In this document: positions 1-64,000 of the stretch, one piece after another | Layout: the number at the start of each line of letters is the position of its first letter | Position numbering within the stretch: the stretch's first letter is position 1 | Assembly: GCA_910573755.1 (NCBI GenBank) | Contig: CAJTBO010000003.1 | Coordinates: 124,001-188,000 of the forward strand | DNA from: Lachnospiraceae bacterium | Lineage (GTDB): Bacteria; Bacillota; Clostridia; Lachnospirales; Lachnospiraceae | Reading direction: 5' to 3' | Length of the DNA stretch: 64,000 nucleotides | Program-made: the position numbers and the translations under genes | Notes under the pieces: generated by a model | Databases searched by the model: none | Told to the model about the DNA's origin: nothing | The model's input: only the letters and a program-made list of their open reading frames with translations

Positions 1-1306
1 CATTCTCTTCTCTGATAAACTGCAGCTGGTCGCGCATGTAACCGACGATCATACCAATGATAAACAGCTGGGCCATCCAGACATAGATATTATAATCCAG
101 CAATACCTCAAATCCCGTCCTGCCGTACATCTGCTGCAGGAAATAGCCTGCCACGGCAAGAAGGGACGAAAAAATCGCCTGTTGCTGCCCGTATATGATA
201 GCAAACAGCAGAACATACAGTAAAAAGAAATCCAGCCTGTTAAAATACTGACTGTCAGCCGCCTTGCTGTTCAAAATATAAAAAGGAATAAAACAGATCA
301 GATTTTCAACAAACGGAAACAGCCGTTTAAAGATAACTTTGATACCGTGCCAGATCCTTCCCGCCCTGCTGCCTCCGGCATCCTCATCACGGATAAAGGA
401 ATCCGCGTTCCGCTTCATATATCCGGCAACCTGTTCTGCCCCCTCCTGATAATGAACAAATATCTTCTGTCCAAACTCTTCCTGAAAAGACTTCCCGTCC
501 AGCATCAGGCGGTATTTTTCTCCCACCGAATTATTGACCAGACGGATACCTCCTCCCATCGTTTTGATGATTGCCTCTGCCAGCTGTACCTCATTTATCT
601 CTTCCATAGAAGAAATATGGTAACGCGATAATGCCGGGCGCTCTTCCATCATCACCTTATACGCCAGTTCTACCGCATCATTCAAAAAGAGCATAGAAAA
701 TGATCTTCTGTCATTGGCAGATATTCTGCCTGTCTTCAGTGCCTCCAGACACATCTGAAAGCACGGGCCGCTCTCTTCCCTGCCCTTGTCCGGCACACCG
801 TAGAGATGGTCAAAACGCAGGATCATGATATCCATTCCCTGTGCTCTTTGATAATTTTCGCAAACCTCTTCTCCCTGCGCCACCGCGATCGCTTTAAATC
901 CTTTCGGCGATACGGCCTCTGTTTCCGCTACATCGTTAGGATACGACATACCGTACACTTCATGAGAAGAAAAATAAACAAAACGCCCTTTTCCTGTCAT
1001 CGAATACGTTGACAGAACATTCATCAGCGATGCCGTATACCTTACCGACTCCTGCCTTTCCCTGTGCCAGTCAAAATTGGTGTCATACGCGCCCATATAT
1101 ATAACCATTTCCGGCTGAACGCTCTCAAAAATATCCTTAACGCTCTCGTCCTCATAAGAATAATCATATCTCTCAAAAACATGCTTGTAGGAAAACCGGC
1201 GATCCCTGCGGCCTGTCAGCAAAAAAATCCTGTGCTTCCCTTTATTCAGCTTATCGATCACAGCATCGGTCATTCTGCTGCTGCCGCCGATTAATAATAC
1301 ATTCAT
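1..1306 (-). CDS. Degenerate SDR/epimerase domain joined to membrane segments, PelD-like (partial, 3' end off window)
   Basis: Reading leftward from ATG at 1306 (AAGGGG Shine-Dalgarno), 435 codons stay open to the window edge. Residues 1-300 look like an extended SDR/NAD-epimerase: a Rossmann start MNVLLIGGSS, a strand ending FVYFSSHEVYG, and ILRFDHLYG. Where the catalytic YxxxK should lie the sequence reads GFKAIAVAQGEE, so the Tyr/Lys pair looks absent and the domain may bind without catalysing. From about residue 335 to 430 there are several hydrophobic segments, followed by MRDQLQFIREE, which resembles the start of a signalling helix. Some Gram-positive Pel exopolysaccharide clusters have PelD proteins with extra N-terminal domains; that link is my inference and needs the missing C-terminus (GAF/GGDEF expected). 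It lies 36 bases after the upstream small gene, so the two are probably co-transcribed. Confidence 0.75.
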   Translation of the reverse strand, partial: MNVLLIGGSSRMTDAVIDKLNKGKHRIFLLTGRRDRRFSYKHVFERYDYSYEDESVKDIFESVQPEMVIYMGAYDTNFDWHRERQESVRYTASLMNVLSTYSMTGKGRFVYFSSHEVYGMSYPNDVAETEAVSPKGFKAIAVAQGEEVCENYQRAQGMDIMILRFDHLYGVPDKGREESGPCFQMCLEALKTGRISANDRRSFSMLFLNDAVELAYKVMMEERPALSRYHISSMEEINEVQLAEAIIKTMGGGIRLVNNSVGEKYRLMLDGKSFQEEFGQKIFVHYQEGAEQVAGYMKRNADSFIRDEDAGGSRAGRIWHGIKVIFKRLFPFVENLICFIPFYILNSKAADSQYFNRLDFFLLYVLLFAIIYGQQQAIFSSLLAVAGYFLQQMYGRTGFEVLLDYNIYVWMAQLFIIGMIVGYMRDQLQFIREEN

Positions 1307-1342
1307 TGCGCTACCCCTTTTTGTATTTTCTCATTCCGCTTT

Positions 1343-1747
1343 TCAGCGGCACCGATACATCAATTCCACCATGTCGCTGATCTCCGCGAAATCTTCCTCA
1401 TCCTCCGCATCAAACCATGTCTGCTTTCCGATCAGTATGTATGGCGCATAAGTACTCAGCTCCAGCAATACCTCCCCTGCCGCTTTTTCTGACATATCTG
1501 TCATAATTGTAATACGGCTGTTCTCCATAGTACGCAAAAACAGATTTCCTTCCAGATCTTTTGTGATATCCGTAATCCCCGGTTCTGTCACCATGCCGGT
1601 TTCCCTGTCATAACTTCTGATCCCTGCCATGACCAGATCCCGGTAGGGAATTTCATACCTGTCCTGTTGAAGGTCTGTAATCTTAATGCACTTTTTGGTA
1701 AAGCGGATCCTCTTTGCTCTTAATACAATATTTGAATGTTTTTCCAT
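1343..1747 (-). CDS. Unknown small protein, first gene of the PelD-like operon
   Basis: An open frame of about 134 residues beginning MEKHSNIVLRAKRIRF. I prefer the ATG at 1747, which sits 10 bases after GGGAG; an in-frame GTG at 1756 is too close to that Shine-Dalgarno. It has no signal peptide or membrane segment. It reads as a soluble alpha/beta protein, basic at the N-terminus (VLRAKRIRFTKKCIKI) and strongly acidic near the C-terminus (WFDAEDEEDFAEISDMVELM). I do not recognise the family. Its position directly before the SDR/membrane gene and behind its own promoter suggests a role in the same process, possibly regulation of the polysaccharide operon, but that is only context. Confidence 0.7.
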   Translation of the reverse strand: MEKHSNIVLRAKRIRFTKKCIKITDLQQDRYEIPYRDLVMAGIRSYDRETGMVTEPGITDITKDLEGNLFLRTMENSRITIMTDMSEKAAGEVLLELSTYAPYILIGKQTWFDAEDEEDFAEISDMVELMYRCR

Positions 1748-1780
1748 TCCCGGCACACTCCCACTTTATGCAGACAGTAT

Positions 1781-1813
1781 AAAAATGACGCAAAGGTTCA
1801 TACTCTGCGACAA
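1781..1813 (-). promoter_or_regulatory. Attenuator-like hairpin in the leader of the PelD-like operon
   Basis: On the minus strand TGTCGCA (1813-1807) can pair with TGCGTCA (1792-1786) with one mismatch, followed by five Ts (1785-1781). It sits between the promoter at 1839-1867 and the first gene, so it could terminate early. It is a degenerate inverted copy of the strong hairpin at 1984-2020. Confidence 0.4.
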
Positions 1814-1838
1814 GGATAATAATATTTTTACTTTTAAC

Positions 1839-1867
1839 ATTATATCTGTTGACGGGGAGTTTTGCAA
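1839..1867 (-). promoter_or_regulatory. Promoter of the 1343-1747 / SDR operon
   Basis: On the minus strand a -35 TTGCAA (1867-1862), a 17-base spacer and a perfect -10 TATAAT (1844-1839). The start point would be near 1832, giving a leader of about 85 bases. The 424 bases between 1748 and 2171 hold only this promoter and three hairpins; no gene is evident there. Confidence 0.65.
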
Positions 1868-1983
1868 CAGCTTGTGTGGAAAATTTCAGGGCTGCACAGA
1901 TAAAGCGTGATAAAAATTATATATTTTTGAAAAAAAGCTTCCGTATCTGCCGGATTTTTTGGATAAGGCCTGATCGATCAGCT

Positions 1984-2022
1984 AAAAATGTCGCAGAGTA
2001 TGAACATCTGCGACATTTTTTA
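1984..2022. terminator. Bidirectional intrinsic terminator
   Basis: A perfect 14-bp stem: AAAAATGTCGCAGA (1984-1997), a 9-base loop, TCTGCGACATTTTT (2007-2020), with T-runs outward on both strands. Its left arm and loop (1989-2004) are also the exact reverse complement of 1798-1813. Confidence 0.8.
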
Positions 2023-2064
2023 TTTTGAATATAGCGGATTTCTTTTACAAACGGTCTCACAGCC

Positions 2065-2096
2065 AAAGAAAAAGCCGCGGCATAGACCACGGCTTT
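2065..2096 (-). terminator. Terminator of the antiporter gene
   Basis: Minus-strand stem AAAGCCGTGG / CCGCGGCTTT (2096-2087 with 2080-2071, one G.U pair), six-base loop, then TTTTTCTTT. It lies about 75 bases after the antiporter stop. Confidence 0.8.
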
Positions 2097-2171
2097 TATC
2101 AGAATCAATATTATAGAAGAAGTTATAAAACTTATATTACATTATACATTTTATGCCCTCAGGCGGCATGC

Positions 2172-3479
2172 CTAATCTTCCGTAGGCGCAAATCTGGATC
2201 TGTCCTGTCCTTCCGGCCTCGGTGTAATTTCTCCCGCCTTTGTCAGAGCGATCTTTGTCAGCATCGGCCCGAAAAGTTCATAAATCAGCACCGCAAAAAG
2301 CACGATATTTCTGATGATCGCACCTTCTTCGCCCAGTTCCTGGGCAACCGTCACGGACATACCGAGCGCCACACCCGCCTGCGGCAGAAGCGTAATACCA
2401 AGATATTTACAAACCTGCGGATCACATTTCATCGCTCTGGCGCTGGCTGAAGCACCCAGATATTTACCGGCGGAACGGGCGATGATGTAGATCACGCCTA
2501 TAGCTATTACCGTTACATTGGAAAATACACTGAGGTCGAGCTCCGCACCGCTGAGTACGAAAAATACCACAAAAAGCGGCGCCGTCCATTTATCCACACG
2601 GTCCATGATATCCGCCGAAAAATCACAGATATTGCAGAATACCGTTCCGAGCATCATGCATACCAGCAGGCTGGAAAAGCCAAGTTCGATCTCTGTTCCC
2701 GGAATTTCCATTCTCACCATGGCAAGCGCCACTGTCAATAACACAAAGGTAATGGAAATACCCATACGCCTCGTATTGGAATGGAACCATTTCTCTAATT
2801 CCGCAAAGATGAATCCCATGACAAATCCCAGCAGAAGCGATCCGGCCACTTCCAGCATCGGATTTACCAGCACTGTGATCACATCAATCGACGCTCCGGA
2901 ATAAATCGCTTTCGCCACCCCGAAAGATATGGCAAACACGATCAGGCCCACCGCGTCATCAAGTGCTACGATCGGGAGCAGGATGCTGGTAAGGGGCCCC
3001 TTTGCCTTATACTGGTTTACTACCATCAATGTAGCTGCCGGCGCTGTCGCCGTTGCGATCGCTCCCAGACAGATGCAGGTCGGGATCCCGATACTACTGC
3101 CGAGATCAAATATGTAATAAACCGCAATCAGGCACACATCCACCAATACCGTAGCTCCAAGTGCCTGTACGACCGCCACCACCGTCGCCTGTTTTCCTGT
3201 TTTCCTCAGTTCTGTCAGCCGGAATTCATTTCCGATGGAAAAGGCGATAAATCCAAGCGCCACATCCGAAAGAATCCCGAAGCCTTCCACATCCTCAAAG
3301 GTACGAAATCCGATCCCCAGTCTTCCGATCAGGCTCGGTCCGATAAGAAGTCCCGCCACCAGATAAGCCGTCACCGCGGGAATTCCGAAATTTCTCACCG
3401 CACGGGTCAGGATAAGACCGAGAAACATTGCAAATCCCAACATGAGCAATATAGTTGCTGTTTCTGATATCTGTATCAT
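2172..3479 (-). CDS. CPA2-type cation:proton antiporter
   Basis: A 435-residue polytopic membrane protein with about 12 hydrophobic segments. It carries the CPA2/KefB core: GLLIGPSLIG in the N-terminal half and the paired acidic motif PIVALDDAVGLIVF near residue 175, whose Asp-Asp pair is the expected ion-binding site. It ends after the last membrane span with a short charged tail, so there is no C-terminal RCK/TrkA-N regulatory domain. It probably exchanges Na+ or K+ for protons at the cytoplasmic membrane; the ion cannot be told from sequence. ATG start follows GGAGG. It appears monocistronic, with its own terminator. Confidence 0.88.
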   Translation of the reverse strand: MIQISETATILLMLGFAMFLGLILTRAVRNFGIPAVTAYLVAGLLIGPSLIGRLGIGFRTFEDVEGFGILSDVALGFIAFSIGNEFRLTELRKTGKQATVVAVVQALGATVLVDVCLIAVYYIFDLGSSIGIPTCICLGAIATATAPAATLMVVNQYKAKGPLTSILLPIVALDDAVGLIVFAISFGVAKAIYSGASIDVITVLVNPMLEVAGSLLLGFVMGFIFAELEKWFHSNTRRMGISITFVLLTVALAMVRMEIPGTEIELGFSSLLVCMMLGTVFCNICDFSADIMDRVDKWTAPLFVVFFVLSGAELDLSVFSNVTVIAIGVIYIIARSAGKYLGASASARAMKCDPQVCKYLGITLLPQAGVALGMSVTVAQELGEEGAIIRNIVLFAVLIYELFGPMLTKIALTKAGEITPRPEGQDRSRFAPTED

Positions 3480-3638
3480 TTTTTGCCTCCGTAAGTCACT
3501 TTTCCTGTATTTTTTTGACCTCTCTCATTTTACCACTTCTTTTTTGTGTGTCAATATTTTTGTTGTCTGATCGGGCTTTTTATAAAGGTTTTAAAACAGT
3601 TATAACCGGCTTGACGGGGCTTTTACATAAATCAAGAA

Positions 3639-4169
3639 TCAGAATTTATCTTCCCAGATCACTGTTTTCCCCGTCCGCAGGGATTCCGGTAAATCAATGA
3701 TCCTCTGATTGCCGGAGCCGCGGAAGCGGAGTCCCAAGTCTTTTAATGCCTGCACGAACTCACCGTCCACAAGAACATTGATATAAGAAAGCAGTTCCTT
3801 TGTCTCTTCCCATTCCGTACACATTTTTTCCAGTATATCGCTCTCAAAGGTATAACCTGTATAACACCAGATATCCTTCCCCGGCAATTCCTTTTTCACC
3901 CGGCGAAGAAAAGGCAGAAGTCCCTGCTGATTGCTGTGCTCTAAAGGTTCTCCCCCTAACAGCGTCAGTCCTTTTATATAAGCGGGGCGCAGGGCATCGA
4001 TCAGCTTATTTTCCGTCTCTGCGGTAAACGGGCTGCCGTATTTGAAATCCCAGGTCTCCTCATTAAAGCAGTTCTGGCACCTGTGGGTACATCCGCTGAC
4101 AAAAAGCGTCACCCGCACTCCGGGACCGTTCGCGATATCACAATTCTTGATCTCCGCATAATACATCAT
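3639..4169 (-). CDS. nrdG: Anaerobic ribonucleotide reductase activating protein (radical SAM)
   Basis: A 176-residue radical SAM enzyme. The CxxxCxxC cluster that binds 4Fe-4S is at Cys27, Cys31 and Cys34 (SGCTHRCQNC), and TLLGGEPLEH is the GGE motif that contacts SAM. It generates the glycyl radical on NrdD, which makes deoxynucleoside triphosphates without oxygen. Length and order match standard NrdG. It lies just after nrdD on the same strand, but a perfect terminator hairpin lies between them, so it depends on read-through or on its own promoter. Confidence 0.97.
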   Translation of the reverse strand: MMYYAEIKNCDIANGPGVRVTLFVSGCTHRCQNCFNEETWDFKYGSPFTAETENKLIDALRPAYIKGLTLLGGEPLEHSNQQGLLPFLRRVKKELPGKDIWCYTGYTFESDILEKMCTEWEETKELLSYINVLVDGEFVQALKDLGLRFRGSGNQRIIDLPESLRTGKTVIWEDKF

Positions 4170-4231
4170 TGTTTTCCCCCGATCTTTATATAGTAGTTTC
4201 AGTCTTGTTTTTCCTGTTTATATTTTATACT

Positions 4232-4268
4232 AAAAACGTGAGAAAACAAGCCTGCTTCTCACGTTTTT
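4232..4268. terminator. Intergenic terminator between nrdD and nrdG
   Basis: A perfect 13-bp stem, AAAAACGTGAGAA (4232-4244) and TTCTCACGTTTTT (4256-4268), with an 11-base loop and T-runs in both directions. It starts 23 bases after the nrdD stop and would reduce nrdG transcription relative to nrdD. Confidence 0.8.
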
Positions 4269-4290
4269 CGTGTTTCATATTTCTGCTTCC

Positions 4291-6492
4291 TTATAAATGA
4301 AGCACTCTCTCTTTAATTTCCTGCGTTCTGCCCTGATTCCAGAACTGTGTCCCGATATAACCGCAGGTCCTTCTCGCCACATTCATCTTATCCTGTTCGC
4401 GGTTTCCGCAGTTCGGGCATTCCCATACCAGCTTGCCGTGTTTATCCGTAATGATCTGGATCTCACCGGTATAGCCGCACTTCTGGCAGTAATCACATTT
4501 TGTATTCAGTTCCGCATACATGATATTCTCATAGATATACTGCATCACGGTCAGCACCGCTTCCAGATTATCCTGCATATTGGGCACTTCCACATAACTG
4601 ATGGCGCCGCCCGGGGAAAGAGCCTGGAACTGCGCTTCAAATTTCAGTTTATCGAAGGCATTGATCTCTTCCGTCACATGTACATGGTAGCTGTTTGTGA
4701 TATAATTTTTATCTGTCACACCGCTGATGATGCCAAAACGTTTCTGCAACGCCTTCGCAAATTTATAGGTTGTGGACTCAAGCGGTGTGCCGTATAAGCT
4801 GAAATCAATATTGGATTCCTCTTTCCATTTCCTACACGCCGCGTTCAGCCGTTCCATCACTTCCAGCGCAAAAGGCGTCGCCGCCTCGTCCGTATGGGAA
4901 CGTCCCGTCATATACCGTGTGCACTCGCACAGTCCCGCATAGCCCAGAGAAATCGTAGAATAGCCGTTGTATAACAGCTTATCAATGGTCTCTCCCTTTT
5001 TCAGCCTTGCCAGAGCGCCGTTCTGCCAGAGGATAGGCGCCACATCCGAAGGGGTTCCTTTCAGCCGCTCATGCCTGCACATCAGCGCTTTATGGCAGAG
5101 CGCAAGCCGCTCGTCCATGATATTCCAGAACTTCTCCTTATCGCCGCCTGAAGTACACGCCACGTCCACCAGATTGATGGTCACAACGCCCTGATTAAAC
5201 CTGCCGTAATATTTGTGTTTTTTCGGGTCATAATTTCCCGCGTTTGCCAGATTTCCGATATTATCATCCGTAAACCTGTCCGGTGTCAGAAAGCTTCTGC
5301 AGCCCATGCAGACATACACATCGCCCTTTAACTCCAGCATCACCTTTTCGGAAATATAGTCCGGCACCATTCTCTTTGCCGTACACTTTGCGGCAAGTTT
5401 TGTCAGATACCAGTACTTGCTGTCCTCACGGATATTATCTTCCTCCAGCACATAGATCAGCTTCGGGAACGCCGGTGTGATGAACACGCCCTTTTCGTTC
5501 TTCACACCCTTGATGCGCTGGTTCAGCATCTCCTCAATGATCGATGCAAGATCATCCCTTATCTGTCCCTCCGGCACTTCGTCCAGATACATGAACACCG
5601 TGATAAAGGGCGCCTGCCCGTTGGTGGTCATTAATGTGATCACCTGATACTGGATCATCTGCACGCCGCGGTTGATCTCTTCTTTTACGCGCATCTCCGC
5701 GATCTGGTTGATTTTCTCTTCATCCATCTCAAGATCCGCCCGGTCGAATTCCAGCCTCACCTGCTTGCGGAGCTTCTCACGGCTCACCTGCACAAACGGC
5801 GCCAGATGGGACAGGGAAATGCTCTGTCCGCCGTACTGGGAACTTGCGATCTGTGCGATCGCCTGTGTTGCGATATTACATGCCGTGGAAAAACTCTTCG
5901 GCTTATCGATCATCGTCTCGCTGATCACGGTGCTGTTCTGCAGCATATCCTCTAAATTGACAAGACAGCAGTTGTGCATATGCTGTGCGAAATAATCCGC
6001 GTCATGGAAGTGGATGATGCCCTTTTCATGCGCCTCCACGATATCATTCGGCAAAAGGAAACGCTTTGTGATATCCTTGCTGACTTCCCCCGCCATATAG
6101 TCGCGCTGTACGCTGTTTACGGTCGGGTTTTTGTTGGAGTTTTCCTGCTTTACTTCTTCGTTGCTGCATTCTAACAGACTTAATATCTGTTCATCGGTGG
6201 AATTTGCCTTTCTGACAAGAGCTCTTCTGTAACGATAGGTGATATAGCTTCTCGCCACCGTAAAGGCACGCTGGTTCATGATCTCATTTTCTACCATATC
6301 CTGAATCTCTTCTACCGAAAGAGAACGATTCATCTTCTCACACTGGCGGATCATATTATCAGCGATCACATCGATCTGCCGGTCAGTCATTTTCTCGGCA
6401 TCCACAACACTGTTGTTCGCCTTTCTGACCGCTGCGATAATTTTGGAAATATCATAGGCTACTTCCTGGCCGCTTCTTTTAATAATTTTCAT
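4291..6492 (-). CDS. nrdD: Anaerobic ribonucleoside-triphosphate reductase (class III)
   Basis: A 733-residue glycyl-radical enzyme. Residues 1-90 are an ATP-cone allosteric domain (MKIIKRSGQEVAYDISKI). The central barrel follows, with the HDADYF and CMGCRSFLTP segments typical of the family. The C-terminus has a four-cysteine zinc ribbon (CDYCQKCGY, CPNCGNRE) and the radical loop RRTCGYIGTQFWNQGR, whose Gly after Cys carries the radical. It reduces NTPs to dNTPs under anaerobic conditions, activated by NrdG just downstream. Start at the ATG of MKIIKRSG, about 110 bases after a promoter overlapped by a NrdR-box-like palindrome. Confidence 0.97.
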   Translation of the reverse strand: MKIIKRSGQEVAYDISKIIAAVRKANNSVVDAEKMTDRQIDVIADNMIRQCEKMNRSLSVEEIQDMVENEIMNQRAFTVARSYITYRYRRALVRKANSTDEQILSLLECSNEEVKQENSNKNPTVNSVQRDYMAGEVSKDITKRFLLPNDIVEAHEKGIIHFHDADYFAQHMHNCCLVNLEDMLQNSTVISETMIDKPKSFSTACNIATQAIAQIASSQYGGQSISLSHLAPFVQVSREKLRKQVRLEFDRADLEMDEEKINQIAEMRVKEEINRGVQMIQYQVITLMTTNGQAPFITVFMYLDEVPEGQIRDDLASIIEEMLNQRIKGVKNEKGVFITPAFPKLIYVLEEDNIREDSKYWYLTKLAAKCTAKRMVPDYISEKVMLELKGDVYVCMGCRSFLTPDRFTDDNIGNLANAGNYDPKKHKYYGRFNQGVVTINLVDVACTSGGDKEKFWNIMDERLALCHKALMCRHERLKGTPSDVAPILWQNGALARLKKGETIDKLLYNGYSTISLGYAGLCECTRYMTGRSHTDEAATPFALEVMERLNAACRKWKEESNIDFSLYGTPLESTTYKFAKALQKRFGIISGVTDKNYITNSYHVHVTEEINAFDKLKFEAQFQALSPGGAISYVEVPNMQDNLEAVLTVMQYIYENIMYAELNTKCDYCQKCGYTGEIQIITDKHGKLVWECPNCGNREQDKMNVARRTCGYIGTQFWNQGRTQEIKERVLHL

Positions 6493-6600
6493 ACTCTGCT
6501 TTTATCCCTTTTCCGCCCGTTTTACCTGTAAAATCCTGCGTCGGGCTTCCCCGCAGGATTCCCTTTATAGCAGACATCTCAAACCTGATTTTGAAAAGTC

Positions 6601-6636
6601 TACAATATATTGTATCATTGATTTTTACCTTGTCAA
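6601..6636 (-). promoter_or_regulatory. nrdD promoter with NrdR-box-like palindrome
   Basis: On the minus strand a -35 TTGACA (6636-6631), a 16-base spacer and a -10 TACAAT (6614-6609). The perfect palindrome TACAATATATTGTA (6601-6614) covers the -10 and resembles the NrdR box core (acaCwATATwGtgt). I did not find a clear second box at the usual spacing of about three helical turns. Confidence 0.65.
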
Positions 6637-6705
6637 GATTTTGTAGCCGAGAATAACTCCTCAAAATCAGATCGAAATTTTAGGACATTTGCACAAAGAG
6701 CTGAT

Positions 6706-6738
6706 AAAAGCAGGTATCCGCATGTACAGGATACCTGC
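6706..6738 (-). terminator. Terminator of the FGGY kinase gene
   Basis: A perfect 10-bp stem GCAGGTATCC (6738-6729 and 6719-6710 on the minus strand) with a nine-base loop, followed by TTTTATC. It lies about 100 bases past the kinase stop. Confidence 0.7.
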
Positions 6739-6836
6739 CTGATAAAATTTTTTGCTGGTTTTATTTGAAAAATTTCTGTCGGATATAAACTCCGTCTGTA
6801 TTACATTTATATGCCTGACTATATAAAATCTCTGCT

Positions 6837-8435
6837 TCAGCCTTTCATATTATCCACCGCTGCCCGCTCGATCGCCAGCCCTGCGCTGTAAAGTTTCATA
6901 AACTTCTCAAAGCCTTCCACATCCGCCGCATCCGGTTCCATTACATAGGCCTCGGCGTCTCCAAACACCTTGTTATCCAGATATGTACCGAGGTCTTCCC
7001 CGTCTTCCTTCTGAATCATATAAGCGGCAAGCAGCGCCATGCCCCATGCGCCGCCCTCTCCCGCGGTCGCCATAACGGACACCGGCGTATTGGTCGCCGC
7101 TGCCAGATAACTCTGCGCCACACCCTTTGTCTTAAACAGGCCGCCGTGACCCTGCAGCTTATCAAGGGTTACGCCTTCCTGCTTGGTAAGGATATCGAAA
7201 CCGGTCTTTAAAGCGCCCATTGTTGTATAGAGGTTTGCCCGCATAAAGTTTGCCAGATTGAATTTACTGTCGGGCCTGCGCACCAGCAGGGGCCTTCCTT
7301 CATCAAAACCGGTGATATGCTCTCCTGAGTAGTAGTTGTAAGCAAGTACATCGCCGCAGTCCTTATCTCCCTCCAGTGATTTATGGAACAGTACGCCAAA
7401 CAGCTTGCCCATATCCACTTCCACGCCGTAGCTCTCTGCAAACTCCTTAAAGATGCCTACCCACGCATTCAGGTCGGAGGAACAGTTATTACAGTGTACC
7501 ATCGCCACCGCATCGCCGCTGGGCGTCGTCACGATATCAAGTTCCTCATAGGGCCTGGACAGATCGTTTTCCAGAACAGCCATACCGAAGATGGAAGTAC
7601 CCGCGGATACATTGCCGGTACGCCTTGCAACGCTGTTGGTAGCCGCCATACCCGTACCTGCGTCTCCTTCCGGCGGACACATCGGGATACCTGCCTGCAG
7701 GGTGCCGCTCGGATCTAACAGTTTTGCGCCTTCTTCCGTCAGCGTTCCCGCATTTTCACCTGCCACCAGTACCTCCGGCAGGATGTCTTCCAGCTTCCAG
7801 CCAAATTCCTTCGGCTCCACCAGTGTATCAAACCTCGCTATCATATTTTTATTGAACTGCTTTGTTGCAATATCGATCGGAAACATACCGGAAGCTTCGC
7901 CGACGCCGAGTACCTTCCTTCCTGTCAGCTTCCAGTGAATATAGCCTGCCAGTGTTGTGAAGAATGTCACCTCGGAAACATGCTCTTCCTCGTTTAAGAC
8001 CGCCTGATACAGATGCGCGATGCTCCATCTCTGCGGGATATGGAAGCCGAACAGCTCGCTCAGCTCTTCGCTCGCCTGTCCCGTGATCGTATTTCTCCAT
8101 GTCCTGAACGGTACAAGCAGATGATCCTCTTTATCAAACGCCATATAGCCGTGCATCATACCGGAAAAGCCGATCGCCGCAAAATTGTTTACCGGCACGC
8201 CGTACTGTTTCTGCACATCTTCCACAAGACTCTTATAGCAGTCCTGCACCCCCGCCCATATCGCATCCAGGGAATAAGTCCAGATGCCGTCCACAAGCCG
8301 GTTCTCCCAGTCATGGCCGCCGGATGCGATGGGCTGGTTCTTTTCATCCACCAGCACCGCTTTGATCCTTGTGGAGCCAAACTCAATCCCCAGTACCGCT
8401 TTTCCGCTTTCAATCAGTTCTTTTGCATTGCCCAT
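6837..8435 (-). CDS. FGGY-family carbohydrate kinase
   Basis: A 532-residue FGGY kinase that phosphorylates a pentulose or hexulose. The N-terminal ATPase fold starts [32 protein letters not shown] is the substrate-domain motif, followed by [12 protein letters not shown], and the C-terminal ATP-binding half has [15 protein letters not shown] and [11 protein letters not shown]. Nearest in style to the ribulokinase/xylulokinase branch; the sugar cannot be named. I chose the ATG at 8435 (GGAGG nine bases upstream); the frame is open further 5', but that part overlaps the divergent promoter region. It is divergent from the GntR regulator at 8704, its probable controller. No isomerase or transporter remains beside it. 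Confidence 0.88.
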
Positions 8436-8577
8436 AATGTTAACCCTCCATTTCAGCTTCGCAACAGTCTTTTGGGTACACATGATCCGAAAGCAGCTTC
8501 CTGTCAAACAAAACACTTTCCGGAAAATCATTTTATACACTACACAGACTGCTGCAGATATTAGTTCCTTTTCCTAT

Positions 8578-8606
8578 ATCATAAATCCTGCCAGGAAATC
8601 TTACAA
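8578..8606 (-). promoter_or_regulatory. Candidate promoter of the FGGY kinase
   Basis: Minus strand -35 TTGTAA (8606-8601), 17-base spacer, -10 TATGAT (8583-8578). The elements are imperfect; the call rests on spacing and on the divergent layout. Confidence 0.4.
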
Positions 8607-8625
8607 GCTATTTTTATTTGATTAC

Positions 8626-8658
8626 TTGTGGTTTTTCTCCCGATATAGTATAATATAC
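8626..8658 (+). promoter_or_regulatory. Promoter and candidate operator of the GntR regulator
   Basis: A -35 TTGTGG (8626-8631), 17 bases, -10 TATAAT (8649-8654). The perfect palindrome GTATAATATAC (8648-8658) covers the -10 and would suit autoregulation by a GntR/FCD dimer, whose operators are usually short AT-rich palindromes. Confidence 0.5.
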
Positions 8659-8703
8659 ATGATTTATACAACATATTCAATCTCAAAACGGGAGTCTTAT
8701 TAC

Positions 8704-9348
8704 ATGAATGCACCAACGGAAACCAAACAAAATCTAAAGCTGCAGGCGTATACGATTCTGAAAGAAAAGATCGTAAGCTGTGAGTACCGTCCGGGGAGTA
8801 TGCTGAACGAAGCGCAGCTTGCCGCAGAACTGGGCTTCAGCCGGACGCCTATCCGGGAAGCCATCAGTATTCTGGAGGTGGACGGATTTTTACATATTGT
8901 TCCGAAGAAAGGAATTTTAGTAACAGATATCCTGCTGAGCGATATCGTCCAGATCTTTCAGGCCCGCATGGAAATTGAACCTATCATCTTAAAACTCGCC
9001 GGGCCTAATATCCCTCAGGAAGAGCTTCTTGCATGGAAGGAAATGTTTCTCCCGGACGCCCCTTCTGTCGAACATGGCTATCAGGCAGATACCGCAATGC
9101 ATCTTGGCATCATCAGTTATTGCAATAACGCTTATATCATCGATATGATGAAAAAGATTTTTGATAAAAATACCCGGATCATTATCTGCAGCACCCGGAA
9201 TAAAGCCCATATGCAGGAGGCGCGTAAAGAACATCTCGAGATCCTGGACTGTCTGCTGCAGCAGGATTTTGAACTGGCAGCCGCAAAAATGCGTACCCAT
9301 GTGGCGGGATGCCGCAATGCCGCAATGGATTTCTTTTATTCAACATAA
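8704..9348 (+). CDS. GntR-family transcriptional regulator (FCD type)
   Basis: A 214-residue DNA-binding regulator. Residues 8-75 form the winged helix (LKLQAYTILKEKIVSCEYRPG, then LGFSRTPIREAISILEVDGF, the classic GntR recognition helix). The C-terminal FCD ligand domain has the expected metal-ligand histidines, in MHLGIISYCNN and in the closing AAAKMRTHVAGC. Effectors of this class are usually sugar acids or other organic acids. I start at ATG 8704 (GGGAG upstream); the frame extends 5' but runs through the divergent promoter. It sits between two FGGY kinases and probably controls one or both. Confidence 0.92.
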   Translation: MNAPTETKQNLKLQAYTILKEKIVSCEYRPGSMLNEAQLAAELGFSRTPIREAISILEVDGFLHIVPKKGILVTDILLSDIVQIFQARMEIEPIILKLAGPNIPQEELLAWKEMFLPDAPSVEHGYQADTAMHLGIISYCNNAYIIDMMKKIFDKNTRIIICSTRNKAHMQEARKEHLEILDCLLQQDFELAAAKMRTHVAGCRNAAMDFFYST

Positions 9349-9368
9349 TATTTTTCTGTTCAATATAC

Positions 9369-9401
9369 AATAAGGATGAGCCCTGTGCCCATCCTTATTT
9401 T
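9369..9401. terminator. Terminator between convergent gntR and the LyxK-like kinase
   Basis: A perfect 10-bp stem AATAAGGATG (9369-9378) / CATCCTTATT (9390-9399) with an 11-base loop and T-rich ends on both strands. Confidence 0.75.
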
Positions 9402-9407
9402 GAAATA

Positions 9408-10940
9408 TCAATGCTCATCCTTATATTTCTGTATCGAATCCCAAAGCCCGTCTAACGCTTCTATCGTTCTGCAATACAGTTCATATTTTTTATCATAGAC
9501 CGCCGCCTTTTCCATATCCGGAAGGACCGGCGCCGATATCCTGCACATATCCCTCGCCGCACCTGCAATATCTTTATAAGCCCCGCCGGCCGCCGCACCG
9601 ATCAGCGCGCATCCGAAGGCTCCCGTCTCGTTTACCTGCACGCTTTCCACAGGCAGTTTCATCACATCCGCGAACATCTGCGTCCACATCGAAGAACGTG
9701 CCGCGCCGCCTGCAAGACGAATGGCTTTTACCGGCTCTTTTCTGGTCTTTAAAAGCTTTTCCAGATGGTATCTGTGACAGAAAGTAACGCCCTCGTACAC
9801 ACTCCGCAGCAGATGCTTTCTGGTATGGAAATTACTGATACCGACAAAACTTCCGCTGGCATTGGGATGCACATTGCTCGCCATCAGAAACGGCAGATAT
9901 ACGGGACAGAATTCCTCCGCCGGGATTTCTTCCACCCATGCGTTCATCTGTTCATAGACGCTCGTTCCGTTCTTTTTACACTCTTCCCGCAGTTCCGGAA
10001 GCAGATTTTTCATAAACCACTCGTTATTTCCGGCAGATGTCGGACTGCATTCCTCCACCAGGTAATACCCGGGCAGACAGAAAAACGAATTCATCATGAC
10101 ACTGCCGTCAGTTACCGGTTCTCTGCCTATATACTCGTTGATGCTCCATGTACCCGCGATCATACAGATATGCTCTTCATCCGTAACGCCCACCGCCACG
10201 GCACAGGCATCAATATCAAAGGCACCGCCCGCCACCGGCGTTCCCGCCTTTAATCCGGTCTTCTCTGCCGCTTCTTTTGTGATATATCCGCAGATATCTG
10301 TGGAATACCTCAGCGGCGGCAGTTTTTCCATACATTCGGAAAGTCCGAACAGCTTCAGAAGTTCCTGGTCATATTCTCCTGTATGAAGATTGACCAGATT
10401 GCATCCCGAATAATCCGTCCGTTCGGCATAAGCTTCCCCTGTCAGACGAAATCTCACATAGTCCTTACAGGCAAAGATCCACTGTGTTCTTTCCAGCGCT
10501 TCCGGCTCGTTATCCTTTAACCATGCCAGCAAAGACACCGGCTGGCTGCTCAGGATATGCTGGCAGGAGCGCTCAAACACCTTCTCCTCCGTCCCGTCCT
10601 TTTTCCATTGCACCGGATAACGCCATGCCCTGTTATCCGTGGAAATAATACCGTTGCGGACAGGCCTGCCGTCCTTTCCCCAGAGATAGAGCCCCTTGCC
10701 GTGGCCGCAGACTGCCGCACAGACGATCTCCTCACCGGAAATCTGCGCCTTCTCGATCGCCCTGCGGATCACTTCGCAGTTGGCTTCCCACATCTCGTCC
10801 ATGTCCCGCTCCGTAAAGCCGGGCTTCGGCACAAGCATCGCCGTATCCATTCCGGCAACCGCCACCTCTCTTCCGGTCTCGTCAAAGACAGCGGCTTTGG
10901 TGGATGTTCCGCCGTTGTCCAAACCAAGATAATACCTCAT
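9408..10940 (-). CDS. L-xylulokinase / 3-keto-L-gulonate kinase family (LyxK-like)
   Basis: A 510-residue FGGY kinase starting MRYYLGLDNGGTSTKAAVFD. Features shared with E. coli LyxK include PGFTERDMDEMW, AAVCGHGKGLYL, QPVSLLAWLKDNEPE, MIAGTWSINEY, ECSPTSAGNNEWF and a close matching C-terminal half (HLLRSVYEGVTFCH, RLAGGAARSSMWTQMFADV). It would phosphorylate L-xylulose, 3-keto-L-gulonate or a similar ketose. ATG follows AAGGG. The genes just upstream on the same strand are remnants of a sugar-binding protein and a hydroxyacid dehydrogenase, so it is probably the surviving last gene of a broken sugar operon. Confidence 0.85.
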   Translation of the reverse strand: MRYYLGLDNGGTSTKAAVFDETGREVAVAGMDTAMLVPKPGFTERDMDEMWEANCEVIRRAIEKAQISGEEIVCAAVCGHGKGLYLWGKDGRPVRNGIISTDNRAWRYPVQWKKDGTEEKVFERSCQHILSSQPVSLLAWLKDNEPEALERTQWIFACKDYVRFRLTGEAYAERTDYSGCNLVNLHTGEYDQELLKLFGLSECMEKLPPLRYSTDICGYITKEAAEKTGLKAGTPVAGGAFDIDACAVAVGVTDEEHICMIAGTWSINEYIGREPVTDGSVMMNSFFCLPGYYLVEECSPTSAGNNEWFMKNLLPELREECKKNGTSVYEQMNAWVEEIPAEEFCPVYLPFLMASNVHPNASGSFVGISNFHTRKHLLRSVYEGVTFCHRYHLEKLLKTRKEPVKAIRLAGGAARSSMWTQMFADVMKLPVESVQVNETGAFGCALIGAAAGGAYKDIAGAARDMCRISAPVLPDMEKAAVYDKKYELYCRTIEALDGLWDSIQKYKDEH

Positions 10941-11006
10941 AATAATCCCTTATACCTTTCTGCAGGCGGATATGCCTGTTTCACACCTGCTTTTTCCGGC
11001 TCTCTA

Positions 11007-11655
11007 TCAGACATGATCTGCATAATCCCGGTTCAGGATATGCGGGGAGTCTTTACCTGCAAAGAAATCCGCACTGATATCGATCGCCATCTTATAAATA
11101 TTCCACAGAGATTCCACCGTCTGACTGGAGACATGCGGCGTAATGATCGCATTTTCCAGTGTCAGAAGCGGACAATCCACGGGCAGCGGTTCTTTCGCAA
11201 ACACATCCAGCCCTGCGCCGCCGATCCTGCCCGTTTTCAGGGCTTCATACAGTGCATCCTCATCGATAATGTTTCCGCGGGCGGTATTGACGATCACCGC
11301 CGTCGGCTTCCATTATCTCTTTCTTCGGGAACGGGTCGTATGCCAGAATCCTGCATTCAAAACCGCCGAGCAGTTTTGCCAGACGCTGTCCGATACAGCC
11401 GTAACCGATAATGCCTACCGTGCCGCCGATGATCTCATTTCCGATATCCTTTACCCATTTTCCGGCTTTTGCCCTCGCCTGATATGTATTGATCCTTCTG
11501 CGGGCAGAGAGCATCATGGTAAGCGCCATCTCCGCCACAGCCGTTGTATTTGCTCCGGTGGTCCTGGCTATGGCAATGCCGTTTGCACTTGCCGCCTTAA
11601 GGTCTACTTTATCATATCCCACACCAAAACGCACCAATAATTTTGCACGCTGCAC
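11007..11655 (-). pseudogene. D-2-hydroxyacid (phosphoglycerate-type) dehydrogenase remnant
   Basis: Two pieces of one dehydrogenase in different frames. Piece 1 (11655 to about 11300) reads RFGVGYDKVDLKAA, then the NAD-binding GTVGIIGYGCIGQRLAKLL and ILAYDPFPKKEIMEADG. Piece 2 (11297 to 11007) begins IVNTARGNIIDEDALYEAL and runs through GGAGLDVFAKEPLP to a normal end. The N-terminal substrate domain (about 60 residues) is missing, and so are about 40 residues between the pieces, with a frame change. The gene cannot make a working enzyme. Its 5' edge is joined to a truncated sugar-binding protein gene. Confidence 0.85.
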
Positions 11656-12032
11656 TGAATGATGATCGCGTCATATCCCTGATTGATGATCTCGGACATG
11701 ATCTTCACCTGCTCTTCTGCGGAACTGTCGCCGTTAAAGGACTGTACTGTGATATTATCATAATACTCGCATTCACGTTCAATACCTTCCAGCCATGCCT
11801 GATTGTTCGGTGTGCCGATATCATGTGCCACATATGCAATTTTCACATCTTCCACCCAGGGATTCTTTGCCGTCTTGCTGCTTACCGCAGCGGTTTCTTC
11901 TCCTGTTCCTGTCTCTTCAGCCGCTGCCGGTGCTTCCTGTTCTTCACGGCTTACTTCCTCTGCGCTGCCGCAGACAACAAGAAAAGTGCCCATAACCAAT
12001 GCCAACCCGAGTGTTGAAAATTTCTTCCTCAT
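11604..12032 (-). pseudogene. Truncated sugar ABC transporter substrate-binding lipoprotein
   Basis: Only the first third of a ribose-type (periplasmic-binding-protein 1) lipoprotein survives. It has a signal peptide with lipobox LVVC (MRKKFSTLGLALVMGTFLVVC), a Glu/Ala/Thr-rich linker, then VEDVKIAYVAHDIGTPNNQAWLEG and IMSEIINQGYDAIIIQC. Immediately after that motif the sequence changes into the dehydrogenase remnant read in another frame, ending 18 codons later. An intact protein would be 330-380 residues. The rest of the gene, and the ATPase and permease that normally follow, are gone. Confidence 0.85.
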
Positions 12033-12089
12033 ACTTTCCTTTCCCTTGTTTTATATTTTCAACGTGATATATGCTCCTTCTATTCTTTT

Positions 12090-12119
12090 AGTATACAACA
12101 AGGTTATATCTTAATTCAA
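12090..12119 (-). promoter_or_regulatory. Promoter of the collapsed sugar operon
   Basis: Minus strand -35 TTGAAT (12119-12114), 18 bases, -10 TATACT (12095-12090). Just upstream lies the inverted repeat TTCAATTT ... AAATTGAA, a possible operator. The promoter may still drive the LyxK-like kinase through the pseudogenes. Confidence 0.45.
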
Positions 12120-12408
12120 TTTGCTTTTTCACTAAAATTGAACTGCTTTTTTTGTATGATTTTCCTAATTTTCCGTTTTCTTTTATATGGAAGCTGAATA
12201 TTTTTATTTCGGGCATCCGGCTCATTAAGGAGCCGCTATTACCCGGAATATCATAGTCCATTATCTGCGAAAATGAAATTCTTCATTCCCATCCTCTCCA
12301 TCAGTGTTTTTAACAAGTACATCTTCTTCAGTTTTTTTGCTCTTTGGTATTGTGCCCTCACCGAAAATAAATTATAATTACAGCGATAAATCAGCATCTA
12401 CAGAGGTA
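12120..12408. other. Non-coding stretch between divergent remnants
   Basis: No open frame of merit. A small hairpin CGGCTC ATTAAG GAGCCG lies near 12215-12235, and one arm of the TTCAATTT/AAATTGAA repeat falls here. I see no other signal. Confidence 0.4.
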
Positions 12409-12519
12409 ATGCCGACAGTATCCGATATAGATAAATCAGTTGCGTTTTATAAGCTTGTATATGGTAACGCGATATATTCCGATTTATCGGTTCACCGATC
12501 AAACCGGCTCAAAAATTAA
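12409..12519 (+). pseudogene. VOC/glyoxalase-family N-terminal remnant
   Basis: The 36 codons from ATG 12409 read MPTVSDIDKSVAFYKLVYG, the characteristic first beta-alpha of vicinal-oxygen-chelate (glyoxalase/bleomycin-resistance) proteins, then drift into unrelated sequence and stop. A whole VOC protein is about 120-140 residues. No good ribosome binding site precedes it. Confidence 0.5.
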
Positions 12520-12571
12520 AACAGATTTTCAGGCTATTGAAATAAAAAATTTTATAAAAAGGAGTAGGATC

Positions 12572-13282
12572 ATGACAAAAACAGGTATCATCGGAGCAAT
12601 GGAACTGGAAGTTGCCACTTTGAAAAATTTAATGAAAATAAATACAGTCACCGAAAAAGCCGGCATGCATTTTTATGACGGCACATTAAGCGGGAAATCC
12701 GTGGTCGTCGTGCGCTGCGGATACGGCAAGGTAAATGCCGGTATGTGCGTACAGATTCTGGCGGACTTGTTCGATGTGACCCATATCATTAATCTCGGCG
12801 TCGCCGGCTCTTTAAATCCGATGCTGGATATCGGAGATATCCTTGTCTCAGAAAGAGCATTGCAGCATGATATGGATTCCTCGCCTCTGGGTTTTGCACC
12901 GGGACAGATTCCGGATATCGATGTCCTTGCCTTTCCCGCGGATCGGATAATGATCGATACCGCTGTTTCCGCCTGCAGACGGGTAAACCCCGATATTAAT
13001 GTGCTCACCGGACTTGTAGTGACCGGCGATCAGTTTATCTCCAGCAGGGAAGTAAAGGACAGGCTTGTCTCCGTTTTCCACGGAGACTGCGCGGAAATGG
13101 AAGGAGCCGCTATTGCACAGGTTTCCTATTTAAACAAGCTGCCTTTTGTCATTATCCGCGCTATTTCCGATAAGGCGGACGATTCCGCGGGAGAGATAGA
13201 TTTTCCGACCTTTGAAAAACAGGCTGCGGAACACTGTGCGAAACTGACCGTGGAATTTATCAGAAATTTTGAGCCCGTATAA
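12572..13282 (+). CDS. mtnN: 5'-methylthioadenosine / S-adenosylhomocysteine nucleosidase
   Basis: A 236-residue MTA/SAH nucleosidase (Pfs). MTKTGIIGAMELEVATLK contains the catalytic-acid Glu in the first loop. Also present are the phosphorylase-fold signature INLGVAGSLNPMLDIGDILVS, TGDQFISS, and CAEMEGAAIAQVSY with the MEGAA ribose-binding Glu; RAISDKADD carries the Asp that protonates adenine. It cleaves MTA and SAH to adenine plus methylthioribose or S-ribosylhomocysteine, the latter being the LuxS substrate. Start at ATG 12572, eight bases after AAGGAG; the longer frame runs through the VOC remnant. Single gene with its own terminator. Confidence 0.95.
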   Translation: MTKTGIIGAMELEVATLKNLMKINTVTEKAGMHFYDGTLSGKSVVVVRCGYGKVNAGMCVQILADLFDVTHIINLGVAGSLNPMLDIGDILVSERALQHDMDSSPLGFAPGQIPDIDVLAFPADRIMIDTAVSACRRVNPDINVLTGLVVTGDQFISSREVKDRLVSVFHGDCAEMEGAAIAQVSYLNKLPFVIIRAISDKADDSAGEIDFPTFEKQAAEHCAKLTVEFIRNFEPV

Positions 13283-13283
13283 A

Positions 13284-13333
13284 AAACCGCCGGAGCAGTT
13301 TCTTTTATTTTCTGCTTCGGCGGTTTCTTTTGC
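13284..13333 (+). terminator. Terminator of mtnN
   Basis: A 15-bp stem with one G.U (13284-13298 with 13312-13326), beginning 2 bases after the stop codon, followed by TTTCTTTT. Confidence 0.85.
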
Positions 13334-13371
13334 CGTCTTTGTGTTATGCTGTTTCCGGACAATAAATACAT

Positions 13372-14262
13372 TTAATTTATATCGCTTTGGAGCTGCTGCC
13401 GTAATGTGGCAACCTGCTCTTCCAATGAACAAATAAGAGAATCTTTATTCTTGTTTGATGATTTCAATTCGGTTATTTCGGCATCCTTTTTCCTATTCGA
13501 CGATTTCAATTCTTCTATCTCCTGCTTTACGCCATCCCAAGTCCGCCGGTAATCCTCCCTCGCCTCGCACCGGTCACGAATCCGGTCATCCCCGTTCAAA
13601 GCAAAAAGTGTTTCTCCCGCTTCCTGCATACTCTTATTGCCCGCTGAGATCATCTTAAAATCCTCCCATGTCAGTGCCTTAAACAACCGTGCCCATTTAT
13701 CAAGACCATACTCCTTATCTTCTTTGACCGCTAAATGAATCTGAGTTAAGTCTAACACATGTATGGTAAACTTGTCACTATATTTATGATAGTTTTTTAC
13801 ATTCATCATTTTATAGGTTCCGAAAAACTCAGGGCGCTGGGGAAACAGCGTAAAATCCAGAATTCCGATCTGAAATGCGGGTTTTACGGTCCTGTAGGTA
13901 TCTCCTGCATTTAAGCCGTCAAAAAGCCGTGACAGATATACCAGTGAACGTTCCGGCCAATTATATTGGTTGTTCACCTGCATCTCTAAATTAATGGATG
14001 TATTGTTGTTCATCAGGATTTTAATATCCAGAATAAAATCCTTATCACTAATCTTTTTTCCCAGTTCAATGGGATTAAGGATCTGTACAGACCAGACATC
14101 GTCCGGGTTTAAGTGCAGCAGAGAACACAGGAAACTTTTTAATACATTTTCATTACTCTGCATAACACTCCGAAACATATAGTCATTCACAAGGGGATAA
14201 TCGATTGTACCGGTAAAAGATGCCAGTTTGGATATACTGCCGCAATTTTTTAGAATATTCAT
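13372..14262 (-). CDS. Rpn-family recombination-promoting nuclease (PD-(D/E)XK, transposase_31-like)
   Basis: A 296-residue protein. Residues 20-240 match the Rpn/PD-(D/E)XK transposase-like family: YPLVNDYMFRSVM near the start, then the nuclease core FILDIKILMNNNTSINLEMQ, whose Asp, Glu and Gln are the metal site, and PERSLVYLSRLF. Rpn proteins cut DNA and promote RecA-independent recombination or act in phage defence. The C-terminal 60 residues form a coiled coil of 14-residue repeats (ELKSSNRKKDAEIT, ELKSSNKNKDSLIC). ATG follows AAGGAG by eight bases. It stands alone beside decayed genes. Confidence 0.85.
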   Translation of the reverse strand: MNILKNCGSISKLASFTGTIDYPLVNDYMFRSVMQSNENVLKSFLCSLLHLNPDDVWSVQILNPIELGKKISDKDFILDIKILMNNNTSINLEMQVNNQYNWPERSLVYLSRLFDGLNAGDTYRTVKPAFQIGILDFTLFPQRPEFFGTYKMMNVKNYHKYSDKFTIHVLDLTQIHLAVKEDKEYGLDKWARLFKALTWEDFKMISAGNKSMQEAGETLFALNGDDRIRDRCEAREDYRRTWDGVKQEIEELKSSNRKKDAEITELKSSNKNKDSLICSLEEQVATLRQQLQSDIN

Positions 14263-14532
14263 AAGATATGCTCCTTTTTGATGTGCCTGTCAAAATCTGT
14301 ACGTTACAGAAAATGCCCAGATGTATAAGTGATGTAAGAATTATAAAATTTTGATCTGTTCTTACTCTTTTTACCATAAAACATCATAAAAAGACAAGTT
14401 TAAAATGCGGAAAACAATGTAGAAAAACAGAAAAAGAGTTCAAGAAAAATAAGAAGCAGAACTACATGATATAGCCCGGATGATTCCTTTAAATTTCAAA
14501 GAGATACTAAATCTTGTATTGTGCATTTTTTA

Positions 14533-14575
14533 TCAGCCGCATTCACCCATATCCGGTACAGGCGAATGCAGCTGA
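14533..14575. other. Long hairpin downstream of ahcY
   Basis: TCAGCCGCATTCACC (14533-14547) pairs with GGCGAATGCAGCTGA (14561-14575) over 15 positions, with two G.U pairs on the minus strand. The flank on the ahcY side is A-rich, not T-rich, so it is a poor intrinsic terminator; it may protect the ahcY 3' end. The rest of 14263-14609 shows nothing else I can support. Confidence 0.5.
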
Positions 14576-14609
14576 TCATTTTGACAGCCGACTATTTTGA
14601 TTGTCTGTT

Positions 14610-15860
14610 TTATGCCAACGTATAGCTGTTCAGATACTTCTCCTGTTCCTCGGTCAGCACATCAATCTCTTTCCCAAGAAACGCCAGTTTTCTCTTTGCC
14701 ACATCAATATCCACTTCACGAGGCACATCGATCAGCTTTTCCGTAAGCTCACTGCCATGCTCTACTAGATACTTTGCAGACAGTGCCTGAATCGCAAAAC
14801 TCATATCCATGATCTCCGCCGGATGTCCATCCCCTGCTGCCAGATTTACAAGACGCCCCTCTGCAAGTACAAAGATCCACTGACCTGTCGGAAGCTTATA
14901 ACCCATGATATTTTTTCTCTGTTCTCTTGTTTCCAGAGCAATCTCTCGAAGGCGTGCCATATCGATCTCACAGTCAAAATGTCCTGCGTTGCAGAGAACA
15001 GCGCCGTCTTTCATCACCGCAAAATCTTCTTCATCGATAACCTTGTCACAGCCCGTAACAGTCACAAAGAAATCACCGATCTTAGCCGCTTCGTTCATCG
15101 GCATTACATCAAAACCGTCCATTACCGCTTCAATCGCCTTGATCGGATCGATCTCCGTAACGATAACCCGCGCGCCAAGCCCTTTTGCCCTCATGGCAGT
15201 TCCCTTGCCGCACCAGCCGTAGCCGGCAACTACAACGATCTTTCCCGCCACGATCAGGTTTGTGGTACGGTTGATACCATCCCATACGGACTGCCCCGTC
15301 CCGTAACGGTTATCAAAGAAATGCTTGCAGTCTGCGTTGTTTACCCGAACCATAGGGAACTTTAATTCCCCTGCATTGTTCATGGCTTCCAGACGGATAA
15401 TGCCGGTAGTTGTCTCCTCACAGCCGCCGATGATCGCCGGGATCAGTTCAGGCATCTTTGTATGAACCATGTTGACAAGATCCCCGCCGTCGTCGATGAT
15501 GATATTCGGACCCGCTTCCAGTACGTGACGGATATGCAGTTCGTACTCTTCCGGTGTGCAGTCATACCAAGCATGAACTTCCAGTCCGTCTTTTACCAGC
15601 GCCGCCGCCACATCGTCCTGTGTGGAAAGAGGGTTTGAACCTGTCACATACATATCTGCCCCTCCTGCTTTAAGCACTTTGCAGAGATAGGCCGTCTTTG
15701 CCTCGAGATGCACGGAAAGGGCGATCTTTTTCCCTGCAAAGGGTTTTGTCTCCGTAAATTCTTTTTCCAGAGTACGAAGCAGGTCGCAGTTCCGTTTCAC
15801 CCACTCAATCTTTCTTTCGCCGGATTCGGCTAAACTCAAGTCTCTGATTTCACTGTTCAT
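14610..15860 (-). CDS. ahcY: Adenosylhomocysteinase-family hydrolase (archaeal-like; possibly S-inosylhomocysteine hydrolase)
   Basis: A 416-residue NAD-dependent hydrolase that splits SAH (or S-inosylhomocysteine) to homocysteine and nucleoside. Visible sites: His51, Asp125 (IIDDGGDL), Glu149 (GCEETTTG), Lys179-Asp183-Asn184 (NNADCKHFFDN), and the NAD motif GYGWCGKG at 213-220. It has the short archaeal-type features: SNPLSTQDDVAAAL, no 40-residue insertion, and a C-terminus ending EKYLNSYTLA instead of the Lys/Tyr tail that reaches the partner's NAD in bacterial and eukaryotic enzymes. Start at ATG 15860 (GGAGG upstream). It follows an SAH/MTA deaminase gene on the same strand, which favours the inosyl route; that is inference. 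Confidence 0.93.
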   Translation of the reverse strand: MNSEIRDLSLAESGERKIEWVKRNCDLLRTLEKEFTETKPFAGKKIALSVHLEAKTAYLCKVLKAGGADMYVTGSNPLSTQDDVAAALVKDGLEVHAWYDCTPEEYELHIRHVLEAGPNIIIDDGGDLVNMVHTKMPELIPAIIGGCEETTTGIIRLEAMNNAGELKFPMVRVNNADCKHFFDNRYGTGQSVWDGINRTTNLIVAGKIVVVAGYGWCGKGTAMRAKGLGARVIVTEIDPIKAIEAVMDGFDVMPMNEAAKIGDFFVTVTGCDKVIDEEDFAVMKDGAVLCNAGHFDCEIDMARLREIALETREQRKNIMGYKLPTGQWIFVLAEGRLVNLAAGDGHPAEIMDMSFAIQALSAKYLVEHGSELTEKLIDVPREVDIDVAKRKLAFLGKEIDVLTEEQEKYLNSYTLA

Positions 15861-16137
15861 TTTTTTCCTCCAATAAAATGATGAGATATTCAGCCGAATT
15901 TTTATTATAGTGATGGTCGTCTGTCCTATCATCACTGGCACGCAGAGATATCTTTCTTATATAACATCTTTCCTGTATCATATTTTTAATCGAGCAGGAA
16001 AGATTTATCTTCCCCTGCCCGCCGCGCCGGGTGCGGGCAGCTTATGCTGCATCCTTCTTCTCCGCACCTGTGCACATATAAAATATCTCTGCATATAAAT
16101 TGATCGTTCACGCAGGGACCGCCCGGTATATCGTATC

Positions 16138-17439
16138 TCAATATTCCTTCTTATCCAGTCCCATCCGGACGATAATTTCATTAATCTTTTTATACACCAG
16201 TTCCTCGTCCATCGTCAATATCTTTCGTTCTTCCATCGTAATTTTTCCGTCGATGATCACAGTTTCCACCTCGGAACCGTTGGCGGAATAGGAAAGCCCT
16301 GCGATCAGATTATTCCGCGGCGTCAAAGAAGGCGTATTTAAATTAAGGATCGCAATGTCCGCTTTCTTTCCTTCCTCTATAGAACCGATCTCTTTTTCCA
16401 GGCCAAGCGCCTTCGCGCCGTTTATTGTCGCAATGCGGATTGTCTCTTTGGCACTGATGCACTGCGGCGTTTTTGCAACACCCTTATGGATCAGCGCAAG
16501 CAGGCTCATCTCGTGGAACAGGTTCAGGCTGTTATTGGAAGCAGCCCCGTCCGTGCCGATACATACATTGATCCCTTTTTCCAGCATCTCCGGAACAGGC
16601 GCAAAACCGTTCCCCAGCTTCATATTGCTTGCCGGGTTCGTAACCACGCTGACATTTTTCTTCCGTAAAATATCCATGTCGCTTTCCGTGATCTGTACAC
16701 AGTGGGCAGCCACCGCCGGCACATCAAAAAGTCCGTTTTTCTCTGCCATCTCGATAGGTGTACAATGGTATTTCTCTTTGATCTGTTCTATCTCGCTCTC
16801 ACTCTCGGAAAGATGCACATGAATCCGCATATTGTTCTTCTTCGCTTCCTCAGACACAATGCGCATAAACCCGTCGTCACAGGTATAAGGAGCGTGGGGT
16901 CCCAGCATAAAAGTCAGCCTGTCGCAGTCCGCCGCCGCATCTCTCTCCTCATACGCCTGATTAAGCCGCATCCGGCCTGCCTCGTCATTGCCGCTTCCCA
17001 CCAGCCCCCGGCTGATCACGGCACGCATACCGGATTCCTTCACCGCTCTGGTCGTCTGATGGATGTTCATCTGCATATCGTTAAAACAGGTCGTCCCGCT
17101 CTTCATCATCTCTATAATGGCAAGACAGGCGCCCCAGTAAGTATCTTCATCCGTCATCTGTTGCTCAATGGGGTCGATTGTCCCGAACAGCCAGTCCATA
17201 AAGCTTAAGTCATCCGCCACATTTCTCATAAAAGACATATAGGAATGTGTATGACAGTTTACAAGCCCCGGTATGGCAAGCCTGTCTTTCCCGTCTATCA
17301 CCCTATCTTCCGAAAATCCTTCCGGCCGTTTCCCGACAGACACAATCTTACTCCCTTCAATGTAAATATCCGTTTCCCGAATGACATCCCTGTCATCTTC
17401 CGGCAAAAGTGCCAGAATATTTTTTAATACAATTCCCAT
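16138..17439 (-). CDS. mtaD: 5-methylthioadenosine / S-adenosylhomocysteine deaminase (amidohydrolase)
   Basis: A 433-residue amidohydrolase of the ATZ/TRZ group. Metal ligands: His63 and His65 (NCHTHSYMSF), the barrel HVHLSESESE and AAHCVQITE histidines, and IGTDGAASNN with the catalytic Asp. TFMLGPHAPYTCDD is typical of SAH/MTA deaminases. It converts SAH to S-inosylhomocysteine and MTA to methylthioinosine, releasing ammonia. ATG start follows AGGAGG. It is 277 bases upstream of the AhcY-like gene on the same strand, the order expected for deamination followed by hydrolysis. Substrate is assigned by family only. Confidence 0.88.
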   Translation of the reverse strand: MGIVLKNILALLPEDDRDVIRETDIYIEGSKIVSVGKRPEGFSEDRVIDGKDRLAIPGLVNCHTHSYMSFMRNVADDLSFMDWLFGTIDPIEQQMTDEDTYWGACLAIIEMMKSGTTCFNDMQMNIHQTTRAVKESGMRAVISRGLVGSGNDEAGRMRLNQAYEERDAAADCDRLTFMLGPHAPYTCDDGFMRIVSEEAKKNNMRIHVHLSESESEIEQIKEKYHCTPIEMAEKNGLFDVPAVAAHCVQITESDMDILRKKNVSVVTNPASNMKLGNGFAPVPEMLEKGINVCIGTDGAASNNSLNLFHEMSLLALIHKGVAKTPQCISAKETIRIATINGAKALGLEKEIGSIEEGKKADIAILNLNTPSLTPRNNLIAGLSYSANGSEVETVIIDGKITMEERKILTMDEELVYKKINEIIVRMGLDKKEY

Positions 17440-17546
17440 GATTTTTCCTGCCTCCTGTAAAATTATGCATTTCGCTTATTCTGCAAAACCGTTTCTCAAA
17501 CTGAATATACGAAACACCTTCTTTCATAACTGATATGAATCCCGTA

Positions 17547-18509
17547 CTACCCGTTTACCACATTGCAGGGTGTCCCTGCCAGAAAATTTTTAATATTCCG
17601 GTATACGCCGTCTACACAGCGTTCTCTTGCTTCCACCCCTGCCCATGCCATATGGGGTGTAATGATCAGACGGTTGCTGTCCTTAAACCTGCTCAGGGGA
17701 TTCTCATCTGTGATAGGCTCCTTCTCCAGCACATCCAGTCCTGCTGCCGCAATCTCCCCTTCTGTCAGCGCGGTATACAGATCGGCGCTGTTTACCACAG
17801 GCCCTCTCGCCACATTGATGAGCACCGCTGATTTTTTCATCTTCTTCATCGCCGCCAGATCGATCAGATTTCTTGTTCTGTCACTTAAAGGACAATGCAG
17901 GGAAAGTACATCCGACTGCGCCAGCAAAGTATCCAGATCCACTCTATCATATTCTGTACAGGTACTGTTTCCCGAAGCAGAATAAAAGATTATCTTACAT
18001 CCGAGACTCTCTGCCGCTTTCGCCACTTTCCTGCCGATATTTCCCATACCGACAATACCCCATGTCTTTCCATCCAGTTCCCAGAAAGCTTCATCAAAAT
18101 GAGAAAAGCGGCTCTGGGCGGCATATGCGCCGGATTTCACATACTCATCATAATAATGCAGTTTCTCTATCAGAAAAAGCGCCATAGCAATGCTGTGCTG
18201 TGCCACCATAGCCGTGGAATAATTCCTTACATTGCAGACCAAAATACCCCTGTTTTTACAATATTCTATATCTACATTATCATAACCCGTCGCAAACTCA
18301 CAGACCAGTTTTACATTCTTTGCGTCTTTCAAAGTTTCTTCTCTCACGGGCGCTTTATTGGATACCACGATATCCGCATCCTTTACCCGCTCTGCCACCT
18401 CTTCCATCGTCACCGTATTCGGATAAATCTCCAATTCCCCGAATTCCCCGAGGCGCTCCACATCGATATCGAGCCCTACGCTGTTTCTTTCCAAAATGAC
18501 TATCTTCAA
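17547..18509 (-). CDS. D-2-hydroxyacid dehydrogenase (glycerate/hydroxypyruvate type)
   Basis: A 320-residue NAD-dependent dehydrogenase. The substrate domain has CEFATGYDNVDIEYC, the Rossmann motif is TWGIVGMGNIGRKVAKAA, and the active site comprises Arg in INVARGPVVN, Glu in AAGLDVLEKEP and His in IITPHMAWAG. The closest style is HprA glycerate dehydrogenase. The start codon is TTG at 18509: GGAGGAG stands seven bases before it and the first in-frame ATG would delete the N-terminal strand. It lies after the sugar-acid locus but beyond a terminator, and 107 bases ahead of mtaD. It could reduce hydroxypyruvate or tartronate semialdehyde produced by that locus. Confidence 0.88.
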   Translation of the reverse strand: MKIVILERNSVGLDIDVERLGEFGELEIYPNTVTMEEVAERVKDADIVVSNKAPVREETLKDAKNVKLVCEFATGYDNVDIEYCKNRGILVCNVRNYSTAMVAQHSIAMALFLIEKLHYYDEYVKSGAYAAQSRFSHFDEAFWELDGKTWGIVGMGNIGRKVAKAAESLGCKIIFYSASGNSTCTEYDRVDLDTLLAQSDVLSLHCPLSDRTRNLIDLAAMKKMKKSAVLINVARGPVVNSADLYTALTEGEIAAAGLDVLEKEPITDENPLSRFKDSNRLIITPHMAWAGVEARERCVDGVYRNIKNFLAGTPCNVVNG

Positions 18510-18704
18510 ATTTCTCCTCCGTTCCGCCGCCCCGGCAGCTTACTTTAAACATAAGGACAGCCTGCATCTTTTTTCTGCTTATGCCTTTATTCTGCTGTTT
18601 TTTCTTAAAGATGTCAAGGGGAATGAGTAAGTCTTTAACATCATTCATTTCATAATACACACACCGGGGACCGCTTACGATATTCCCTTTCCTGCTTTCC
18701 GCGA

Positions 18705-18730
18705 TAAAATGCCGGGGCATTGCCCCGGCA
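18705..18730 (-). terminator. Terminator of the Gfo/Idh gene and upstream locus
   Basis: A perfect nine-bp GC-rich stem TGCCGGGGC / GCCCCGGCA (18710-18718 with 18722-18730) with a three-base loop and TTTTATC on the minus strand. Confidence 0.75.
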
Positions 18731-18767
18731 CCATATCACCTGTTTCACGCTTAAATCCCGCCCGGAT

Positions 18768-19760
18768 TCACTGTCTGTCCTGTGTCTCAAAAGGATATTC
18801 GATCCCCCACTCTTTTCTCCTCTCATCCATAAATTCCATCACGCGTATAGTCTCTGCATGGGGCATCTCCGGACATTCTAAAGCTCCTTCTTTCAATGCT
18901 TTTGCACAGGCCGCCACTTCATACTCATAACCTGTAATCTGCTTTGGCGCTTCTCTATAAAGAATTTTATTGCGCTCCTTATCATACACCGTAAAACTTT
19001 CATAATTATTAATATTTTCTATAACCATGAAACCCTCTGTTCCCTGAATGATGCCTTTTCTGTCCCCGATACAGCAATGGGAAGCTGTCAGAGACGCCAC
19101 CCTGCCGTCCCTGTACTGAATGGTGATGGTTTCCTGTTTATCCACGCCGGTTTCCGTATAAGTACAGAAAGAAGATACTTTTTCAATATCTGTCCCAAAG
19201 AAAATGGAAGCAAAATTGATCGGATAAACGCCCAGATCCAGCAGGCTTCCGCCTGCCAGCGCAGGATCATACAGTCTTTGGACATGCTCAAGGAAATAAC
19301 TTAAATTAGCGGAAAGCAGTTCCGGTTTTCCGATCATTCCCTGTTCCAGTACATCTTTTATCATATTTACCATAGGCATATATCTCGTCCAGATGGCTTC
19401 CGTGACAAAGACCTTCTCTTTCTCGGCATACTCAAGCACTTCCCTTGCCTGCCCCGCATTCACCGTAAATGCTTTTTCACATAATACAGGCTTTTTATAC
19501 TGGATACACAGCATCATATTATCGTAATGCTCGGAATGAGGCGTGGCAACATAAACCAGATCCACGTTCTTATCCTGCAGCATCGCCTCATAAGAACCGT
19601 ATGCTTTTTCCGTACCATACTCTTCCGCAAAAGCCTTTGCCTTCTCTTCCGTTCTTGATGCAATCGCATAAAGAATTACATCCTCCATGCCGTTTACTGT
19701 CTTTGCCATCATACCGGAAATATTTCCGGCTCCCATCAAACCGATCCGTAATTTGTCCAT
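18768..19760 (-). CDS. Gfo/Idh/MocA-family sugar oxidoreductase
   Basis: A 330-residue NAD(P)-dependent oxidoreductase. The N-terminal Rossmann motif is LRIGLMGAGNISGMMAKTV, followed by YVATPHSEHYDN and CEKAFTVNAGQAREV (the Glu-Lys-x dinucleotide/substrate motif). The C-terminal domain has GGSLLDLGVYPINFAS, which holds the usual catalytic Asp/Tyr region. Family members oxidise or reduce a sugar hydroxyl, often C1 or C3. I use ATG 19760 (GGGAG upstream); the frame is open 34 codons further but without a ribosome binding site. It is the last gene of the locus before a terminator. Confidence 0.88.
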   Translation of the reverse strand: MDKLRIGLMGAGNISGMMAKTVNGMEDVILYAIASRTEEKAKAFAEEYGTEKAYGSYEAMLQDKNVDLVYVATPHSEHYDNMMLCIQYKKPVLCEKAFTVNAGQAREVLEYAEKEKVFVTEAIWTRYMPMVNMIKDVLEQGMIGKPELLSANLSYFLEHVQRLYDPALAGGSLLDLGVYPINFASIFFGTDIEKVSSFCTYTETGVDKQETITIQYRDGRVASLTASHCCIGDRKGIIQGTEGFMVIENINNYESFTVYDKERNKILYREAPKQITGYEYEVAACAKALKEGALECPEMPHAETIRVMEFMDERRKEWGIEYPFETQDRQ

Positions 19761-19869
19761 TCTTTTCACTCCCTGCGCCTTTTGATTTTGATCATCTCTG
19801 TAAAACCCGCTGTTTTCCGATCCCGATAACCGCCGAATCTGTCTGCTGCCTGTACGCTCCATAAGCCGT

Positions 19870-21015
19870 TTACTGCCGGCTGTTCTCCTTCATTTTGAGA
19901 ATATAATCGCATACTGCATCAGCAACCATAATCTCTTCTTCATCCTTCAGATTATAAGCATTTATAAATACTATATTTTCCTCCATGCCGAATTCCGGCG
20001 GATATACGCCGACGTCCACTGCAGGAGTCAGACTTCTTGTATAGATATTACAGTTTTTTGCAGTCATATGTTCCGGCAGATACAGATGCAAAAGCGGCTG
20101 GAACGTACCAAGCCTTCCCTTCTGCAGCATCTCGGTCCGGATTCCCGTTTTTTCTTTTACGGTTTCCGCAATCTTCAGCAGCTTTTCCTCCTGTCTTTTA
20201 AACCTTTTTTCTTCATCCCCGGAAACAAACAGCTCCAGTGCCGTAATAAAACCGGCAAGTTCCTCCTTTCCTGTCTTAAAAGCCCGTCCCAGCCTCGGAT
20301 TGGGGCTTGCAAGCATTTTACAGAGACGGATCAACTCTTTATCTCCTACGATCAGCCCTGTACTCTGCGGACCTTTTATATGTTTTCCGCCGCTGAAGAT
20401 CGCCAGATCAGCTCCCAGCTTCTTAGTATAATACCATAAATTGGACGCAGGAGGAAGCTGTGCTGCAGCATCCACGATAATTTTTACTCCTGTTTCTTTC
20501 AGTACAGGTATGATCTCTTCACAAGAAGGAATTCCTTTTTCATAAAAAGATGCGGGAAACAACACACATGCCGCCGTCTTTTCACAGACCGCTTCTTTAA
20601 TATATCTTATATCCGGTTTTACTTTTATGATCTTTGCCCCCGTCAGCCCGGTCAGTCTCCAGTATGGAATAATATGCAGCACATCTCCGTTTATAACGAT
20701 AATCTCATTTCTGGAAAAAGAAGAAGTATCCGGCAGCATATCCATATTTTCTTCTCTGCCAAGACACATACACGCCCCGGCAGAAAGTTCCAGACCGGCA
20801 GAAGCGCCGGTCGTTACAAAAGCAGCCTCGTTCTGCGTAAGCTGTGCAGCCTTTTCACAGACTGCATTCCGCAGCGCCTCATATTCGATACAATGCCCTG
20901 CCGCCTGCATCATTGCCTCCACGGTTTCCTTTTCCATCAATGAACCTCCCAAATCCGTATAAGGTTCACTGGCATTAATGATTCTTTTTATATGTAATGT
21001 CTCATAACAGTTCAT
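19870..21015 (-). CDS. SelA/DgaE-like PLP-dependent enzyme (aminated sugar acid lyase candidate)
   Basis: A 381-residue fold-type I PLP enzyme. The cofactor Lys lies in FSGGKHIKGPQSTGLI, the form seen in D-glucosaminate-6-phosphate ammonia-lyase (DgaE) and SelA-like proteins. IIVDAAAQLPP supplies the Asp that contacts the pyridine nitrogen, and FVTTGASAGLELSAGA the phosphate-binding loop. DgaE removes ammonia from a 2-amino-2-deoxy-aldonate phosphate to give a 2-keto-3-deoxy acid. Whether this one uses a phosphorylated substrate is unknown; no kinase is beside it. It starts four bases after the amidohydrolase stop, so the pair is translationally coupled. Confidence 0.8.
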   Translation of the reverse strand: MNCYETLHIKRIINASEPYTDLGGSLMEKETVEAMMQAAGHCIEYEALRNAVCEKAAQLTQNEAAFVTTGASAGLELSAGACMCLGREENMDMLPDTSSFSRNEIIVINGDVLHIIPYWRLTGLTGAKIIKVKPDIRYIKEAVCEKTAACVLFPASFYEKGIPSCEEIIPVLKETGVKIIVDAAAQLPPASNLWYYTKKLGADLAIFSGGKHIKGPQSTGLIVGDKELIRLCKMLASPNPRLGRAFKTGKEELAGFITALELFVSGDEEKRFKRQEEKLLKIAETVKEKTGIRTEMLQKGRLGTFQPLLHLYLPEHMTAKNCNIYTRSLTPAVDVGVYPPEFGMEENIVFINAYNLKDEEEIMVADAVCDYILKMKENSRQ

Positions 21016-21019
21016 TTTT

Positions 21020-22606
21020 TCAAACCTGCCCTCTTTTTATGCATTCTCCGCTTAAAATTCCGGTTATTCCCCCGTTTTCCAGTACGGGAAGGCCGTTTAC
21101 CAGTACGGTTTCCACTCCTTCCGCTCCGCACCTCGGGTGTTCAAAGTCTGCCCTGTCTCTCAATTTCTCAAAATCCATAATACAGATATCCGCATAGTTT
21201 CCTTCTTTTAACATACCGCGGTCTTTGATATGGTATATCTCTGCAGGCAGTGCCGAAAGTTTCCGGATAATATATTCTGCAGGCACATTACGTTCCCGCA
21301 TCATGCGGATCGTCCTCGAAAGGCCTCCAAAAGTCCTCGGATGGCATAAAACCCCTTCCGGGATCGTATCACTTCCCACCGTATACCGGTCATCCGTAAA
21401 CAGACGATACTGGTCATCATACAGCTTTTCTTTTAATTCCTCCGTCTGATTTTCCACACCGACAAAGCCTGCTTCCAGATCATTTTCCAAAAGCAGCCGG
21501 ATCACTGTCTCCTGAAACGTCTCGTGATGTTCTTCCGAAATCTCTTTCAGCGTCTTCCCGATCGAATCCGCATATCTGTTTTTTGTCAGGGCAACTCTGG
21601 CAGTCTGCCCTTCCGCAAAGAAATGGGGATGCCTCTCCCGCATATCCGCAAGCAGTTTATCCCGAAGCGATGCAGAGGACAACCGCTCCATGATCGCCTC
21701 ATAACCGCCCTCCTGCGCCCAACCGGGCAGAAGCGCAAGAAGCAGCCCCGCGCCCACCAGATACGGATAAAACTCATAATGTATATCCGCTCCGGCTTTT
21801 TCCAATTCCGTAAACGGTTCAAATACGGTTTGATAATCCTCCCAGCCGCCGGTCCTGTAATGCAGCATATTCAGCCGCACCCCTGTCTCCTCCACTACTT
21901 TTACAACCTCTTCCAGAGAAGTACGGGGAATCTGTCCGTCGTTTAAGCGCTGATGGACGCAAAATATCCCGTCATATTTTTTTACGATCTTACAAAGTTC
22001 CACGATCTCTTCCGTATCCGAAAAGCCGCCCGGATAGTAGGAAAGCCCAACGGACAATCCCACGGCGCCGCTTTGCAGCGCCTTCTCCAACTCTTCCTTT
22101 GCCTTTTCCAGACTGTTGCCGGTCAGTTTCTGATCCGCAAAACCACAGACATATTCCCGGATGGCATTGTGGGATACGTTGGATGCCGCATTCACTGCAG
22201 CGCCCCCGAGCAGTTCCAGATATTCCGCAAAACTGCTCCACACCGGTAAATATTTTCCCTGATTTGCAAAAATTCCTCCGTTCATACAAAGGGAGCGTTT
22301 TAATCCTTCCGGTGTAGTGGGTGCAAAACCCAGACCGCACTGTCCGGTCACGATCGTGGTAATTCCCTGATATATCGCATGGGGCTGCTGTCTGTTATAC
22401 ATCACATTCAGTTCGGAATGTGTATGTCCGTCGATCAGCCCCGGCGTAACGGTCTTCCCTTTTGCATCGATTACTTTTTTCGCCGCTTCATCGATCCTGC
22501 CTGCAATTTTCACAATCCTGTTTTTTACAACCGCAATATCACCAATAAAAGATTTCTCTCCGCTGCCATCAACGATCCTGCCGCCTTTTATCACAATATC
22601 ATACAT
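21020..22606 (-). CDS. N-acyl-D-amino-acid deacylase family amidohydrolase
   Basis: A 528-residue amidohydrolase of the D-aminoacylase type. IDGHTHSELNVMY holds the HxH pair, VTGQCGLGFAP the family Cys that bridges the metal, FCVHQRLNDG and RLNMLHYRTGGW further ligands, and FTDDRYTVGSD the catalytic Asp. C-terminal LNG-style segment VLVNGLPVLENGGITG is typical. It removes an acyl group from an N-acyl-D-amino acid or similar compound. Placed directly before the PLP enzyme, it may make the free amino compound for that enzyme. The 61-base gap to the enolase gene holds a hairpin (GCCGGTT / AACCGGC, 22621-22639). Confidence 0.88.
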   Translation of the reverse strand: MYDIVIKGGRIVDGSGEKSFIGDIAVVKNRIVKIAGRIDEAAKKVIDAKGKTVTPGLIDGHTHSELNVMYNRQQPHAIYQGITTIVTGQCGLGFAPTTPEGLKRSLCMNGGIFANQGKYLPVWSSFAEYLELLGGAAVNAASNVSHNAIREYVCGFADQKLTGNSLEKAKEELEKALQSGAVGLSVGLSYYPGGFSDTEEIVELCKIVKKYDGIFCVHQRLNDGQIPRTSLEEVVKVVEETGVRLNMLHYRTGGWEDYQTVFEPFTELEKAGADIHYEFYPYLVGAGLLLALLPGWAQEGGYEAIMERLSSASLRDKLLADMRERHPHFFAEGQTARVALTKNRYADSIGKTLKEISEEHHETFQETVIRLLLENDLEAGFVGVENQTEELKEKLYDDQYRLFTDDRYTVGSDTIPEGVLCHPRTFGGLSRTIRMMRERNVPAEYIIRKLSALPAEIYHIKDRGMLKEGNYADICIMDFEKLRDRADFEHPRCGAEGVETVLVNGLPVLENGGITGILSGECIKRGQV

Positions 22607-22667
22607 GCAATACCCTCCCTGCCGGTTTGTACAACCGGCCGATCATTAAATATATCATCTAAAATCT

Positions 22668-23885
22668 TTACGGCCTCACCGCCGTACCATCCTCAATCCT
22701 GCTGTAGAGCCAGCTGAAATCCATAGTATCGACAGCCGGATATTTCTTCGCTTTTTCTTCATCAAAGTCAACGCCGATGCCCGGTTTATCATTCAGGTAT
22801 GCATAACCGTTTCTTATCTGAGGACATCCCGGGAATACTTCTTCTTCCGCCTCGTTGAAGCCGGCGAATTCCTGTATTCCGAAATTCGGAGAGGACAGAT
22901 CCAGATGCATCTGTGCCGTCATGCCGACGGGTGATAAATCATTCGGTCCGTGCCATGCGGTCCTCACCTGATAAGCCTCGCTGAATGCCGCAAGTTTTCT
23001 TGCCGGCGTCAGTCCGCCGATATCGCTGATATGTACCCTGATATAATCGATCCACTGATTCTGGATGATCGTTTTCCACTCCAGAGAATTTGTAAATAAT
23101 TCTCCCATTGCAAGTGGGGTCGTCGTATGATTCCGGAGTTTTTCAAAATAACCCACCTGATCCGGGCGCAGCGCATCTTCCACATAAAACATCTTGAACT
23201 GTTCAAATTCTTTTACAAGGTTCAGTGTATCGATGGGCGTCAGCCTTTCATGGATATCATGCAGAAGTTCCACATCCCACCCGATGTCATTTCTTACTTT
23301 CTCAAAAAGCTTCACTGTGCTCTGCATATAACGCTTCGGGCTGTAATACATGCCGTCCGGCGCATTTTCCGGTTTGTTCAGTTTCTGGGGCGCGCCGTTC
23401 ATGGTTCCCCCGTAGGTTCCCATCTGACATCTTATATAGCGATATCCCTGTTCCTGCAGAACATGCAGATTTTCTGTCACTTCCTCTATCGTATTTCCGT
23501 CCGCATGTTTATAAACGGCAACTCCCTCCCGGCATTTTCCGCCGAACAATTCATACAACGGCAATCCCGCGATCTTTCCCTTGATATCCCAGAGCGCCTC
23601 ATCAACGCCGGATATCGCATTGTTTAAAACCGGTCCGTTTCTCCAGTAGGAACTTCCCATCATAGTCTGCCAGATATCCTCCGTATTATATACGGATCTG
23701 CCGATCAGCATCGGACGGAGGTATTCCTGAATGGCAGGGATGACTGCCTTGTATCTCCATGTGAAAGTTGCACAGCCAAGCCCGTAGAGTTCCGGCTCCG
23801 ATGTCTCCACCTTTACCACTACCAGATTGATGCCGTGAGGCGCTGTGATGATTGTTTTAATATCTCTGATTGTAATGTTTTTCAT
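22668..23885 (-). CDS. Enolase-superfamily sugar acid dehydratase (ManD/RspA type)
   Basis: A 405-residue mandelate-racemase/enolase family member of the mannonate dehydratase subgroup, collinear with E. coli RspA. Metal and catalytic sites: LLHDIHERLTP (Asp and His), FYVEDALRP (Glu), AMGELFTN (Glu), and WHGPNDLSPV (His). GPVLNNAISGVDEALWDIKG and the final SRIEDGTA are also family marks. It dehydrates an aldonic acid such as mannonate or gluconate to a 2-keto-3-deoxy acid. Subgroup members differ in activity, so the substrate is open. It lies between the transporter and the deacylase genes. Confidence 0.88.
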   Translation of the reverse strand: MKNITIRDIKTIITAPHGINLVVVKVETSEPELYGLGCATFTWRYKAVIPAIQEYLRPMLIGRSVYNTEDIWQTMMGSSYWRNGPVLNNAISGVDEALWDIKGKIAGLPLYELFGGKCREGVAVYKHADGNTIEEVTENLHVLQEQGYRYIRCQMGTYGGTMNGAPQKLNKPENAPDGMYYSPKRYMQSTVKLFEKVRNDIGWDVELLHDIHERLTPIDTLNLVKEFEQFKMFYVEDALRPDQVGYFEKLRNHTTTPLAMGELFTNSLEWKTIIQNQWIDYIRVHISDIGGLTPARKLAAFSEAYQVRTAWHGPNDLSPVGMTAQMHLDLSSPNFGIQEFAGFNEAEEEVFPGCPQIRNGYAYLNDKPGIGVDFDEEKAKKYPAVDTMDFSWLYSRIEDGTAVRP

Positions 23886-23952
23886 ACTTCATCCTCTTCT
23901 TGGTTATTATCCGGCTGTCAGCGCACAATAACCATATCATTTATATTTTTTA

Positions 23953-24786
23953 TTAACTCTTTACCGCACCGCTTGTCATACCCGCAATGAAATATCTCTG
24001 GAAACACAAGAACAGGATGATCAGCGGAAGACAGGACATGCTCGATGCCGCCATCATATCATTCCAGTGTACCTGATTCTGTGTATTCAGGGAAACGATA
24101 CCTACCGTCAGCGTTTTCAGTGAATCCTTAGAGATCAGAATAGATGAATACATATATTCATTCCAGCCGTTGATCAGTACAAAGATTGCAACCGCCGCAA
24201 TACCGGGTATCGTAAGAGGCAGCACAACTTTTGAAAAGATCGTAAAACTGTTTGCCCCATCCACCCTCGCCGCTTCATCCAGTTCCAGAGGAATTGTCTC
24301 AAAATAAGAAGTCATCATCCAGGTGCTGAACGCGATATTCGTTGCTGCATAGACGATAGTCAGTCCCAGCAGGGAGTTTGTTAAACGGTAAGCGCTGAGC
24401 ACGGCATAAAACGGAACCACCAGCATTACGCTCGGGAAAGTCTGCGTTACCAGCAAAAATGCCATAAACTGTTTCTTCCCTTTAAATTTAAATCTTGTTA
24501 CGCCGTATCCTGAAAAGCAGGCACAGGCAGTACAGATCACCATGGAGCCCAGACAGGTCACCAGTGAGTTTCTTGTCATTTTTCCGAAACTGTACAGACC
24601 GAAAAACTTTTTAAAGGAATCCAGAGATATCGGGCTCGGAATCCATACCGGAATAGGAGAATAGGTTTGCGCTTCCCCCTTGAAGGCTGTCGAAACCATC
24701 CATAATACAGGCACTATAATAAACAGTGACAACACAATTAAAATCAGATATCTGGCTGCTGCCATTATTTTCTTTTTTGATTTCAT
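23953..24786 (-). CDS. Carbohydrate ABC transporter permease (MalG type)
   Basis: A 277-residue permease with six membrane spans. The cytoplasmic EAA loop ELDEAARVDGANSFTIFSKVVLPLTIPG contacts the ATPase. N-terminal signal anchor starts MKSKKKIMAAARYLI. Pairs with the MalF-type permease six bases upstream and the binding protein at 25931. No dedicated ATPase is in the locus, so it probably shares an MsmX-like ATPase, as many Clostridia and Bacilli sugar systems do. Confidence 0.93.
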   Translation of the reverse strand: MKSKKKIMAAARYLILIVLSLFIIVPVLWMVSTAFKGEAQTYSPIPVWIPSPISLDSFKKFFGLYSFGKMTRNSLVTCLGSMVICTACACFSGYGVTRFKFKGKKQFMAFLLVTQTFPSVMLVVPFYAVLSAYRLTNSLLGLTIVYAATNIAFSTWMMTSYFETIPLELDEAARVDGANSFTIFSKVVLPLTIPGIAAVAIFVLINGWNEYMYSSILISKDSLKTLTVGIVSLNTQNQVHWNDMMAASSMSCLPLIILFLCFQRYFIAGMTSGAVKS

Positions 24787-24792
24787 ATCCGC

Positions 24793-25692
24793 CTATTCCT
24801 CCTTCAGTATAAGTCTGTAGATTTTGCTGATCAGATAACATATTCCGAATACTATGATACCCCATGCAGATGCCTTGCCAAACTGCAGATCATTGAACGC
24901 CGTACCATAGATACTCAGGCTTACCAGATCCGTCGCTTTGCCGGGGCCGCCTCCTGTCATCGTATAAACCAGCGTATACTGCTTGAACCACCATACACTG
25001 TCCAGAATAAGTGTTGTAGTAAGCACGGGCCGCAATCCCGGTACCGTTACATGAAGGAACTGTTTCCATTTTGTTGCTCCATCGATCATTGCCGCTTCAT
25101 ACAGGTCTTTTGAAACACTCTGCAAACCGGATAAAATCATCGTCATAACAAGCGGATATCCCTTCCAGATACAGACAAATACGATCGTCGGGAACGCAAG
25201 GCTTCCCGAACTTAACCAGGACATATTGCTGCTGATAAGGCCCAGAGATTTTAGGATGGCATTTAATACGCCGTACATCGGATTTAATATCCATGTAAAG
25301 AGCAGGGCTATCACACTTTCCGGAAACAGCCAGGGCAGCATAAAGATCACCCTGAAAACGGTCCTCCCTTTAAATTCCGTATTCAGAAGGGAAGCTGAGA
25401 TAAATCCAAGCAGGAAGTGCCCTATTACAACAAGAATCATAAATTTAAAGGTTAACAGTACAGAAGAATAAAATTCCGAATTGGTAAATGCCTGAATATA
25501 ATACCTGAGTCCCACAAATTTCCATTTTGTAACAAGGTTTGTATTAAAAAAGCTGATATATAAGCCGTATGCCATCGGATAGATGATCATGGCAATCATC
25601 GCAAAGGCTGCCGGACCGATAAATGCATATCCGATGGACTGTCTTTTTTCTACCTTGCCTTTCTTTGTTTTTTTTATTGTATCTTTACTCAT
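24793..25692 (-). CDS. Carbohydrate ABC transporter permease (MalF type)
   Basis: A 299-residue permease with six membrane spans and the EAA loop DLYEAAMIDGATKWKQFLHVTVPGLRP. The start is the ATG at 25692 with GAAGG upstream; 11 more open codons exist 5' but lie next to the tandem repeats. It forms the channel with the MalG-type partner. Confidence 0.93.
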   Translation of the reverse strand: MSKDTIKKTKKGKVEKRQSIGYAFIGPAAFAMIAMIIYPMAYGLYISFFNTNLVTKWKFVGLRYYIQAFTNSEFYSSVLLTFKFMILVVIGHFLLGFISASLLNTEFKGRTVFRVIFMLPWLFPESVIALLFTWILNPMYGVLNAILKSLGLISSNMSWLSSGSLAFPTIVFVCIWKGYPLVMTMILSGLQSVSKDLYEAAMIDGATKWKQFLHVTVPGLRPVLTTTLILDSVWWFKQYTLVYTMTGGGPGKATDLVSLSIYGTAFNDLQFGKASAWGIIVFGICYLISKIYRLILKEE

Positions 25693-25710
25693 TTCACTTC
25701 CTTCTTTCAT

Positions 25711-25838
25711 AAGTAACGTCCACACGCTTTGCGAGTGGCCTTATACTAAGTAACGTCCACACGCTTTGCAAGTGGCCTTATACTAAGTAACGTCCACACG
25801 CTTTGCAAGTGGCCTTATACTGCAACGTCCACACGCTT
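25711..25838. repeat. Three and a half 37-bp tandem repeats between binding-protein and permease genes
   Basis: Units at 25711-25747, 25748-25784 and 25785-25821 and a partial copy (25822-25838). Units 2 and 3 are identical; unit 1 differs by one base (GCG for GCA). Each contains CCAC...GTGG arms that can form a small hairpin in the minus-strand mRNA; the one base difference swaps a G.U pair for G-C, so pairing is kept. Possible roles are mRNA processing or stabilisation between the highly expressed binding protein and the permeases. Confidence 0.9.
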
Positions 25839-25843
25839 CCATT

Positions 25844-25879
25844 TTACAAAACAAGTGAGGATGACTCCCCACTTGTTTT
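25844..25879 (-). terminator. Partial terminator after the binding-protein gene
   Basis: Minus-strand stem AAAACAAGTGGGG with CCTCACTTGTTTT (25879-25867 with 25860-25848; one G.U), then TTTTG. It lies inside the operon, a common way to give more binding protein than permease. Confidence 0.75.
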
Positions 25880-25930
25880 GCTGTTTCATAAATTGTTGTT
25901 TTATTGCATTACAGGAATCTTTCCTGACAT

Positions 25931-27316
25931 TCAGTTATATTCTTCCAGTAAAGTTTCCATCTCTTTTACAAGATCGTCCACTGCCTGTTCATTGGTCTTA
26001 TCGCCGCTGAATACTGCTGAATATGCATCGCCGAGAACACTCTTCAATGCGCTCATGCCGGGGAAATTGATGACATCAAGACATCCTGCATCAATTGTTG
26101 CCAGATAACCTGCATAGTCATCACCTGTGATATAATCTACTTTCTGTCCTTCTACAGTAGAAGGAATTTTTCCGCTTGACTGCCAGAATTTGTATTCCGG
26201 ATCATTAATACTGAAGAATTTCAGGAATTCTACTGCTGCCGCTTTTTCTGCATCACCTGCCATGCTGCACAGAGCATAACCTTCTGCATTCAGCATTGTA
26301 CCGGGATGATCGCCCGGAATCGGAAATGAACCGAGTTTTCCTTCAAGATCCGGATTATTTGCGTAAGCTACGCCCATGGCATTAGAGCCGGAAAGGATCA
26401 TGCTTGTATAGCCCATAGCAAAATAGTTTGCCGCTGTAGCATAGTCTACTTCCGTAATACCTGTCGGAACCACACCGTCTACGTTGTTCATATTTGTCCA
26501 GAAGGTAAATGCATCCAGAAATCCGTCAGAACCGATATCTGTTGTCCATTCACCGCCGTCCTGTTCAACCAGTGTAAAGCCCTGGCTCCATAAGTAACTC
26601 TGGAAACGGCTCTGTCCTGAAGAGTTGTTGGAACCAACCATGGAGAATCCCCACTGATCGATCTCGCCGTCACCGTCGGAATCTACTGTCAGCGCCTTTG
26701 CGCATTCCAGAAACTCATCCCATGTTTTTGGAACAGAAAGGCCTGCTTCATCGAATCTGTCTTTTCTGTAAATAACGGCACTGGGCTGTACATCGATCGG
26801 ATAGAATGCCATCTCGCCGTCTAATGTACAGGCTTCTATAATGCCGTTTGCAAAAGAATTCAGTGTTTCATCATCCAACTGTCCATTTAAATCTTCCATC
26901 AGACCTAAATCAAACAGGCTCGGTGCCTGATCGACACTTGTAAAGAACAGTGTCGGCAGATCATCCGGAGATGTAGCCATAGCGGCAAGCTTTGTGTAGA
27001 TATCATTACTGCTGATCGCCGTTACTTCCACTGTAATATTTGGATACTGTTCCATAAATTTCTCAGCATATTCATAAATATACTGTCCGTGAGGATCTTC
27101 ACTTGCATACGCACATAAAACTGTAACTGTAACTTCTTCGTCACCTAATGCTGTACCCCCCCGATCTTCTGATGCGGGTTCTTCTGCTTCCACACTTTCT
27201 TCCTGTGCCGGAGCGTCCGATGCGTCCTGTGTATCTTCAGCGCTGTTTCCACAACCTATTAAGGTTCCTGCCACCATTGTCAGTGACAAAATAACTGCCA
27301 AAATTTTCTTAGACAT
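25931..27316 (-). CDS. Sugar ABC transporter substrate-binding lipoprotein (cluster 1)
   Basis: A 461-residue extracellular solute-binding protein (MalE-like). Lipoprotein signal peptide MSKKILAVILSLTMVAGTLIGC with the lipobox LIGC, a Glu/Ala/Asp-rich linker, then VTVLCAYASEDPHG and the family segments IYRKDRFDEAGLSVPKTWDEF and GSFPIPGD. Anchored on the cell surface, it delivers a carbohydrate to the two permeases downstream. It is the first gene of the locus, so it should be the most abundant product. Confidence 0.93.
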   Translation of the reverse strand: MSKKILAVILSLTMVAGTLIGCGNSAEDTQDASDAPAQEESVEAEEPASEDRGGTALGDEEVTVTVLCAYASEDPHGQYIYEYAEKFMEQYPNITVEVTAISSNDIYTKLAAMATSPDDLPTLFFTSVDQAPSLFDLGLMEDLNGQLDDETLNSFANGIIEACTLDGEMAFYPIDVQPSAVIYRKDRFDEAGLSVPKTWDEFLECAKALTVDSDGDGEIDQWGFSMVGSNNSSGQSRFQSYLWSQGFTLVEQDGGEWTTDIGSDGFLDAFTFWTNMNNVDGVVPTGITEVDYATAANYFAMGYTSMILSGSNAMGVAYANNPDLEGKLGSFPIPGDHPGTMLNAEGYALCSMAGDAEKAAAVEFLKFFSINDPEYKFWQSSGKIPSTVEGQKVDYITGDDYAGYLATIDAGCLDVINFPGMSALKSVLGDAYSAVFSGDKTNEQAVDDLVKEMETLLEEYN

Positions 27317-27387
27317 TTGATTCCTCCCAATTTTTTATGTGATTTTTACGTAATTTTTTATGCAATCGTTAAGTTTAACTGCATCCT

Positions 27388-27413
27388 ATTTTGAATCGTG
27401 CACAATTCAAAAT
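27388..27413. promoter_or_regulatory. 26-bp palindrome upstream of the transporter operon (operator candidate)
   Basis: ATTTTGAAT-C-GTGCAC-A-ATTCAAAAT: symmetrical apart from one central pair. It lies 72 bases upstream of the binding-protein start, between that gene and the AraC genes. The high symmetry suits a dimeric repressor better than an AraC protein, which usually binds direct repeats. Confidence 0.6.
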
Positions 27414-27520
27414 GGATTTATACCGGTATATTTTGCGTTTTTCCTAACATGTCTACAAAATAACATATATCCCGCGGTAAATGTCACCGAATTTATCTTA
27501 AAAATCATCATTTTTTATAC

Positions 27521-27561
27521 AAAAAGGGAAAACCACCATTTTTTTGGAAAATGATGGTTTT
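27521..27561 (-). terminator. Terminator of the AraC pair
   Basis: Minus-strand stem AAAACCATCATTT / AAATGGTGGTTTT (27561-27549 with 27541-27529; one G.U) followed by CCCTTTTTG. It begins at the stop codon of the second AraC gene. Confidence 0.75.
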
Positions 27562-28499
27562 TAATATACGTCAATCAAATAATGTTTTTTGAGATATGCT
27601 TGATGCTTTTTTCTGTATTGCAGAGGAGATATCTGCATCATTTCATTAAACTGACGCAGAAATGTATTTACACTTGTATATCCTACCTCCGTAGCTAATG
27701 CTTCTATGCTGATCTCAGACCTTTCCAACAGACGTACCGCATTGGAAACCCTGACCGTATTAATATATTTTTTAATATTTATGCCGCATTCCAGTTTAAA
27801 ATATTTACTGATCGTACCGGGCTGAAAATAAAAACGTTCTCCGAGTTTTTCCAGATTGATCTCTTCTCTATAGTTCAGATCAATATAACTCTTAATCTGA
27901 AGCATGGTCTGATGAAGCGGGGAATGAGCTGTTTCAAGGTTCTGAAAATGTAATCTTCTTTTCAACATCAGTGTCAGCATATGAATAAGAACTGCCACTA
28001 TCTCCGCACTGTCTTTTTTAGGATTTCTCGTTTCTTCCCTCAAATGCCGCAGAATATGGATATATTCGGCAAACTCCCTGTCCGGCAGACCTTTTAAAAG
28101 TATACTGTTTTCAGGACTTTGCGTCTGGTAAATATCCAGATAATCACTAATCGCGGGAATTGTCCTTATATATACGGGGAGCATCGTTAAACCATACCGG
28201 TTATACGGAATTTCTGTCAATTTCGCAAAATGAAAATCCATTGCTCCTATCATCAGAATATCATTTTTGCCGATCATATAAGTTTCACCGTTTATTTTAT
28301 ATTCTGCTCCCCCGCTTTCGCCAAAAAGAAGTTCTATGGAATTATGTCTGTGATTGATGATACCCGATCCTGAATCAGAAGTATGTGTCACATAAACATT
28401 TTCTTCATTCATTTCGATAAAAGCCGCACCGTCCGCAGTATAGGCTTCTCTCGGCCTTTTACCGTCATATTCCATTTGTTCGTACATTCGTAAAATCAC
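27561..28499 (-). CDS. AraC-family regulator (copy 2 of a tandem pair)
   Basis: A 312-residue regulator. Residues 1-170 form a cupin sensor (YKINGETYMIGKNDILMIGAMDFHF); residues 205-305 are the two helix-turn-helix motifs (EEINLEKLGERFYFQPGTIS, then SIEALATEVGYTSVNTFLRQFNEM). It is a close paralogue of the next gene upstream over its whole length. The start is unsure: GTG 28499 gives the N-terminus that matches the paralogue, ATG 28487 is also possible. Probably activates the neighbouring sugar transporter operon in response to a sugar. Confidence 0.9.
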   Translation of the reverse strand: MILRMYEQMEYDGKRPREAYTADGAAFIEMNEENVYVTHTSDSGSGIINHRHNSIELLFGESGGAEYKINGETYMIGKNDILMIGAMDFHFAKLTEIPYNRYGLTMLPVYIRTIPAISDYLDIYQTQSPENSILLKGLPDREFAEYIHILRHLREETRNPKKDSAEIVAVLIHMLTLMLKRRLHFQNLETAHSPLHQTMLQIKSYIDLNYREEINLEKLGERFYFQPGTISKYFKLECGINIKKYINTVRVSNAVRLLERSEISIEALATEVGYTSVNTFLRQFNEMMQISPLQYRKKHQAYLKKHYLIDVY

Positions 28500-28523
28500 A
28501 TCCCTTCTATTACCGGAAAGCTT

Positions 28524-29456
28524 TCAGTTAGAATTAATCATATGGCAGTTTTTCAAATGTGCCATATATTTTTTTCTGTATTGCAATGGAGATATCTCCA
28601 TCATCTCATTAAATTGGCGAAGAAATGTATTCACGTTCGTATAACCTGCCTCAACAGCCACAGCTTCTATACTGATAGAAGATTTTTCCAATATTCTTGC
28701 CGCATTTGAGATTCTTACGGTATTGATATATTTTTTGATGTTTGTGCCACACTCCAGTTTAAAATATTTACTGATCGTACCGGGCTGGAAATAAAACATT
28801 TCTCCCAGCCTCTCTAAGCTGAGATCCTCTTTATAATTGATGTCAATATAGTTTTTTACCTGCATCATAGTCTCATGAATCGGTGAATGAACATTTCCTC
28901 CGTTTTTAAAACTTAATTTTCTTTTCAGCATCAATGTCAGTATATGAATATATGCCGCCACGATCTCTGCACTGTCTTTTTTGGGATTTCTTGTTTCTTC
29001 CCGTAAATGTCTCAAAATATGCACATATTCTGCAAATTCCCTGTCGGATAATCCCTTTAACAGCATACTGTGTTCCAAATCCTGTGTTTTATAAATATCT
29101 ATATAATCATTTACGGCAGGAATTGTTCTCATATAAGCCGGCAGCATTGTCAGGCCATAGCGGTTAAACGGAACTTTTGTAATCTTCCGGAAATGAAAAT
29201 CCATTGCCCCGATAATCAGAATATCGTTTTTACCGACAGAGTAAACCTCTTTATCTATCTTATAATCCGCTTCGCCCTCCTCACAGAAAAGAATCTCCAC
29301 AGAAGTATGCCGTTGATTGATAATTTCAAAATCCGAATTAGAAGTATGTGTTATATAAACATTCTGTTCATTCAGCGCAATAAACGAACCGTCCGGTGCA
29401 TATGCCTCACTTGGCCTTATACCGTCATATTCCATCTGTTCGTACAGCCTGTCCAT
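28524..29456 (-). CDS. AraC-family regulator (copy 1 of a tandem pair)
   Basis: A 310-residue regulator with the same build as its downstream paralogue: cupin part with YKIDKEVYSVGKNDILIIGAMDFHF and a C-terminal double helix-turn-helix (LGEMFYFQPGTISKYFKLECG, SIEAVAVEAGYTNVNTFLRQF). Identical blocks such as FAEYVHILRHLREETRNPKK/FAEYIHILRHLREETRNPKK show a recent duplication. Start at ATG 29456 after AAGGGG; upstream codons overlap the promoter. Twenty-four bases separate it from the second copy, so they form one unit. Confidence 0.92.
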   Translation of the reverse strand: MDRLYEQMEYDGIRPSEAYAPDGSFIALNEQNVYITHTSNSDFEIINQRHTSVEILFCEEGEADYKIDKEVYSVGKNDILIIGAMDFHFRKITKVPFNRYGLTMLPAYMRTIPAVNDYIDIYKTQDLEHSMLLKGLSDREFAEYVHILRHLREETRNPKKDSAEIVAAYIHILTLMLKRKLSFKNGGNVHSPIHETMMQVKNYIDINYKEDLSLERLGEMFYFQPGTISKYFKLECGTNIKKYINTVRISNAARILEKSSISIEAVAVEAGYTNVNTFLRQFNEMMEISPLQYRKKYMAHLKNCHMINSN

Positions 29457-29493
29457 CTGCGCACACCCCTTTCTTTGCCATTTCATTTTATAC

Positions 29494-29522
29494 ATTGTAT
29501 GGGTACACAAAAATAATGTCAA
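29494..29522 (-). promoter_or_regulatory. Promoter of the AraC pair
   Basis: Minus strand -35 TTGACA (29522-29517), 17 bases, -10 TACAAT (29499-29494). A strong sigma-A match. Confidence 0.75.
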
Positions 29523-29603
29523 GTAACAGATATATAACAGTACAAAATATATCAGCTCGATTTACATGTTCTCACGGACTTTGCAAGGATCTATATGGCA
29601 TAT

Positions 29604-29637
29604 AAAAAACCCTGCATCCGAAAATGCAGGGTTTTTT
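29604..29637. terminator. Terminator downstream of oppA
   Basis: A perfect 14-bp stem AAAAAACCCTGCAT / ATGCAGGGTTTTTT with a six-base loop and T-runs on both strands, ending opp transcription about 95 bases past oppA. Confidence 0.85.
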
Positions 29638-29731
29638 ATATTTTGCTTTATCGTAATTTAATACGGGAACCTTCAAATTTTCACAGAATATCTGAAGCAG
29701 CGTATAAAATTATCACAGACAATTTTATACT

Positions 29732-31426
29732 TTATTCTGTAATATCAGCATACATAAAGTACCAGTAACCATATGCTGAATGCCACATGCCTGTGATCTT
29801 GTCACTCTGCAGCCAGAAGTCATTGTAGTAAGCAACAGGAATGCATGCTGCCTCTTCCATCAGGATATCCTCTGCTTCATGCAGTGCTGCGGAACGCTCA
29901 GCATTATCCAGAGTTGTTCTGGAAATATCCATAGCTGCATCATAATCTGCATTGTTGAACTTACCGTCGTTGTTGCCGTTTGTGGAGTACAGCAGATCCA
30001 GCATATTGGAAGGATCAGAGTAGTCGCCTACCCAGCCGTTACGGGATGCTCCATAATCGCCGTTACGTCTCATAGGTGTGAAGCTTGCCCACTCAACGAT
30101 ATCTACATTCAGAGTGATTCCAAGCTCAGCCCATGCCTGCTGCAGATATTCTGCAACAACCCTGTGATAGCCTGCATCATTTGTGCTGTAGGTGATAACC
30201 GGGAAACCTTCTCCATCCGGATAACCTGCATCAGCAAGAAGCTGTTTTGCCTCTTCCAGGTTTGCTTCGTAGTTAGTTACATCGATATAAAGCTGTCCGC
30301 CGTTTGCATTATCTATGAACTGGGAACCGTCTGTATCAACCCAGCCCGGACCCATGAAGTTGCCTGCTGCAGTATAAGTTCCCTGCATCAGTGTATCTGC
30401 AACATATTCACGATCGATTGCAAGGCTCAGTGCCTTACGGACATTAGCATCATCAAAAGGAGCTTTCTGTGTATTCAGGCTCAGGTAGTAAGTTCCGATA
30501 ATAGGATCAACATAGAATTCGGAATTGCCTTCCAGAGAAGGAATCTCTTCTGTAGGAACATCCTTGATAAACAGAACTTCGCCTGTCTGGTATGCGCTGT
30601 AGGAAGCGTTTGCATCTTCGATCAGGTTAAACTTGATCGCATCCAGTTTTACTGCATCTGCATTCCAGTAGTAAGGGTTCTTTGTACACATAATATAAGA
30701 ACCGGGAACCCACTCGGAAATGTAGAAGGAACCGTTGCTGATATAAGTGCTTGCATCTACTGCCCAGGCATCGCCGTTTGCTTCTACTGTTGCCTGCTGT
30801 ACAGGGCTTAATGTTGCAAATGCTGCCAGAGAACCAAAGTAGGAACATGCGGAATTCAGATGTACTTCCAGTGTAGAATCATCTGTAGCTACAACGTTCA
30901 GTTTTGTGATATCGCCTGCGATAGCGTCTTCATAACCTTCTACCATGCTGAGAACTGTCTCCGCATAAGGAGCTGCCACGTTGGGATCGCAGACACGCTG
31001 CCAGCTGTAAACAAAATCGTTAGCTGTCAGATCAGATCCGTCAGACCATTTCAGGCCGTCTCTTAAATGGAAAGTCCATGTCAGGCCGTCATCGGATACT
31101 TCCCAGCTTTCAGCCTGTCCGGGAGCAAGTTTGCCTTCCTGATCAACTGTCAGAAGACATTCAAATGTGTGTAAAATCATGTTACCGCCGTCAACTGCAC
31201 TGTTCAATGCAGGATCAAGCGTCTCGGGGTTAGGTCCGATCTGTACGGAAAGAACTTTCTCACCTGTAGAGGCTGCCCCCCCGTCAGATTCTGCTGCAGC
31301 TTCATCACCGGAATCAGCTGCTTCGTTGCCCTCAGCCGGCGCTGTCTGTTCCGGTGTGGAACCGCACGCCGTTACACTGACAGCCATAACGGTTGCCAGA
31401 AAAAGAGCTGCTACTCTTTTTTTCAT
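29732..31426 (-). CDS. oppA: Oligopeptide ABC transporter substrate-binding lipoprotein
   Basis: A 564-residue cluster-5 binding protein. Lipoprotein signal peptide MKKRVAALFLATVMAVSVTAC, a Glu/Ala/Asp linker, then IGPNPETLDPALNSAVDGGN, the family motif AESWEVSDDGLTWTFHLRDGLKWSDG, and VRKALSLAIDREYV. It binds peptides outside the cell. It is the last gene of oppBCDFA, 144 bases after oppF, and probably has extra transcript from a local promoter. Confidence 0.95.
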   Translation of the reverse strand: MKKRVAALFLATVMAVSVTACGSTPEQTAPAEGNEAADSGDEAAAESDGGAASTGEKVLSVQIGPNPETLDPALNSAVDGGNMILHTFECLLTVDQEGKLAPGQAESWEVSDDGLTWTFHLRDGLKWSDGSDLTANDFVYSWQRVCDPNVAAPYAETVLSMVEGYEDAIAGDITKLNVVATDDSTLEVHLNSACSYFGSLAAFATLSPVQQATVEANGDAWAVDASTYISNGSFYISEWVPGSYIMCTKNPYYWNADAVKLDAIKFNLIEDANASYSAYQTGEVLFIKDVPTEEIPSLEGNSEFYVDPIIGTYYLSLNTQKAPFDDANVRKALSLAIDREYVADTLMQGTYTAAGNFMGPGWVDTDGSQFIDNANGGQLYIDVTNYEANLEEAKQLLADAGYPDGEGFPVITYSTNDAGYHRVVAEYLQQAWAELGITLNVDIVEWASFTPMRRNGDYGASRNGWVGDYSDPSNMLDLLYSTNGNNDGKFNNADYDAAMDISRTTLDNAERSAALHEAEDILMEEAACIPVAYYNDFWLQSDKITGMWHSAYGYWYFMYADITE

Positions 31427-31570
31427 AATGTTTCCTCCTTAAAAATTTATTTATAATACTTAAAAAAGTGTATCACTTTTCAGTGTTACCATATTTAATT
31501 GCATTTGTCAATAATAAAAAAACATAAAAACCGCTTATCTTCCAGAAATTTCCATCATTGCAATTCCCTT

Positions 31571-32560
31571 TCAGTTTATTTTATCAATATTGTGACAGGC
31601 TGCAAAGTGGCCCTTTTCTATTTCTTTCCACTCCGGCACTTTTTCCGCACACTCTGCGGTGGCGTAAGGACATCTTGTCCGGAAAGTACAGCCTGAAGGC
31701 GGATTAAGCGGGCTCGGTACATCTCCCTCCAGCACGATACGGCTGTTCTTTCTCGCCTGCTTCGGATCTGCAATCGGAATAGCAGAGATCAGACTCTTTG
31801 TATAAGGATGAAGCGGACGGTCGATCAGTTCATAACTGTCAGCAAGTTCCACTATCCTGCCGAGGTACATAACCCCGATACGGTTGGAAATATGTTTTAC
31901 CGCAGACAGATCATGGGCGATAAACAGATATGTCAGTCCCATCTGCTCCTGCAGATCCTCAAACATATTAATCACCTGTGCCTGAATGGACACATCCAGT
32001 GCGGAGATCGGCTCGTCACAGACAATAAACTCCGGATTTACGGCAAGTGCCCTCGCAATACCTACACGCTGTCTTTGTCCGCCGGAAAATTCGTGGGGAT
32101 AACGGTTTGCATGTTCGGAGTTAAGCCCTACTTTTTCCAGCATTTGAATGATCATGTCATAGCGCTCTTTATCATTTGCCGCAAGTTTATGGACATCGAT
32201 AGCTTCCCCGACGATATCACCCACTGTCATACGCGGATCCAAGCTTGCATAAGGATCCTGAAATACGATCTGCATCCGTTTCCGGAAGGGCAGCATATTC
32301 GGAAATTCTTTTTTCTTTACATCAAAAACCGTCTCGCCGTCAAATACAAATCTGCCGTCTGTCGGTTCATAAAGCCGCAGCATGGTACGCCCTGTCGTGG
32401 TCTTTCCACAGCCTGACTCTCCTACGAGGCCGAGCGTTTCTCCTTTGTTTACAAAAAAGGAAACATCATCTACCGCACGCACAAATTTTTTCTTACTGCC
32501 GAAACCTCCCGCCGAAAAATACTGGCGGAGATGTTCTACTTCGATAAAATGTTCACTCAT
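31571..32560 (-). CDS. oppF: Oligopeptide ABC transporter ATPase OppF
   Basis: A 329-residue ATPase. Walker [17 protein letters not shown]-loop [11 protein letters not shown], signature [15 protein letters not shown], Walker [13 protein letters not shown]. The C-terminal oligopeptide extension has [15 protein letters not shown], the cysteine cluster common in OppF/DppF. Its start overlaps the end of oppD by eight bases, indicating translational coupling. Confidence 0.96.
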
Positions 32561-33554
32561 GAGATGCTCCTTTCTCCATTTCTTCTTTCTGATTCAGCCA
32601 GCATTGCGTGTAATGTACTTCTCCAAACTCTGTCACAGGCGGCATCTCACGAAGACAGATCTTCATCGCCTCATCACATCTGGGAGCAAAAGGACATCCC
32701 TTCGGCGGATTCAGCATATCCACAGGCGTTCCTTCGATAGGAATCAGCCTCTCGTGTTCTTTTGTATCCAGTCTGGGGATCGAACGGATCAATCCTTTGG
32801 TATACTGATGTTTCGAATGATAGAAAATATCATCTATCGTACCGTATTCCACGATCCTTCCGGCGTACATAACCGCAATTCTCTCACACATGCTTGCAAC
32901 AACGCCGAGATCATGAGTGATCATAATGATCGCCATGCCCAGTTTATCTTTCAGTTCCATCATCAGTTCCAGTATCTGTGCCTGAATCGTCACATCCAGC
33001 GCTGTCGTCGGCTCGTCCGCGATCAGGAGCTTCGGCTCGCATGCAAGAGCGATCGCGATCATCACACGCTGCCGCATACCGCCGGAAAGTTCGTGAGGAT
33101 ACTGTTTTAAACGCTTCTCCGGTTCATTGATGCCTACCAGCTCCAGCAGTTCTTTTGCACGTTCCTTTGCCTGCTGTTTTGTTTTATCGGTATGGAGACG
33201 GATCACCTCCGTGATCTGGTTGCCCACCGTATAAACCGGATTCAGGCTTGTCATAGGATCCTGGAAAATAATGGATATCTCATTTCCACGGATTCCCCGC
33301 ATTTCCTTTTCACTCATATTTTCAATCTGATGTCCGTTAAAATTTAAATTTCCGCCGAGCAGCTTACCCGGATGTGCCGTAAGCCCCATCAGGGAATAAG
33401 CCGTAACAGATTTACCGGAACCGCTCTCTCCCACGATTCCAAGCACTTCCCCTTCTTTTAAATGAATGGATACATCATTTAACGCCTTTACTTCTCCTGC
33501 GGGAGTAAAGAAAGAAAGCCGTTCATTTTTTATATCAACAAGATACTCTGCCAT
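32553..33554 (-). CDS. oppD: Oligopeptide ABC transporter ATPase OppD
   Basis: A 333-residue ATPase. Walker [17 protein letters not shown]-loop [12 protein letters not shown], signature [15 protein letters not shown], Walker [13 protein letters not shown], and C-terminal [15 protein letters not shown]. Forms the ATPase dimer with OppF. ATG 33554 follows GGAGG. Confidence 0.96.
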
Positions 33555-33609
33555 CCTTAACCTCCATTTATCTACAATCTGTAAGTCTGTAAAACACAAA
33601 CTCTACCTG

Positions 33610-34656
33610 TTAATTCTTAAGCTTCGGATCAAATGCATCCCGCAGGCCGTCACCAAACAGGTTAAAGCTAAGGATGATCAAGCTGATCAGAATTGCCGGA
33701 ATAAACAGCAGATGCGGGTATGTACCCATACCATTGATCGCATCAGCGGCAAGCGAACCCAAAGACGGAAGCGGCACAGCCACACCCATACCGAGGAAAC
33801 TCAGGAAACTCTCTGTAAAAATGGAAGACGGAATCTGCAAAGTTGTTGTAACGATCAGCGTGCCGATACAGTTTGTCAGAAGATGCTTTTTGATAATCTT
33901 GCCATTCCCAACGCCCAATGCCCTCGCAGCAGTAACATATTCGCTTTCTTTTAATGTCAGGATCTGGCTTCGCACCATTCTCGCCATGCCTACCCAATAA
34001 AGCAGTGCGAACACCAGGAAAATACTGATCAGATTCGTTCCTATTACATTGATCCAGCTAAAACCCGGCACTTCAGCCAGCCTTTTAAGCGGATCGTCCA
34101 AAGCAAATTTTAAAAGAACGATCAGAAGAATATCCGGAATCGTATAGATGATATCCACAATACGCATCATGATCAGATCGACCCAGCCGCCGAAAAAAGC
34201 TGCTACGGAACCGTAAATGGAACCGATAATCAGAATAATACCTGTGGCAACCAGTCCGACAACAAGTGAGATACGGCTTCCCATCATTACACGGATAGCA
34301 TAGTCACGTCCCATTTTATCCGTACCGAAAATATGAGGGAATACTTTTTCGCCTGCGTCGATCCGCGCCTGTTCTTCCGCGGAATATTCCATCGGTCCTA
34401 AATTGTTTGCTTTCTTGATCTGTTCCTCATAAGAGTAGGGATAAAACATCGGGACAATAAAAGAAAATATCATAACCAGAACAATGACAATCAGAGAAAC
34501 CATTGCCACTTTATTTCTGCGCAGACGGCGCATGCCGTCTTTCCAGAAGCTTACGCTTTCACGCATGATAACCTGACTTTGTTTTTCCTCTTCCGTAGCG
34601 GGGAGAAAATCTTCAGGATTTAGTTTTAACTGAAAACTTAAAGGATTCTGTTTCAT
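33610..34656 (-). CDS. oppC: Oligopeptide ABC transporter permease OppC
   Basis: A 348-residue permease. A cytoplasmic N-terminal segment (about 45 residues), a first span MVSLIVIVLVMIFSFIVPM, a periplasm-side OppC region with HIFGTDKMGRDYAIRVM, and five further spans with the EAA loop ESEYVTAARALGVGNGKIIKKHLL. The partner of OppB. Gap to oppB is 149 bases with no clear signal. Confidence 0.95.
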   Translation of the reverse strand: MKQNPLSFQLKLNPEDFLPATEEEKQSQVIMRESVSFWKDGMRRLRRNKVAMVSLIVIVLVMIFSFIVPMFYPYSYEEQIKKANNLGPMEYSAEEQARIDAGEKVFPHIFGTDKMGRDYAIRVMMGSRISLVVGLVATGIILIIGSIYGSVAAFFGGWVDLIMMRIVDIIYTIPDILLIVLLKFALDDPLKRLAEVPGFSWINVIGTNLISIFLVFALLYWVGMARMVRSQILTLKESEYVTAARALGVGNGKIIKKHLLTNCIGTLIVTTTLQIPSSIFTESFLSFLGMGVAVPLPSLGSLAADAINGMGTYPHLLFIPAILISLIILSFNLFGDGLRDAFDPKLKN

Positions 34657-34805
34657 TTTATCATTATGCCTTTCTAAGTTAATTTAATTACGGAAACTGC
34701 TGCAATCTGCAACGGGAATCCATCGCGGTTTATTACGTAAATCATGATGCAGAAAGAAACTGTACTCCCTTTAGTTGCATCGCAGCGCCAAAATAACAAT
34801 TCCTG

Positions 34806-35723
34806 CTATTTTAACTTAATTCTCGGATCCACGATCTTATAAGCGATATCCACGAATACGTTCATGATGATAACAAGTGTTGCGAGGAAAATGGTCGTAC
34901 CCATGATCATCGTATAATCACGTCCGTTGATCGCCTTGATAAATTCTCCGCCAAGACCCGGAATTACAAAGATTTTCTCTACTACAAAGCTGCCGGTGAT
35001 CGTATAAGCAAGCATTGGTCCCACATACGTAATTACCGGAAGAATCGCATTACGAAGTGCATGTTTAAACAGAATAATTCCGCCTGCAAGTCCTTTCGCC
35101 CGTGCTGTACGCATATAATCCTGTCCCAGTACATCCAGCATGGAAGAACGCATCAATCTCATAATATAAGCTGTAGGATAAAAAGAAAGAGCAGCCACCG
35201 GCATTATATAATGTTTCACCGTTTCAAGTCCGATCGTTGGAAGGATTGCCAGTTTCACACCTAAAAAATACATCAGCACCGTGCAGATCACAAAACTTGG
35301 CACCGCAATACCGCAGGTTGCCACAACGCTGATCAGACTGTCCGCAAATTTTCCTCTTTTTAACGCCGCTATACATCCGAGCGGAATTCCCAGAATCAGA
35401 GAAACCATAACACAGGAAAGACCAAGTCTGGCAGATACCGGAAATCTTGATATAATAATAGATGTAACTGTACGTCCCCTCTGTTTTAAACTGTCACCAA
35501 AATCACCGTGCAAGGCATCTTTCATATAAGTAAAATATCTCTGTGACATAGGCTTGTCCAGGCCGTATTTTGCTTCCAATGCAGCTGTTGCCTGAGGACT
35601 GATCGCTTTTTCTGACAAGAACGGACCGCCCGGTACCATATTCATCAGAAAGAAGGTGAGTGTTGCAACGGCCCATATCGTTACAATCCCCAGAATAACT
35701 CTTTTAACAATGTACTTAAACAT
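34806..35723 (-). CDS. oppB: Oligopeptide ABC transporter permease OppB
   Basis: A 305-residue permease with six spans. MFKYIVKRVILGIVTIWAVATLTFFLM and GLDKPMSQRYFTYMKDALHGDFG are standard OppB features, and the EAA-type loop is DYMRTARAKGLAGGIILFKHALRN. First gene of the operon; ATG follows AAAGGAG. Confidence 0.96.
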   Translation of the reverse strand: MFKYIVKRVILGIVTIWAVATLTFFLMNMVPGGPFLSEKAISPQATAALEAKYGLDKPMSQRYFTYMKDALHGDFGDSLKQRGRTVTSIIISRFPVSARLGLSCVMVSLILGIPLGCIAALKRGKFADSLISVVATCGIAVPSFVICTVLMYFLGVKLAILPTIGLETVKHYIMPVAALSFYPTAYIMRLMRSSMLDVLGQDYMRTARAKGLAGGIILFKHALRNAILPVITYVGPMLAYTITGSFVVEKIFVIPGLGGEFIKAINGRDYTMIMGTTIFLATLVIIMNVFVDIAYKIVDPRIKLK

Positions 35724-35836
35724 GGTTAAAACTCCTTTACTATTATCTTGTTTTTTTGCTGTTTATGCCATAATATCATTTATACGCCATCAAATAACGA
35801 TACTTATGGCATCATAATACTTTATCACATTAATTT

Positions 35837-35866
35837 ACAATAGCACAAATACTTTACAATGTCCAA
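35837..35866 (-). promoter_or_regulatory. Candidate promoter of the opp operon
   Basis: Minus strand -35 TTGGAC (35866-35861), 18 bases, extended -10 TGCTATTGT with hexamer 35842-35837. About 115 bases upstream of oppB. Confidence 0.45.
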
Positions 35867-35893
35867 TGTTTCATGAGTTTTCCATAAATTTTC

Positions 35894-36080
35894 TGCAAAT
35901 TTATACGATAAAACAAAAGTGCCAGCCTATTTTATTATGTAAATTTATGCAGATTTTTAGCTTTATATTAAAAAATCTGAATCCCCTGAATTTTTCAAAA
36001 TCAAATAAATTTATACTTATCATTTATTTATATTAAATTTCAGATATAATCACTTTTATACCTTTTCTGCAAATTTATGC
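35894..36080. repeat. Four copies of a TGCAAATTTATGC-like motif in the opp/two-component intergenic region
   Basis: Copies at 35894-35906 (TGCAAATTTATAC), 35938-35950 (TGTAAATTTATGC), 36004-36016 (AATAAATTTATAC) and 36068-36080 (TGCAAATTTATGC), all in the same direction, 44, 66 and 64 bases apart. The region between oppB and the response regulator is 530 bases long, very AT-rich and otherwise gene-free. They look like binding sites for one regulator acting on one or both divergent operons. Confidence 0.6.
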
Positions 36081-36122
36081 ATTTAAATGATATGACATAA
36101 TCCGTTTTGCCTAAACTGTTGA

Positions 36123-36151
36123 TTGGTTTTAAAAAATTATGGTATTATAAA
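36123..36151 (+). promoter_or_regulatory. Candidate promoter of the two-component operon
   Basis: A -35 TTGGTT (36123-36128), 17 bases, -10 TATAAA (36146-36151). The inverted repeat GGTTTTA ... TAAAACC spans the two hexamers and may be an autoregulatory site. Confidence 0.45.
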
Positions 36152-36253
36152 ACCATGATAAAATTATTCTTTTAGATGTCTTATATTTTATATTAACTTA
36201 TTTTTGCCTGTATTTAAACAATTTTTAACAGTATAGAAGGATTTATTTATTGT

Positions 36254-36931
36254 ATGAAAAACATTCTCATTATAGAGGACGATTCAGCTTTAACAACAGG
36301 GCTCTGCAGAGCTCTCTCATCCGGCGAAATCCATACAGCGGGCTGTCATTGCCTTCGGGAAGCAAGGACTATGCTTCAGCAGGAGGTTTATGCCCTCATT
36401 TTGCTGGATGTAAATCTGCCGGACGGAAACGGTTTTGATTTTCTGAAAGAGATAAAGAGCAGATTTTCAATTCCTGTTATTCTTTTGACAGCCAATGATA
36501 TGGAAACAGATATTGTGGCAGGCCTTGAACTCGGCGCAGATGATTATATAACAAAGCCCTTTTCCCTCGCTGTCCTGCGGGCGAGAGTAAATACTGCCCT
36601 GCGCCGGAAAAATCCCGAAAAAACATCAGCTTCCTTTTTAACTGATTGTTATTCCTTTGATTTCGATAAAATGGAGTTTTTTTATAACGGGATAAAAACG
36701 GAACTCAGCAAAACGGAACAAAAACTGCTGCGGCTTCTGGTGGAAAATGCGGGGATCACCTTAAGCAGGGATAAACTGATCGATATGGTATGGACTGACG
36801 GCGCTGAATATGTGGATGAAAATGCTCTTTCTGTTACAGTAAAACGGCTTCGGGATAAATTAAATGCGCAGGATCATATTAAAACCGTCTACGGCATCGG
36901 TTATGTCTGGAAGAAAGAAAATAAAATCTGA
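36254..36931 (+). CDS. OmpR/PhoB-family response regulator
   Basis: A 225-residue regulator. Receiver domain: acidic pair in IIEDDSA (residues 8-9), phospho-acceptor Asp52 (ILLDVNLPDG), Thr in LLTAND, Lys in ITKPFS. The C-terminal winged helix includes LSKTEQKLLRLLVENAG and VTVKRLRDKL. Followed at once by its kinase. The gene set suggests control of the FtsX-type ABC transporter downstream. Confidence 0.94.
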   Translation: MKNILIIEDDSALTTGLCRALSSGEIHTAGCHCLREARTMLQQEVYALILLDVNLPDGNGFDFLKEIKSRFSIPVILLTANDMETDIVAGLELGADDYITKPFSLAVLRARVNTALRRKNPEKTSASFLTDCYSFDFDKMEFFYNGIKTELSKTEQKLLRLLVENAGITLSRDKLIDMVWTDGAEYVDENALSVTVKRLRDKLNAQDHIKTVYGIGYVWKKENKI

Positions 36932-36965
36932 ACCGCTATCTTCAATATCTGTAAGGAGTATTTTT

Positions 36966-37880
36966 ATGAATAGTATTTATCTTCTTATTTTGTTTCTGTG
37001 TATTTTTTTATCATTCCTTATCATTTTCCTTTATCATCTTCATACGCTTCGGATCATGCATCGTCTGGAGTATATGATAAACGCCGCAATCGACGGCACC
37101 TTTATAGAACAGACCTTTGATGAAAGCAGGATTTCCTCATTGGAAAGCAATTTTGCAAAATACCTTTCTGCCGCTGAAACTTCACGCAAAAACATAGCGG
37201 AAGAAAAAAATAACATTAAAACCCTGATCTCTGATATTTCCCATCAGACAAAGACTCCTGTTTCCAATATTTTATTATATTCAGAATTATTGTCAGAACA
37301 GGATCTGTCCCCTGTATCAAGAGAATACATATTTTCTCTGAGCGCACAGGCGGAAAAACTGAATTTTCTTATTACTTCCCTTGTTAAGCTTTCCCGTCTG
37401 GAGACAGGAATCCTTACTCTGTCACCAAAAAAAACATCTGTTTTTCCTATGTTGGAAAATCTTATAAAACAATATACCCCTTCTGCGTCGGAAAAAGGAC
37501 TCTTTCTTTCTATTTCAGATACAGAAGATAACAGAAATGATCCTGCTGCTGTTTTTGATGAAAAATGGACAACGGAAGCCATCGGTAATCTGATCGATAA
37601 CGCTATAAAATACACAGAGTGCGGAAGCATTACTTTATCGGTTAAATCTTATGAAATGTTTCTCTGTATTCAGATTACAGATACCGGTATCGGTATTTCA
37701 GAACAGGAACAGCCAAAAATTTTTTCCCGTTTTTACCGTGCTGAATCCGTCCATGAAAAACCCGGTGTAGGCATTGGTCTGTTTCTTGCCAGGCAGATCA
37801 TTATGATGGAAAACGGCTATATGAAAGTATCCTCCAAACCTGGCAGAGGGTCTGTTTTTTCCCTTTATCTGCCTTTATGA
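36966..37880 (+). CDS. Sensor histidine kinase, short sensor type
   Basis: A 304-residue kinase starting at ATG 36966 (AGGAG upstream). One strongly hydrophobic N-terminal segment (residues 3-25), no sizeable external domain, then a dimerisation helix with phospho-acceptor His93 (SDISHQTKTPVSN). N box EAIGNLIDNAIKYTE, G1 ITDTGIGIS, F box FSRFYRAE, G2 GVGIGLFLAR. Kinases with almost no sensor domain often sense through a partner ABC transporter, here at 38709-42084. Confidence 0.92.
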   Translation: MNSIYLLILFLCIFLSFLIIFLYHLHTLRIMHRLEYMINAAIDGTFIEQTFDESRISSLESNFAKYLSAAETSRKNIAEEKNNIKTLISDISHQTKTPVSNILLYSELLSEQDLSPVSREYIFSLSAQAEKLNFLITSLVKLSRLETGILTLSPKKTSVFPMLENLIKQYTPSASEKGLFLSISDTEDNRNDPAAVFDEKWTTEAIGNLIDNAIKYTECGSITLSVKSYEMFLCIQITDTGIGISEQEQPKIFSRFYRAESVHEKPGVGIGLFLARQIIMMENGYMKVSSKPGRGSVFSLYLPL

Positions 37881-38093
37881 TCCGCATACCGATTCGGCAC
37901 GCTGCTAAACCGCTGAAATCAGTTCTGTAATTTTTAAAAAAGAGTGTACTTTTCTTTTCATATATGATACATTTATTTTATGTCCGAAACGCATCTATCA
38001 GTATATGTAAAAGTGTAAAATATATATAAAATTAATAAACTCCAAAATAAATATAATTTTATTTCAATTGTTTTACACAGAAAGGAGATACAT

Positions 38094-38558
38094 ATGATAC
38101 TTACAAACGAAGATTTACTGGCAATATCACAGATAGTTGATAAAAGGCTGGAAATAAGGCTGAAACCGATAGAAAAAGATATCAGTGCATTAGATGATAA
38201 AGTCAATGCTTTAGACGATAAAGTCAATGCCCTAGACGATAAAGTCAATGCCCTAGACGATAAAGTCAATGCCCTAGACGATAAAGTCAATGCCCTAGAT
38301 GATAAAGTCAATGCTTTAGACAATAAATTTATTGATCTGAATCATAGAGTAGAATCTCTTGAATCCGGTCTCCATAACGTCAGACTGTTTCAGGAGAATA
38401 TCATTCTCCCGCGCTTAAACACTATCGAATCCTGTTATCTGGATACGTTTAACCGGTATCAGAAAAATGCTGATAAAATGGAAATTGTCTATGAGGATGT
38501 TGATCTGTTAAAAAAAGTAGCGGCTGATCACAGTGAAAAACTTCAAAAACTGGCATAA
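38094..38558 (+). CDS. Heptad-repeat coiled-coil protein of unknown function
   Basis: A 154-residue soluble protein. Residues 1-30 (MILTNEDLLAISQIVDKRLE) are followed by six identical ALDDKVN heptads and one variant (ALDNKFI), then another heptad-like stretch (DLNHRVESLESGL) and a helical tail ending KKVAADHSEKLQKLA. Leu and Val at a/d positions give a continuous coiled coil of about 70 residues. Good start: AAAGGAG upstream. It lies between the kinase and the ABC genes on the same strand. No family recognised; proteins with this N-terminal frame occur widely in Clostridia, but I cannot assign a role. Confidence 0.8.
   Translation: MILTNEDLLAISQIVDKRLEIRLKPIEKDISALDDKVNALDDKVNALDDKVNALDDKVNALDDKVNALDDKVNALDNKFIDLNHRVESLESGLHNVRLFQENIILPRLNTIESCYLDTFNRYQKNADKMEIVYEDVDLLKKVAADHSEKLQKLA
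38187..38312 (+). repeat. 21-bp tandem repeat (six units) inside the coiled-coil gene
   Basis: Six units of 21 bp, consensus GCCCTAGACGATAAAGTCAAT, with a degenerate seventh at 38313-38333. Central units 3-5 are identical; outer ones differ at third positions (GCATTAGAT, GCTTTAGAC). Any copy-number change would keep frame and change the coil length by one heptad. Confidence 0.95.
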
Positions 38559-38708
38559 TTCATAAACCAATTCTTACAAAACTGTTATAATTTCTTTTTT
38601 TCCGGAAAGAATCTGGTAAGATTGTTATTAGAAAATAGTATCAGAACACAATAGAAAAAATATTTAATGGATTTTCTATTGTCATGAATAAAAGGAGGCT
38701 ATTTTTCT

Positions 38709-39386
38709 ATGGCAATTTTGTCAACATCAAATCTCAAAAAAATTTATGGAAAAGGTGAAAATGCGGTACATGCACTTGACGGCGTAACTCTCTCTATCGA
38801 ATCCGGAGAATTTGCGGCAGTTGTCGGTACTTCCGGCAGCGGAAAATCTACGCTTCTGCATATGCTTGGCGGATTGGACAGACCTACTTCCGGACTTGTT
38901 ACAGTGGACGGAAAAGATATCTTTTCTTTAAAAGATGAGGAACTTACTATTTTCAGACGTCGTAAGATCGGCTTTGTATTTCAGAATTATAATCTGGTGC
39001 CGGTTTTAAATGTCTATGAAAATATTATACTGCCGATCCAGCTTGACGGCAATGAACCGGATACTGCCTATATTGACAATATCATTGAAACTCTGGGGCT
39101 TTCCGAAAAACTATCCAATCTTCCCAATAATCTCTCCGGCGGCCAGCAGCAGAGAGTGGCGATTGCAAGAGCCATCGCCTCTAAACCTGCAATAATCCTT
39201 GCGGATGAACCTACCGGAAATCTGGACAGTAAAACTTCGCAGGATGTACTGGGACTTTTAAAACTTACCAGCCAGAAATTTTCCCAGACTATCGTTATGA
39301 TCACTCATAATGAAGAAATTGCCCAGCTTGCGGACCGGATCATCCGTATCGAGGATGGTAAGATCGTATCAAGGGATATGATGTAA
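38709..39386 (+). CDS. ABC transporter ATPase (MacB/BceA type)
   Basis: A 225-residue ATPase. Walker A AVVGTSGSGKSTLLH, Q-loop FVFQNYNLVPVL, signature LSGGQQQRVAIARAI, Walker B IILADEPTGNLD, H-loop MITHN. The NYNLVP and PTGNLDS forms are typical of the LolD/MacB/BceA family that powers FtsX-like permeases. RBS AAAGGAGG. Stops 16 bases before the permease gene. Confidence 0.95.
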   Translation: MAILSTSNLKKIYGKGENAVHALDGVTLSIESGEFAAVVGTSGSGKSTLLHMLGGLDRPTSGLVTVDGKDIFSLKDEELTIFRRRKIGFVFQNYNLVPVLNVYENIILPIQLDGNEPDTAYIDNIIETLGLSEKLSNLPNNLSGGQQQRVAIARAIASKPAIILADEPTGNLDSKTSQDVLGLLKLTSQKFSQTIVMITHNEEIAQLADRIIRIEDGKIVSRDMM

Positions 39387-39402
39387 GAAGGGAGGAACTG
39401 AT

Positions 39403-42084
39403 ATGAGAGTAGCAAACAGAAAATGTATCCGCAGGCTTGCCTTTAAAAATCTGCAGGCGGCAAAACTCCGCAATATAATTACAGTCGCTGCTGTTGCGCT
39501 TACCACGATCCTTTTTACATCGCTTTTTACGATAGCCCTGTCCATTATTGAAAATTTTCAGCAATCAAATTTCAGGCAGGTAGGCACTACTTATCACGGC
39601 ATTTTTAAAGAACTGACCAAAGAACAGTTTGATGAATTAAAAGAAGATCCCATGATCAAAGAATGGGGGCTTCGCCGAACAGCAGGTCTTGCAACAGATG
39701 ATGCTTTTCGTAAATCCCAGGTGGAAGTCAGTTATATGGATGAAAATTATGCCAGCCATTGCTTTTGTATTCCCATAAAAGGCAACTTTCCGGAAGAGGG
39801 AACCAATCAGGCAGCAACCGATTTAAAAGTACTGTCTCTACTTGGTGTGGAGCCGGAGATCGGAAACGAATTCACTATTACCATCGATGTAGACGGAACC
39901 GAAACAACAGAAACTTTTATCCTCTGCGGCTATTGGGAATATGATGAGATCATGGTAGCGAATCATGTGATCATCTCTGAAAGCCGTTTAGATGACATCC
40001 TTCAAAAATGCAATAACCAGAACAATAACGGCATTACCGGCTCCTATGGCCTTAATGTTATGTTTCAGAATGCTTCTTCCATCGAAAAAGACTTAAATAC
40101 CGTTTTGGAAAATCATGGCTATCAGAATGAATATGTGGATAAGGAAAATTATATTAAACTTGGTATCAACTGGGGCTATGTAGGAGCGCAGCTTTCCGAT
40201 GCCATTGATTTTTCTGTTATCCTCGGCATATTTGCAGCACTGATACTGATCATTTTTACCGGATATTTGATCATTTACAATATTTTTCAGATTTCAGTGG
40301 CAGGAGATATCCGCCATTACGGCCTTTTAAAAACCATTGGAACAACCGGAAAACAGATTAAAAAGATCGTTATCATACAATCCCTGTTTCTTTCCGTGAT
40401 CGGTATTCCCATAGGCCTTTGTATCGGTTATGGAGCCGGTGTATTCCTTGCCCCTGTTATCACAAAAGCTATATCAGACAATAACAGTATTTACTATGCT
40501 TTTGCATCCGTAAATCCGGCTATTTTTATCGGTGCTACACTCTTTTCTATTATAACAGTGCTTATTTCCTGTAGAAAACCAAGTAAAATAGCAGGTAAAG
40601 TTTCTCCGATCGAAGCACTTCGCTATACGGAATCGGATCATTTATCCAAAAAGAAAGGGATAAAAAAAGTTTCCAAAAAAGGCATTTCCATTTCCGCAAT
40701 GGCTTTTGCAAATATGGGAAGAAACCGAAAAAAGACTTTTGTTACCATATTATCCATGTCCCTTTCCATTGTATTGTTTACTTTGACAGTCATTTTATCT
40801 AACGGTTTCAGCATGGATAAATATTTAAGTCAAAAAATCACTACGGATTTTATTATTGCCGATGCCAGCTATTTCAATATACAAATGCACTGGCAGAACA
40901 GAACACCGGTACCCGATGATATTGTATATCTTCTGGAAAATATGGAAGGCATTACAGGTGCAGGAAAAACCTACGGAGAAACAGATTTTATTGTTTTTGA
41001 TTTTATAGAAGAAGATTATATCAGAAACGGCCATATGTCAAAATATAATAGTTCCGATATTATCGAACAATGGATCAATTCCATGCCGAGAGAGGATGAT
41101 TTTCTTTTAAATAATATAGATATTTACGGTATGGATGATTTCTGTCTCGATCAACTAAAGGTATGGGACGGAGATGTTTCCCGGATAAAAACCGAAAATA
41201 ATATGATCGCTGCCGTTTATTTCGAAGATGATTACGGCAATATAGAAGAACATACAAACTGGGCAAAAGTGGGAGATAAGGTAAAGCTGCGGTATAGCAC
41301 CGGTTTAGAATACTATAATACGGAAACCGGAGAAGTATATGAAACTCTTGATCATTACTCTCTTACAGAAGCATCCCACATCTCCTACCGCACTAAAACA
41401 TATAGAGACGTGGAATATGAAGTTGCGGCTGTTGTATCCATACCAACCAGCCTGAACTACCGCATTTACAGTAATGAACAGTTTGTTTTAAGTTCCGAAC
41501 AGTTTATCAAAGATACCGGCACATCTGTTCCAATGTATTATACTTTTAATATGATTGATGACGAAGCCGTTAAAGAAAACATGGAAAATTTTATTTCAGA
41601 TTATACGGAAAACGTAGATCCAAGTTTAAACTATGAAAGTCGTTTTACCTGTTCTGCTGAATTTGAATCTTTCCGTAACATGTTTTTTCTAATGGGAAGT
41701 ATTTTAAGTTTTATAGTAGGCCTGATCGGTGTTCTGAACTTCTTAAACGCTGTTCTCACCGGCATCATCACCCGCCACAGAGAATTTGCCATGCTGCAGT
41801 CTATCGGTATGACAGGAAAACAGTTAAAGAAAATGCTTGTATTGGAAGGACTTTACTATACTTTAGGTTCGATCATCCTCTCCTTTATACTTGCTGTCAT
41901 AACAAGCCCGATCACAGCCAATGTACTGGAAAGCATGTTCTGGTTCTTTGAATATCACTTTACGATAGTGCCGCTGTTTGTTACAATACCGATATTTGCA
42001 CTGCTCGGTGTACTGCTGCCGCTTATCAGTTATCATTTCCTTGCGGAAAAATCTATTGTGGAACGGCTTAGAGAAGTTGAATAA
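39403..42084 (+). CDS. FtsX-like ABC permease, large two-half type
   Basis: An 893-residue membrane protein. Span 1 near residues 20-45, an external domain of about 240 residues, a three-span FtsX core (SVILGIFAALILIIFTGYLI onward), then a second half with the same plan: span near 450, a second external domain (about 480-750), and a closing FtsX core (LMGSILSFIVGLIGVLNFLN, then the repeated TGKQLKKMLVLEGL loop). Eight spans in total, unlike the ten of BceB. Similar proteins move or sense peptide antibiotics and lipid II binders. Probably regulated by the adjacent kinase and regulator. Confidence 0.9.
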   Translation: MRVANRKCIRRLAFKNLQAAKLRNIITVAAVALTTILFTSLFTIALSIIENFQQSNFRQVGTTYHGIFKELTKEQFDELKEDPMIKEWGLRRTAGLATDDAFRKSQVEVSYMDENYASHCFCIPIKGNFPEEGTNQAATDLKVLSLLGVEPEIGNEFTITIDVDGTETTETFILCGYWEYDEIMVANHVIISESRLDDILQKCNNQNNNGITGSYGLNVMFQNASSIEKDLNTVLENHGYQNEYVDKENYIKLGINWGYVGAQLSDAIDFSVILGIFAALILIIFTGYLIIYNIFQISVAGDIRHYGLLKTIGTTGKQIKKIVIIQSLFLSVIGIPIGLCIGYGAGVFLAPVITKAISDNNSIYYAFASVNPAIFIGATLFSIITVLISCRKPSKIAGKVSPIEALRYTESDHLSKKKGIKKVSKKGISISAMAFANMGRNRKKTFVTILSMSLSIVLFTLTVILSNGFSMDKYLSQKITTDFIIADASYFNIQMHWQNRTPVPDDIVYLLENMEGITGAGKTYGETDFIVFDFIEEDYIRNGHMSKYNSSDIIEQWINSMPREDDFLLNNIDIYGMDDFCLDQLKVWDGDVSRIKTENNMIAAVYFEDDYGNIEEHTNWAKVGDKVKLRYSTGLEYYNTETGEVYETLDHYSLTEASHISYRTKTYRDVEYEVAAVVSIPTSLNYRIYSNEQFVLSSEQFIKDTGTSVPMYYTFNMIDDEAVKENMENFISDYTENVDPSLNYESRFTCSAEFESFRNMFFLMGSILSFIVGLIGVLNFLNAVLTGIITRHREFAMLQSIGMTGKQLKKMLVLEGLYYTLGSIILSFILAVITSPITANVLESMFWFFEYHFTIVPLFVTIPIFALLGVLLPLISYHFLAEKSIVERLREVE

Positions 42085-42155
42085 AATCAACAGCAATATT
42101 TTTTAAAACAGCCTTTTGCTGAGAACCGCCGCACGCTGTGAGAATCATTTTATAC

Positions 42156-42216
42156 TAAAAAATCCCCTCTTATCTTATCTGCATTTAAAACTGCGATTAA
42201 GATAAGAGGGATTTTT
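42156..42216. terminator. Bidirectional terminator between convergent permease and fructokinase genes
   Basis: A long stem: TAAAAAATCCC...TCTTATCTTA pairs with TAAGATAAGAGGGATTTTTATA, with T-runs on both sides. It ends the plus-strand ABC operon and the minus-strand fructokinase. Confidence 0.85.
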
Positions 42217-42277
42217 ATATACAATTTTTCAATATAATATATTTTTTATATTAAAATAAATTTGCCGGTAAAACCTG

Positions 42278-43258
42278 CTACGCCCGTATCAATTTTTCCA
42301 CTTCATTCCTGTCCGGCATTACCCTGAGAGCCCCTTTTCTTGTAGTAATAATAGAAGCCGCACCGTTAGCAAAAGTAAGCATCTCCTTTAAATCCTCTTC
42401 TGAAAGATCATCCAGTCCTTTTTCCAGTACATAATTCAATACACAACCGCCAAACGTATCCCCGGCGCCCGTTGTTTCAATTGTATTTTCCTGCAGAAAA
42501 GGCATCACTTCCACCATAATTTCACTGTCACCGCCTGTTTTTTTATAGTAAGCCCTGCTGCCTTCCTTGCCAAGAGAAACCAGAATAAGGGGAATATCAT
42601 TTTCTTCTCTGATCTTTTTCACACCTGCCGTATAATCCTCTTCTCCGGTAAGCCACTGGATCTCATTATCCGAAATTTTCAAAATATCACATTTTGTAAG
42701 CCCGTAAAGAACCTGTACCTTTGCATCATCCAGACTGTTCCAGAGAGGTTCCCTTAAATTAGGATCAAAAGAAATCAATGCCCCTGCTTTTTTCGCCTCA
42801 TCAATCGCAAATTTTGTTGCTTCCCTTACTTCCGGATGTGTCATGGAAAGTGTACCGAAATGGAAGATATTTGTATCCTGCAGCAAAGATACATTTACTT
42901 CTTCTTTTTTCAGCATCATATCCGCACCGGGATTTCTGTAAAAGGAAAAGTCTCTGTCGCCATCTTCAAAAGTCTGCACAAAAGCAAGCGTTGTACGCGC
43001 TTCCTTATCAATGATCAGATTACCCGTATCAATACCCACTTCATCCAATACATTTTTCAGTTTATATCCGAAAATATCATCACCAACCTTGCCGATAAAT
43101 CCAACTTTACGTCCCAGTTTATTTAACATGGCGAGTACATTGCAGGGAGCTCCTCCCGGATTTGCCTCAAACAGTGTATTGCCCTGACCGGATACGCCGT
43201 TATCCGTCATATCGATCAGCAATTCCCCAAGTGCGATCACATCAAATTTTTTCCCCAT
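42278..43258 (-). CDS. scrK: PfkB-family fructokinase
   Basis: A 326-residue ribokinase-fold sugar kinase. DVIALGELLIDM and NPGGAPCNVLAMLNKLG form the substrate side; ETTGAGDTFGGCVLNYVL is the anion hole with catalytic Asp. The overall pattern fits ScrK/fructokinases, which make fructose-6-phosphate; a 2-keto-3-deoxygluconate kinase is the main alternative and cannot be ruled out. ATG after AGGAGG. It lies 66 bases after gyrA on the same strand. Confidence 0.85.
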   Translation of the reverse strand: MGKKFDVIALGELLIDMTDNGVSGQGNTLFEANPGGAPCNVLAMLNKLGRKVGFIGKVGDDIFGYKLKNVLDEVGIDTGNLIIDKEARTTLAFVQTFEDGDRDFSFYRNPGADMMLKKEEVNVSLLQDTNIFHFGTLSMTHPEVREATKFAIDEAKKAGALISFDPNLREPLWNSLDDAKVQVLYGLTKCDILKISDNEIQWLTGEEDYTAGVKKIREENDIPLILVSLGKEGSRAYYKKTGGDSEIMVEVMPFLQENTIETTGAGDTFGGCVLNYVLEKGLDDLSEEDLKEMLTFANGAASIITTRKGALRVMPDRNEVEKLIRA

Positions 43259-43323
43259 TTTTTTATCCTCCTGTCTCAGTTTTTTATCCGCTTTTTCCGC
43301 ATCACCGGCAACGGATCATGTTT

Positions 43324-45813
43324 TTATTCTTCCGTACTCTCTTCTTCCACAGATTCTTCACCATCAACTTTTTCACGCACCTTCGCTATTTTGGCAACTT
43401 TCACGCCTTTTTCCAGATTGATCAGCTTGACACCGGAAGTAATCCTGCCCAGTACGGAAACATCACTCATACGAATCTGAATAATGATACCTTCTGTTGT
43501 GATCATCATGATCTCATGTTCTTCATTGACTGCCTTGACACCTACCACATTACCGGTCTTTTCTACGATCTTATAGCATTTTACTCCTTTACCGCCTCTG
43601 TTCTGTACGGAAAATTCACTGATATCCGTCCGTTTTCCCATACCGTTTTCAGAAACGATAAGCAGTTCATCCCCCTGCGTATTAAGCTGCATACCAATGA
43701 CTTCATCTCTGTCGTCAAGATTCATACCGATGACACCCATAGAACTTCTGCCGGTATTTCTGACATCTGTTTCCCTGAAACGAATACACATGCCGAATTT
43801 TGTCACAAGCAGGATTTCCGTATCTTTATTCGTAGTCTTTACCTCGATCAGTTCATCATCATCCCGCAGATTTATCGCAATCAGCCCGTTTTTCCGCACA
43901 TTACTGTATTCCACTATAGCAGTCTTTTTGACAATACCTTTTCTGGTCACCATAAACAGATTCTGATCATCATCATAAGTGGCAACAGGGATCATCGCAG
44001 AAATCTTTTCTCCTGGATTAAGCTGCAGCAGATTAATGATCGCCGTTCCTCTCGCTGTCCTGCCGGCTTCCGGAATCTCATAAGCCTTCATGCGGTAAAC
44101 CCTGCCCAGATTCGTAAAGAACATGATATACTGATGCGTATCCATCATCAAAAGATCCTCTATATAATCTTCCTCAATGGTAGTCATTCCCTTAATGCCT
44201 TTACCGCCTCTGTTCTGTGTTTTAAAATTGTCAACTGTCATACGTTTGATATAACCCAGACTTGTCATGGCAATGACCGTGTTTCCTCTGGGAATCAGAT
44301 CTTCCATATTAATATCATAAATGTCGTAACCGATCTTACTTCTCCTGTCATCGCCATATTTATCAGCAATCACCTGAATCTCATCTTTAATCACACCAAG
44401 AAGCAGCTTTTCATCGGCAAGGATCGCTTTTAATTCTTTGATCTTTGCCATCAATTCTTTATGTTCGTTTTCCAGTTTCTCCCGTTCGAGTCCTGTCAGG
44501 GCACGCAGCCTCATATCCACTATCGCCTGCGCCTGCACATCGGTAAACTCAAATCTCTCTATTAAATTCATTTTTGCTTCCGCAGTGGAAGCGCTGGCAC
44601 GGATAATACGGATTACTTCATCAATATGATCCAGTGCCTTTAAAAGTCCCTGTAAAATATGATCTCTCTCTTCCGCCTTATTCAGATCATATTTAGTCCT
44701 TCTTGTCACAACATCTTTCTGATGTTCCAGATAGTAATTCAGCATATCCAGAAGATTCATGACCTTCGGCTGATTATCGATCAAAGCAAGCATGATCACG
44801 CCAAAAGAATCCTGAAGCTGAGTATGTTTATAAAGCTGATTTAAGATAATATTGGCATTGACATCTTTCCTCAGCTCGATCACGATCCTCATACCTTCCC
44901 TGCTGGATTCATCCCGCAGATCCGTGATACCGTCAATCTTCTTATTTTTTACAAGATCGGCGATCTTCAGAACAAGATTTGCCTTGTTCACCATATAGGG
45001 AAGTTCCGTAACAACAATGCGGGTTTTTCCGTTACTCATGGTCTCCATATCCGTAACGGCGCGCACACGCACTTTGCCTCTGCCTGTACGATAAGCCTCC
45101 TCGCTGCCTCTTGTACCGAGAATAATACCGCCTGTCGGAAAATCCGGTGCCTTCACCAGTTTCAGTATCTCGTCCATTTCGGTATTTCTGTCTTCCCTGA
45201 TATGATTATCAATGATCTTTACAACGGCACTCACAACTTCCCGCAGATTATGAGGCGGAATATTGGTTGCCATACCTACCGCAATACCGGAAGTACCGTT
45301 TACCAGAAGATTCGGATAACGACTTGGAAGTACGACAGGCTCTTTTTCCGTATTATCGAAGTTCGGTATAAAATCTACCGTATTTTTATTGATATCCGCA
45401 AGCAGTTCCATAGAAATTTTGGAAAGCCTTGCCTCTGTATAACGCATGGCGGCAGCGCCGTCACCATCCATAGAACCAAAATTTCCGTGACCGTCTACAA
45501 GAGGATATCTCGTGGACCATTCCTGCGCCATATTGACCAGAGCGCCGTAAATAGAACTATCTCCGTGGGGGTGATATTTACCCATCGTATCACCGACGAT
45601 ACGGGCACTTTTTCTATGTGGCTTATCCGGACCGTTATTCAACTCGATCATAGAATAGAGCACACGTCTCTGAACAGGTTTCAATCCGTCTCTTACATCA
45701 GGAAGCGCACGAGCCGCAATAACGCTCATGGCATAATCAATGTAGGAATCTTCCATTTTTTTCTTCAGGTCTACTTCTTCTATCTTGTCAAAATCGAAGA
45801 TCTTGTCATCCAT
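43324..45813 (-). CDS. gyrA: DNA gyrase subunit A
   Basis: An 829-residue gyrase subunit. [17 protein letters not shown], the catalytic Tyr125 ([10 protein letters not shown]), and the C-terminal pinwheel with the GyrA box NRGGKG (the second copy QNRGGKGVK reads as a repeat). It introduces negative supercoils with GyrB. In the quinolone pocket ([17 protein letters not shown]) the Ser83 equivalent is Ser86 but the Asp87 equivalent is Gly90. Position, strand and distance to gyrB are standard. Confidence 0.98.
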
Positions 45814-45935
45814 ATTTCCTCACATTCTGCCGTACATACGACATAAAAAATTCTTATAACTGTTTATCCATATTTTTTTAATATATTTTATATATTTAAT
45901 ATAAATTACAATTTTATATTTATCCCGTTGCTTTA

Positions 45936-47867
<1,932 letters not shown>

Positions 47868-47885
47868 TTAAAATGTCCTTTCTTT

Positions 47886-48965
47886 TCAGTCCTCTATACT
47901 ACCATTCACTACTTTAAAAACTTTATTTATCTCAAAACGGTTTTTTACAAATTCATCCAGACCTGTACAGGTTATGATCGTCTGAATATCTCCGATGCTG
48001 TTCAACAGATAATTCTGCCTGTTGCTGTCAAGTTCTGACAATACATCATCAAGCAGCAGTACCGGCGTATCCTTTATGGATTTTTTTACCAGTTCTATTT
48101 CTGACAGCTTCAGCGAAAGCGCCGCTGTGCGCTGCTGCCCCTGTGAACCGAACTTTCTGATATCAATATCATTTACCATAAAACGGATATCGTCCCTGTG
48201 TGGGCCTGTGGTTGTCTGTTTTAATAAAATATCTTTTTCCTGATTTTTTTTCAGTTTATCTTCCAGCTCATCTATCTCCACATTTTTTTCATAGATTATT
48301 TTTATCTTTTCTTTTCCGCCGGATAATTTTGTATGTAGTTCGCTCAGAATCTCATCAAGCTGGGAAATAAAAATTTCACGCCTCTCAATCAGCTTACTTC
48401 CAAAAGATGCAAGCTGGGAATCCCAGATGGAGAGCGTCTCCCGGAGTCCCGGATTTAAATACAAATCCTTCAACAGTTTATTCCTTTGATTTACGATCTT
48501 ATTATAATGATTCAGATTATACAGATAAAAGGAATCAAGCTGACAGAGTTCCATATCAATAAAATGTCTTCTTTCAGCGGGACCGTTTTTAATAATACTC
48601 AGATCTTCCGGTGAAAAAAACACTACATTCAAAAGTCCCATCAGTTCCGCAGCTTTTTTTATTCTCTGGGAATCTATAGCAATACCCTTTGTCTTTCCTT
48701 TTCTCAGATGCATATCTATCTGTCTGGTAATTTCCTCTTTAAACAGATAACTTCTGATATGCGCCTCATCGTATCCAAACCGGATAATATCCTGATCTTT
48801 GCTGCTTTTATGAGACTTGGTAGTAGCTGTCATAAAAATAGCTTCGAGAATATTTGTTTTCCCCTGCGCATTATCACCATAAAAAATATTGGTGCCGCTG
48901 TCAAATTCAATCTGCAGCATATTATAATTTCTGAAATTTTGAAGTTCCAGAGATTTCATTATCAT
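47886..48965 (-). CDS. recF: DNA replication and repair protein RecF
   Basis: A 359-residue SMC-like ATPase. Walker A FYGDNAQGKTNILEAI, signature region KFGSQGQQRTAALSLKLSE, Walker B VLLLDDVLSELD. It helps load RecA at gaps. ATG at 48965 or, six bases later, at 48959 (MKSLELQNFRNY), the usual N-terminus. Its place between yaaA and gyrB is the standard one. Confidence 0.97.
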   Translation of the reverse strand: MIMKSLELQNFRNYNMLQIEFDSGTNIFYGDNAQGKTNILEAIFMTATTKSHKSSKDQDIIRFGYDEAHIRSYLFKEEITRQIDMHLRKGKTKGIAIDSQRIKKAAELMGLLNVVFFSPEDLSIIKNGPAERRHFIDMELCQLDSFYLYNLNHYNKIVNQRNKLLKDLYLNPGLRETLSIWDSQLASFGSKLIERREIFISQLDEILSELHTKLSGGKEKIKIIYEKNVEIDELEDKLKKNQEKDILLKQTTTGPHRDDIRFMVNDIDIRKFGSQGQQRTAALSLKLSEIELVKKSIKDTPVLLLDDVLSELDSNRQNYLLNSIGDIQTIITCTGLDEFVKNRFEINKVFKVVNGSIED

Positions 48966-49122
48966 AAAACGGTAATTTCCTTTTTCAACGATACATACGG
49001 TTAAAATATGCCGATCTAAAACTTATATAGTATATCATTTATTTTATGATCTTATAAAATTATAATTTTACAAGATCATGTTATCTGTTTTTAAACCGAT
49101 ACTTAAATCCATTATTATAAAT

Positions 49123-49332
49123 CTAATTCTTTATAATATATTCCTTGCCCTCATAAGAAAATATATCATCTCTATAAAGTTTTCTTCCACGCCGGAGTTC
49201 TACCTCATCGTTTACCGTTACTTCTCCGTCCTGAATCAATACTTTGGCATCCAGTCCGGAACCTACGGCGCCGGCAAGTTTCATCGCCTGCCCCAGTTTA
49301 ATAAATTCATCTTTGATTATTACTTCTTCCAT
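49123..49332 (-). CDS. yaaA: S4-domain RNA-binding protein YaaA
   Basis: A 69-residue single S4 domain: IKDEFIKLGQAMKLAGAVGSGLDAKVLIQDGEVTVNDEVELRRGRKL. Nearly always found between dnaN and recF in Bacillota. Thought to bind RNA, perhaps in 50S assembly. Confidence 0.95.
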   Translation of the reverse strand: MEEVIIKDEFIKLGQAMKLAGAVGSGLDAKVLIQDGEVTVNDEVELRRGRKLYRDDIFSYEGKEYIIKN

Positions 49333-49380
49333 TTAAGATGCTCCTTTTCAATAAAAATCCGGATCATTCGATGCTGTCTT

Positions 49381-50487
49381 TTAAGATACAGTTGTAAAAT
49401 TGACCGGCAGGATCATATAAACATAACTGTCCTCAGAATCTTTGATAAAACAAGGTGCCTTCGGATTCACAAGATAAATATCAATTTCCTCTCCGTCGAT
49501 AACCCGGAGGGCATCGATCAAAAATTTAGGATTAAACCCTATCATCAGATCCTTGCCGTTTTTGGAAATATCAATCAGTTCCCTCATGCTGCCGATCGTG
49601 GAATTGATCTTCAGCTCCATATTTTCATCTGTAATATTAATGATAATAGGCTTTTTATCCCCTTCTTTCACCAGAAGGGTAGCTCTGTCGATACTGTCGA
49701 GAAGCTTTCTCTTGTTGATTGTTACCTTTGTCTCGTAATCGGAAGAAAGCATCTGATCAATATTAAAATAATCTCCCTCGATCAGTCTCGATACCACCGT
49801 GGTATTGTCAAACTCAAATACGATATGCTTATTTGTAAAGAAAATAACCACATCTTTATCCGTATCGCCATTCAGAATCTTGCTGATCTCATTTAAAGTC
49901 TTTCCCGGAACGACAACTTTTTTCTTCGGATAAGAATTTTTCAGATAAACTTTTCTGATGGAGATACGGTGCCCGTCCAAAGAAGCTACTCTCAATTTAT
50001 CTTCATTCACTTCAAATAACTCGCCCGTCATAAGTTTATTTGTATCATTATCGGCAATGGAGAAAATCGTCTGTCTGACCAGTTCCCTTAACGTAAACTG
50101 TGATAAGATAATGGAATCCAGTTTTTCAATATTCGGAAGATAAGAAAAATCCTCTCCTGATTTTCCCACGATCTTAATATAGGCATCTCCGCTGGTAATA
50201 ACTGTCTCATAGGAATCGTTTGTCTCTATTTTTATATCGCCGTCGGAATATTTACGCACAATTTCAAGAAACGTTTTAGCCTCTAACGCTACGATACCGG
50301 GTTCTATGATATCTCCTTCCACGATCGTTTCAATTCCGAGTTCCATATCATTGGCTGTCAATTTAATCTTATCAGATGCATTGATCAAAATACACTGCAG
50401 GATAGACATGGTAGTCTTACCGGGAACAGCCTTTGATACGATCTGAACACCGTTTAAAAGATTTGATCTTGAACATACTAATTTCAT
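49381..50487 (-). CDS. dnaN: DNA polymerase III beta sliding clamp
   Basis: A 368-residue clamp of three repeated domains, ending with CFIKDSEDSYVYMILPVNF, the hydrophobic pocket that holds polymerase and other clamp-binding peptides. Follows dnaA. ATG after AAGGA. Confidence 0.98.
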   Translation of the reverse strand: MKLVCSRSNLLNGVQIVSKAVPGKTTMSILQCILINASDKIKLTANDMELGIETIVEGDIIEPGIVALEAKTFLEIVRKYSDGDIKIETNDSYETVITSGDAYIKIVGKSGEDFSYLPNIEKLDSIILSQFTLRELVRQTIFSIADNDTNKLMTGELFEVNEDKLRVASLDGHRISIRKVYLKNSYPKKKVVVPGKTLNEISKILNGDTDKDVVIFFTNKHIVFEFDNTTVVSRLIEGDYFNIDQMLSSDYETKVTINKRKLLDSIDRATLLVKEGDKKPIIINITDENMELKINSTIGSMRELIDISKNGKDLMIGFNPKFLIDALRVIDGEEIDIYLVNPKAPCFIKDSEDSYVYMILPVNFTTVS

Positions 50488-50655
50488 TTGTGCATAATCC
50501 TTTCCTTATAGATACTGATTAATACGTTTCATCGCATGTGGCGCAGTGATTATATATTAATGATGAATTTCATAGTACATAGTAATAGGGGGTGTTGAAA
50601 TGTTTATAACCTTAAAATAACCTGTAAATAAGCCTGATAGCCAACAGGATAAGTC

Positions 50656-50702
50656 TATGGATAACCGGGGAAAAACTTTTTATAAATATATGTTTATCCA
50701 CT
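50656..50702. promoter_or_regulatory. DnaA-box-like sites between dnaA and dnaN
   Basis: TTATCCATA on the minus strand (50664-50656) and TTATCCACT on the plus strand (50694-50702), each one base from the consensus TTATCCACA. They could form a minor origin sub-site or regulate dnaN. The rest of the 305-base gap holds no gene. Confidence 0.5.
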
Positions 50703-50792
50703 TTCAGGATTATCTGCATTCAGATAAGATCCGAAGCCGTTAAAAGTTATCCTCGTCCATTCACATGGGATGTTTATAAAATTGTGGAAATA

Positions 50793-52175
50793 TCAGGAGG
50801 GACTTAAAATATTTTTGATGATGTTGATCTTGTTTTTCAGTTCCTCATTGTATTTCATTTCTTCTTCTATCTTTTTGATACCATGAATAATCGTGGTATG
50901 GTCTTTTTTTCCAAGTGTTTTTGCGATATTGATAAGCTGGGTATCTGTCAATTCCCTGCAGAGGTACATGTAGACCTGTCTTGGAATGACAAATTCGGCA
51001 TTTCTTCTTTGTGATCTGATATCTTCCGGAGTGACGTCAAAATGTTCAGAAACAATATTAATAATAAGATCAGTTGTGATTTCTTTGGATTTTGAAGGGT
51101 ATATCACATCTTTTAAAGCATCTTTCGCGTGTTCCATTGTCAGCTCATCCAGAGGAATTTTGTTGATTTTAGAGAAAGCGATTATTTTATTGAAAGCGCC
51201 TTCCAGTTCTCTGATATTGGATTGAATGTTGTTTGCAATATATTCAAAGATAGCGTTATCTATTTTTTTCTCATAAACTTCCGCGTTTTTACGAAGGATA
51301 GCGACTTTGGTTTCATAGTCAGGCGCCTGTATATCGGCGATCAGTCCCCATTCAAAACGGGATCGGAAACGTTCTTCTAACGCTTCCATTTCCTTAGGCG
51401 GTTTATCGGAGGATATCACGATCTGTTTGCCGGCGCCGTGCAATACGTTGAATGTATGGAAAAATTCCTCCTGCGTGCTTTCTTTTCCGATAATGAACTG
51501 TATATCATCGATCATCAGCACATCTACAGTTCTGTATTTTTCACGGAGCTTTGTCATGGTAGTTGCGTTACCGCTTCTAATGGATTCTATTACTTCGTTA
51601 GTAAACTGTTCTGAAGTCACATAAAGAACTTTCATTTCAGAGTTCTGTTCCAGGATAAAACGTCCGATAGAATGTATCAGATGGGTTTTTCCAAGTCCTG
51701 CCCCGCCGTAGATATATAGCGGATTATAGGCGCCGCCAGGTGTTTCGGCGACGGCGAGCGCTGCGGAGTGAGCAAACCGGTTATTGCTTCCTACTACAAA
51801 AGTATCAAATTTATATTTAGGGTTGAGGTTTGCCCTTTCATATACGATATTGTAGGTCGATTTTTTTTTGCTGTTTTCTTCGTCCGAATCGCTTTCGATA
51901 TCTTTCTCCAGAATAAAGGAGACGGTAAAATTCTTATCCATTATTTCTGTAATGGTTACCTGAAAAAAGCTCGTATACTTATTGGAGATATAATTGATGG
52001 CGTGCGCCTGATCCATGGGAATGATGATGAATACGTTACCGCTCTCTACCTTATATAATTTTAAAGGTTCGATCCATGTAGAATAGGAAATATTGGATAA
52101 TTCATATTCTTTTCTTATGGTCTCTTTGATCAATTCCCATTTTTCCTTTATGGAATCTGAATAGGCGTTTTCCAT
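50793..52175 (-). CDS. dnaA: Chromosomal replication initiator DnaA
   Basis: A 460-residue initiator. Domain I (1-85), a short acidic linker (95-105), the AAA+ domain with Walker A GGAGLGKTHL (157-166) and Walker B VLMIDDIQF, and domain IV with RRNAEFVIPRQVYMYLCREL and the DnaA-box-binding signature GKKDHTTIIHGIKKI. It opens oriC and loads the helicase. ATG after GGAGACATTAAA. Confidence 0.99.
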   Translation of the reverse strand: MENAYSDSIKEKWELIKETIRKEYELSNISYSTWIEPLKLYKVESGNVFIIIPMDQAHAINYISNKYTSFFQVTITEIMDKNFTVSFILEKDIESDSDEENSKKKSTYNIVYERANLNPKYKFDTFVVGSNNRFAHSAALAVAETPGGAYNPLYIYGGAGLGKTHLIHSIGRFILEQNSEMKVLYVTSEQFTNEVIESIRSGNATTMTKLREKYRTVDVLMIDDIQFIIGKESTQEEFFHTFNVLHGAGKQIVISSDKPPKEMEALEERFRSRFEWGLIADIQAPDYETKVAILRKNAEVYEKKIDNAIFEYIANNIQSNIRELEGAFNKIIAFSKINKIPLDELTMEHAKDALKDVIYPSKSKEITTDLIINIVSEHFDVTPEDIRSQRRNAEFVIPRQVYMYLCRELTDTQLINIAKTLGKKDHTTIIHGIKKIEEEMKYNEELKNKINIIKNILSPS

Positions 52176-52284
52176 TTTAATGTCTCCATAGTAATTTTGG
52201 TTTTTGATTCAGAATTGAAAACATGGTAATTATGCCGTTTATTGTAAATAAATAATATTTATCCGATAAAAAGCGTTAGTTTCC

Positions 52285-52313
52285 ATTATAATATAAAAGA
52301 GTGTTTTTTTCAA
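52285..52313 (-). promoter_or_regulatory. dnaA promoter
   Basis: Minus strand -35 TTGAAA (52313-52308), 17 bases, perfect -10 TATAAT (52290-52285). The adjacent DnaA-box-like site at 52321 would place DnaA right beside the -35, a classic autoregulation layout. Confidence 0.75.
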
Positions 52314-52320
52314 ATCATTT

Positions 52321-52758
52321 ATATCCACATTATTGTACCACAAAAGAGATAAAAAGAAAATGTTATCCACATAAATAATTATTTAATGTTGTGGATAACT
52401 GAAAGTAAATAATATTGAATTTTTAGATAATAAGAGTTAATAAAATAGAAATTATAGATATCCTCAGTCAAAAGAAAGGAAAATTAGTTATTTTAATGAT
52501 ATTATCCACAACTTATCCACATTTTGTGGATAGATTTATGTAAAGAAAGTTGTCCACATATATGAAAATGTTGATATGTGTATTTCTATATGTAGTAGTC
52601 AATACTTGTGAATGATTACTATATATTGATTTTATGGAATTTTGAGAAAAATCCTTTGATTTACAGGCCTTTTGTGGATAAATTTCATTAAAAAATTTGG
52701 CATATCTGCTTGACGAAAAAGATAATTACTTATATAATTGAAAACGATATTTTCCACA
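52321..52758. other. oriC: Chromosome replication origin oriC (DnaA-box cluster)
   Basis: DnaA boxes matching TTATCCACA exactly: plus 52363-52371, 52502-52510, 52513-52521; minus 52398-52390 and 52681-52673. One mismatch: ATATCCACA 52321-52329, CTATCCACA on minus 52533-52525, TTGTCCACA 52550-52558, TTTTCCACA 52750-52758. The AT-rich stretch 52399-52500 and the segment after 52560 are possible unwinding regions. It lies between divergent dnaA and rpmH, the expected place in Bacillota. Confidence 0.95.
52710..52738 (+). promoter_or_regulatory. rpmH operon promoter
   Basis: -35 TTGACG (52710-52715), 17 bases, perfect -10 TATAAT (52733-52738). A DnaA-box-like site follows at 52750 and a small hairpin ACCGT...ACGGT near 52763-52781. 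Confidence 0.8.
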
Positions 52759-52869
52759 AAAAGACCGTTTTTTCAGACGGTGATACGAGCAAATAAGCAA
52801 AGCGTTTGCGGATCAGAGTTGTTCGATAAATCAGAATATTTAATATGTTAAGAAGGAGGTGTATCAGAT

Positions 52870-53004
52870 ATGAAAATGACATTTCAGCCGAAAAAAAGAC
52901 AGAGATCTAAAGTGCATGGCTTCAGAGCCAGAATGAGCACTCCGGGCGGAAGAAAGGTTTTAGCTGCCAGAAGGAGAAAAGGAAGAAAAAGATTATCTGC
53001 ATAA
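52870..53004 (+). CDS. rpmH: 50S ribosomal protein L34
   Basis: A 44-residue, very basic protein: [19 protein letters not shown] then the L34 signature [19 protein letters not shown] and the end KRLSA. RBS AAGGAGG. First gene of the rightward operon, 65 bases ahead of rnpA. Confidence 0.98.
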
Positions 53005-53069
53005 GGTATTTACATGGGCCACAAAACGAAATTTGTGGCCTGTTTCTTTCAAAGCCGAGGAAAATGTAG

Positions 53070-53432
53070 ATGAAATTTTCAACATCGTTAAAAAAGAATG
53101 AAGATTTCCGGTATGTTTATAGAAATGGAAAAGTAAAAGCAAATCGCTATCTTGTGATGTATGTTGTGGAAAATGGTCAGGCTATAAACAGACTGGGTAT
53201 TTCTGCCAGTAAGAAGATCGGAAACAGCGTTGTCAGGCATCATTTTTACAGACTGGTCAGAGAAAGTTACCGGCTGCATGAAAAAATATTTAATAGTGGT
53301 TTAGATATTGTAGTCGTTGCGAAAAAAAGTGCGGCGGACGTCGGTTTCAGAGAGATCGAGAGCGCACTGTTACATCTTGGAAAGCTGCATCGTATATGCA
53401 ATAATGAATTAGAAAATAAAGATGCAGAATAA
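53070..53432 (+). CDS. rnpA: Ribonuclease P protein component
   Basis: A 120-residue RNase P protein. FRYVYRNGKVKANRYLVMYV is the central cleft; RLGISASKKIGNSVVRHHFYRLVRESYR is a somewhat divergent form of the RNR motif that binds the RNA subunit. It processes tRNA 5' ends with rnpB RNA. Confidence 0.97.
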   Translation: MKFSTSLKKNEDFRYVYRNGKVKANRYLVMYVVENGQAINRLGISASKKIGNSVVRHHFYRLVRESYRLHEKIFNSGLDIVVVAKKSAADVGFREIESALLHLGKLHRICNNELENKDAE

Positions 53433-53443
53433 TCGTTATTACT

Positions 53444-53653
53444 ATGAAAAGTATTATGATTTGGTTGATTAAAATTTATAGAAAGTACTTATCTCCCCTG
53501 AAAAGTACGAAGTGCCCTTATTTTCCAAGCTGTTCGGAATACGGATTGGAGGCTGTGGAGAAATACGGCGCGTTAAAAGGGGGGATGCTGGCTTTATGGA
53601 GAATCTTGAGATGCAATCCTTTTTCCAAGGGAGGATATGATCCGGTTCCTTAA
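53444..53653 (+). CDS. yidD: Membrane protein insertion efficiency factor YidD
   Basis: A 69-residue small protein with the family core KIYRKYLSPLKSTKCPYFPSCSEYGLEA and the CNPFSKGGYDPVP end. An N-terminal amphipathic helix attaches it to the membrane. Eleven bases after rnpA. Confidence 0.96.
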   Translation: MKSIMIWLIKIYRKYLSPLKSTKCPYFPSCSEYGLEAVEKYGALKGGMLALWRILRCNPFSKGGYDPVP

Positions 53654-53685
53654 GAAGCAGGGCCAGATTAGAGTAAGGAGGCTAA

Positions 53686-54978
53686 ATGTCTAATATTTTA
53701 TTAACACAGTATCAGGGCATGTTTATCGGTCCGGTCGCGAAAATACTTGGTTATCTGATGGAAGGGATATTCTATGTGCTGAATATGATAGGTATTCAGA
53801 ATTCCGGCCTTTCTATTATTTTGTTTACGGTGGTCATTTATCTTTTTATGACGCCGCTTACGATCAAGCAGCAGAAATTTTCAAAACTGCAGACAAAAAT
53901 GAGCCCTGAGATTCAGGCAATTCAGGCAAAATATAAAAATAAAAAAGATAATGATTCTATGATGGCAATGAATCAGGAAACACAGGCAGTCTACGCAAAG
54001 TATGGCGTTTCTGCTTCCGGCAGCTGTATACAGCTTGCTATTCAGATGCCGATCCTGCTCTCTTTATATCGTGTTATATATGCGATCCCTGCATATGTTG
54101 CTTCGGTAAAAGAAGTATTCTTTCCCTTTGTGGACAAACTGATCGCGCAGAGCGGCAGTGCTGAATTTATCCAGAATTTTTCCAATGCCAATATGTTTTC
54201 AAAACAGTTTGAAAATGAAAATTTCCTTGCCGGTGTGACTACTTATGTTCAGAATACTTATATTGATGTATTAAACAGGGCGAGTACGGCGGACTGGCTG
54301 AGTCTTAAAACACAGTATCCTTCTCTTTCCGCAGATATTGATAAAACGTTATCTGCTCTTGAGAGATATAATAATTTTCTTGGTTTGAATATAGCGAATT
54401 CTCCTTCCTTTATTATTAAGGATGCTTTTTCAAACGGAGCATATCTGATGGTGGCGGGAGCAATTATGATTCCTGTTCTGGCTGCGGCTACCCAGTGGAT
54501 CAATACAAAACTGATGCCGACTCAGGCAAAGAGCGGAAATGAGCAGGCGGATCAGATGGCAGCCCAGATGAAGATGATGAATACGATGATGCCTATCATG
54601 TCTGCTGTTTTTTGTTTTACACTTCCCGCAGGTATGGGTATTTACTGGATTGCCGGTGCCGTGATCAGAAGTATTCAGCAGGTTGTGATCAATAAGCATA
54701 TCGATAAGATGGATTTTGATTATATTATTGAGAAGAACAAGGATAAAGCTGCGAAGAAGATGGAGAAGAAAAAAGTCCAGACTGAGAAGATGCAGCAGTA
54801 TGCTAATATAAGTACCAGAAATATTGATATCAATAAAAAATCCAATATCAGCGATGCAGAGAGAGAAGCTGCATTAAAGAAGGCGAATGAATATTACAGT
54901 AAAAATGCAAAACCCGGTTCCATGGCAGCAAAAGCAAATATGGTAAGGGAATATAATGAAAAGAATACCAGAAAATAG
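53686..54978 (+). CDS. yidC: Membrane protein insertase YidC/Oxa1
   Basis: A 430-residue insertase. Span near residues 30-55 (LSIILFTVVIYLFMTPLTIKQQ), the cytoplasmic hairpin with EIQAIQAKYKNKKDN, then a conserved region CIQLAIQMPILLSLYRVIY and two later spans (GAIMIPVLAAATQW, TLPAGMGIYWIAGAVI). An external loop of about 100 residues follows the second span. The C-terminal 100 residues are basic and helical, for ribosome contact. No lipobox cysteine is seen. Confidence 0.96.
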   Translation: MSNILLTQYQGMFIGPVAKILGYLMEGIFYVLNMIGIQNSGLSIILFTVVIYLFMTPLTIKQQKFSKLQTKMSPEIQAIQAKYKNKKDNDSMMAMNQETQAVYAKYGVSASGSCIQLAIQMPILLSLYRVIYAIPAYVASVKEVFFPFVDKLIAQSGSAEFIQNFSNANMFSKQFENENFLAGVTTYVQNTYIDVLNRASTADWLSLKTQYPSLSADIDKTLSALERYNNFLGLNIANSPSFIIKDAFSNGAYLMVAGAIMIPVLAAATQWINTKLMPTQAKSGNEQADQMAAQMKMMNTMMPIMSAVFCFTLPAGMGIYWIAGAVIRSIQQVVINKHIDKMDFDYIIEKNKDKAAKKMEKKKVQTEKMQQYANISTRNIDINKKSNISDAEREAALKKANEYYSKNAKPGSMAAKANMVREYNEKNTRK

Positions 54979-55001
54979 TCAGAAAGGGGATAGGTTAAAA
55001 A

Positions 55002-55631
55002 ATGGAATTTGTTGAATTTTCTGCAAAGACAGTGAATGACGCGATAATTGAAGCATGTCAGAAATTTACGGTGGCAAGTGATAAACTGGAATATGAAGTA
55101 ATAGAAGAGGGTTCTTCCGGATTTTTAGGTATCGGTTCCAAACCTGCCGTTATTAAAGCGAGAGTAAAATCTTCCATAGAAGATACGGCGAAAGATTTCC
55201 TGAACGGCGTTTTTGAGGCTATGAATATGGTCGTTGTTTCGGAAGTAAAATATAATGAAGATGAAAATACGATGGATATTGAACTGAGCGGCGATGAGAT
55301 GGGTGTCCTGATCGGAAAGAGAGGACAGACGCTGGATTCTTTACAGTATCTGGTATCCCTTGTGGTAAATAAAGATACGGAAAATTATATCAGAGTAAAG
55401 GTAGATACGGAAAATTACAGACAGAGAAGGAGAGAAACTCTGGAAAATCTCGCAAAAAATATTTCCTTTAAGGTAAAGAGAACAAAGAGAGCTGTATCTT
55501 TGGAGCCTATGAATCCTTATGAGAGAAGAATCATTCATTCCGCGCTTCAGAATGACAGATATGTGACAACGCACAGTGAGGGGAATGAACCTTACAGACA
55601 TGTTGTTGTAACCATTAAGAGGGAAAGGTAG
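55002..55631 (+). CDS. jag: RNA-binding protein Jag/KhpB
   Basis: A 209-residue protein. Jag_N domain (MEFVEFSAKTVNDAIIEA and GFLGIGSKPAVIKARVK), a type II KH domain (GVLIGKRGQTLDSLQYLVSLVVN), and an R3H domain (ERRIIHSALQNDRYVTTHSEG). Acts with KhpA in RNA regulation of cell elongation. Twenty-three bases after yidC. Confidence 0.97.
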   Translation: MEFVEFSAKTVNDAIIEACQKFTVASDKLEYEVIEEGSSGFLGIGSKPAVIKARVKSSIEDTAKDFLNGVFEAMNMVVVSEVKYNEDENTMDIELSGDEMGVLIGKRGQTLDSLQYLVSLVVNKDTENYIRVKVDTENYRQRRRETLENLAKNISFKVKRTKRAVSLEPMNPYERRIIHSALQNDRYVTTHSEGNEPYRHVVVTIKRER

Positions 55632-55707
55632 AAGTTTATTTTTATTCCGGTCGGCTTTTTGGTTAGACAGTATTTGACAGAAATATTTATACAGATCAGC
55701 GGTAAAG

Positions 55708-55734
55708 ATTCGGGCGTCGGGCAGACGCCCGAAT
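55708..55734 (+). other. GC-rich hairpin ahead of mnmE
   Basis: A perfect 11-bp stem ATTCGGGCGTC / GACGCCCGAAT with a five-base loop, in the 126-base gap between jag and mnmE. It lacks a T-run, so it looks more like a processing or pausing element than a full terminator. Confidence 0.6.
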
Positions 55735-55778
55735 TATGTATATGGAAGTAATTTTATTTGGATGAAACGGGTATTGGT

Positions 55779-57224
55779 ATGAAAACAGATACGATTGCAG
55801 CGATAGCGACAGCTTTTTCAGAATCTGGAATAGGAATTATCAGGATCAGCGGCGATGATGCTTTTCAGATAGCGGACAGGATCTTTTTGAATAAAAAAGA
55901 TTTTGAAAAATGGAACAGACAGAGAAATATTAATGCGGGTAAAATAGGGTTTCATAAAGATTTTTTTCTTGTGAATGCAAAAACCCATACTTTGCATTAT
56001 GGATATATTATGGATCATGAGAAAGTGATCGATGAAGTACTGGTTTCTGTTATGCGGGCGCCGAAAAGTTATACTGCTGAGAATGTGGTGGAGATCAATT
56101 GTCATGGCGGTATTTTGATCTTGCAGAAGATAATGGAACTGGTTATAAAAAACGGCGCCAGAGTTGCGGAGCCGGGAGAGTTTACAAAGCGGGCTTTTTT
56201 AAACGGACGCATGGATCTTTCAGAAGCGGAAGCTGTTATGGATCTGATCCAGTCTAAAAATGAGTTTGCGCTGGAAGCTTCTGTCAATCAGTTAAAGGGT
56301 TCTGTTTCTTCTATTATAAAGGAGCTTAGAAGTAAGATCATTTATGAGATTGCTTTTATAGAATCTGCTTTGGATGATCCTGAAAATTATGATACGGATG
56401 GATATGGGGAAAAGCTTCTTTTTATTGTAAAGGAGACAGGCAGTAAAATAGAGGAATTGATTTCTCATGCGGATGACGGAAGAATTTTAAAAGAGGGAAT
56501 TCAGACTGTTATTCTCGGCAAACCGAATGCAGGGAAATCTTCTTTTTTGAATGAACTGTTGGGAGAAGAAAAGGCAATCGTTACTGATATTGCAGGGACA
56601 ACGAGAGATGTTTTGGAAGAGAATATCAGGCTTGGCGGTATAAGCCTTCATATGATCGATACGGCGGGTATCAGAAAAACAGAGGATACCGTGGAAAAGA
56701 TTGGTGTGGAAAAGGCAAGAAAATATGCGGCAGAGGCGGATCTGATCGTTTATATTGTGGATTCTTCGGTGGATCTGGATGAGAGTGATGAGGATATCCT
56801 TGAAATTTTGAGAGATAAGCATTTTATTGTGCTTTTAAATAAGTCCGATCTGGACATGACAGTGACGGAGGAAGAAATCAGAAGCAGGTTAAGTGTTTTT
56901 TCGGATTATAAAATTATAAAAATATCTGCTCTTCGGCATCTGGGGATAGAAGAATTTGAAGAGACTGTGAAGAAGATGTTTTTTGACGGAAAGGTTTCTT
57001 TTAATAATGAAGTGGTTATTACAAGTATGCGGCATAAAGAAGCTTTGCTGGAGGCGAAAGAAAGTCTTTCTATGGTGGAGCGGAGTATAGAAGACGGGAT
57101 GTCGGAAGATTTTTATTCGATTGATCTGATGAATGCTTACGCGGCGCTCGGGAGGATTATCGGAGAAGAAGTCGGTGATGACCTGGTGAATGAGATATTT
57201 GAAAAGTTTTGTATGGGGAAATGA
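55779..57224 (+). CDS. mnmE: tRNA-modification GTPase MnmE
   Basis: A GTPase of about 481 residues (MKTDTIAAIATAFSESGIGI). The N-terminal domain binds tetrahydrofolate; helical domain; G domain with G1 GKPNAGKSSFLNELLG, G3 DTAGIRKTED, G4 LNKSDLD; and the C-terminal CMGK, whose Cys is the MnmE hallmark. With MnmG it makes the 5-carboxymethylaminomethyl (cmnm5) group on wobble U34. ATG 55779 matches the family N-terminus but lacks a Shine-Dalgarno; an in-frame TTG at 55758, nine bases after GGAAG, is a real alternative. Confidence 0.95.
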   Translation: MKTDTIAAIATAFSESGIGIIRISGDDAFQIADRIFLNKKDFEKWNRQRNINAGKIGFHKDFFLVNAKTHTLHYGYIMDHEKVIDEVLVSVMRAPKSYTAENVVEINCHGGILILQKIMELVIKNGARVAEPGEFTKRAFLNGRMDLSEAEAVMDLIQSKNEFALEASVNQLKGSVSSIIKELRSKIIYEIAFIESALDDPENYDTDGYGEKLLFIVKETGSKIEELISHADDGRILKEGIQTVILGKPNAGKSSFLNELLGEEKAIVTDIAGTTRDVLEENIRLGGISLHMIDTAGIRKTEDTVEKIGVEKARKYAAEADLIVYIVDSSVDLDESDEDILEILRDKHFIVLLNKSDLDMTVTEEEIRSRLSVFSDYKIIKISALRHLGIEEFEETVKKMFFDGKVSFNNEVVITSMRHKEALLEAKESLSMVERSIEDGMSEDFYSIDLMNAYAALGRIIGEEVGDDLVNEIFEKFCMGK

Positions 57225-57473
57225 TTTATTTTATTTCATTTATTTGAGTGAAAGTAATGGTTTGGCTGACAAATACATTGATTATGCGGTGAAAGTAATT
57301 TATACTTTGAGGAAGATCATATTCTTCAATAATTTATTTGGAAGATATTATGGATATTGTTGTGAGCAAAGAAGGAGGTTTATCATATTTTTGTTGCTTA
57401 TGATGATATAAAAACTGCAGGTTAAGAATTGAAAGTATTGTAAAGTATTATATGAATGTATAGAGGATAGAAT

Positions 57474-59519
57474 ATGCCGGAATTCAGAGAAAAGACAGAT
57501 GTTTGTATTATAGGTGCAGGGCATGCGGGATGTGAGGCGGCGCTTGCGTGCGCAAGGCTTGGGCTTCAGACGGTTATTTTTACTGTTAATATAGAAAGTA
57601 TAGCAATGATGCCATGTAATCCGCATATAGGAGGATCTTCTAAAGGGCATCTTGTCAGAGAGATTGATGCGCTTGGCGGAGAGATGGGAAAAAATATTGA
57701 TAAGACTTTTTTGCAGTCTAAAATGCTTAATAAGTCAAAAGGTCCTGCTGTTCATTCTCTGCGGTGTCAGGCGGATAAGGCGGAGTACAGCCGGTCTATG
57801 AGAATGATCCTGGAGAATCAGGAAAATCTGACGATCAAGCAGACAGAAGTTTGTGAGCTTTTACTGGAAGATGTTTTTGATGATAATGCGGATACAGTGG
57901 ATAACAATGATGCAGATAAAAAATTTTTAAATAAAAATGATAATAATAATGCAGTAAATATAGATGGCAATATAAATGATTATATAGATGGAAAAAATGA
58001 TGATGGAGGTAAGGATAAGGAAAAGTATTTTTTGAGAAAGAAAAAAATAATCGGAGTAAAAATACTTACCGGCGGTATTTATGAGTGTAAGGCGGCTATC
58101 TTGTGTACAGGTACTTATTTAAATGCAAGGTGTCTTTGCGGGGAAGCGATTACTTATACAGGGCCAAACGGCATGCAGTCATCTACGCATCTTTCTAAAG
58201 CACTGGAAAATGCCGGTATTAAATTGAGAAGATTTAAAACAGGTACACCTGCCAGAATGGACAGGCGTTCTATAGATTTTTCAAAAATGGAGGAACAGTT
58301 CGGAGATGAGAGGGTAGTTCCTTTTTCCTATGAGACTGATCCTGAAGATGTGCAGATTAAACAGGAGTCCTGTTATCTTACTTATACCAATGAAGAAACC
58401 CATGATATTATCAGGGCAAATCTTGACAGATCTCCGATCTATGCCGGAGTAATCGAGGGAACGGGTCCGAGGTATTGTCCGTCCATAGAAGATAAGGTTG
58501 TAAAATTTTCCGATAAATCCAGACATCAGGTTTTTATTGAACCGGAAGGAAAATATTCAAATGAGATGTATGTGGATGGGATGTCTTCTTCTTTGCCGGA
58601 GGATGTGCAGCTTGCAATGTACAGGACTGTTCCCGGTCTGGAAAACTGCAAAATTGTCAGAAATGCTTATGCTATAGAATATGATTGTATCGATCCGGGT
58701 CAGCTCTGTCTGACTTTGGAGTTTAAACATATTAAAGGACTTTTCAGTGCCGGGCAGTTTAACGGAAGCAGCGGATATGAAGAGGCGGCAGCGCAGGGAT
58801 TGATGGCTGGTATTAATGCGGTGAGAGAAATTCAGGGAAAAGAGCAGATTGTTCTTGATCGCTCAGAGGCTTATATAGGCGTTTTGATCGATGATCTTGT
58901 GACAAAGGAAAATACGGAGCCTTACCGGATGATGACTTCCCGGGCGGAATACCGGTTATTGTTAAGGCAGGATAATGCGGATCTGAGGCTGCGGAAAACA
59001 GGTTATGAAGTCGGGCTTATTTCCAAAGAACAATACGATCATCTTTGTGAAAAAGAAAAACAGATAAAAGAGGAAATTGCAAGACTTAAAAAAACTGTAG
59101 TCGGCGCATCAAAAGAAGTGCAGGAGTTTATGATTTCTGTAGGAAGTTCTCCTTTAAGGACCGGAAGCAGTCTTGCGGAGATCATATGCAGGCCGGAATT
59201 TACATATGAAAGTATTGCCGCCATTGATAAGGACCGTCCTGTACTCAGCGAAGCTGTGATAGAACAGGTTAATATTTCTATTAAATATGAAGGATATATT
59301 GAGAGACAGATCCGTCAGGTAGAACAGTTTAAAAAAATGGAAAGGCGTTTGATTCCTGAAGATATCTGTTATGAAGATATTTCCGGTATCCGGATTGAGG
59401 CAAGACAGAAGATGGAAAAGCACAGGCCGGTTTCAATCGGTCAGGCTTCCAGAATTTCCGGTGTTTCTCCGGCAGATATTTCGGTTCTTCTTGTATATAT
59501 TTCCTCTTTTAGAGGATAG
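57474..59519 (+). CDS. mnmG: tRNA modification enzyme MnmG with an Asn/Asp-rich insertion
   Basis: A 681-residue FAD enzyme, partner of MnmE. FAD motif [38 protein letters not shown], and the C-terminal [19 protein letters not shown]. The usual length is about 625-640; here residues 134-188 are an extra stretch rich in Asn, Asp and Lys between the first FAD sheets (ELLLEDVF ... [10 protein letters not shown]). RBS GAGG. The 249-base gap to mnmE is AT-rich; only a 17-codon ORF from 57351 with GGAAG upstream is seen. Confidence 0.96.
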
Positions 59520-59570
59520 TTTTTTCTGTGGTCTGGCTGATCAAAGATATATGTGGAGTTGCTAAAGATT

Positions 59571-60359
59571 ATGAGTTTATATAATATGGAAGATTTCAAA
59601 AAAAAATGTAAGGTATTTGGAATTGATCTAAGCGAAGTGCAGATTGAAAAGTTCATGGATTACTATAAACTTTTGATAGAATGGAATTCTTTTATGAATC
59701 TGACTGCTATTACGGATTTTGAGGAAGTTGTTTTGAAGCATTTTGTTGACAGTCTTGCGGTTTGTCAGATGAAGGAATTTTTTGATATTATAAAATTTTC
59801 AGAGGGAAAAAGTAATGTGGGAGATGGGAATGCTTTTTTGGAAAATAAGCAGGTTTCATTGATAGATGTCGGGACAGGCGCCGGGTTTCCCGGAATTCCG
59901 CTGAAAATTATTTATCCGGATCTAAAAGTGACATTGTTGGATTCTTTGAATAAAAGAATAAAGTTTTTAAATACAATAATTGATGAACTGAATTTGAAAA
60001 ATGCAGAGACAATTCATGGGAGAGCGGAAGATTTTGCAAAGCAGCAGTCGTACAGAGAACAGTATGATTTTTGTGTTTCCAGAGCGGTTGCGAATCTTTC
60101 CACTTTGACGGAGTTGTGTCTTCCTTTTGTTAAAGTAGAAGGTTATTTTATTTCCTACAAATCAGAAAAGTTAAAGGAGGAATTGTCTGCCGGAGAGAAG
60201 GCAATTAAAATATTAGGTGGAAAAATAGAGAGGCAGGAAGAGTATTTATTGCCGGATACGGATATAAAGAGAAGTCTGTTGATGATCAGGAAAGTAAACG
60301 ATACGCCGAAAAAATATCCGCGGAAAGCAGGAACTCCCGCGAAAGAACCTATTAGTTAA
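59571..60359 (+). CDS. rsmG: 16S rRNA m7G527 methyltransferase RsmG (GidB)
   Basis: A 262-residue SAM methyltransferase. KLLIEWNSFMNLTAITDFEEVVLKHFVDSL, then motif I SLIDVGTGAGFPGIPLKI, RAVANLSTL and the final substrate region. An extra segment of about 12-15 residues (FSEGKSNVGDGNAFLENKQ) precedes motif I. I start at ATG 59571; the frame is open to GTG 59553. Loss of RsmG gives low-level streptomycin resistance in other bacteria. Confidence 0.95.
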   Translation: MSLYNMEDFKKKCKVFGIDLSEVQIEKFMDYYKLLIEWNSFMNLTAITDFEEVVLKHFVDSLAVCQMKEFFDIIKFSEGKSNVGDGNAFLENKQVSLIDVGTGAGFPGIPLKIIYPDLKVTLLDSLNKRIKFLNTIIDELNLKNAETIHGRAEDFAKQQSYREQYDFCVSRAVANLSTLTELCLPFVKVEGYFISYKSEKLKEELSAGEKAIKILGGKIERQEEYLLPDTDIKRSLLMIRKVNDTPKKYPRKAGTPAKEPIS

Positions 60360-60425
60360 AAAAAAATTTATCTGGAGAGTATAGAAATATAGAAGTATAG
60401 AGATATAGAAATATGAGGTATCAAA

Positions 60426-61154
60426 ATGAATGAGATAATAAGATCGTTATATGATAGAAAATCAGTAAGAGTGTTTGAAAATCGCCCGATATCTGCTGAA
60501 TGTAAAAAAGAAATTTTAATGTCGGCAATGGAAGCGCCAACTGCAGGAAACCAGCAGCTTTATACGATTCTTGATATTACGGATCAGAAGTTGAAGGATA
60601 AGCTTGCGGTAAGTTGTGATAATCAGCCTTTTATTGCGAAGGCTCCTCTGATACTTATTTTTTGTGCGGATGTGTTAAAATGGTTTGATGTATTTAAAGA
60701 GGGCGGTTCGGATCCAAGAAAGCCGGGATGTGGTGATCTGTTTCTGGCAGTCAATGATGCTTTGATTGCTGCGCAGAATGCAGTGGTAGCCGCGGAAAGT
60801 ATGGGAATTGGTTCCTGTTATATAGGGGATATTATGGAACAGTGTGAACTGCACCGGGAGATGCTTCATCTTCCTTCTTATGTATTTCCGGCTGCTATGC
60901 TGGTATTCGGATATCCGACCGATCAGCAGAAAAACAGAAAGAAACCTGAAAGATGCAGGCTGGAAGATATGGTGCAGGAAAATGTTTATCAAAGGAGAGA
61001 CGGGCAGCAGCTTAGGAAAATGTTTGATAAGGAAACAAAGAACAGAAGTTTCGAGGAGTGGAGTCAGGCATTCTGCAAACGAAAATATAATTCTGATTTT
61101 TCAAAGGAGATGAGCCGGTCCGTTCAGGAATATCTAAAAGATTATCAGAATTAA
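60426..61154 (+). CDS. Nitroreductase-family FMN protein
   Basis: A 242-residue flavoprotein. SLYDRKSVRVFENRPI is the family start with the FMN-phosphate-contacting Arg pair; MEAPTAGNQQ and AAESMGIGSCYIGDI are the other binding motifs. It reduces nitro or quinone compounds with NAD(P)H. The C-terminal 55 residues (EDMVQENVYQRRDGQQLRKMF) form an extra helical tail common in the NfrA/FRase branch. Confidence 0.9.
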   Translation: MNEIIRSLYDRKSVRVFENRPISAECKKEILMSAMEAPTAGNQQLYTILDITDQKLKDKLAVSCDNQPFIAKAPLILIFCADVLKWFDVFKEGGSDPRKPGCGDLFLAVNDALIAAQNAVVAAESMGIGSCYIGDIMEQCELHREMLHLPSYVFPAAMLVFGYPTDQQKNRKKPERCRLEDMVQENVYQRRDGQQLRKMFDKETKNRSFEEWSQAFCKRKYNSDFSKEMSRSVQEYLKDYQN

Positions 61155-61275
61155 TTAATTCTGTATGTTTAAAATTGTGGTGCTGTAGTGTAAGTAATAT
61201 TTGTCAGATGATCAATCTTGGTTTCTTTATTAGAAAAGGATAAGTGTGAAATTTACAGATTGGAGAATAGTGTAA

Positions 61276-61953
61276 ATGAAAGAAAATATTCAGGTTTTAG
61301 AAGAAGTATTGGATGTACTGGAAGAGGAAAAAAGAAAATTTTATAATCTGATAAGACAGAATAATTTCAGAATAGAAGAAATTAATTCTTATCTGAAAGA
61401 ACTTTCGAAAAAAGAAGATGAAGATTTTAAAGTGTTTTCTCCAAGAAATGTAGAAAATATTCATCGAGAACAGATTGAGGCAGATACTTCGGAAATGAAA
61501 AAATATGAAGAAGAGAATGCAGTGTATAATAAAAAGATAGAAGCTTTGAAAGTTCTGATTGATAAAGTGGATATTGTTATTAGAAATCTGCATGTTTTTA
61601 AAAAAAGAGAAGAGCAGTATGATGATGGATTATTGCCGGATTTTGAAACTGCTGAAGATACAATAGATATAGAAAAGAAAACGGGTAATGATGTATCAGA
61701 TGATAAAGGGGACAAAAGTACACCTGATTTAGATAAAAAAATAAAAAAATTAAAAGATGATAAAATAGAAAAAAATCAGACAGAAATAAATGAAGTAGAG
61801 GAGGATGGAGCAGAAGTAGATAAAGAGAAAAAGAATGATTTAGAAAAAACTCATATAGCTCATCAGATTTTGAACTGCGTATCTTATATTACACCTGATG
61901 CGGAAAGAGCAAAAATAGAATTAACTGCTTTATCAAAAAAACTTATGGAATAA
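61276..61953 (+). CDS. Coiled-coil protein of unknown function
   Basis: A 225-residue soluble protein. Residues 1-115 are predicted coiled coil (LEEVLDVLEEEKRKFYNLIRQ onward); residues 120-190 are a Lys/Asp/Glu-rich low-complexity linker; the last 35 (HQILNCVSYITPDAERAKIE) form a compact helical end. No membrane segment or catalytic motif. Very AT-rich codon use. Because it stands between rsmG and the parS sites, where many relatives have parA/parB, a link with chromosome organisation is possible but unsupported by sequence similarity. Confidence 0.7.
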   Translation: MKENIQVLEEVLDVLEEEKRKFYNLIRQNNFRIEEINSYLKELSKKEDEDFKVFSPRNVENIHREQIEADTSEMKKYEEENAVYNKKIEALKVLIDKVDIVIRNLHVFKKREEQYDDGLLPDFETAEDTIDIEKKTGNDVSDDKGDKSTPDLDKKIKKLKDDKIEKNQTEINEVEEDGAEVDKEKKNDLEKTHIAHQILNCVSYITPDAERAKIELTALSKKLME

Positions 61954-62058
61954 ACCTGATTTCTATTTTAGTAATTCTGTTAATTTTACTATATTTATTA
62001 TTGTGGTATTGGTGATATGTTAAAATAAGGATGCTATAAGGAGATGAGCTCGGCTTAT

Positions 62059-62115
62059 GGAAAAATTTGAAACAGTTTTTAACGAATCCAGATTACTGCA
62101 TGATAATGAATGATT
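62059..62115 (+). pseudogene. Small decayed reading frame before parS
   Basis: ATG at 62059 opens 18 codons (MEKFETVFNESRLLHDNE) after a distant AAGGAG, then stops. Another frame continues with LSDDEYEYVILKSRM up to the parS site. The composition looks like coding sequence broken by frameshifts. I do not recognise the original gene. Confidence 0.3.
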
Positions 62116-62180
62116 TGTTAAATACTAGATATTGTGTCTGAGTGATGATGAATATGAATATGTTATATTAAAAAGCAGAA

Positions 62181-62196
62181 TGTTTCACGTGAAACA
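62181..62196. promoter_or_regulatory. parS: parS centromere site 1
   Basis: A perfect parS 16-mer TGTTTCACGTGAAACA, the ParB/Spo0J binding site. It is the centre of a perfect 34-bp palindrome (62172-62205). Confidence 0.95.
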
Positions 62197-62229
62197 TTCT
62201 GCTTTAATGTTATTATAACCACTAGATAA

Positions 62230-62245
62230 TGTTTCACGTGAAACA
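62230..62245. promoter_or_regulatory. parS: parS centromere site 2
   Basis: A second perfect copy of the parS 16-mer, 49 bases from the first, with AA/TT flanks. Further perfect half-sites GTGAAACAT occur at 62276-62284 and 62307-62315, after an AT-rich inverted repeat (CACAATATAT ... ATATATTGTG, 62253-62278). Confidence 0.95.
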
Positions 62246-62416
62246 TTTTAACCACAATATATTGAAAAATATATTGTGAAACATATTTTTGTAGACATAT
62301 TATATTGTGAAACATTGTATAAAAGATTAACTTATATAAAGTAATCAGATTTTACAATACAAGATATAGTAAATTGCTTAGACAGTTATGATAATTCAGA
62401 AATCAGGTTTCTTTGT

Positions 62417-62440
62417 TAAAAAATCTGCTCATTGTGAGCA
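62417..62440 (-). terminator. Terminator of the AAA kinase gene
   Basis: Minus-strand hairpin GCTCACAATGAGC (62439-62427) followed by AGATTTTTT, about 40 bases after the gene. Larger flanking arms AAAATCTG / CAGATTTT extend the fold. Confidence 0.55.
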
Positions 62441-62476
62441 ACTTAGGACAAAACACAGATTTTCTATCGGATTAAT

Positions 62477-63007
62477 TTATATGTTCTTACAAACTTTGCT
62501 GTAAATACAAAGTCCCGAACTGAATTGATAAAGATAATTATCTGCTTCTTTTCTTGATTTAAAAATAATAATATCCTTGCTATTTCGATACTTCTCTATT
62601 GTCTTATATATTTGTGGTAATTGCTTTTCGGAAAAATCAATGATCCATTGTTTGAATTCTTTATCAAATTCAGATTCTATCCAGGGTAAATCTTCCCGTT
62701 TTTTTCCGATACGGGACTCCGCACCCGAGATACAAACATCTAAAGGAAAGTCCATGAGAAAAACAGTATCACATTCTTTAATACGGGCTTCAAGAGTGCG
62801 TTGATAATTTCCGTCAATGATCCAGCTGTTTTGTTTTAATATTTTATTTAACTTGGCATCAAACTCTTCTCTGGATATAGTAGTCTGATCCGGCTTATGC
62901 CACAGCATATCCAGATAATATAGAGGAATACCGGTTGTATCTCTCAGCTTTCGTGCAAATGTACTTTTTCCGGCTCCGGGACTGCCGATAATAATTATTT
63001 TTAACAT
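62477..63007 (-). CDS. AAA/P-loop kinase, adenylate kinase-like (topology modulation protein family)
   Basis: A 176-residue P-loop kinase. Walker A IIIIGSPGAGKSTFARKL, then GIPLYYLDMLWHKPDQT and WIIDGNYQRTLEARI, the lid GKKREDLPWIE and an LKSRKEAD-like C-terminus (FKSRKEADNYLYQF). This is the FlaR/topology-modulation group; the real substrate of such proteins is mostly unknown. ATG 63007 is chosen because upstream codons encode the neighbouring remnant in another frame. It has a weak ribosome binding site. Confidence 0.85.
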   Translation of the reverse strand: MLKIIIIGSPGAGKSTFARKLRDTTGIPLYYLDMLWHKPDQTTISREEFDAKLNKILKQNSWIIDGNYQRTLEARIKECDTVFLMDFPLDVCISGAESRIGKKREDLPWIESEFDKEFKQWIIDFSEKQLPQIYKTIEKYRNSKDIIIFKSRKEADNYLYQFSSGLCIYSKVCKNI

Positions 63008-63190
63008 AGTCTGCCTGCCACATTTCTCCTGCATCATTTTGAAAAAAATTAACAGCGGCATATTTACCGTTGATACAGATAGCAATACAGGGATACTGTT
63101 GTCCTCCGCTGATCCATAAATCATTGGTTTTCTGCGGAATTGTTTGTATAAATTCTATTACATTATCTGCTGATTGAAAAGTAAAATCTC
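63008..63190 (-). pseudogene. Truncated Imm1-like immunity protein remnant
   Basis: On the minus strand, in a frame different from the kinase, a stop is followed by about 60 open codons reading DFTFQSADNVIEFIQTIPQ, then DLWISGGQQYPCIAICINGK and YAAVNFFQNDAGEMWQADY. The YPCIAICINGKYAAVNFF...GEMWQ pattern resembles Imm1-type immunity proteins. No start codon or N-terminus remains and it runs into the kinase start. Family assignment is tentative. Confidence 0.35.
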
Positions 63191-63364
63191 ATTTGTTTGT
63201 GCTGATTATTCTTATTCCCATACTTTTCTCTGTACCTCTTGATTTATCAGTGTAATTATAATCTATTTTTGAAGAGCACACAATATCAGAAAAGAAAATT
63301 GACTGATCATTGATATAAAGAAAATAAATATGTCATAATTAGAAAATAATTAAAAAAATCATAG

Positions 63365-63393
63365 TTGACAAAAGATATAATAGGGACTATATT
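63365..63393 (+). promoter_or_regulatory. Promoter of the ABC-F leader
   Basis: -35 TTGACA (63365-63370), 17 bases, -10 TATATT (63388-63393). The start point would be near 63400, giving a leader of about 525 bases before the ABC-F gene. Between 63191 and 63364 I see nothing. Confidence 0.7.
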
Positions 63394-63482
63394 AAAGAAG
63401 GTTGCAAGCTTTACAGCATTAACTAAAGAATAGTACAGTTTGTAAACAGTAGTTTTTTAAATAGGAAAAGAGAGGTGTACGT

Positions 63483-63503
63483 GTGATTATTATTACCTGC
63501 TAA
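63483..63503 (+). CDS. Six-codon leader peptide upstream of the ABC-F gene
   Basis: GTG-ATT-ATT-ATT-ACC-TGC-TAA (MIIITC) with AGAGG seven bases before the start. Its place near the 5' end of a long leader that contains an intrinsic terminator fits ribosome-mediated attenuation, as in other ABC-F antibiotic resistance genes. Such ORFs are short, so chance cannot be excluded. Confidence 0.45.
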   Translation: MIIITC

Positions 63504-63520
63504 TCAACAAATTGAAAAAA

Positions 63521-63584
63521 GCATGACAGAAAGAACAAAGCAGTAATCCAACAGCAGTTTATTTATCGTAGTTTATTGTCATGC
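63521..63584 (+). promoter_or_regulatory. Long-range stem in the ABC-F leader
   Basis: GCATGACA (63521-63528) is exactly complementary to TGTCATGC (63577-63584). It begins 18 bases after the leader ORF stop, where a stalled ribosome could affect it. Confidence 0.4.
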
Positions 63585-63727
63585 ATGCAGGAATATTTTC
63601 ACATAAATCCTTTTTGATATCAGCATAGTTGTAATAGATAAAAACTTTCAGACAGAAGTAAAAACAGATAATTAAATTATATAATATGTCCTGATCGGTT
63701 TTGGTTTGTTACTTTCTTAAAAATGGA

Positions 63728-63759
63728 GATGCAGAAAATATTTCTGCGTCTTTTATTTT
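63728..63759 (+). terminator. Intrinsic terminator inside the ABC-F leader
   Basis: Stem GATGCAGAAA / TTTCTGCGTC (63728-63737 with 63741-63750, one G.U), three-base loop, then TTTTATTTT. It lies about 170 bases before the ABC-F start codon, so it would stop transcription unless relieved. Confidence 0.7.
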
Positions 63760-63926
63760 GAGCAGATTCATAGTGTGCTGCCAGTTGCTTATAATTGCTT
63801 ACGATTACTTATTAATGGAAAAACAGGCGGCTGAATATTGTATCGATTTATGGAATTGGAATCTGCACAGTAAAAAACGGAGTAGTTGATTTAATTAATG
63901 TCCGTTTAAGAGAAAGGAGAACTTAA

Positions 63927-64000
63927 ATGTCATTGATCAGTGTAAATAATCTGACTTTTCATTATGAAGGAAGTTCAGACAATATTTTTGAAGATGTATC
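63927..64000 (+). CDS. ABC-F ribosome-protection ATPase, Lsa/Vga-like (partial, 5' end)
   Basis: Only 24 complete codons are in the window: MSLISVNNLTFHYEGSSDNI then FEDV. This start is characteristic of Lsa-type ABC-F proteins (MSLI.V.NLTF.Y.GS.DNIFE.V). Such proteins bind the ribosomal E site and displace lincosamides, streptogramins A or pleuromutilins. ATG follows AAAGGAGAACTTAA. The long attenuator-bearing leader supports an antibiotic-induced gene. Confidence 0.75.
   Translation, partial: MSLISVNNLTFHYEGSSDNIFEDV

Follow-up and report, generated by a model that had tools for sequence, protein, structure and literature searches.

What nutrient is served by an operon that joins a sugar ABC importer to a ManD-type dehydratase, an N-deacylase and a PLP enzyme related to DgaE? 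The locus lies in a stretch of 64,000 nucleotides from a Lachnospiraceae bacterium, analysed here as a whole (the window), and most likely represents, in a novel arrangement, a route that marine bacteria feeding on chitin are known to use.

Organization of the operon

All genes named in the first-pass annotation were found in the window, on the minus strand. They are listed in the order of transcription, from AraC-family regulator 1 to the D-2-hydroxyacid dehydrogenase.

28524..29456, minus strand: AraC-family regulator 1 (HTH_18 and AraC_binding matches; ATG at 29456, mechanical ORF from TTG at 29522)
27561..28499, minus strand: AraC-family regulator 2 (HTH_18 and AraC_binding matches)
25931..27316, minus strand: family-1 sugar ABC solute-binding protein (SBP_bac_1, 124.8 bits)
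24793..25725, minus strand: CUT1-type ABC permease 1, MalF-like (BPD_transp_1)
23953..24786, minus strand: CUT1-type ABC permease 2, MalG-like (BPD_transp_1)
22668..23885, minus strand: ManD-subgroup aldonate dehydratase of the enolase superfamily (NCBIfam ManD NF043051; solved chain 3tw9)
21020..22606, minus strand: D-aminoacylase-like N-deacylase, an amidohydrolase (family match and residue test)
19870..21015, minus strand: DgaE-like fold-I PLP protein, predicted ammonia-lyase (TIGR01437; residue tests; tree)
18768..~19760, minus strand: Gfo/Idh/MocA oxidoreductase, accessory (probable ATG at 19760; mechanical ORF from 19862)
17547..18509, minus strand: D-2-hydroxyacid dehydrogenase, accessory (NF006263, 392.6 bits, above the cut-off of 389)

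The two AraC regulators are 71% identical to each other, and the second is followed at 27561-27529 by an A/T-rich hairpin with a T-rich tail, which is terminator-like and was obtained from the terminator scan. A GC-rich hairpin followed by T's (~18730-18703) lies between the Gfo/Idh and D-2-hydroxyacid dehydrogenase genes; it was recognised by eye and is absent from the scan list. The D-2-hydroxyacid dehydrogenase is probably a separate transcription unit. No PTS was found in the operon and no glycosidase among its genes. The earlier statement that the locus has no kinase or aldolase holds for the ORFs of the operon but not for the genome, where both are present on contig C4.

Conservation in Clostridial relatives

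The operon was compared with 11 Clostridial relatives (loci L032-L042), some of them on short contigs, L041 included; the record of L035 bears an UNVERIFIED_CONTAM flag. The deacylase and PLP genes are found together in all 11, and an enolase-type aldonate dehydratase is present in 10, nine being ManD-type and one DgoD-type (L042; 551 bits against a cut-off of 311). A CUT1 sugar importer is encoded in the window and in all eight relatives with a long enough locus (L032, L033 and L035-L040), and homologues of the solute-binding protein occur in these same loci. The core consists of importer, ManD, deacylase and PLP enzyme, and since this order recurs in the relatives the grouping is not due to chance. 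A RidA-type gene is located within the locus of nine relatives, while none was found in the window operon or in the L032 and L033 loci.

The window-type Gfo/Idh gene occurs in one of the 11 relatives (L032) and the D-2-hydroxyacid dehydrogenase in two (L032 and L033); therefore neither belongs to the core. Some Gfo/Idh-family gene lies near the cluster in three of them (L032, and other types in L037 and L041), and L041 additionally has an SMP-30/gluconolactonase-type gene. The suggested oxidation by Gfo/Idh is weakened, as an obligatory first step, by the absence of the window type from 10 of the 11, and so is a role for the D-2-hydroxyacid dehydrogenase in the pathway. We also considered a muramic-acid route, with D-lactate expelled at the PLP step and passed to this dehydrogenase, but dropped it for want of evidence; the dehydrogenase was not found in nine of the 11 relatives, some on short contigs. 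A class-level search gave 1 of 391, namely the window itself, and the operon is rare in gut bacteria.

The PLP enzyme and its association with RidA

DgaE is the best named family of the window PLP protein, which carries an SGGK motif, and this placement speaks for a DgaE-type lyase with a 6-phosphate substrate. We give that reading hardly any credence. The scores are far below the cut-offs (NF047797, 132.4 against 600; TIGR01437, 153 against 385.3), the phosphate-binding Arg301, Arg332 and Arg346 of DgaE are replaced by L, G and Y, and His162/His163 by Ser and a gap, whereas five of five DgaE-type Lachnospiraceae proteins keep all three arginines and both histidines. The histidine pair is missing from 32 of 55 aligned proteins, all on one side of one tree branch, and the window enzyme is placed outside the clade that has the pair (23-row split, support 100/98). 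The operon also has no PTS or kinase, and identification of the enzyme as DgaE was rejected on its residues. With the phosphate-binding arginines lost, its substrate is probably unphosphorylated, that is, without a 6-phosphate. By analogy with a published H163A mutant (the DGL mechanism is described in PMC9529869), the enzyme may release an enamine, which would account for the RidA genes in the operons.

A Rid gene lies near the PLP gene in 17 of the 32 proteins without the histidine pair, as compared to 4 of the 23 with it, in stretches of 4 to 26 kb (Fisher p = 0.011). Without L053 and L123, two proteins that have the pair together with Cys at 346 and both of which have Rid, the comparison is with 2 of 21 and p becomes 0.0013. 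Some of the Rid matches are weak: among proteins that have the pair, those of L121 and L129 (38 and 32 bits), and among proteins that lack it, that of L055 (39 bits), which is annotated as Rid in its own record. Loss of the pair and presence of Rid are not independent evidence, because both map to one deep tree split and give one independent pair only. L053, from Rhizobium, has both the histidine pair and Rid.

The deacylase

The catalytic residues H68, H70, C97, H222, H252 and D368 (OngB numbering) are kept in all 12 operon deacylases, those of the window and of L032-L042, and the protein has the zinc/aspartate catalytic set of a subtype-V amidohydrolase. The residues that give OngB its specificity are changed in the window (S290 to G, S292 to G, Q298 to K and E226 to N), and among the 12 one is retained only in L041 (Q298). 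Identification as OngB was therefore rejected. Of eight substrate-anchoring residues described in the literature as strictly conserved, four are also altered in the window protein (L116 to N, K254 to R, S291 to A and L370 to I), which thus departs from AfDam-like D-aminoacylase at these positions. In all 12 operon deacylases Asn stands at L116, the position next to the acyl methyl in OngB. The Arg and Tyr that hold the alpha-carboxylate in OngB are kept in the window protein. With the specificity and anchoring residues changed, the actual substrate may differ from N-acetylglucosaminate.

A plasmid search for the deacylase gave generic D-aminoacylases only, all below 60% identity. In L046 (Propionibacteriaceae), a PLP gene is paired with a deacylase in which S290, S292 and E226 are intact and which shows 36% identity to OngB and 30% to the window enzyme; a GH20 gene is found upstream. 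We gave this locus no weight because a putative prolyl-tRNA synthetase gene, recognised by eye, lies in between.

The ManD-type dehydratase

The window enolase scores 422 bits with NF043051 (ManD), below the cut-off of 550 for the equivalog, and its substrate is not predictable from sequence. It has full-length homology to the ManD-subgroup chains 3tw9, 4ihc and 3t6c (E 3e-152 to 1e-157), the closest being 3tw9 (E 1.2e-157). We take 3tw9/3twb to be a gluconate dehydratase.

Contig C4 and parallel loci

Two adjacent PfkB-kinase/KDPG-aldolase pairs are present on C4 of the same genome. Cluster C4:109054-120219 encodes an SSS symporter, a deacylase, Fe-ADH, RidA, an OngC-like fold-III PLP enzyme (23% identity to OngC over 249 positions), GntR, an IlvD/Edd dehydratase, KDPG aldolase and a KDG-kinase-like PfkB protein, and holds the functions of the window operon in other protein families. 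The genome of 4.88 Mb has only two Ribonuc_L-PSP matches, and the C4 RidA shares 65-69% identity with its counterparts in the sister operons L037, L038 and L040. KDPG aldolase is found in all 11 host genomes as compared to 99 of 150 genomes of the family.

A haloarchaeal plasmid locus, L056, combines CUT1 ABC genes, dgoD, a PIG-L deacetylase, a DgaE-like PLP gene, Rid, glucose 1-dehydrogenase and a lactonase. Among eight haloarchaeal plasmid loci, Rid occurs in three (L055, L056 and L058), an enolase-type gene in two (L056 and L058) and a PIG-L deacetylase in three (L056, L058 and L060), L060 being also annotated with a mannonate dehydratase. In the Poribacterial loci L043-L045, no deacylase, dehydratase or Rid was found in the stretch examined (just 4.2 kb for L044).

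Proposed pathway and alternatives

We lean, with moderate confidence, towards catabolism of imported unphosphorylated sugar acids, one branch being N-acylated on the amino group at C2, with both branches leading to a 2-keto-3-deoxy acid; such convergence is likely. The sugar acids would be taken up by the operon's own ABC importer. The deacylase, as its residues suggest, would strip the N-acyl group from a 2-acylamino-2-deoxy-aldonate, and the PLP enzyme would then eliminate water across C2-C3, with loss of ammonia, to give the 2-keto-3-deoxy acid. In view of its residue losses this enzyme would free an enamine, and a RidA-type enzyme, for which most sister operons carry a gene and the present genome one on C4, would convert it to the keto acid. 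In parallel, the ManD-type enzyme would form the same 2-keto-3-deoxy acid by dehydrating a companion hexonate, either gluconate or mannonate, and from this acid the KDG-kinase-like protein and KDPG aldolase of C4 could form pyruvate and glyceraldehyde-3-phosphate. Gfo/Idh would be optional and may, in the window lineage, also oxidise the free sugar. Of the scheme outlined earlier, the deacylase, PLP elimination and aldonate dehydratase survive, as the trio recurs in the relatives and a counterpart built from other proteins is present on C4 and in L056, whereas the Gfo/Idh step is weakened.

Catabolism of N-acyl-D-amino acids would use the same enzymes differently: the deacylase would free a 3-hydroxy D-amino acid (D-serine- or D-threonine-like), the PLP enzyme would deaminate it to a 2-keto acid, RidA would clear the enamine, and the dehydratase would be an unrelated sugar-acid step sharing the transporter. 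Characterised relatives of the deacylase do use N-acyl-D-amino acids (PMC12017989), and OngC deaminates D-serine and D-threonine too (PMC9537276). In the distant kin L113 (deacylase) and L114 (another amidohydrolase), PLP and Rid genes lie beside peptide-type ABC genes (types partly from ORF starts), a context that fits such substrates better than sugars. We nevertheless regard this reading as unlikely, given the CUT1 sugar importer in the window and all eight long-enough relatives, the retention of an aldonate dehydratase of two subgroups in 10 of the 11, and the lactonase-type and Gfo/Idh genes of L041. A point against sugar acids is that the operon has a CUT1 importer, yet no glycosidase; CUT1 importers often transport oligosaccharides.

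It is also conceivable that a single unrecognised nutrient, an N-aldonoyl-D-amino acid or an aldonate-acylated amino-aldonate, is cut at its amide by the deacylase, the enolase taking the sugar acid and PLP/RidA the amino half, both to 2-keto acids. This would explain why an aldonate dehydratase is co-encoded with an amino-acid lyase, and Gly at S290/S292 together with the Asn at L116 in 12 of 12 deacylases could fit a larger polar acyl group. However, no such nutrient is established by the present data, and L056, with its PIG-L deacetylase and glucose dehydrogenase, and C4, with its KDG-kinase-like protein and aldolase, fit separate sugars, so that we consider a conjugate very improbable.

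Comparison with known pathways

The first-pass annotation knew of no described pathway with this gene set, and our search of a literature collection, judged by titles and abstract openings, found no description of the set itself. A related route has nevertheless been described: the ong pathway of marine chitin degraders (Pseudoalteromonas) runs from N-acetylglucosaminate through glucosaminate to KDG with other enzymes (PMC9537276). It resembles the proposed sugar-acid pathway in its D-aminoacylase-fold deacetylase followed by a PLP ammonia-lyase and KDG, in a RidA-family protein (here in sister operons) and in having no phosphorylation ahead of KDG. The Pseudoalteromonas plasmid cluster L068 matches ong. 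OngC is of fold-type III, whereas the window lyase is SelA/DgaE-type and an OngC-like protein is found only on C4; ong uses an SSS symporter in place of an ABC importer; its cluster includes KdgK, while the window operon has a kinase only in trans; and it contains RidA, which the window operon, L032 and L033 do not. The OngB pocket residues are missing from the window deacylase. An aldonate dehydratase is present in the window operon but is neither named for ong in the passages of PMC9537276 consulted nor annotated in L068.

The dga system of Salmonella (DgaABCDEF) has a homologous PLP enzyme with the same chemistry on an amino-aldonate (PMC9529869). As described there, it imports by a PTS with 6-phosphorylation, its DgaE has the phosphate arginines and His162/His163, and it has no deacylase or dehydratase; the window operon has no PTS, its enzyme lacks both residue sets, and it encodes both of the latter. 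The GlcNAc route predicted for Natrarchaeobius (PMC12343721) is based on chitinase clusters in which a DgaE homologue occurs with a galactonate dehydratase, a glucose dehydrogenase and a Rid protein of the RutC family. It differs in being archaeal and in deacetylation by CE14/CE4 esterases before oxidation, and its authors, who postulate a kinase, describe it as hypothetical. The plasmid locus L056 resembles these chitinase clusters.

If the proposed reading is correct, catabolism of oxidised amino sugars by deacetylation and PLP elimination would reach anaerobic gut bacteria, and the gut version would rely on a lyase that is not orthologous and would include an aldonate branch of its own. A rule for the SelA/DgaE superfamily would also follow: a member that lacks His163 and the phosphate arginines is predicted to use an unphosphorylated substrate and to set free an enamine, hence the RidA genes nearby. 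Genes now annotated as selenium transferase, class-V aminotransferase or D-aminoacylase could thereby receive better names.

Organization of the operon

All ten ORFs that the first-pass annotation had assigned to the operon are present on the minus strand where it had placed them, and profile matches agree with their family assignments. With gaps of only 4 bases from deacylase to PLP-enzyme gene and 6 bases from one permease gene to the other, the core of the operon reads as a single transcription unit. A scan for terminator-like sites placed one hairpin, trailed by a T-rich stretch, in the gap that separates the gene of the second AraC protein from that of the binding protein. Another hairpin, GC-rich and with T's after it, was recognized by eye and is missing from the scan output; it lies in the intergenic region from Gfo/Idh to hydroxyacid dehydrogenase. 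Neither tRNA genes nor Rfam matches at the gathering threshold were found in the window. Features of the window outside the operon are the following.

13372-14262: ORF resembling, by eye, the PD-(D/E)XK-type (PF12784) ORFs of L032, a Clostridial locus related to the operon
14610-17439: amidohydrolase resembling SAH/MTA deaminase beside an apparent S-adenosylhomocysteine hydrolase (names by eye)
42278-43258, minus strand: PfkB-family kinase, 13 kb from the operon

The genes at 14610-17439 seem to encode two adjacent SAH-removing enzymes, and their homologues also lie 3' of the operon in the related loci L032 and L033. Two PF12784 ORFs, probably one broken gene, separate the Gfo/Idh gene of L032 from its hydroxyacid dehydrogenase gene (12518-13743).

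Occurrence and gene content of related loci

The PLP gene of the operon is rare. In a sample of 299 genomes from the family, five had it at E <= 1e-60, the window's own counted, and in a class-wide draw it was present in 1 of 391, which was the window's own. A single pattern-based contig scan, which can miss relatives, gave 15 loci from 74 candidate stretches. In all 11 Clostridial relatives among these loci the deacylase gene adjoins the PLP gene; a ManD-type gene is present in nine (L032-L040), and in L042 its place is taken by one of DgoD type. A RidA-family gene occurs in 9/11 and is missing from L032 and L033, the only relatives with the hydroxyacid dehydrogenase. The window-type Gfo/Idh gene is seen only in L032, other Gfo/Idh-family genes being close to the cluster in L037 and L041. 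Gene absences in L034, L041 and L042 are weak because these contigs are short. L041, where the RidA, deacylase and PLP genes are accompanied by a gluconolactonase-type gene and by a Gfo/Idh gene other than the window type, is another form of the route proposed in the first-pass annotation.

Deacylase and dehydratase

The window dehydratase matches the ManD subgroup best in a profile search, though below the cut-off. Among solved structures, its nearest chains are 3tw9, 4ihc and 3t6c; 3tw9/3twb is regarded as a gluconate dehydratase.

In our alignment, 12/12 operon deacylases keep the catalytic and metal-binding set of subtype-V amidohydrolases. Using OngB numbering (PMC12017989), the Pseudoalteromonas protein of L068, a plasmid cluster matching the marine ong pathway (PMC9537276), has the expected residue at 15/15 positions checked. 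The OngB specificity residues are not retained in the window deacylase. Four of the eight substrate-anchoring residues described as strictly conserved among known groups are also altered (L116, K254, S291 and L370). These changes, together with only 27% identity both to OngB and to the deacylase on C4, another contig of the same genome, place the window deacylase in a separate clade. A reasonable prediction is that its substrate belongs to the N-acyl 2-amino acids whose carboxylate is free.

PLP enzyme

The window PLP protein and its operon kin were compared by alignment to five Lachnospiraceae proteins of DgaE type. The PLP lysine is kept in the window protein and its kin, whereas His162/His163 and the three phosphate-holding arginines, kept in 5/5 DgaE-type proteins, are missing; an Arg at 301 is retained by some of the distant kin that lack the His pair. 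The position aligned with Arg226, the alpha-carboxylate residue of DgaE (PMC9529869), varies in both sets of proteins and was excluded from the comparison.

The DgaE H163A mutant is still active, but an enamine-like intermediate escapes, and RidA is the type of enzyme that degrades such enamines (PMC9529869). Rid genes were found near the PLP gene for 17 of 32 proteins without the pair against 4 of 23 with it, and for none of the five Lachnospiraceae DgaE-type loci (L132-L136). In a 55-row tree the His-pair proteins form one side of a branch (support 100/98); since the pair changed once, this association counts as one comparison, not many. A different use of the DgaE-like family is seen in Rhizobium etli pRetMIM1d (L053, 3926-11938), where the gene of a protein with the His pair neighbours RidA, ABC-importer and allantoicase/ureidoglycine aminohydrolase genes.

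A second cluster in the same genome

Contig C4 carries two neighbouring gene sets.

C4:109054-120219 (L066 8054-19219): SSS symporter, deacylase, Fe-ADH, RidA, D-serine-dehydratase-type fold-III PLP enzyme, GntR (by eye), IlvD/Edd-type dehydratase, KDPG aldolase, KDG-kinase-like PfkB
C4:120560-123858 (L067 2560-5858): DgoD galactonate dehydratase (648 bits, cut-off 311), oriented divergently to genes for a kinase and a KDPG-type aldolase

At OngB position 292 the C4 deacylase carries Thr, the residue found there in D-aminoacylases. Relatives of the C4 PLP gene occur in 7 other genomes of 299. Among the five loci inspected, L078 keeps the symporter, deacylase, RidA, GntR and dehydratase, and L079 the deacylase and RidA; L081 combines a deacylase and L080 a RidA with a CUT1 ABC transporter, and L082, ending at a contig end, has no companion genes of the cluster.

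RidA is missing from the window operon. The C4 RidA is 65-69% identical to those of L037, L038 and L040, a similarity suggesting that it could serve the window operon. C4 has two KDPG-aldolase genes, each adjoining a PfkB kinase gene. KDPG aldolase is present in 11/11 host genomes of the relatives against 99/150 family genomes, a modest enrichment.

Parallels in other systems and the putative substrate

A deacylase-PLP-RidA trio does not by itself imply a sugar substrate, since similar trios adjoin peptide-type ABC genes in L113 and L114, distant kin from another Bacillota lineage. L113 has a deacylase, L114 another amidohydrolase, each with Rid and a PLP enzyme without the His pair (types partly from ORF starts), and these sets may represent an N-acyl-amino-acid pathway. 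A literature search found no description of the window gene set, judging by titles and abstract openings.

Parallels exist in haloarchaea. Plasmid locus L056 combines CUT1 ABC, dgoD, PIG-L deacetylase, DgaE-like PLP, Rid, glucose 1-dehydrogenase and lactonase genes; L058 shares with it the PIG-L deacetylase, glucose 1-dehydrogenase and Rid, alongside an enolase-type gene, and L060, which lacks Rid, has besides the PIG-L deacetylase a gene annotated as mannonate dehydratase. Five further haloarchaeal loci inspected lack most of this set. A related chitin route has been predicted in Natrarchaeobius (PMC12343721). The ong cluster, as in L068, comprises deaminase, regulator, deacylase, RidA, kinase and GH20 genes.

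That different protein families perform one set of jobs in C4, the haloarchaeal loci and the ong cluster is the strongest argument that the earlier proposal, in which deacylase, PLP enzyme and enolase would act on putative substrates and converge on a 2-keto-3-deoxy acid, is right in outline.
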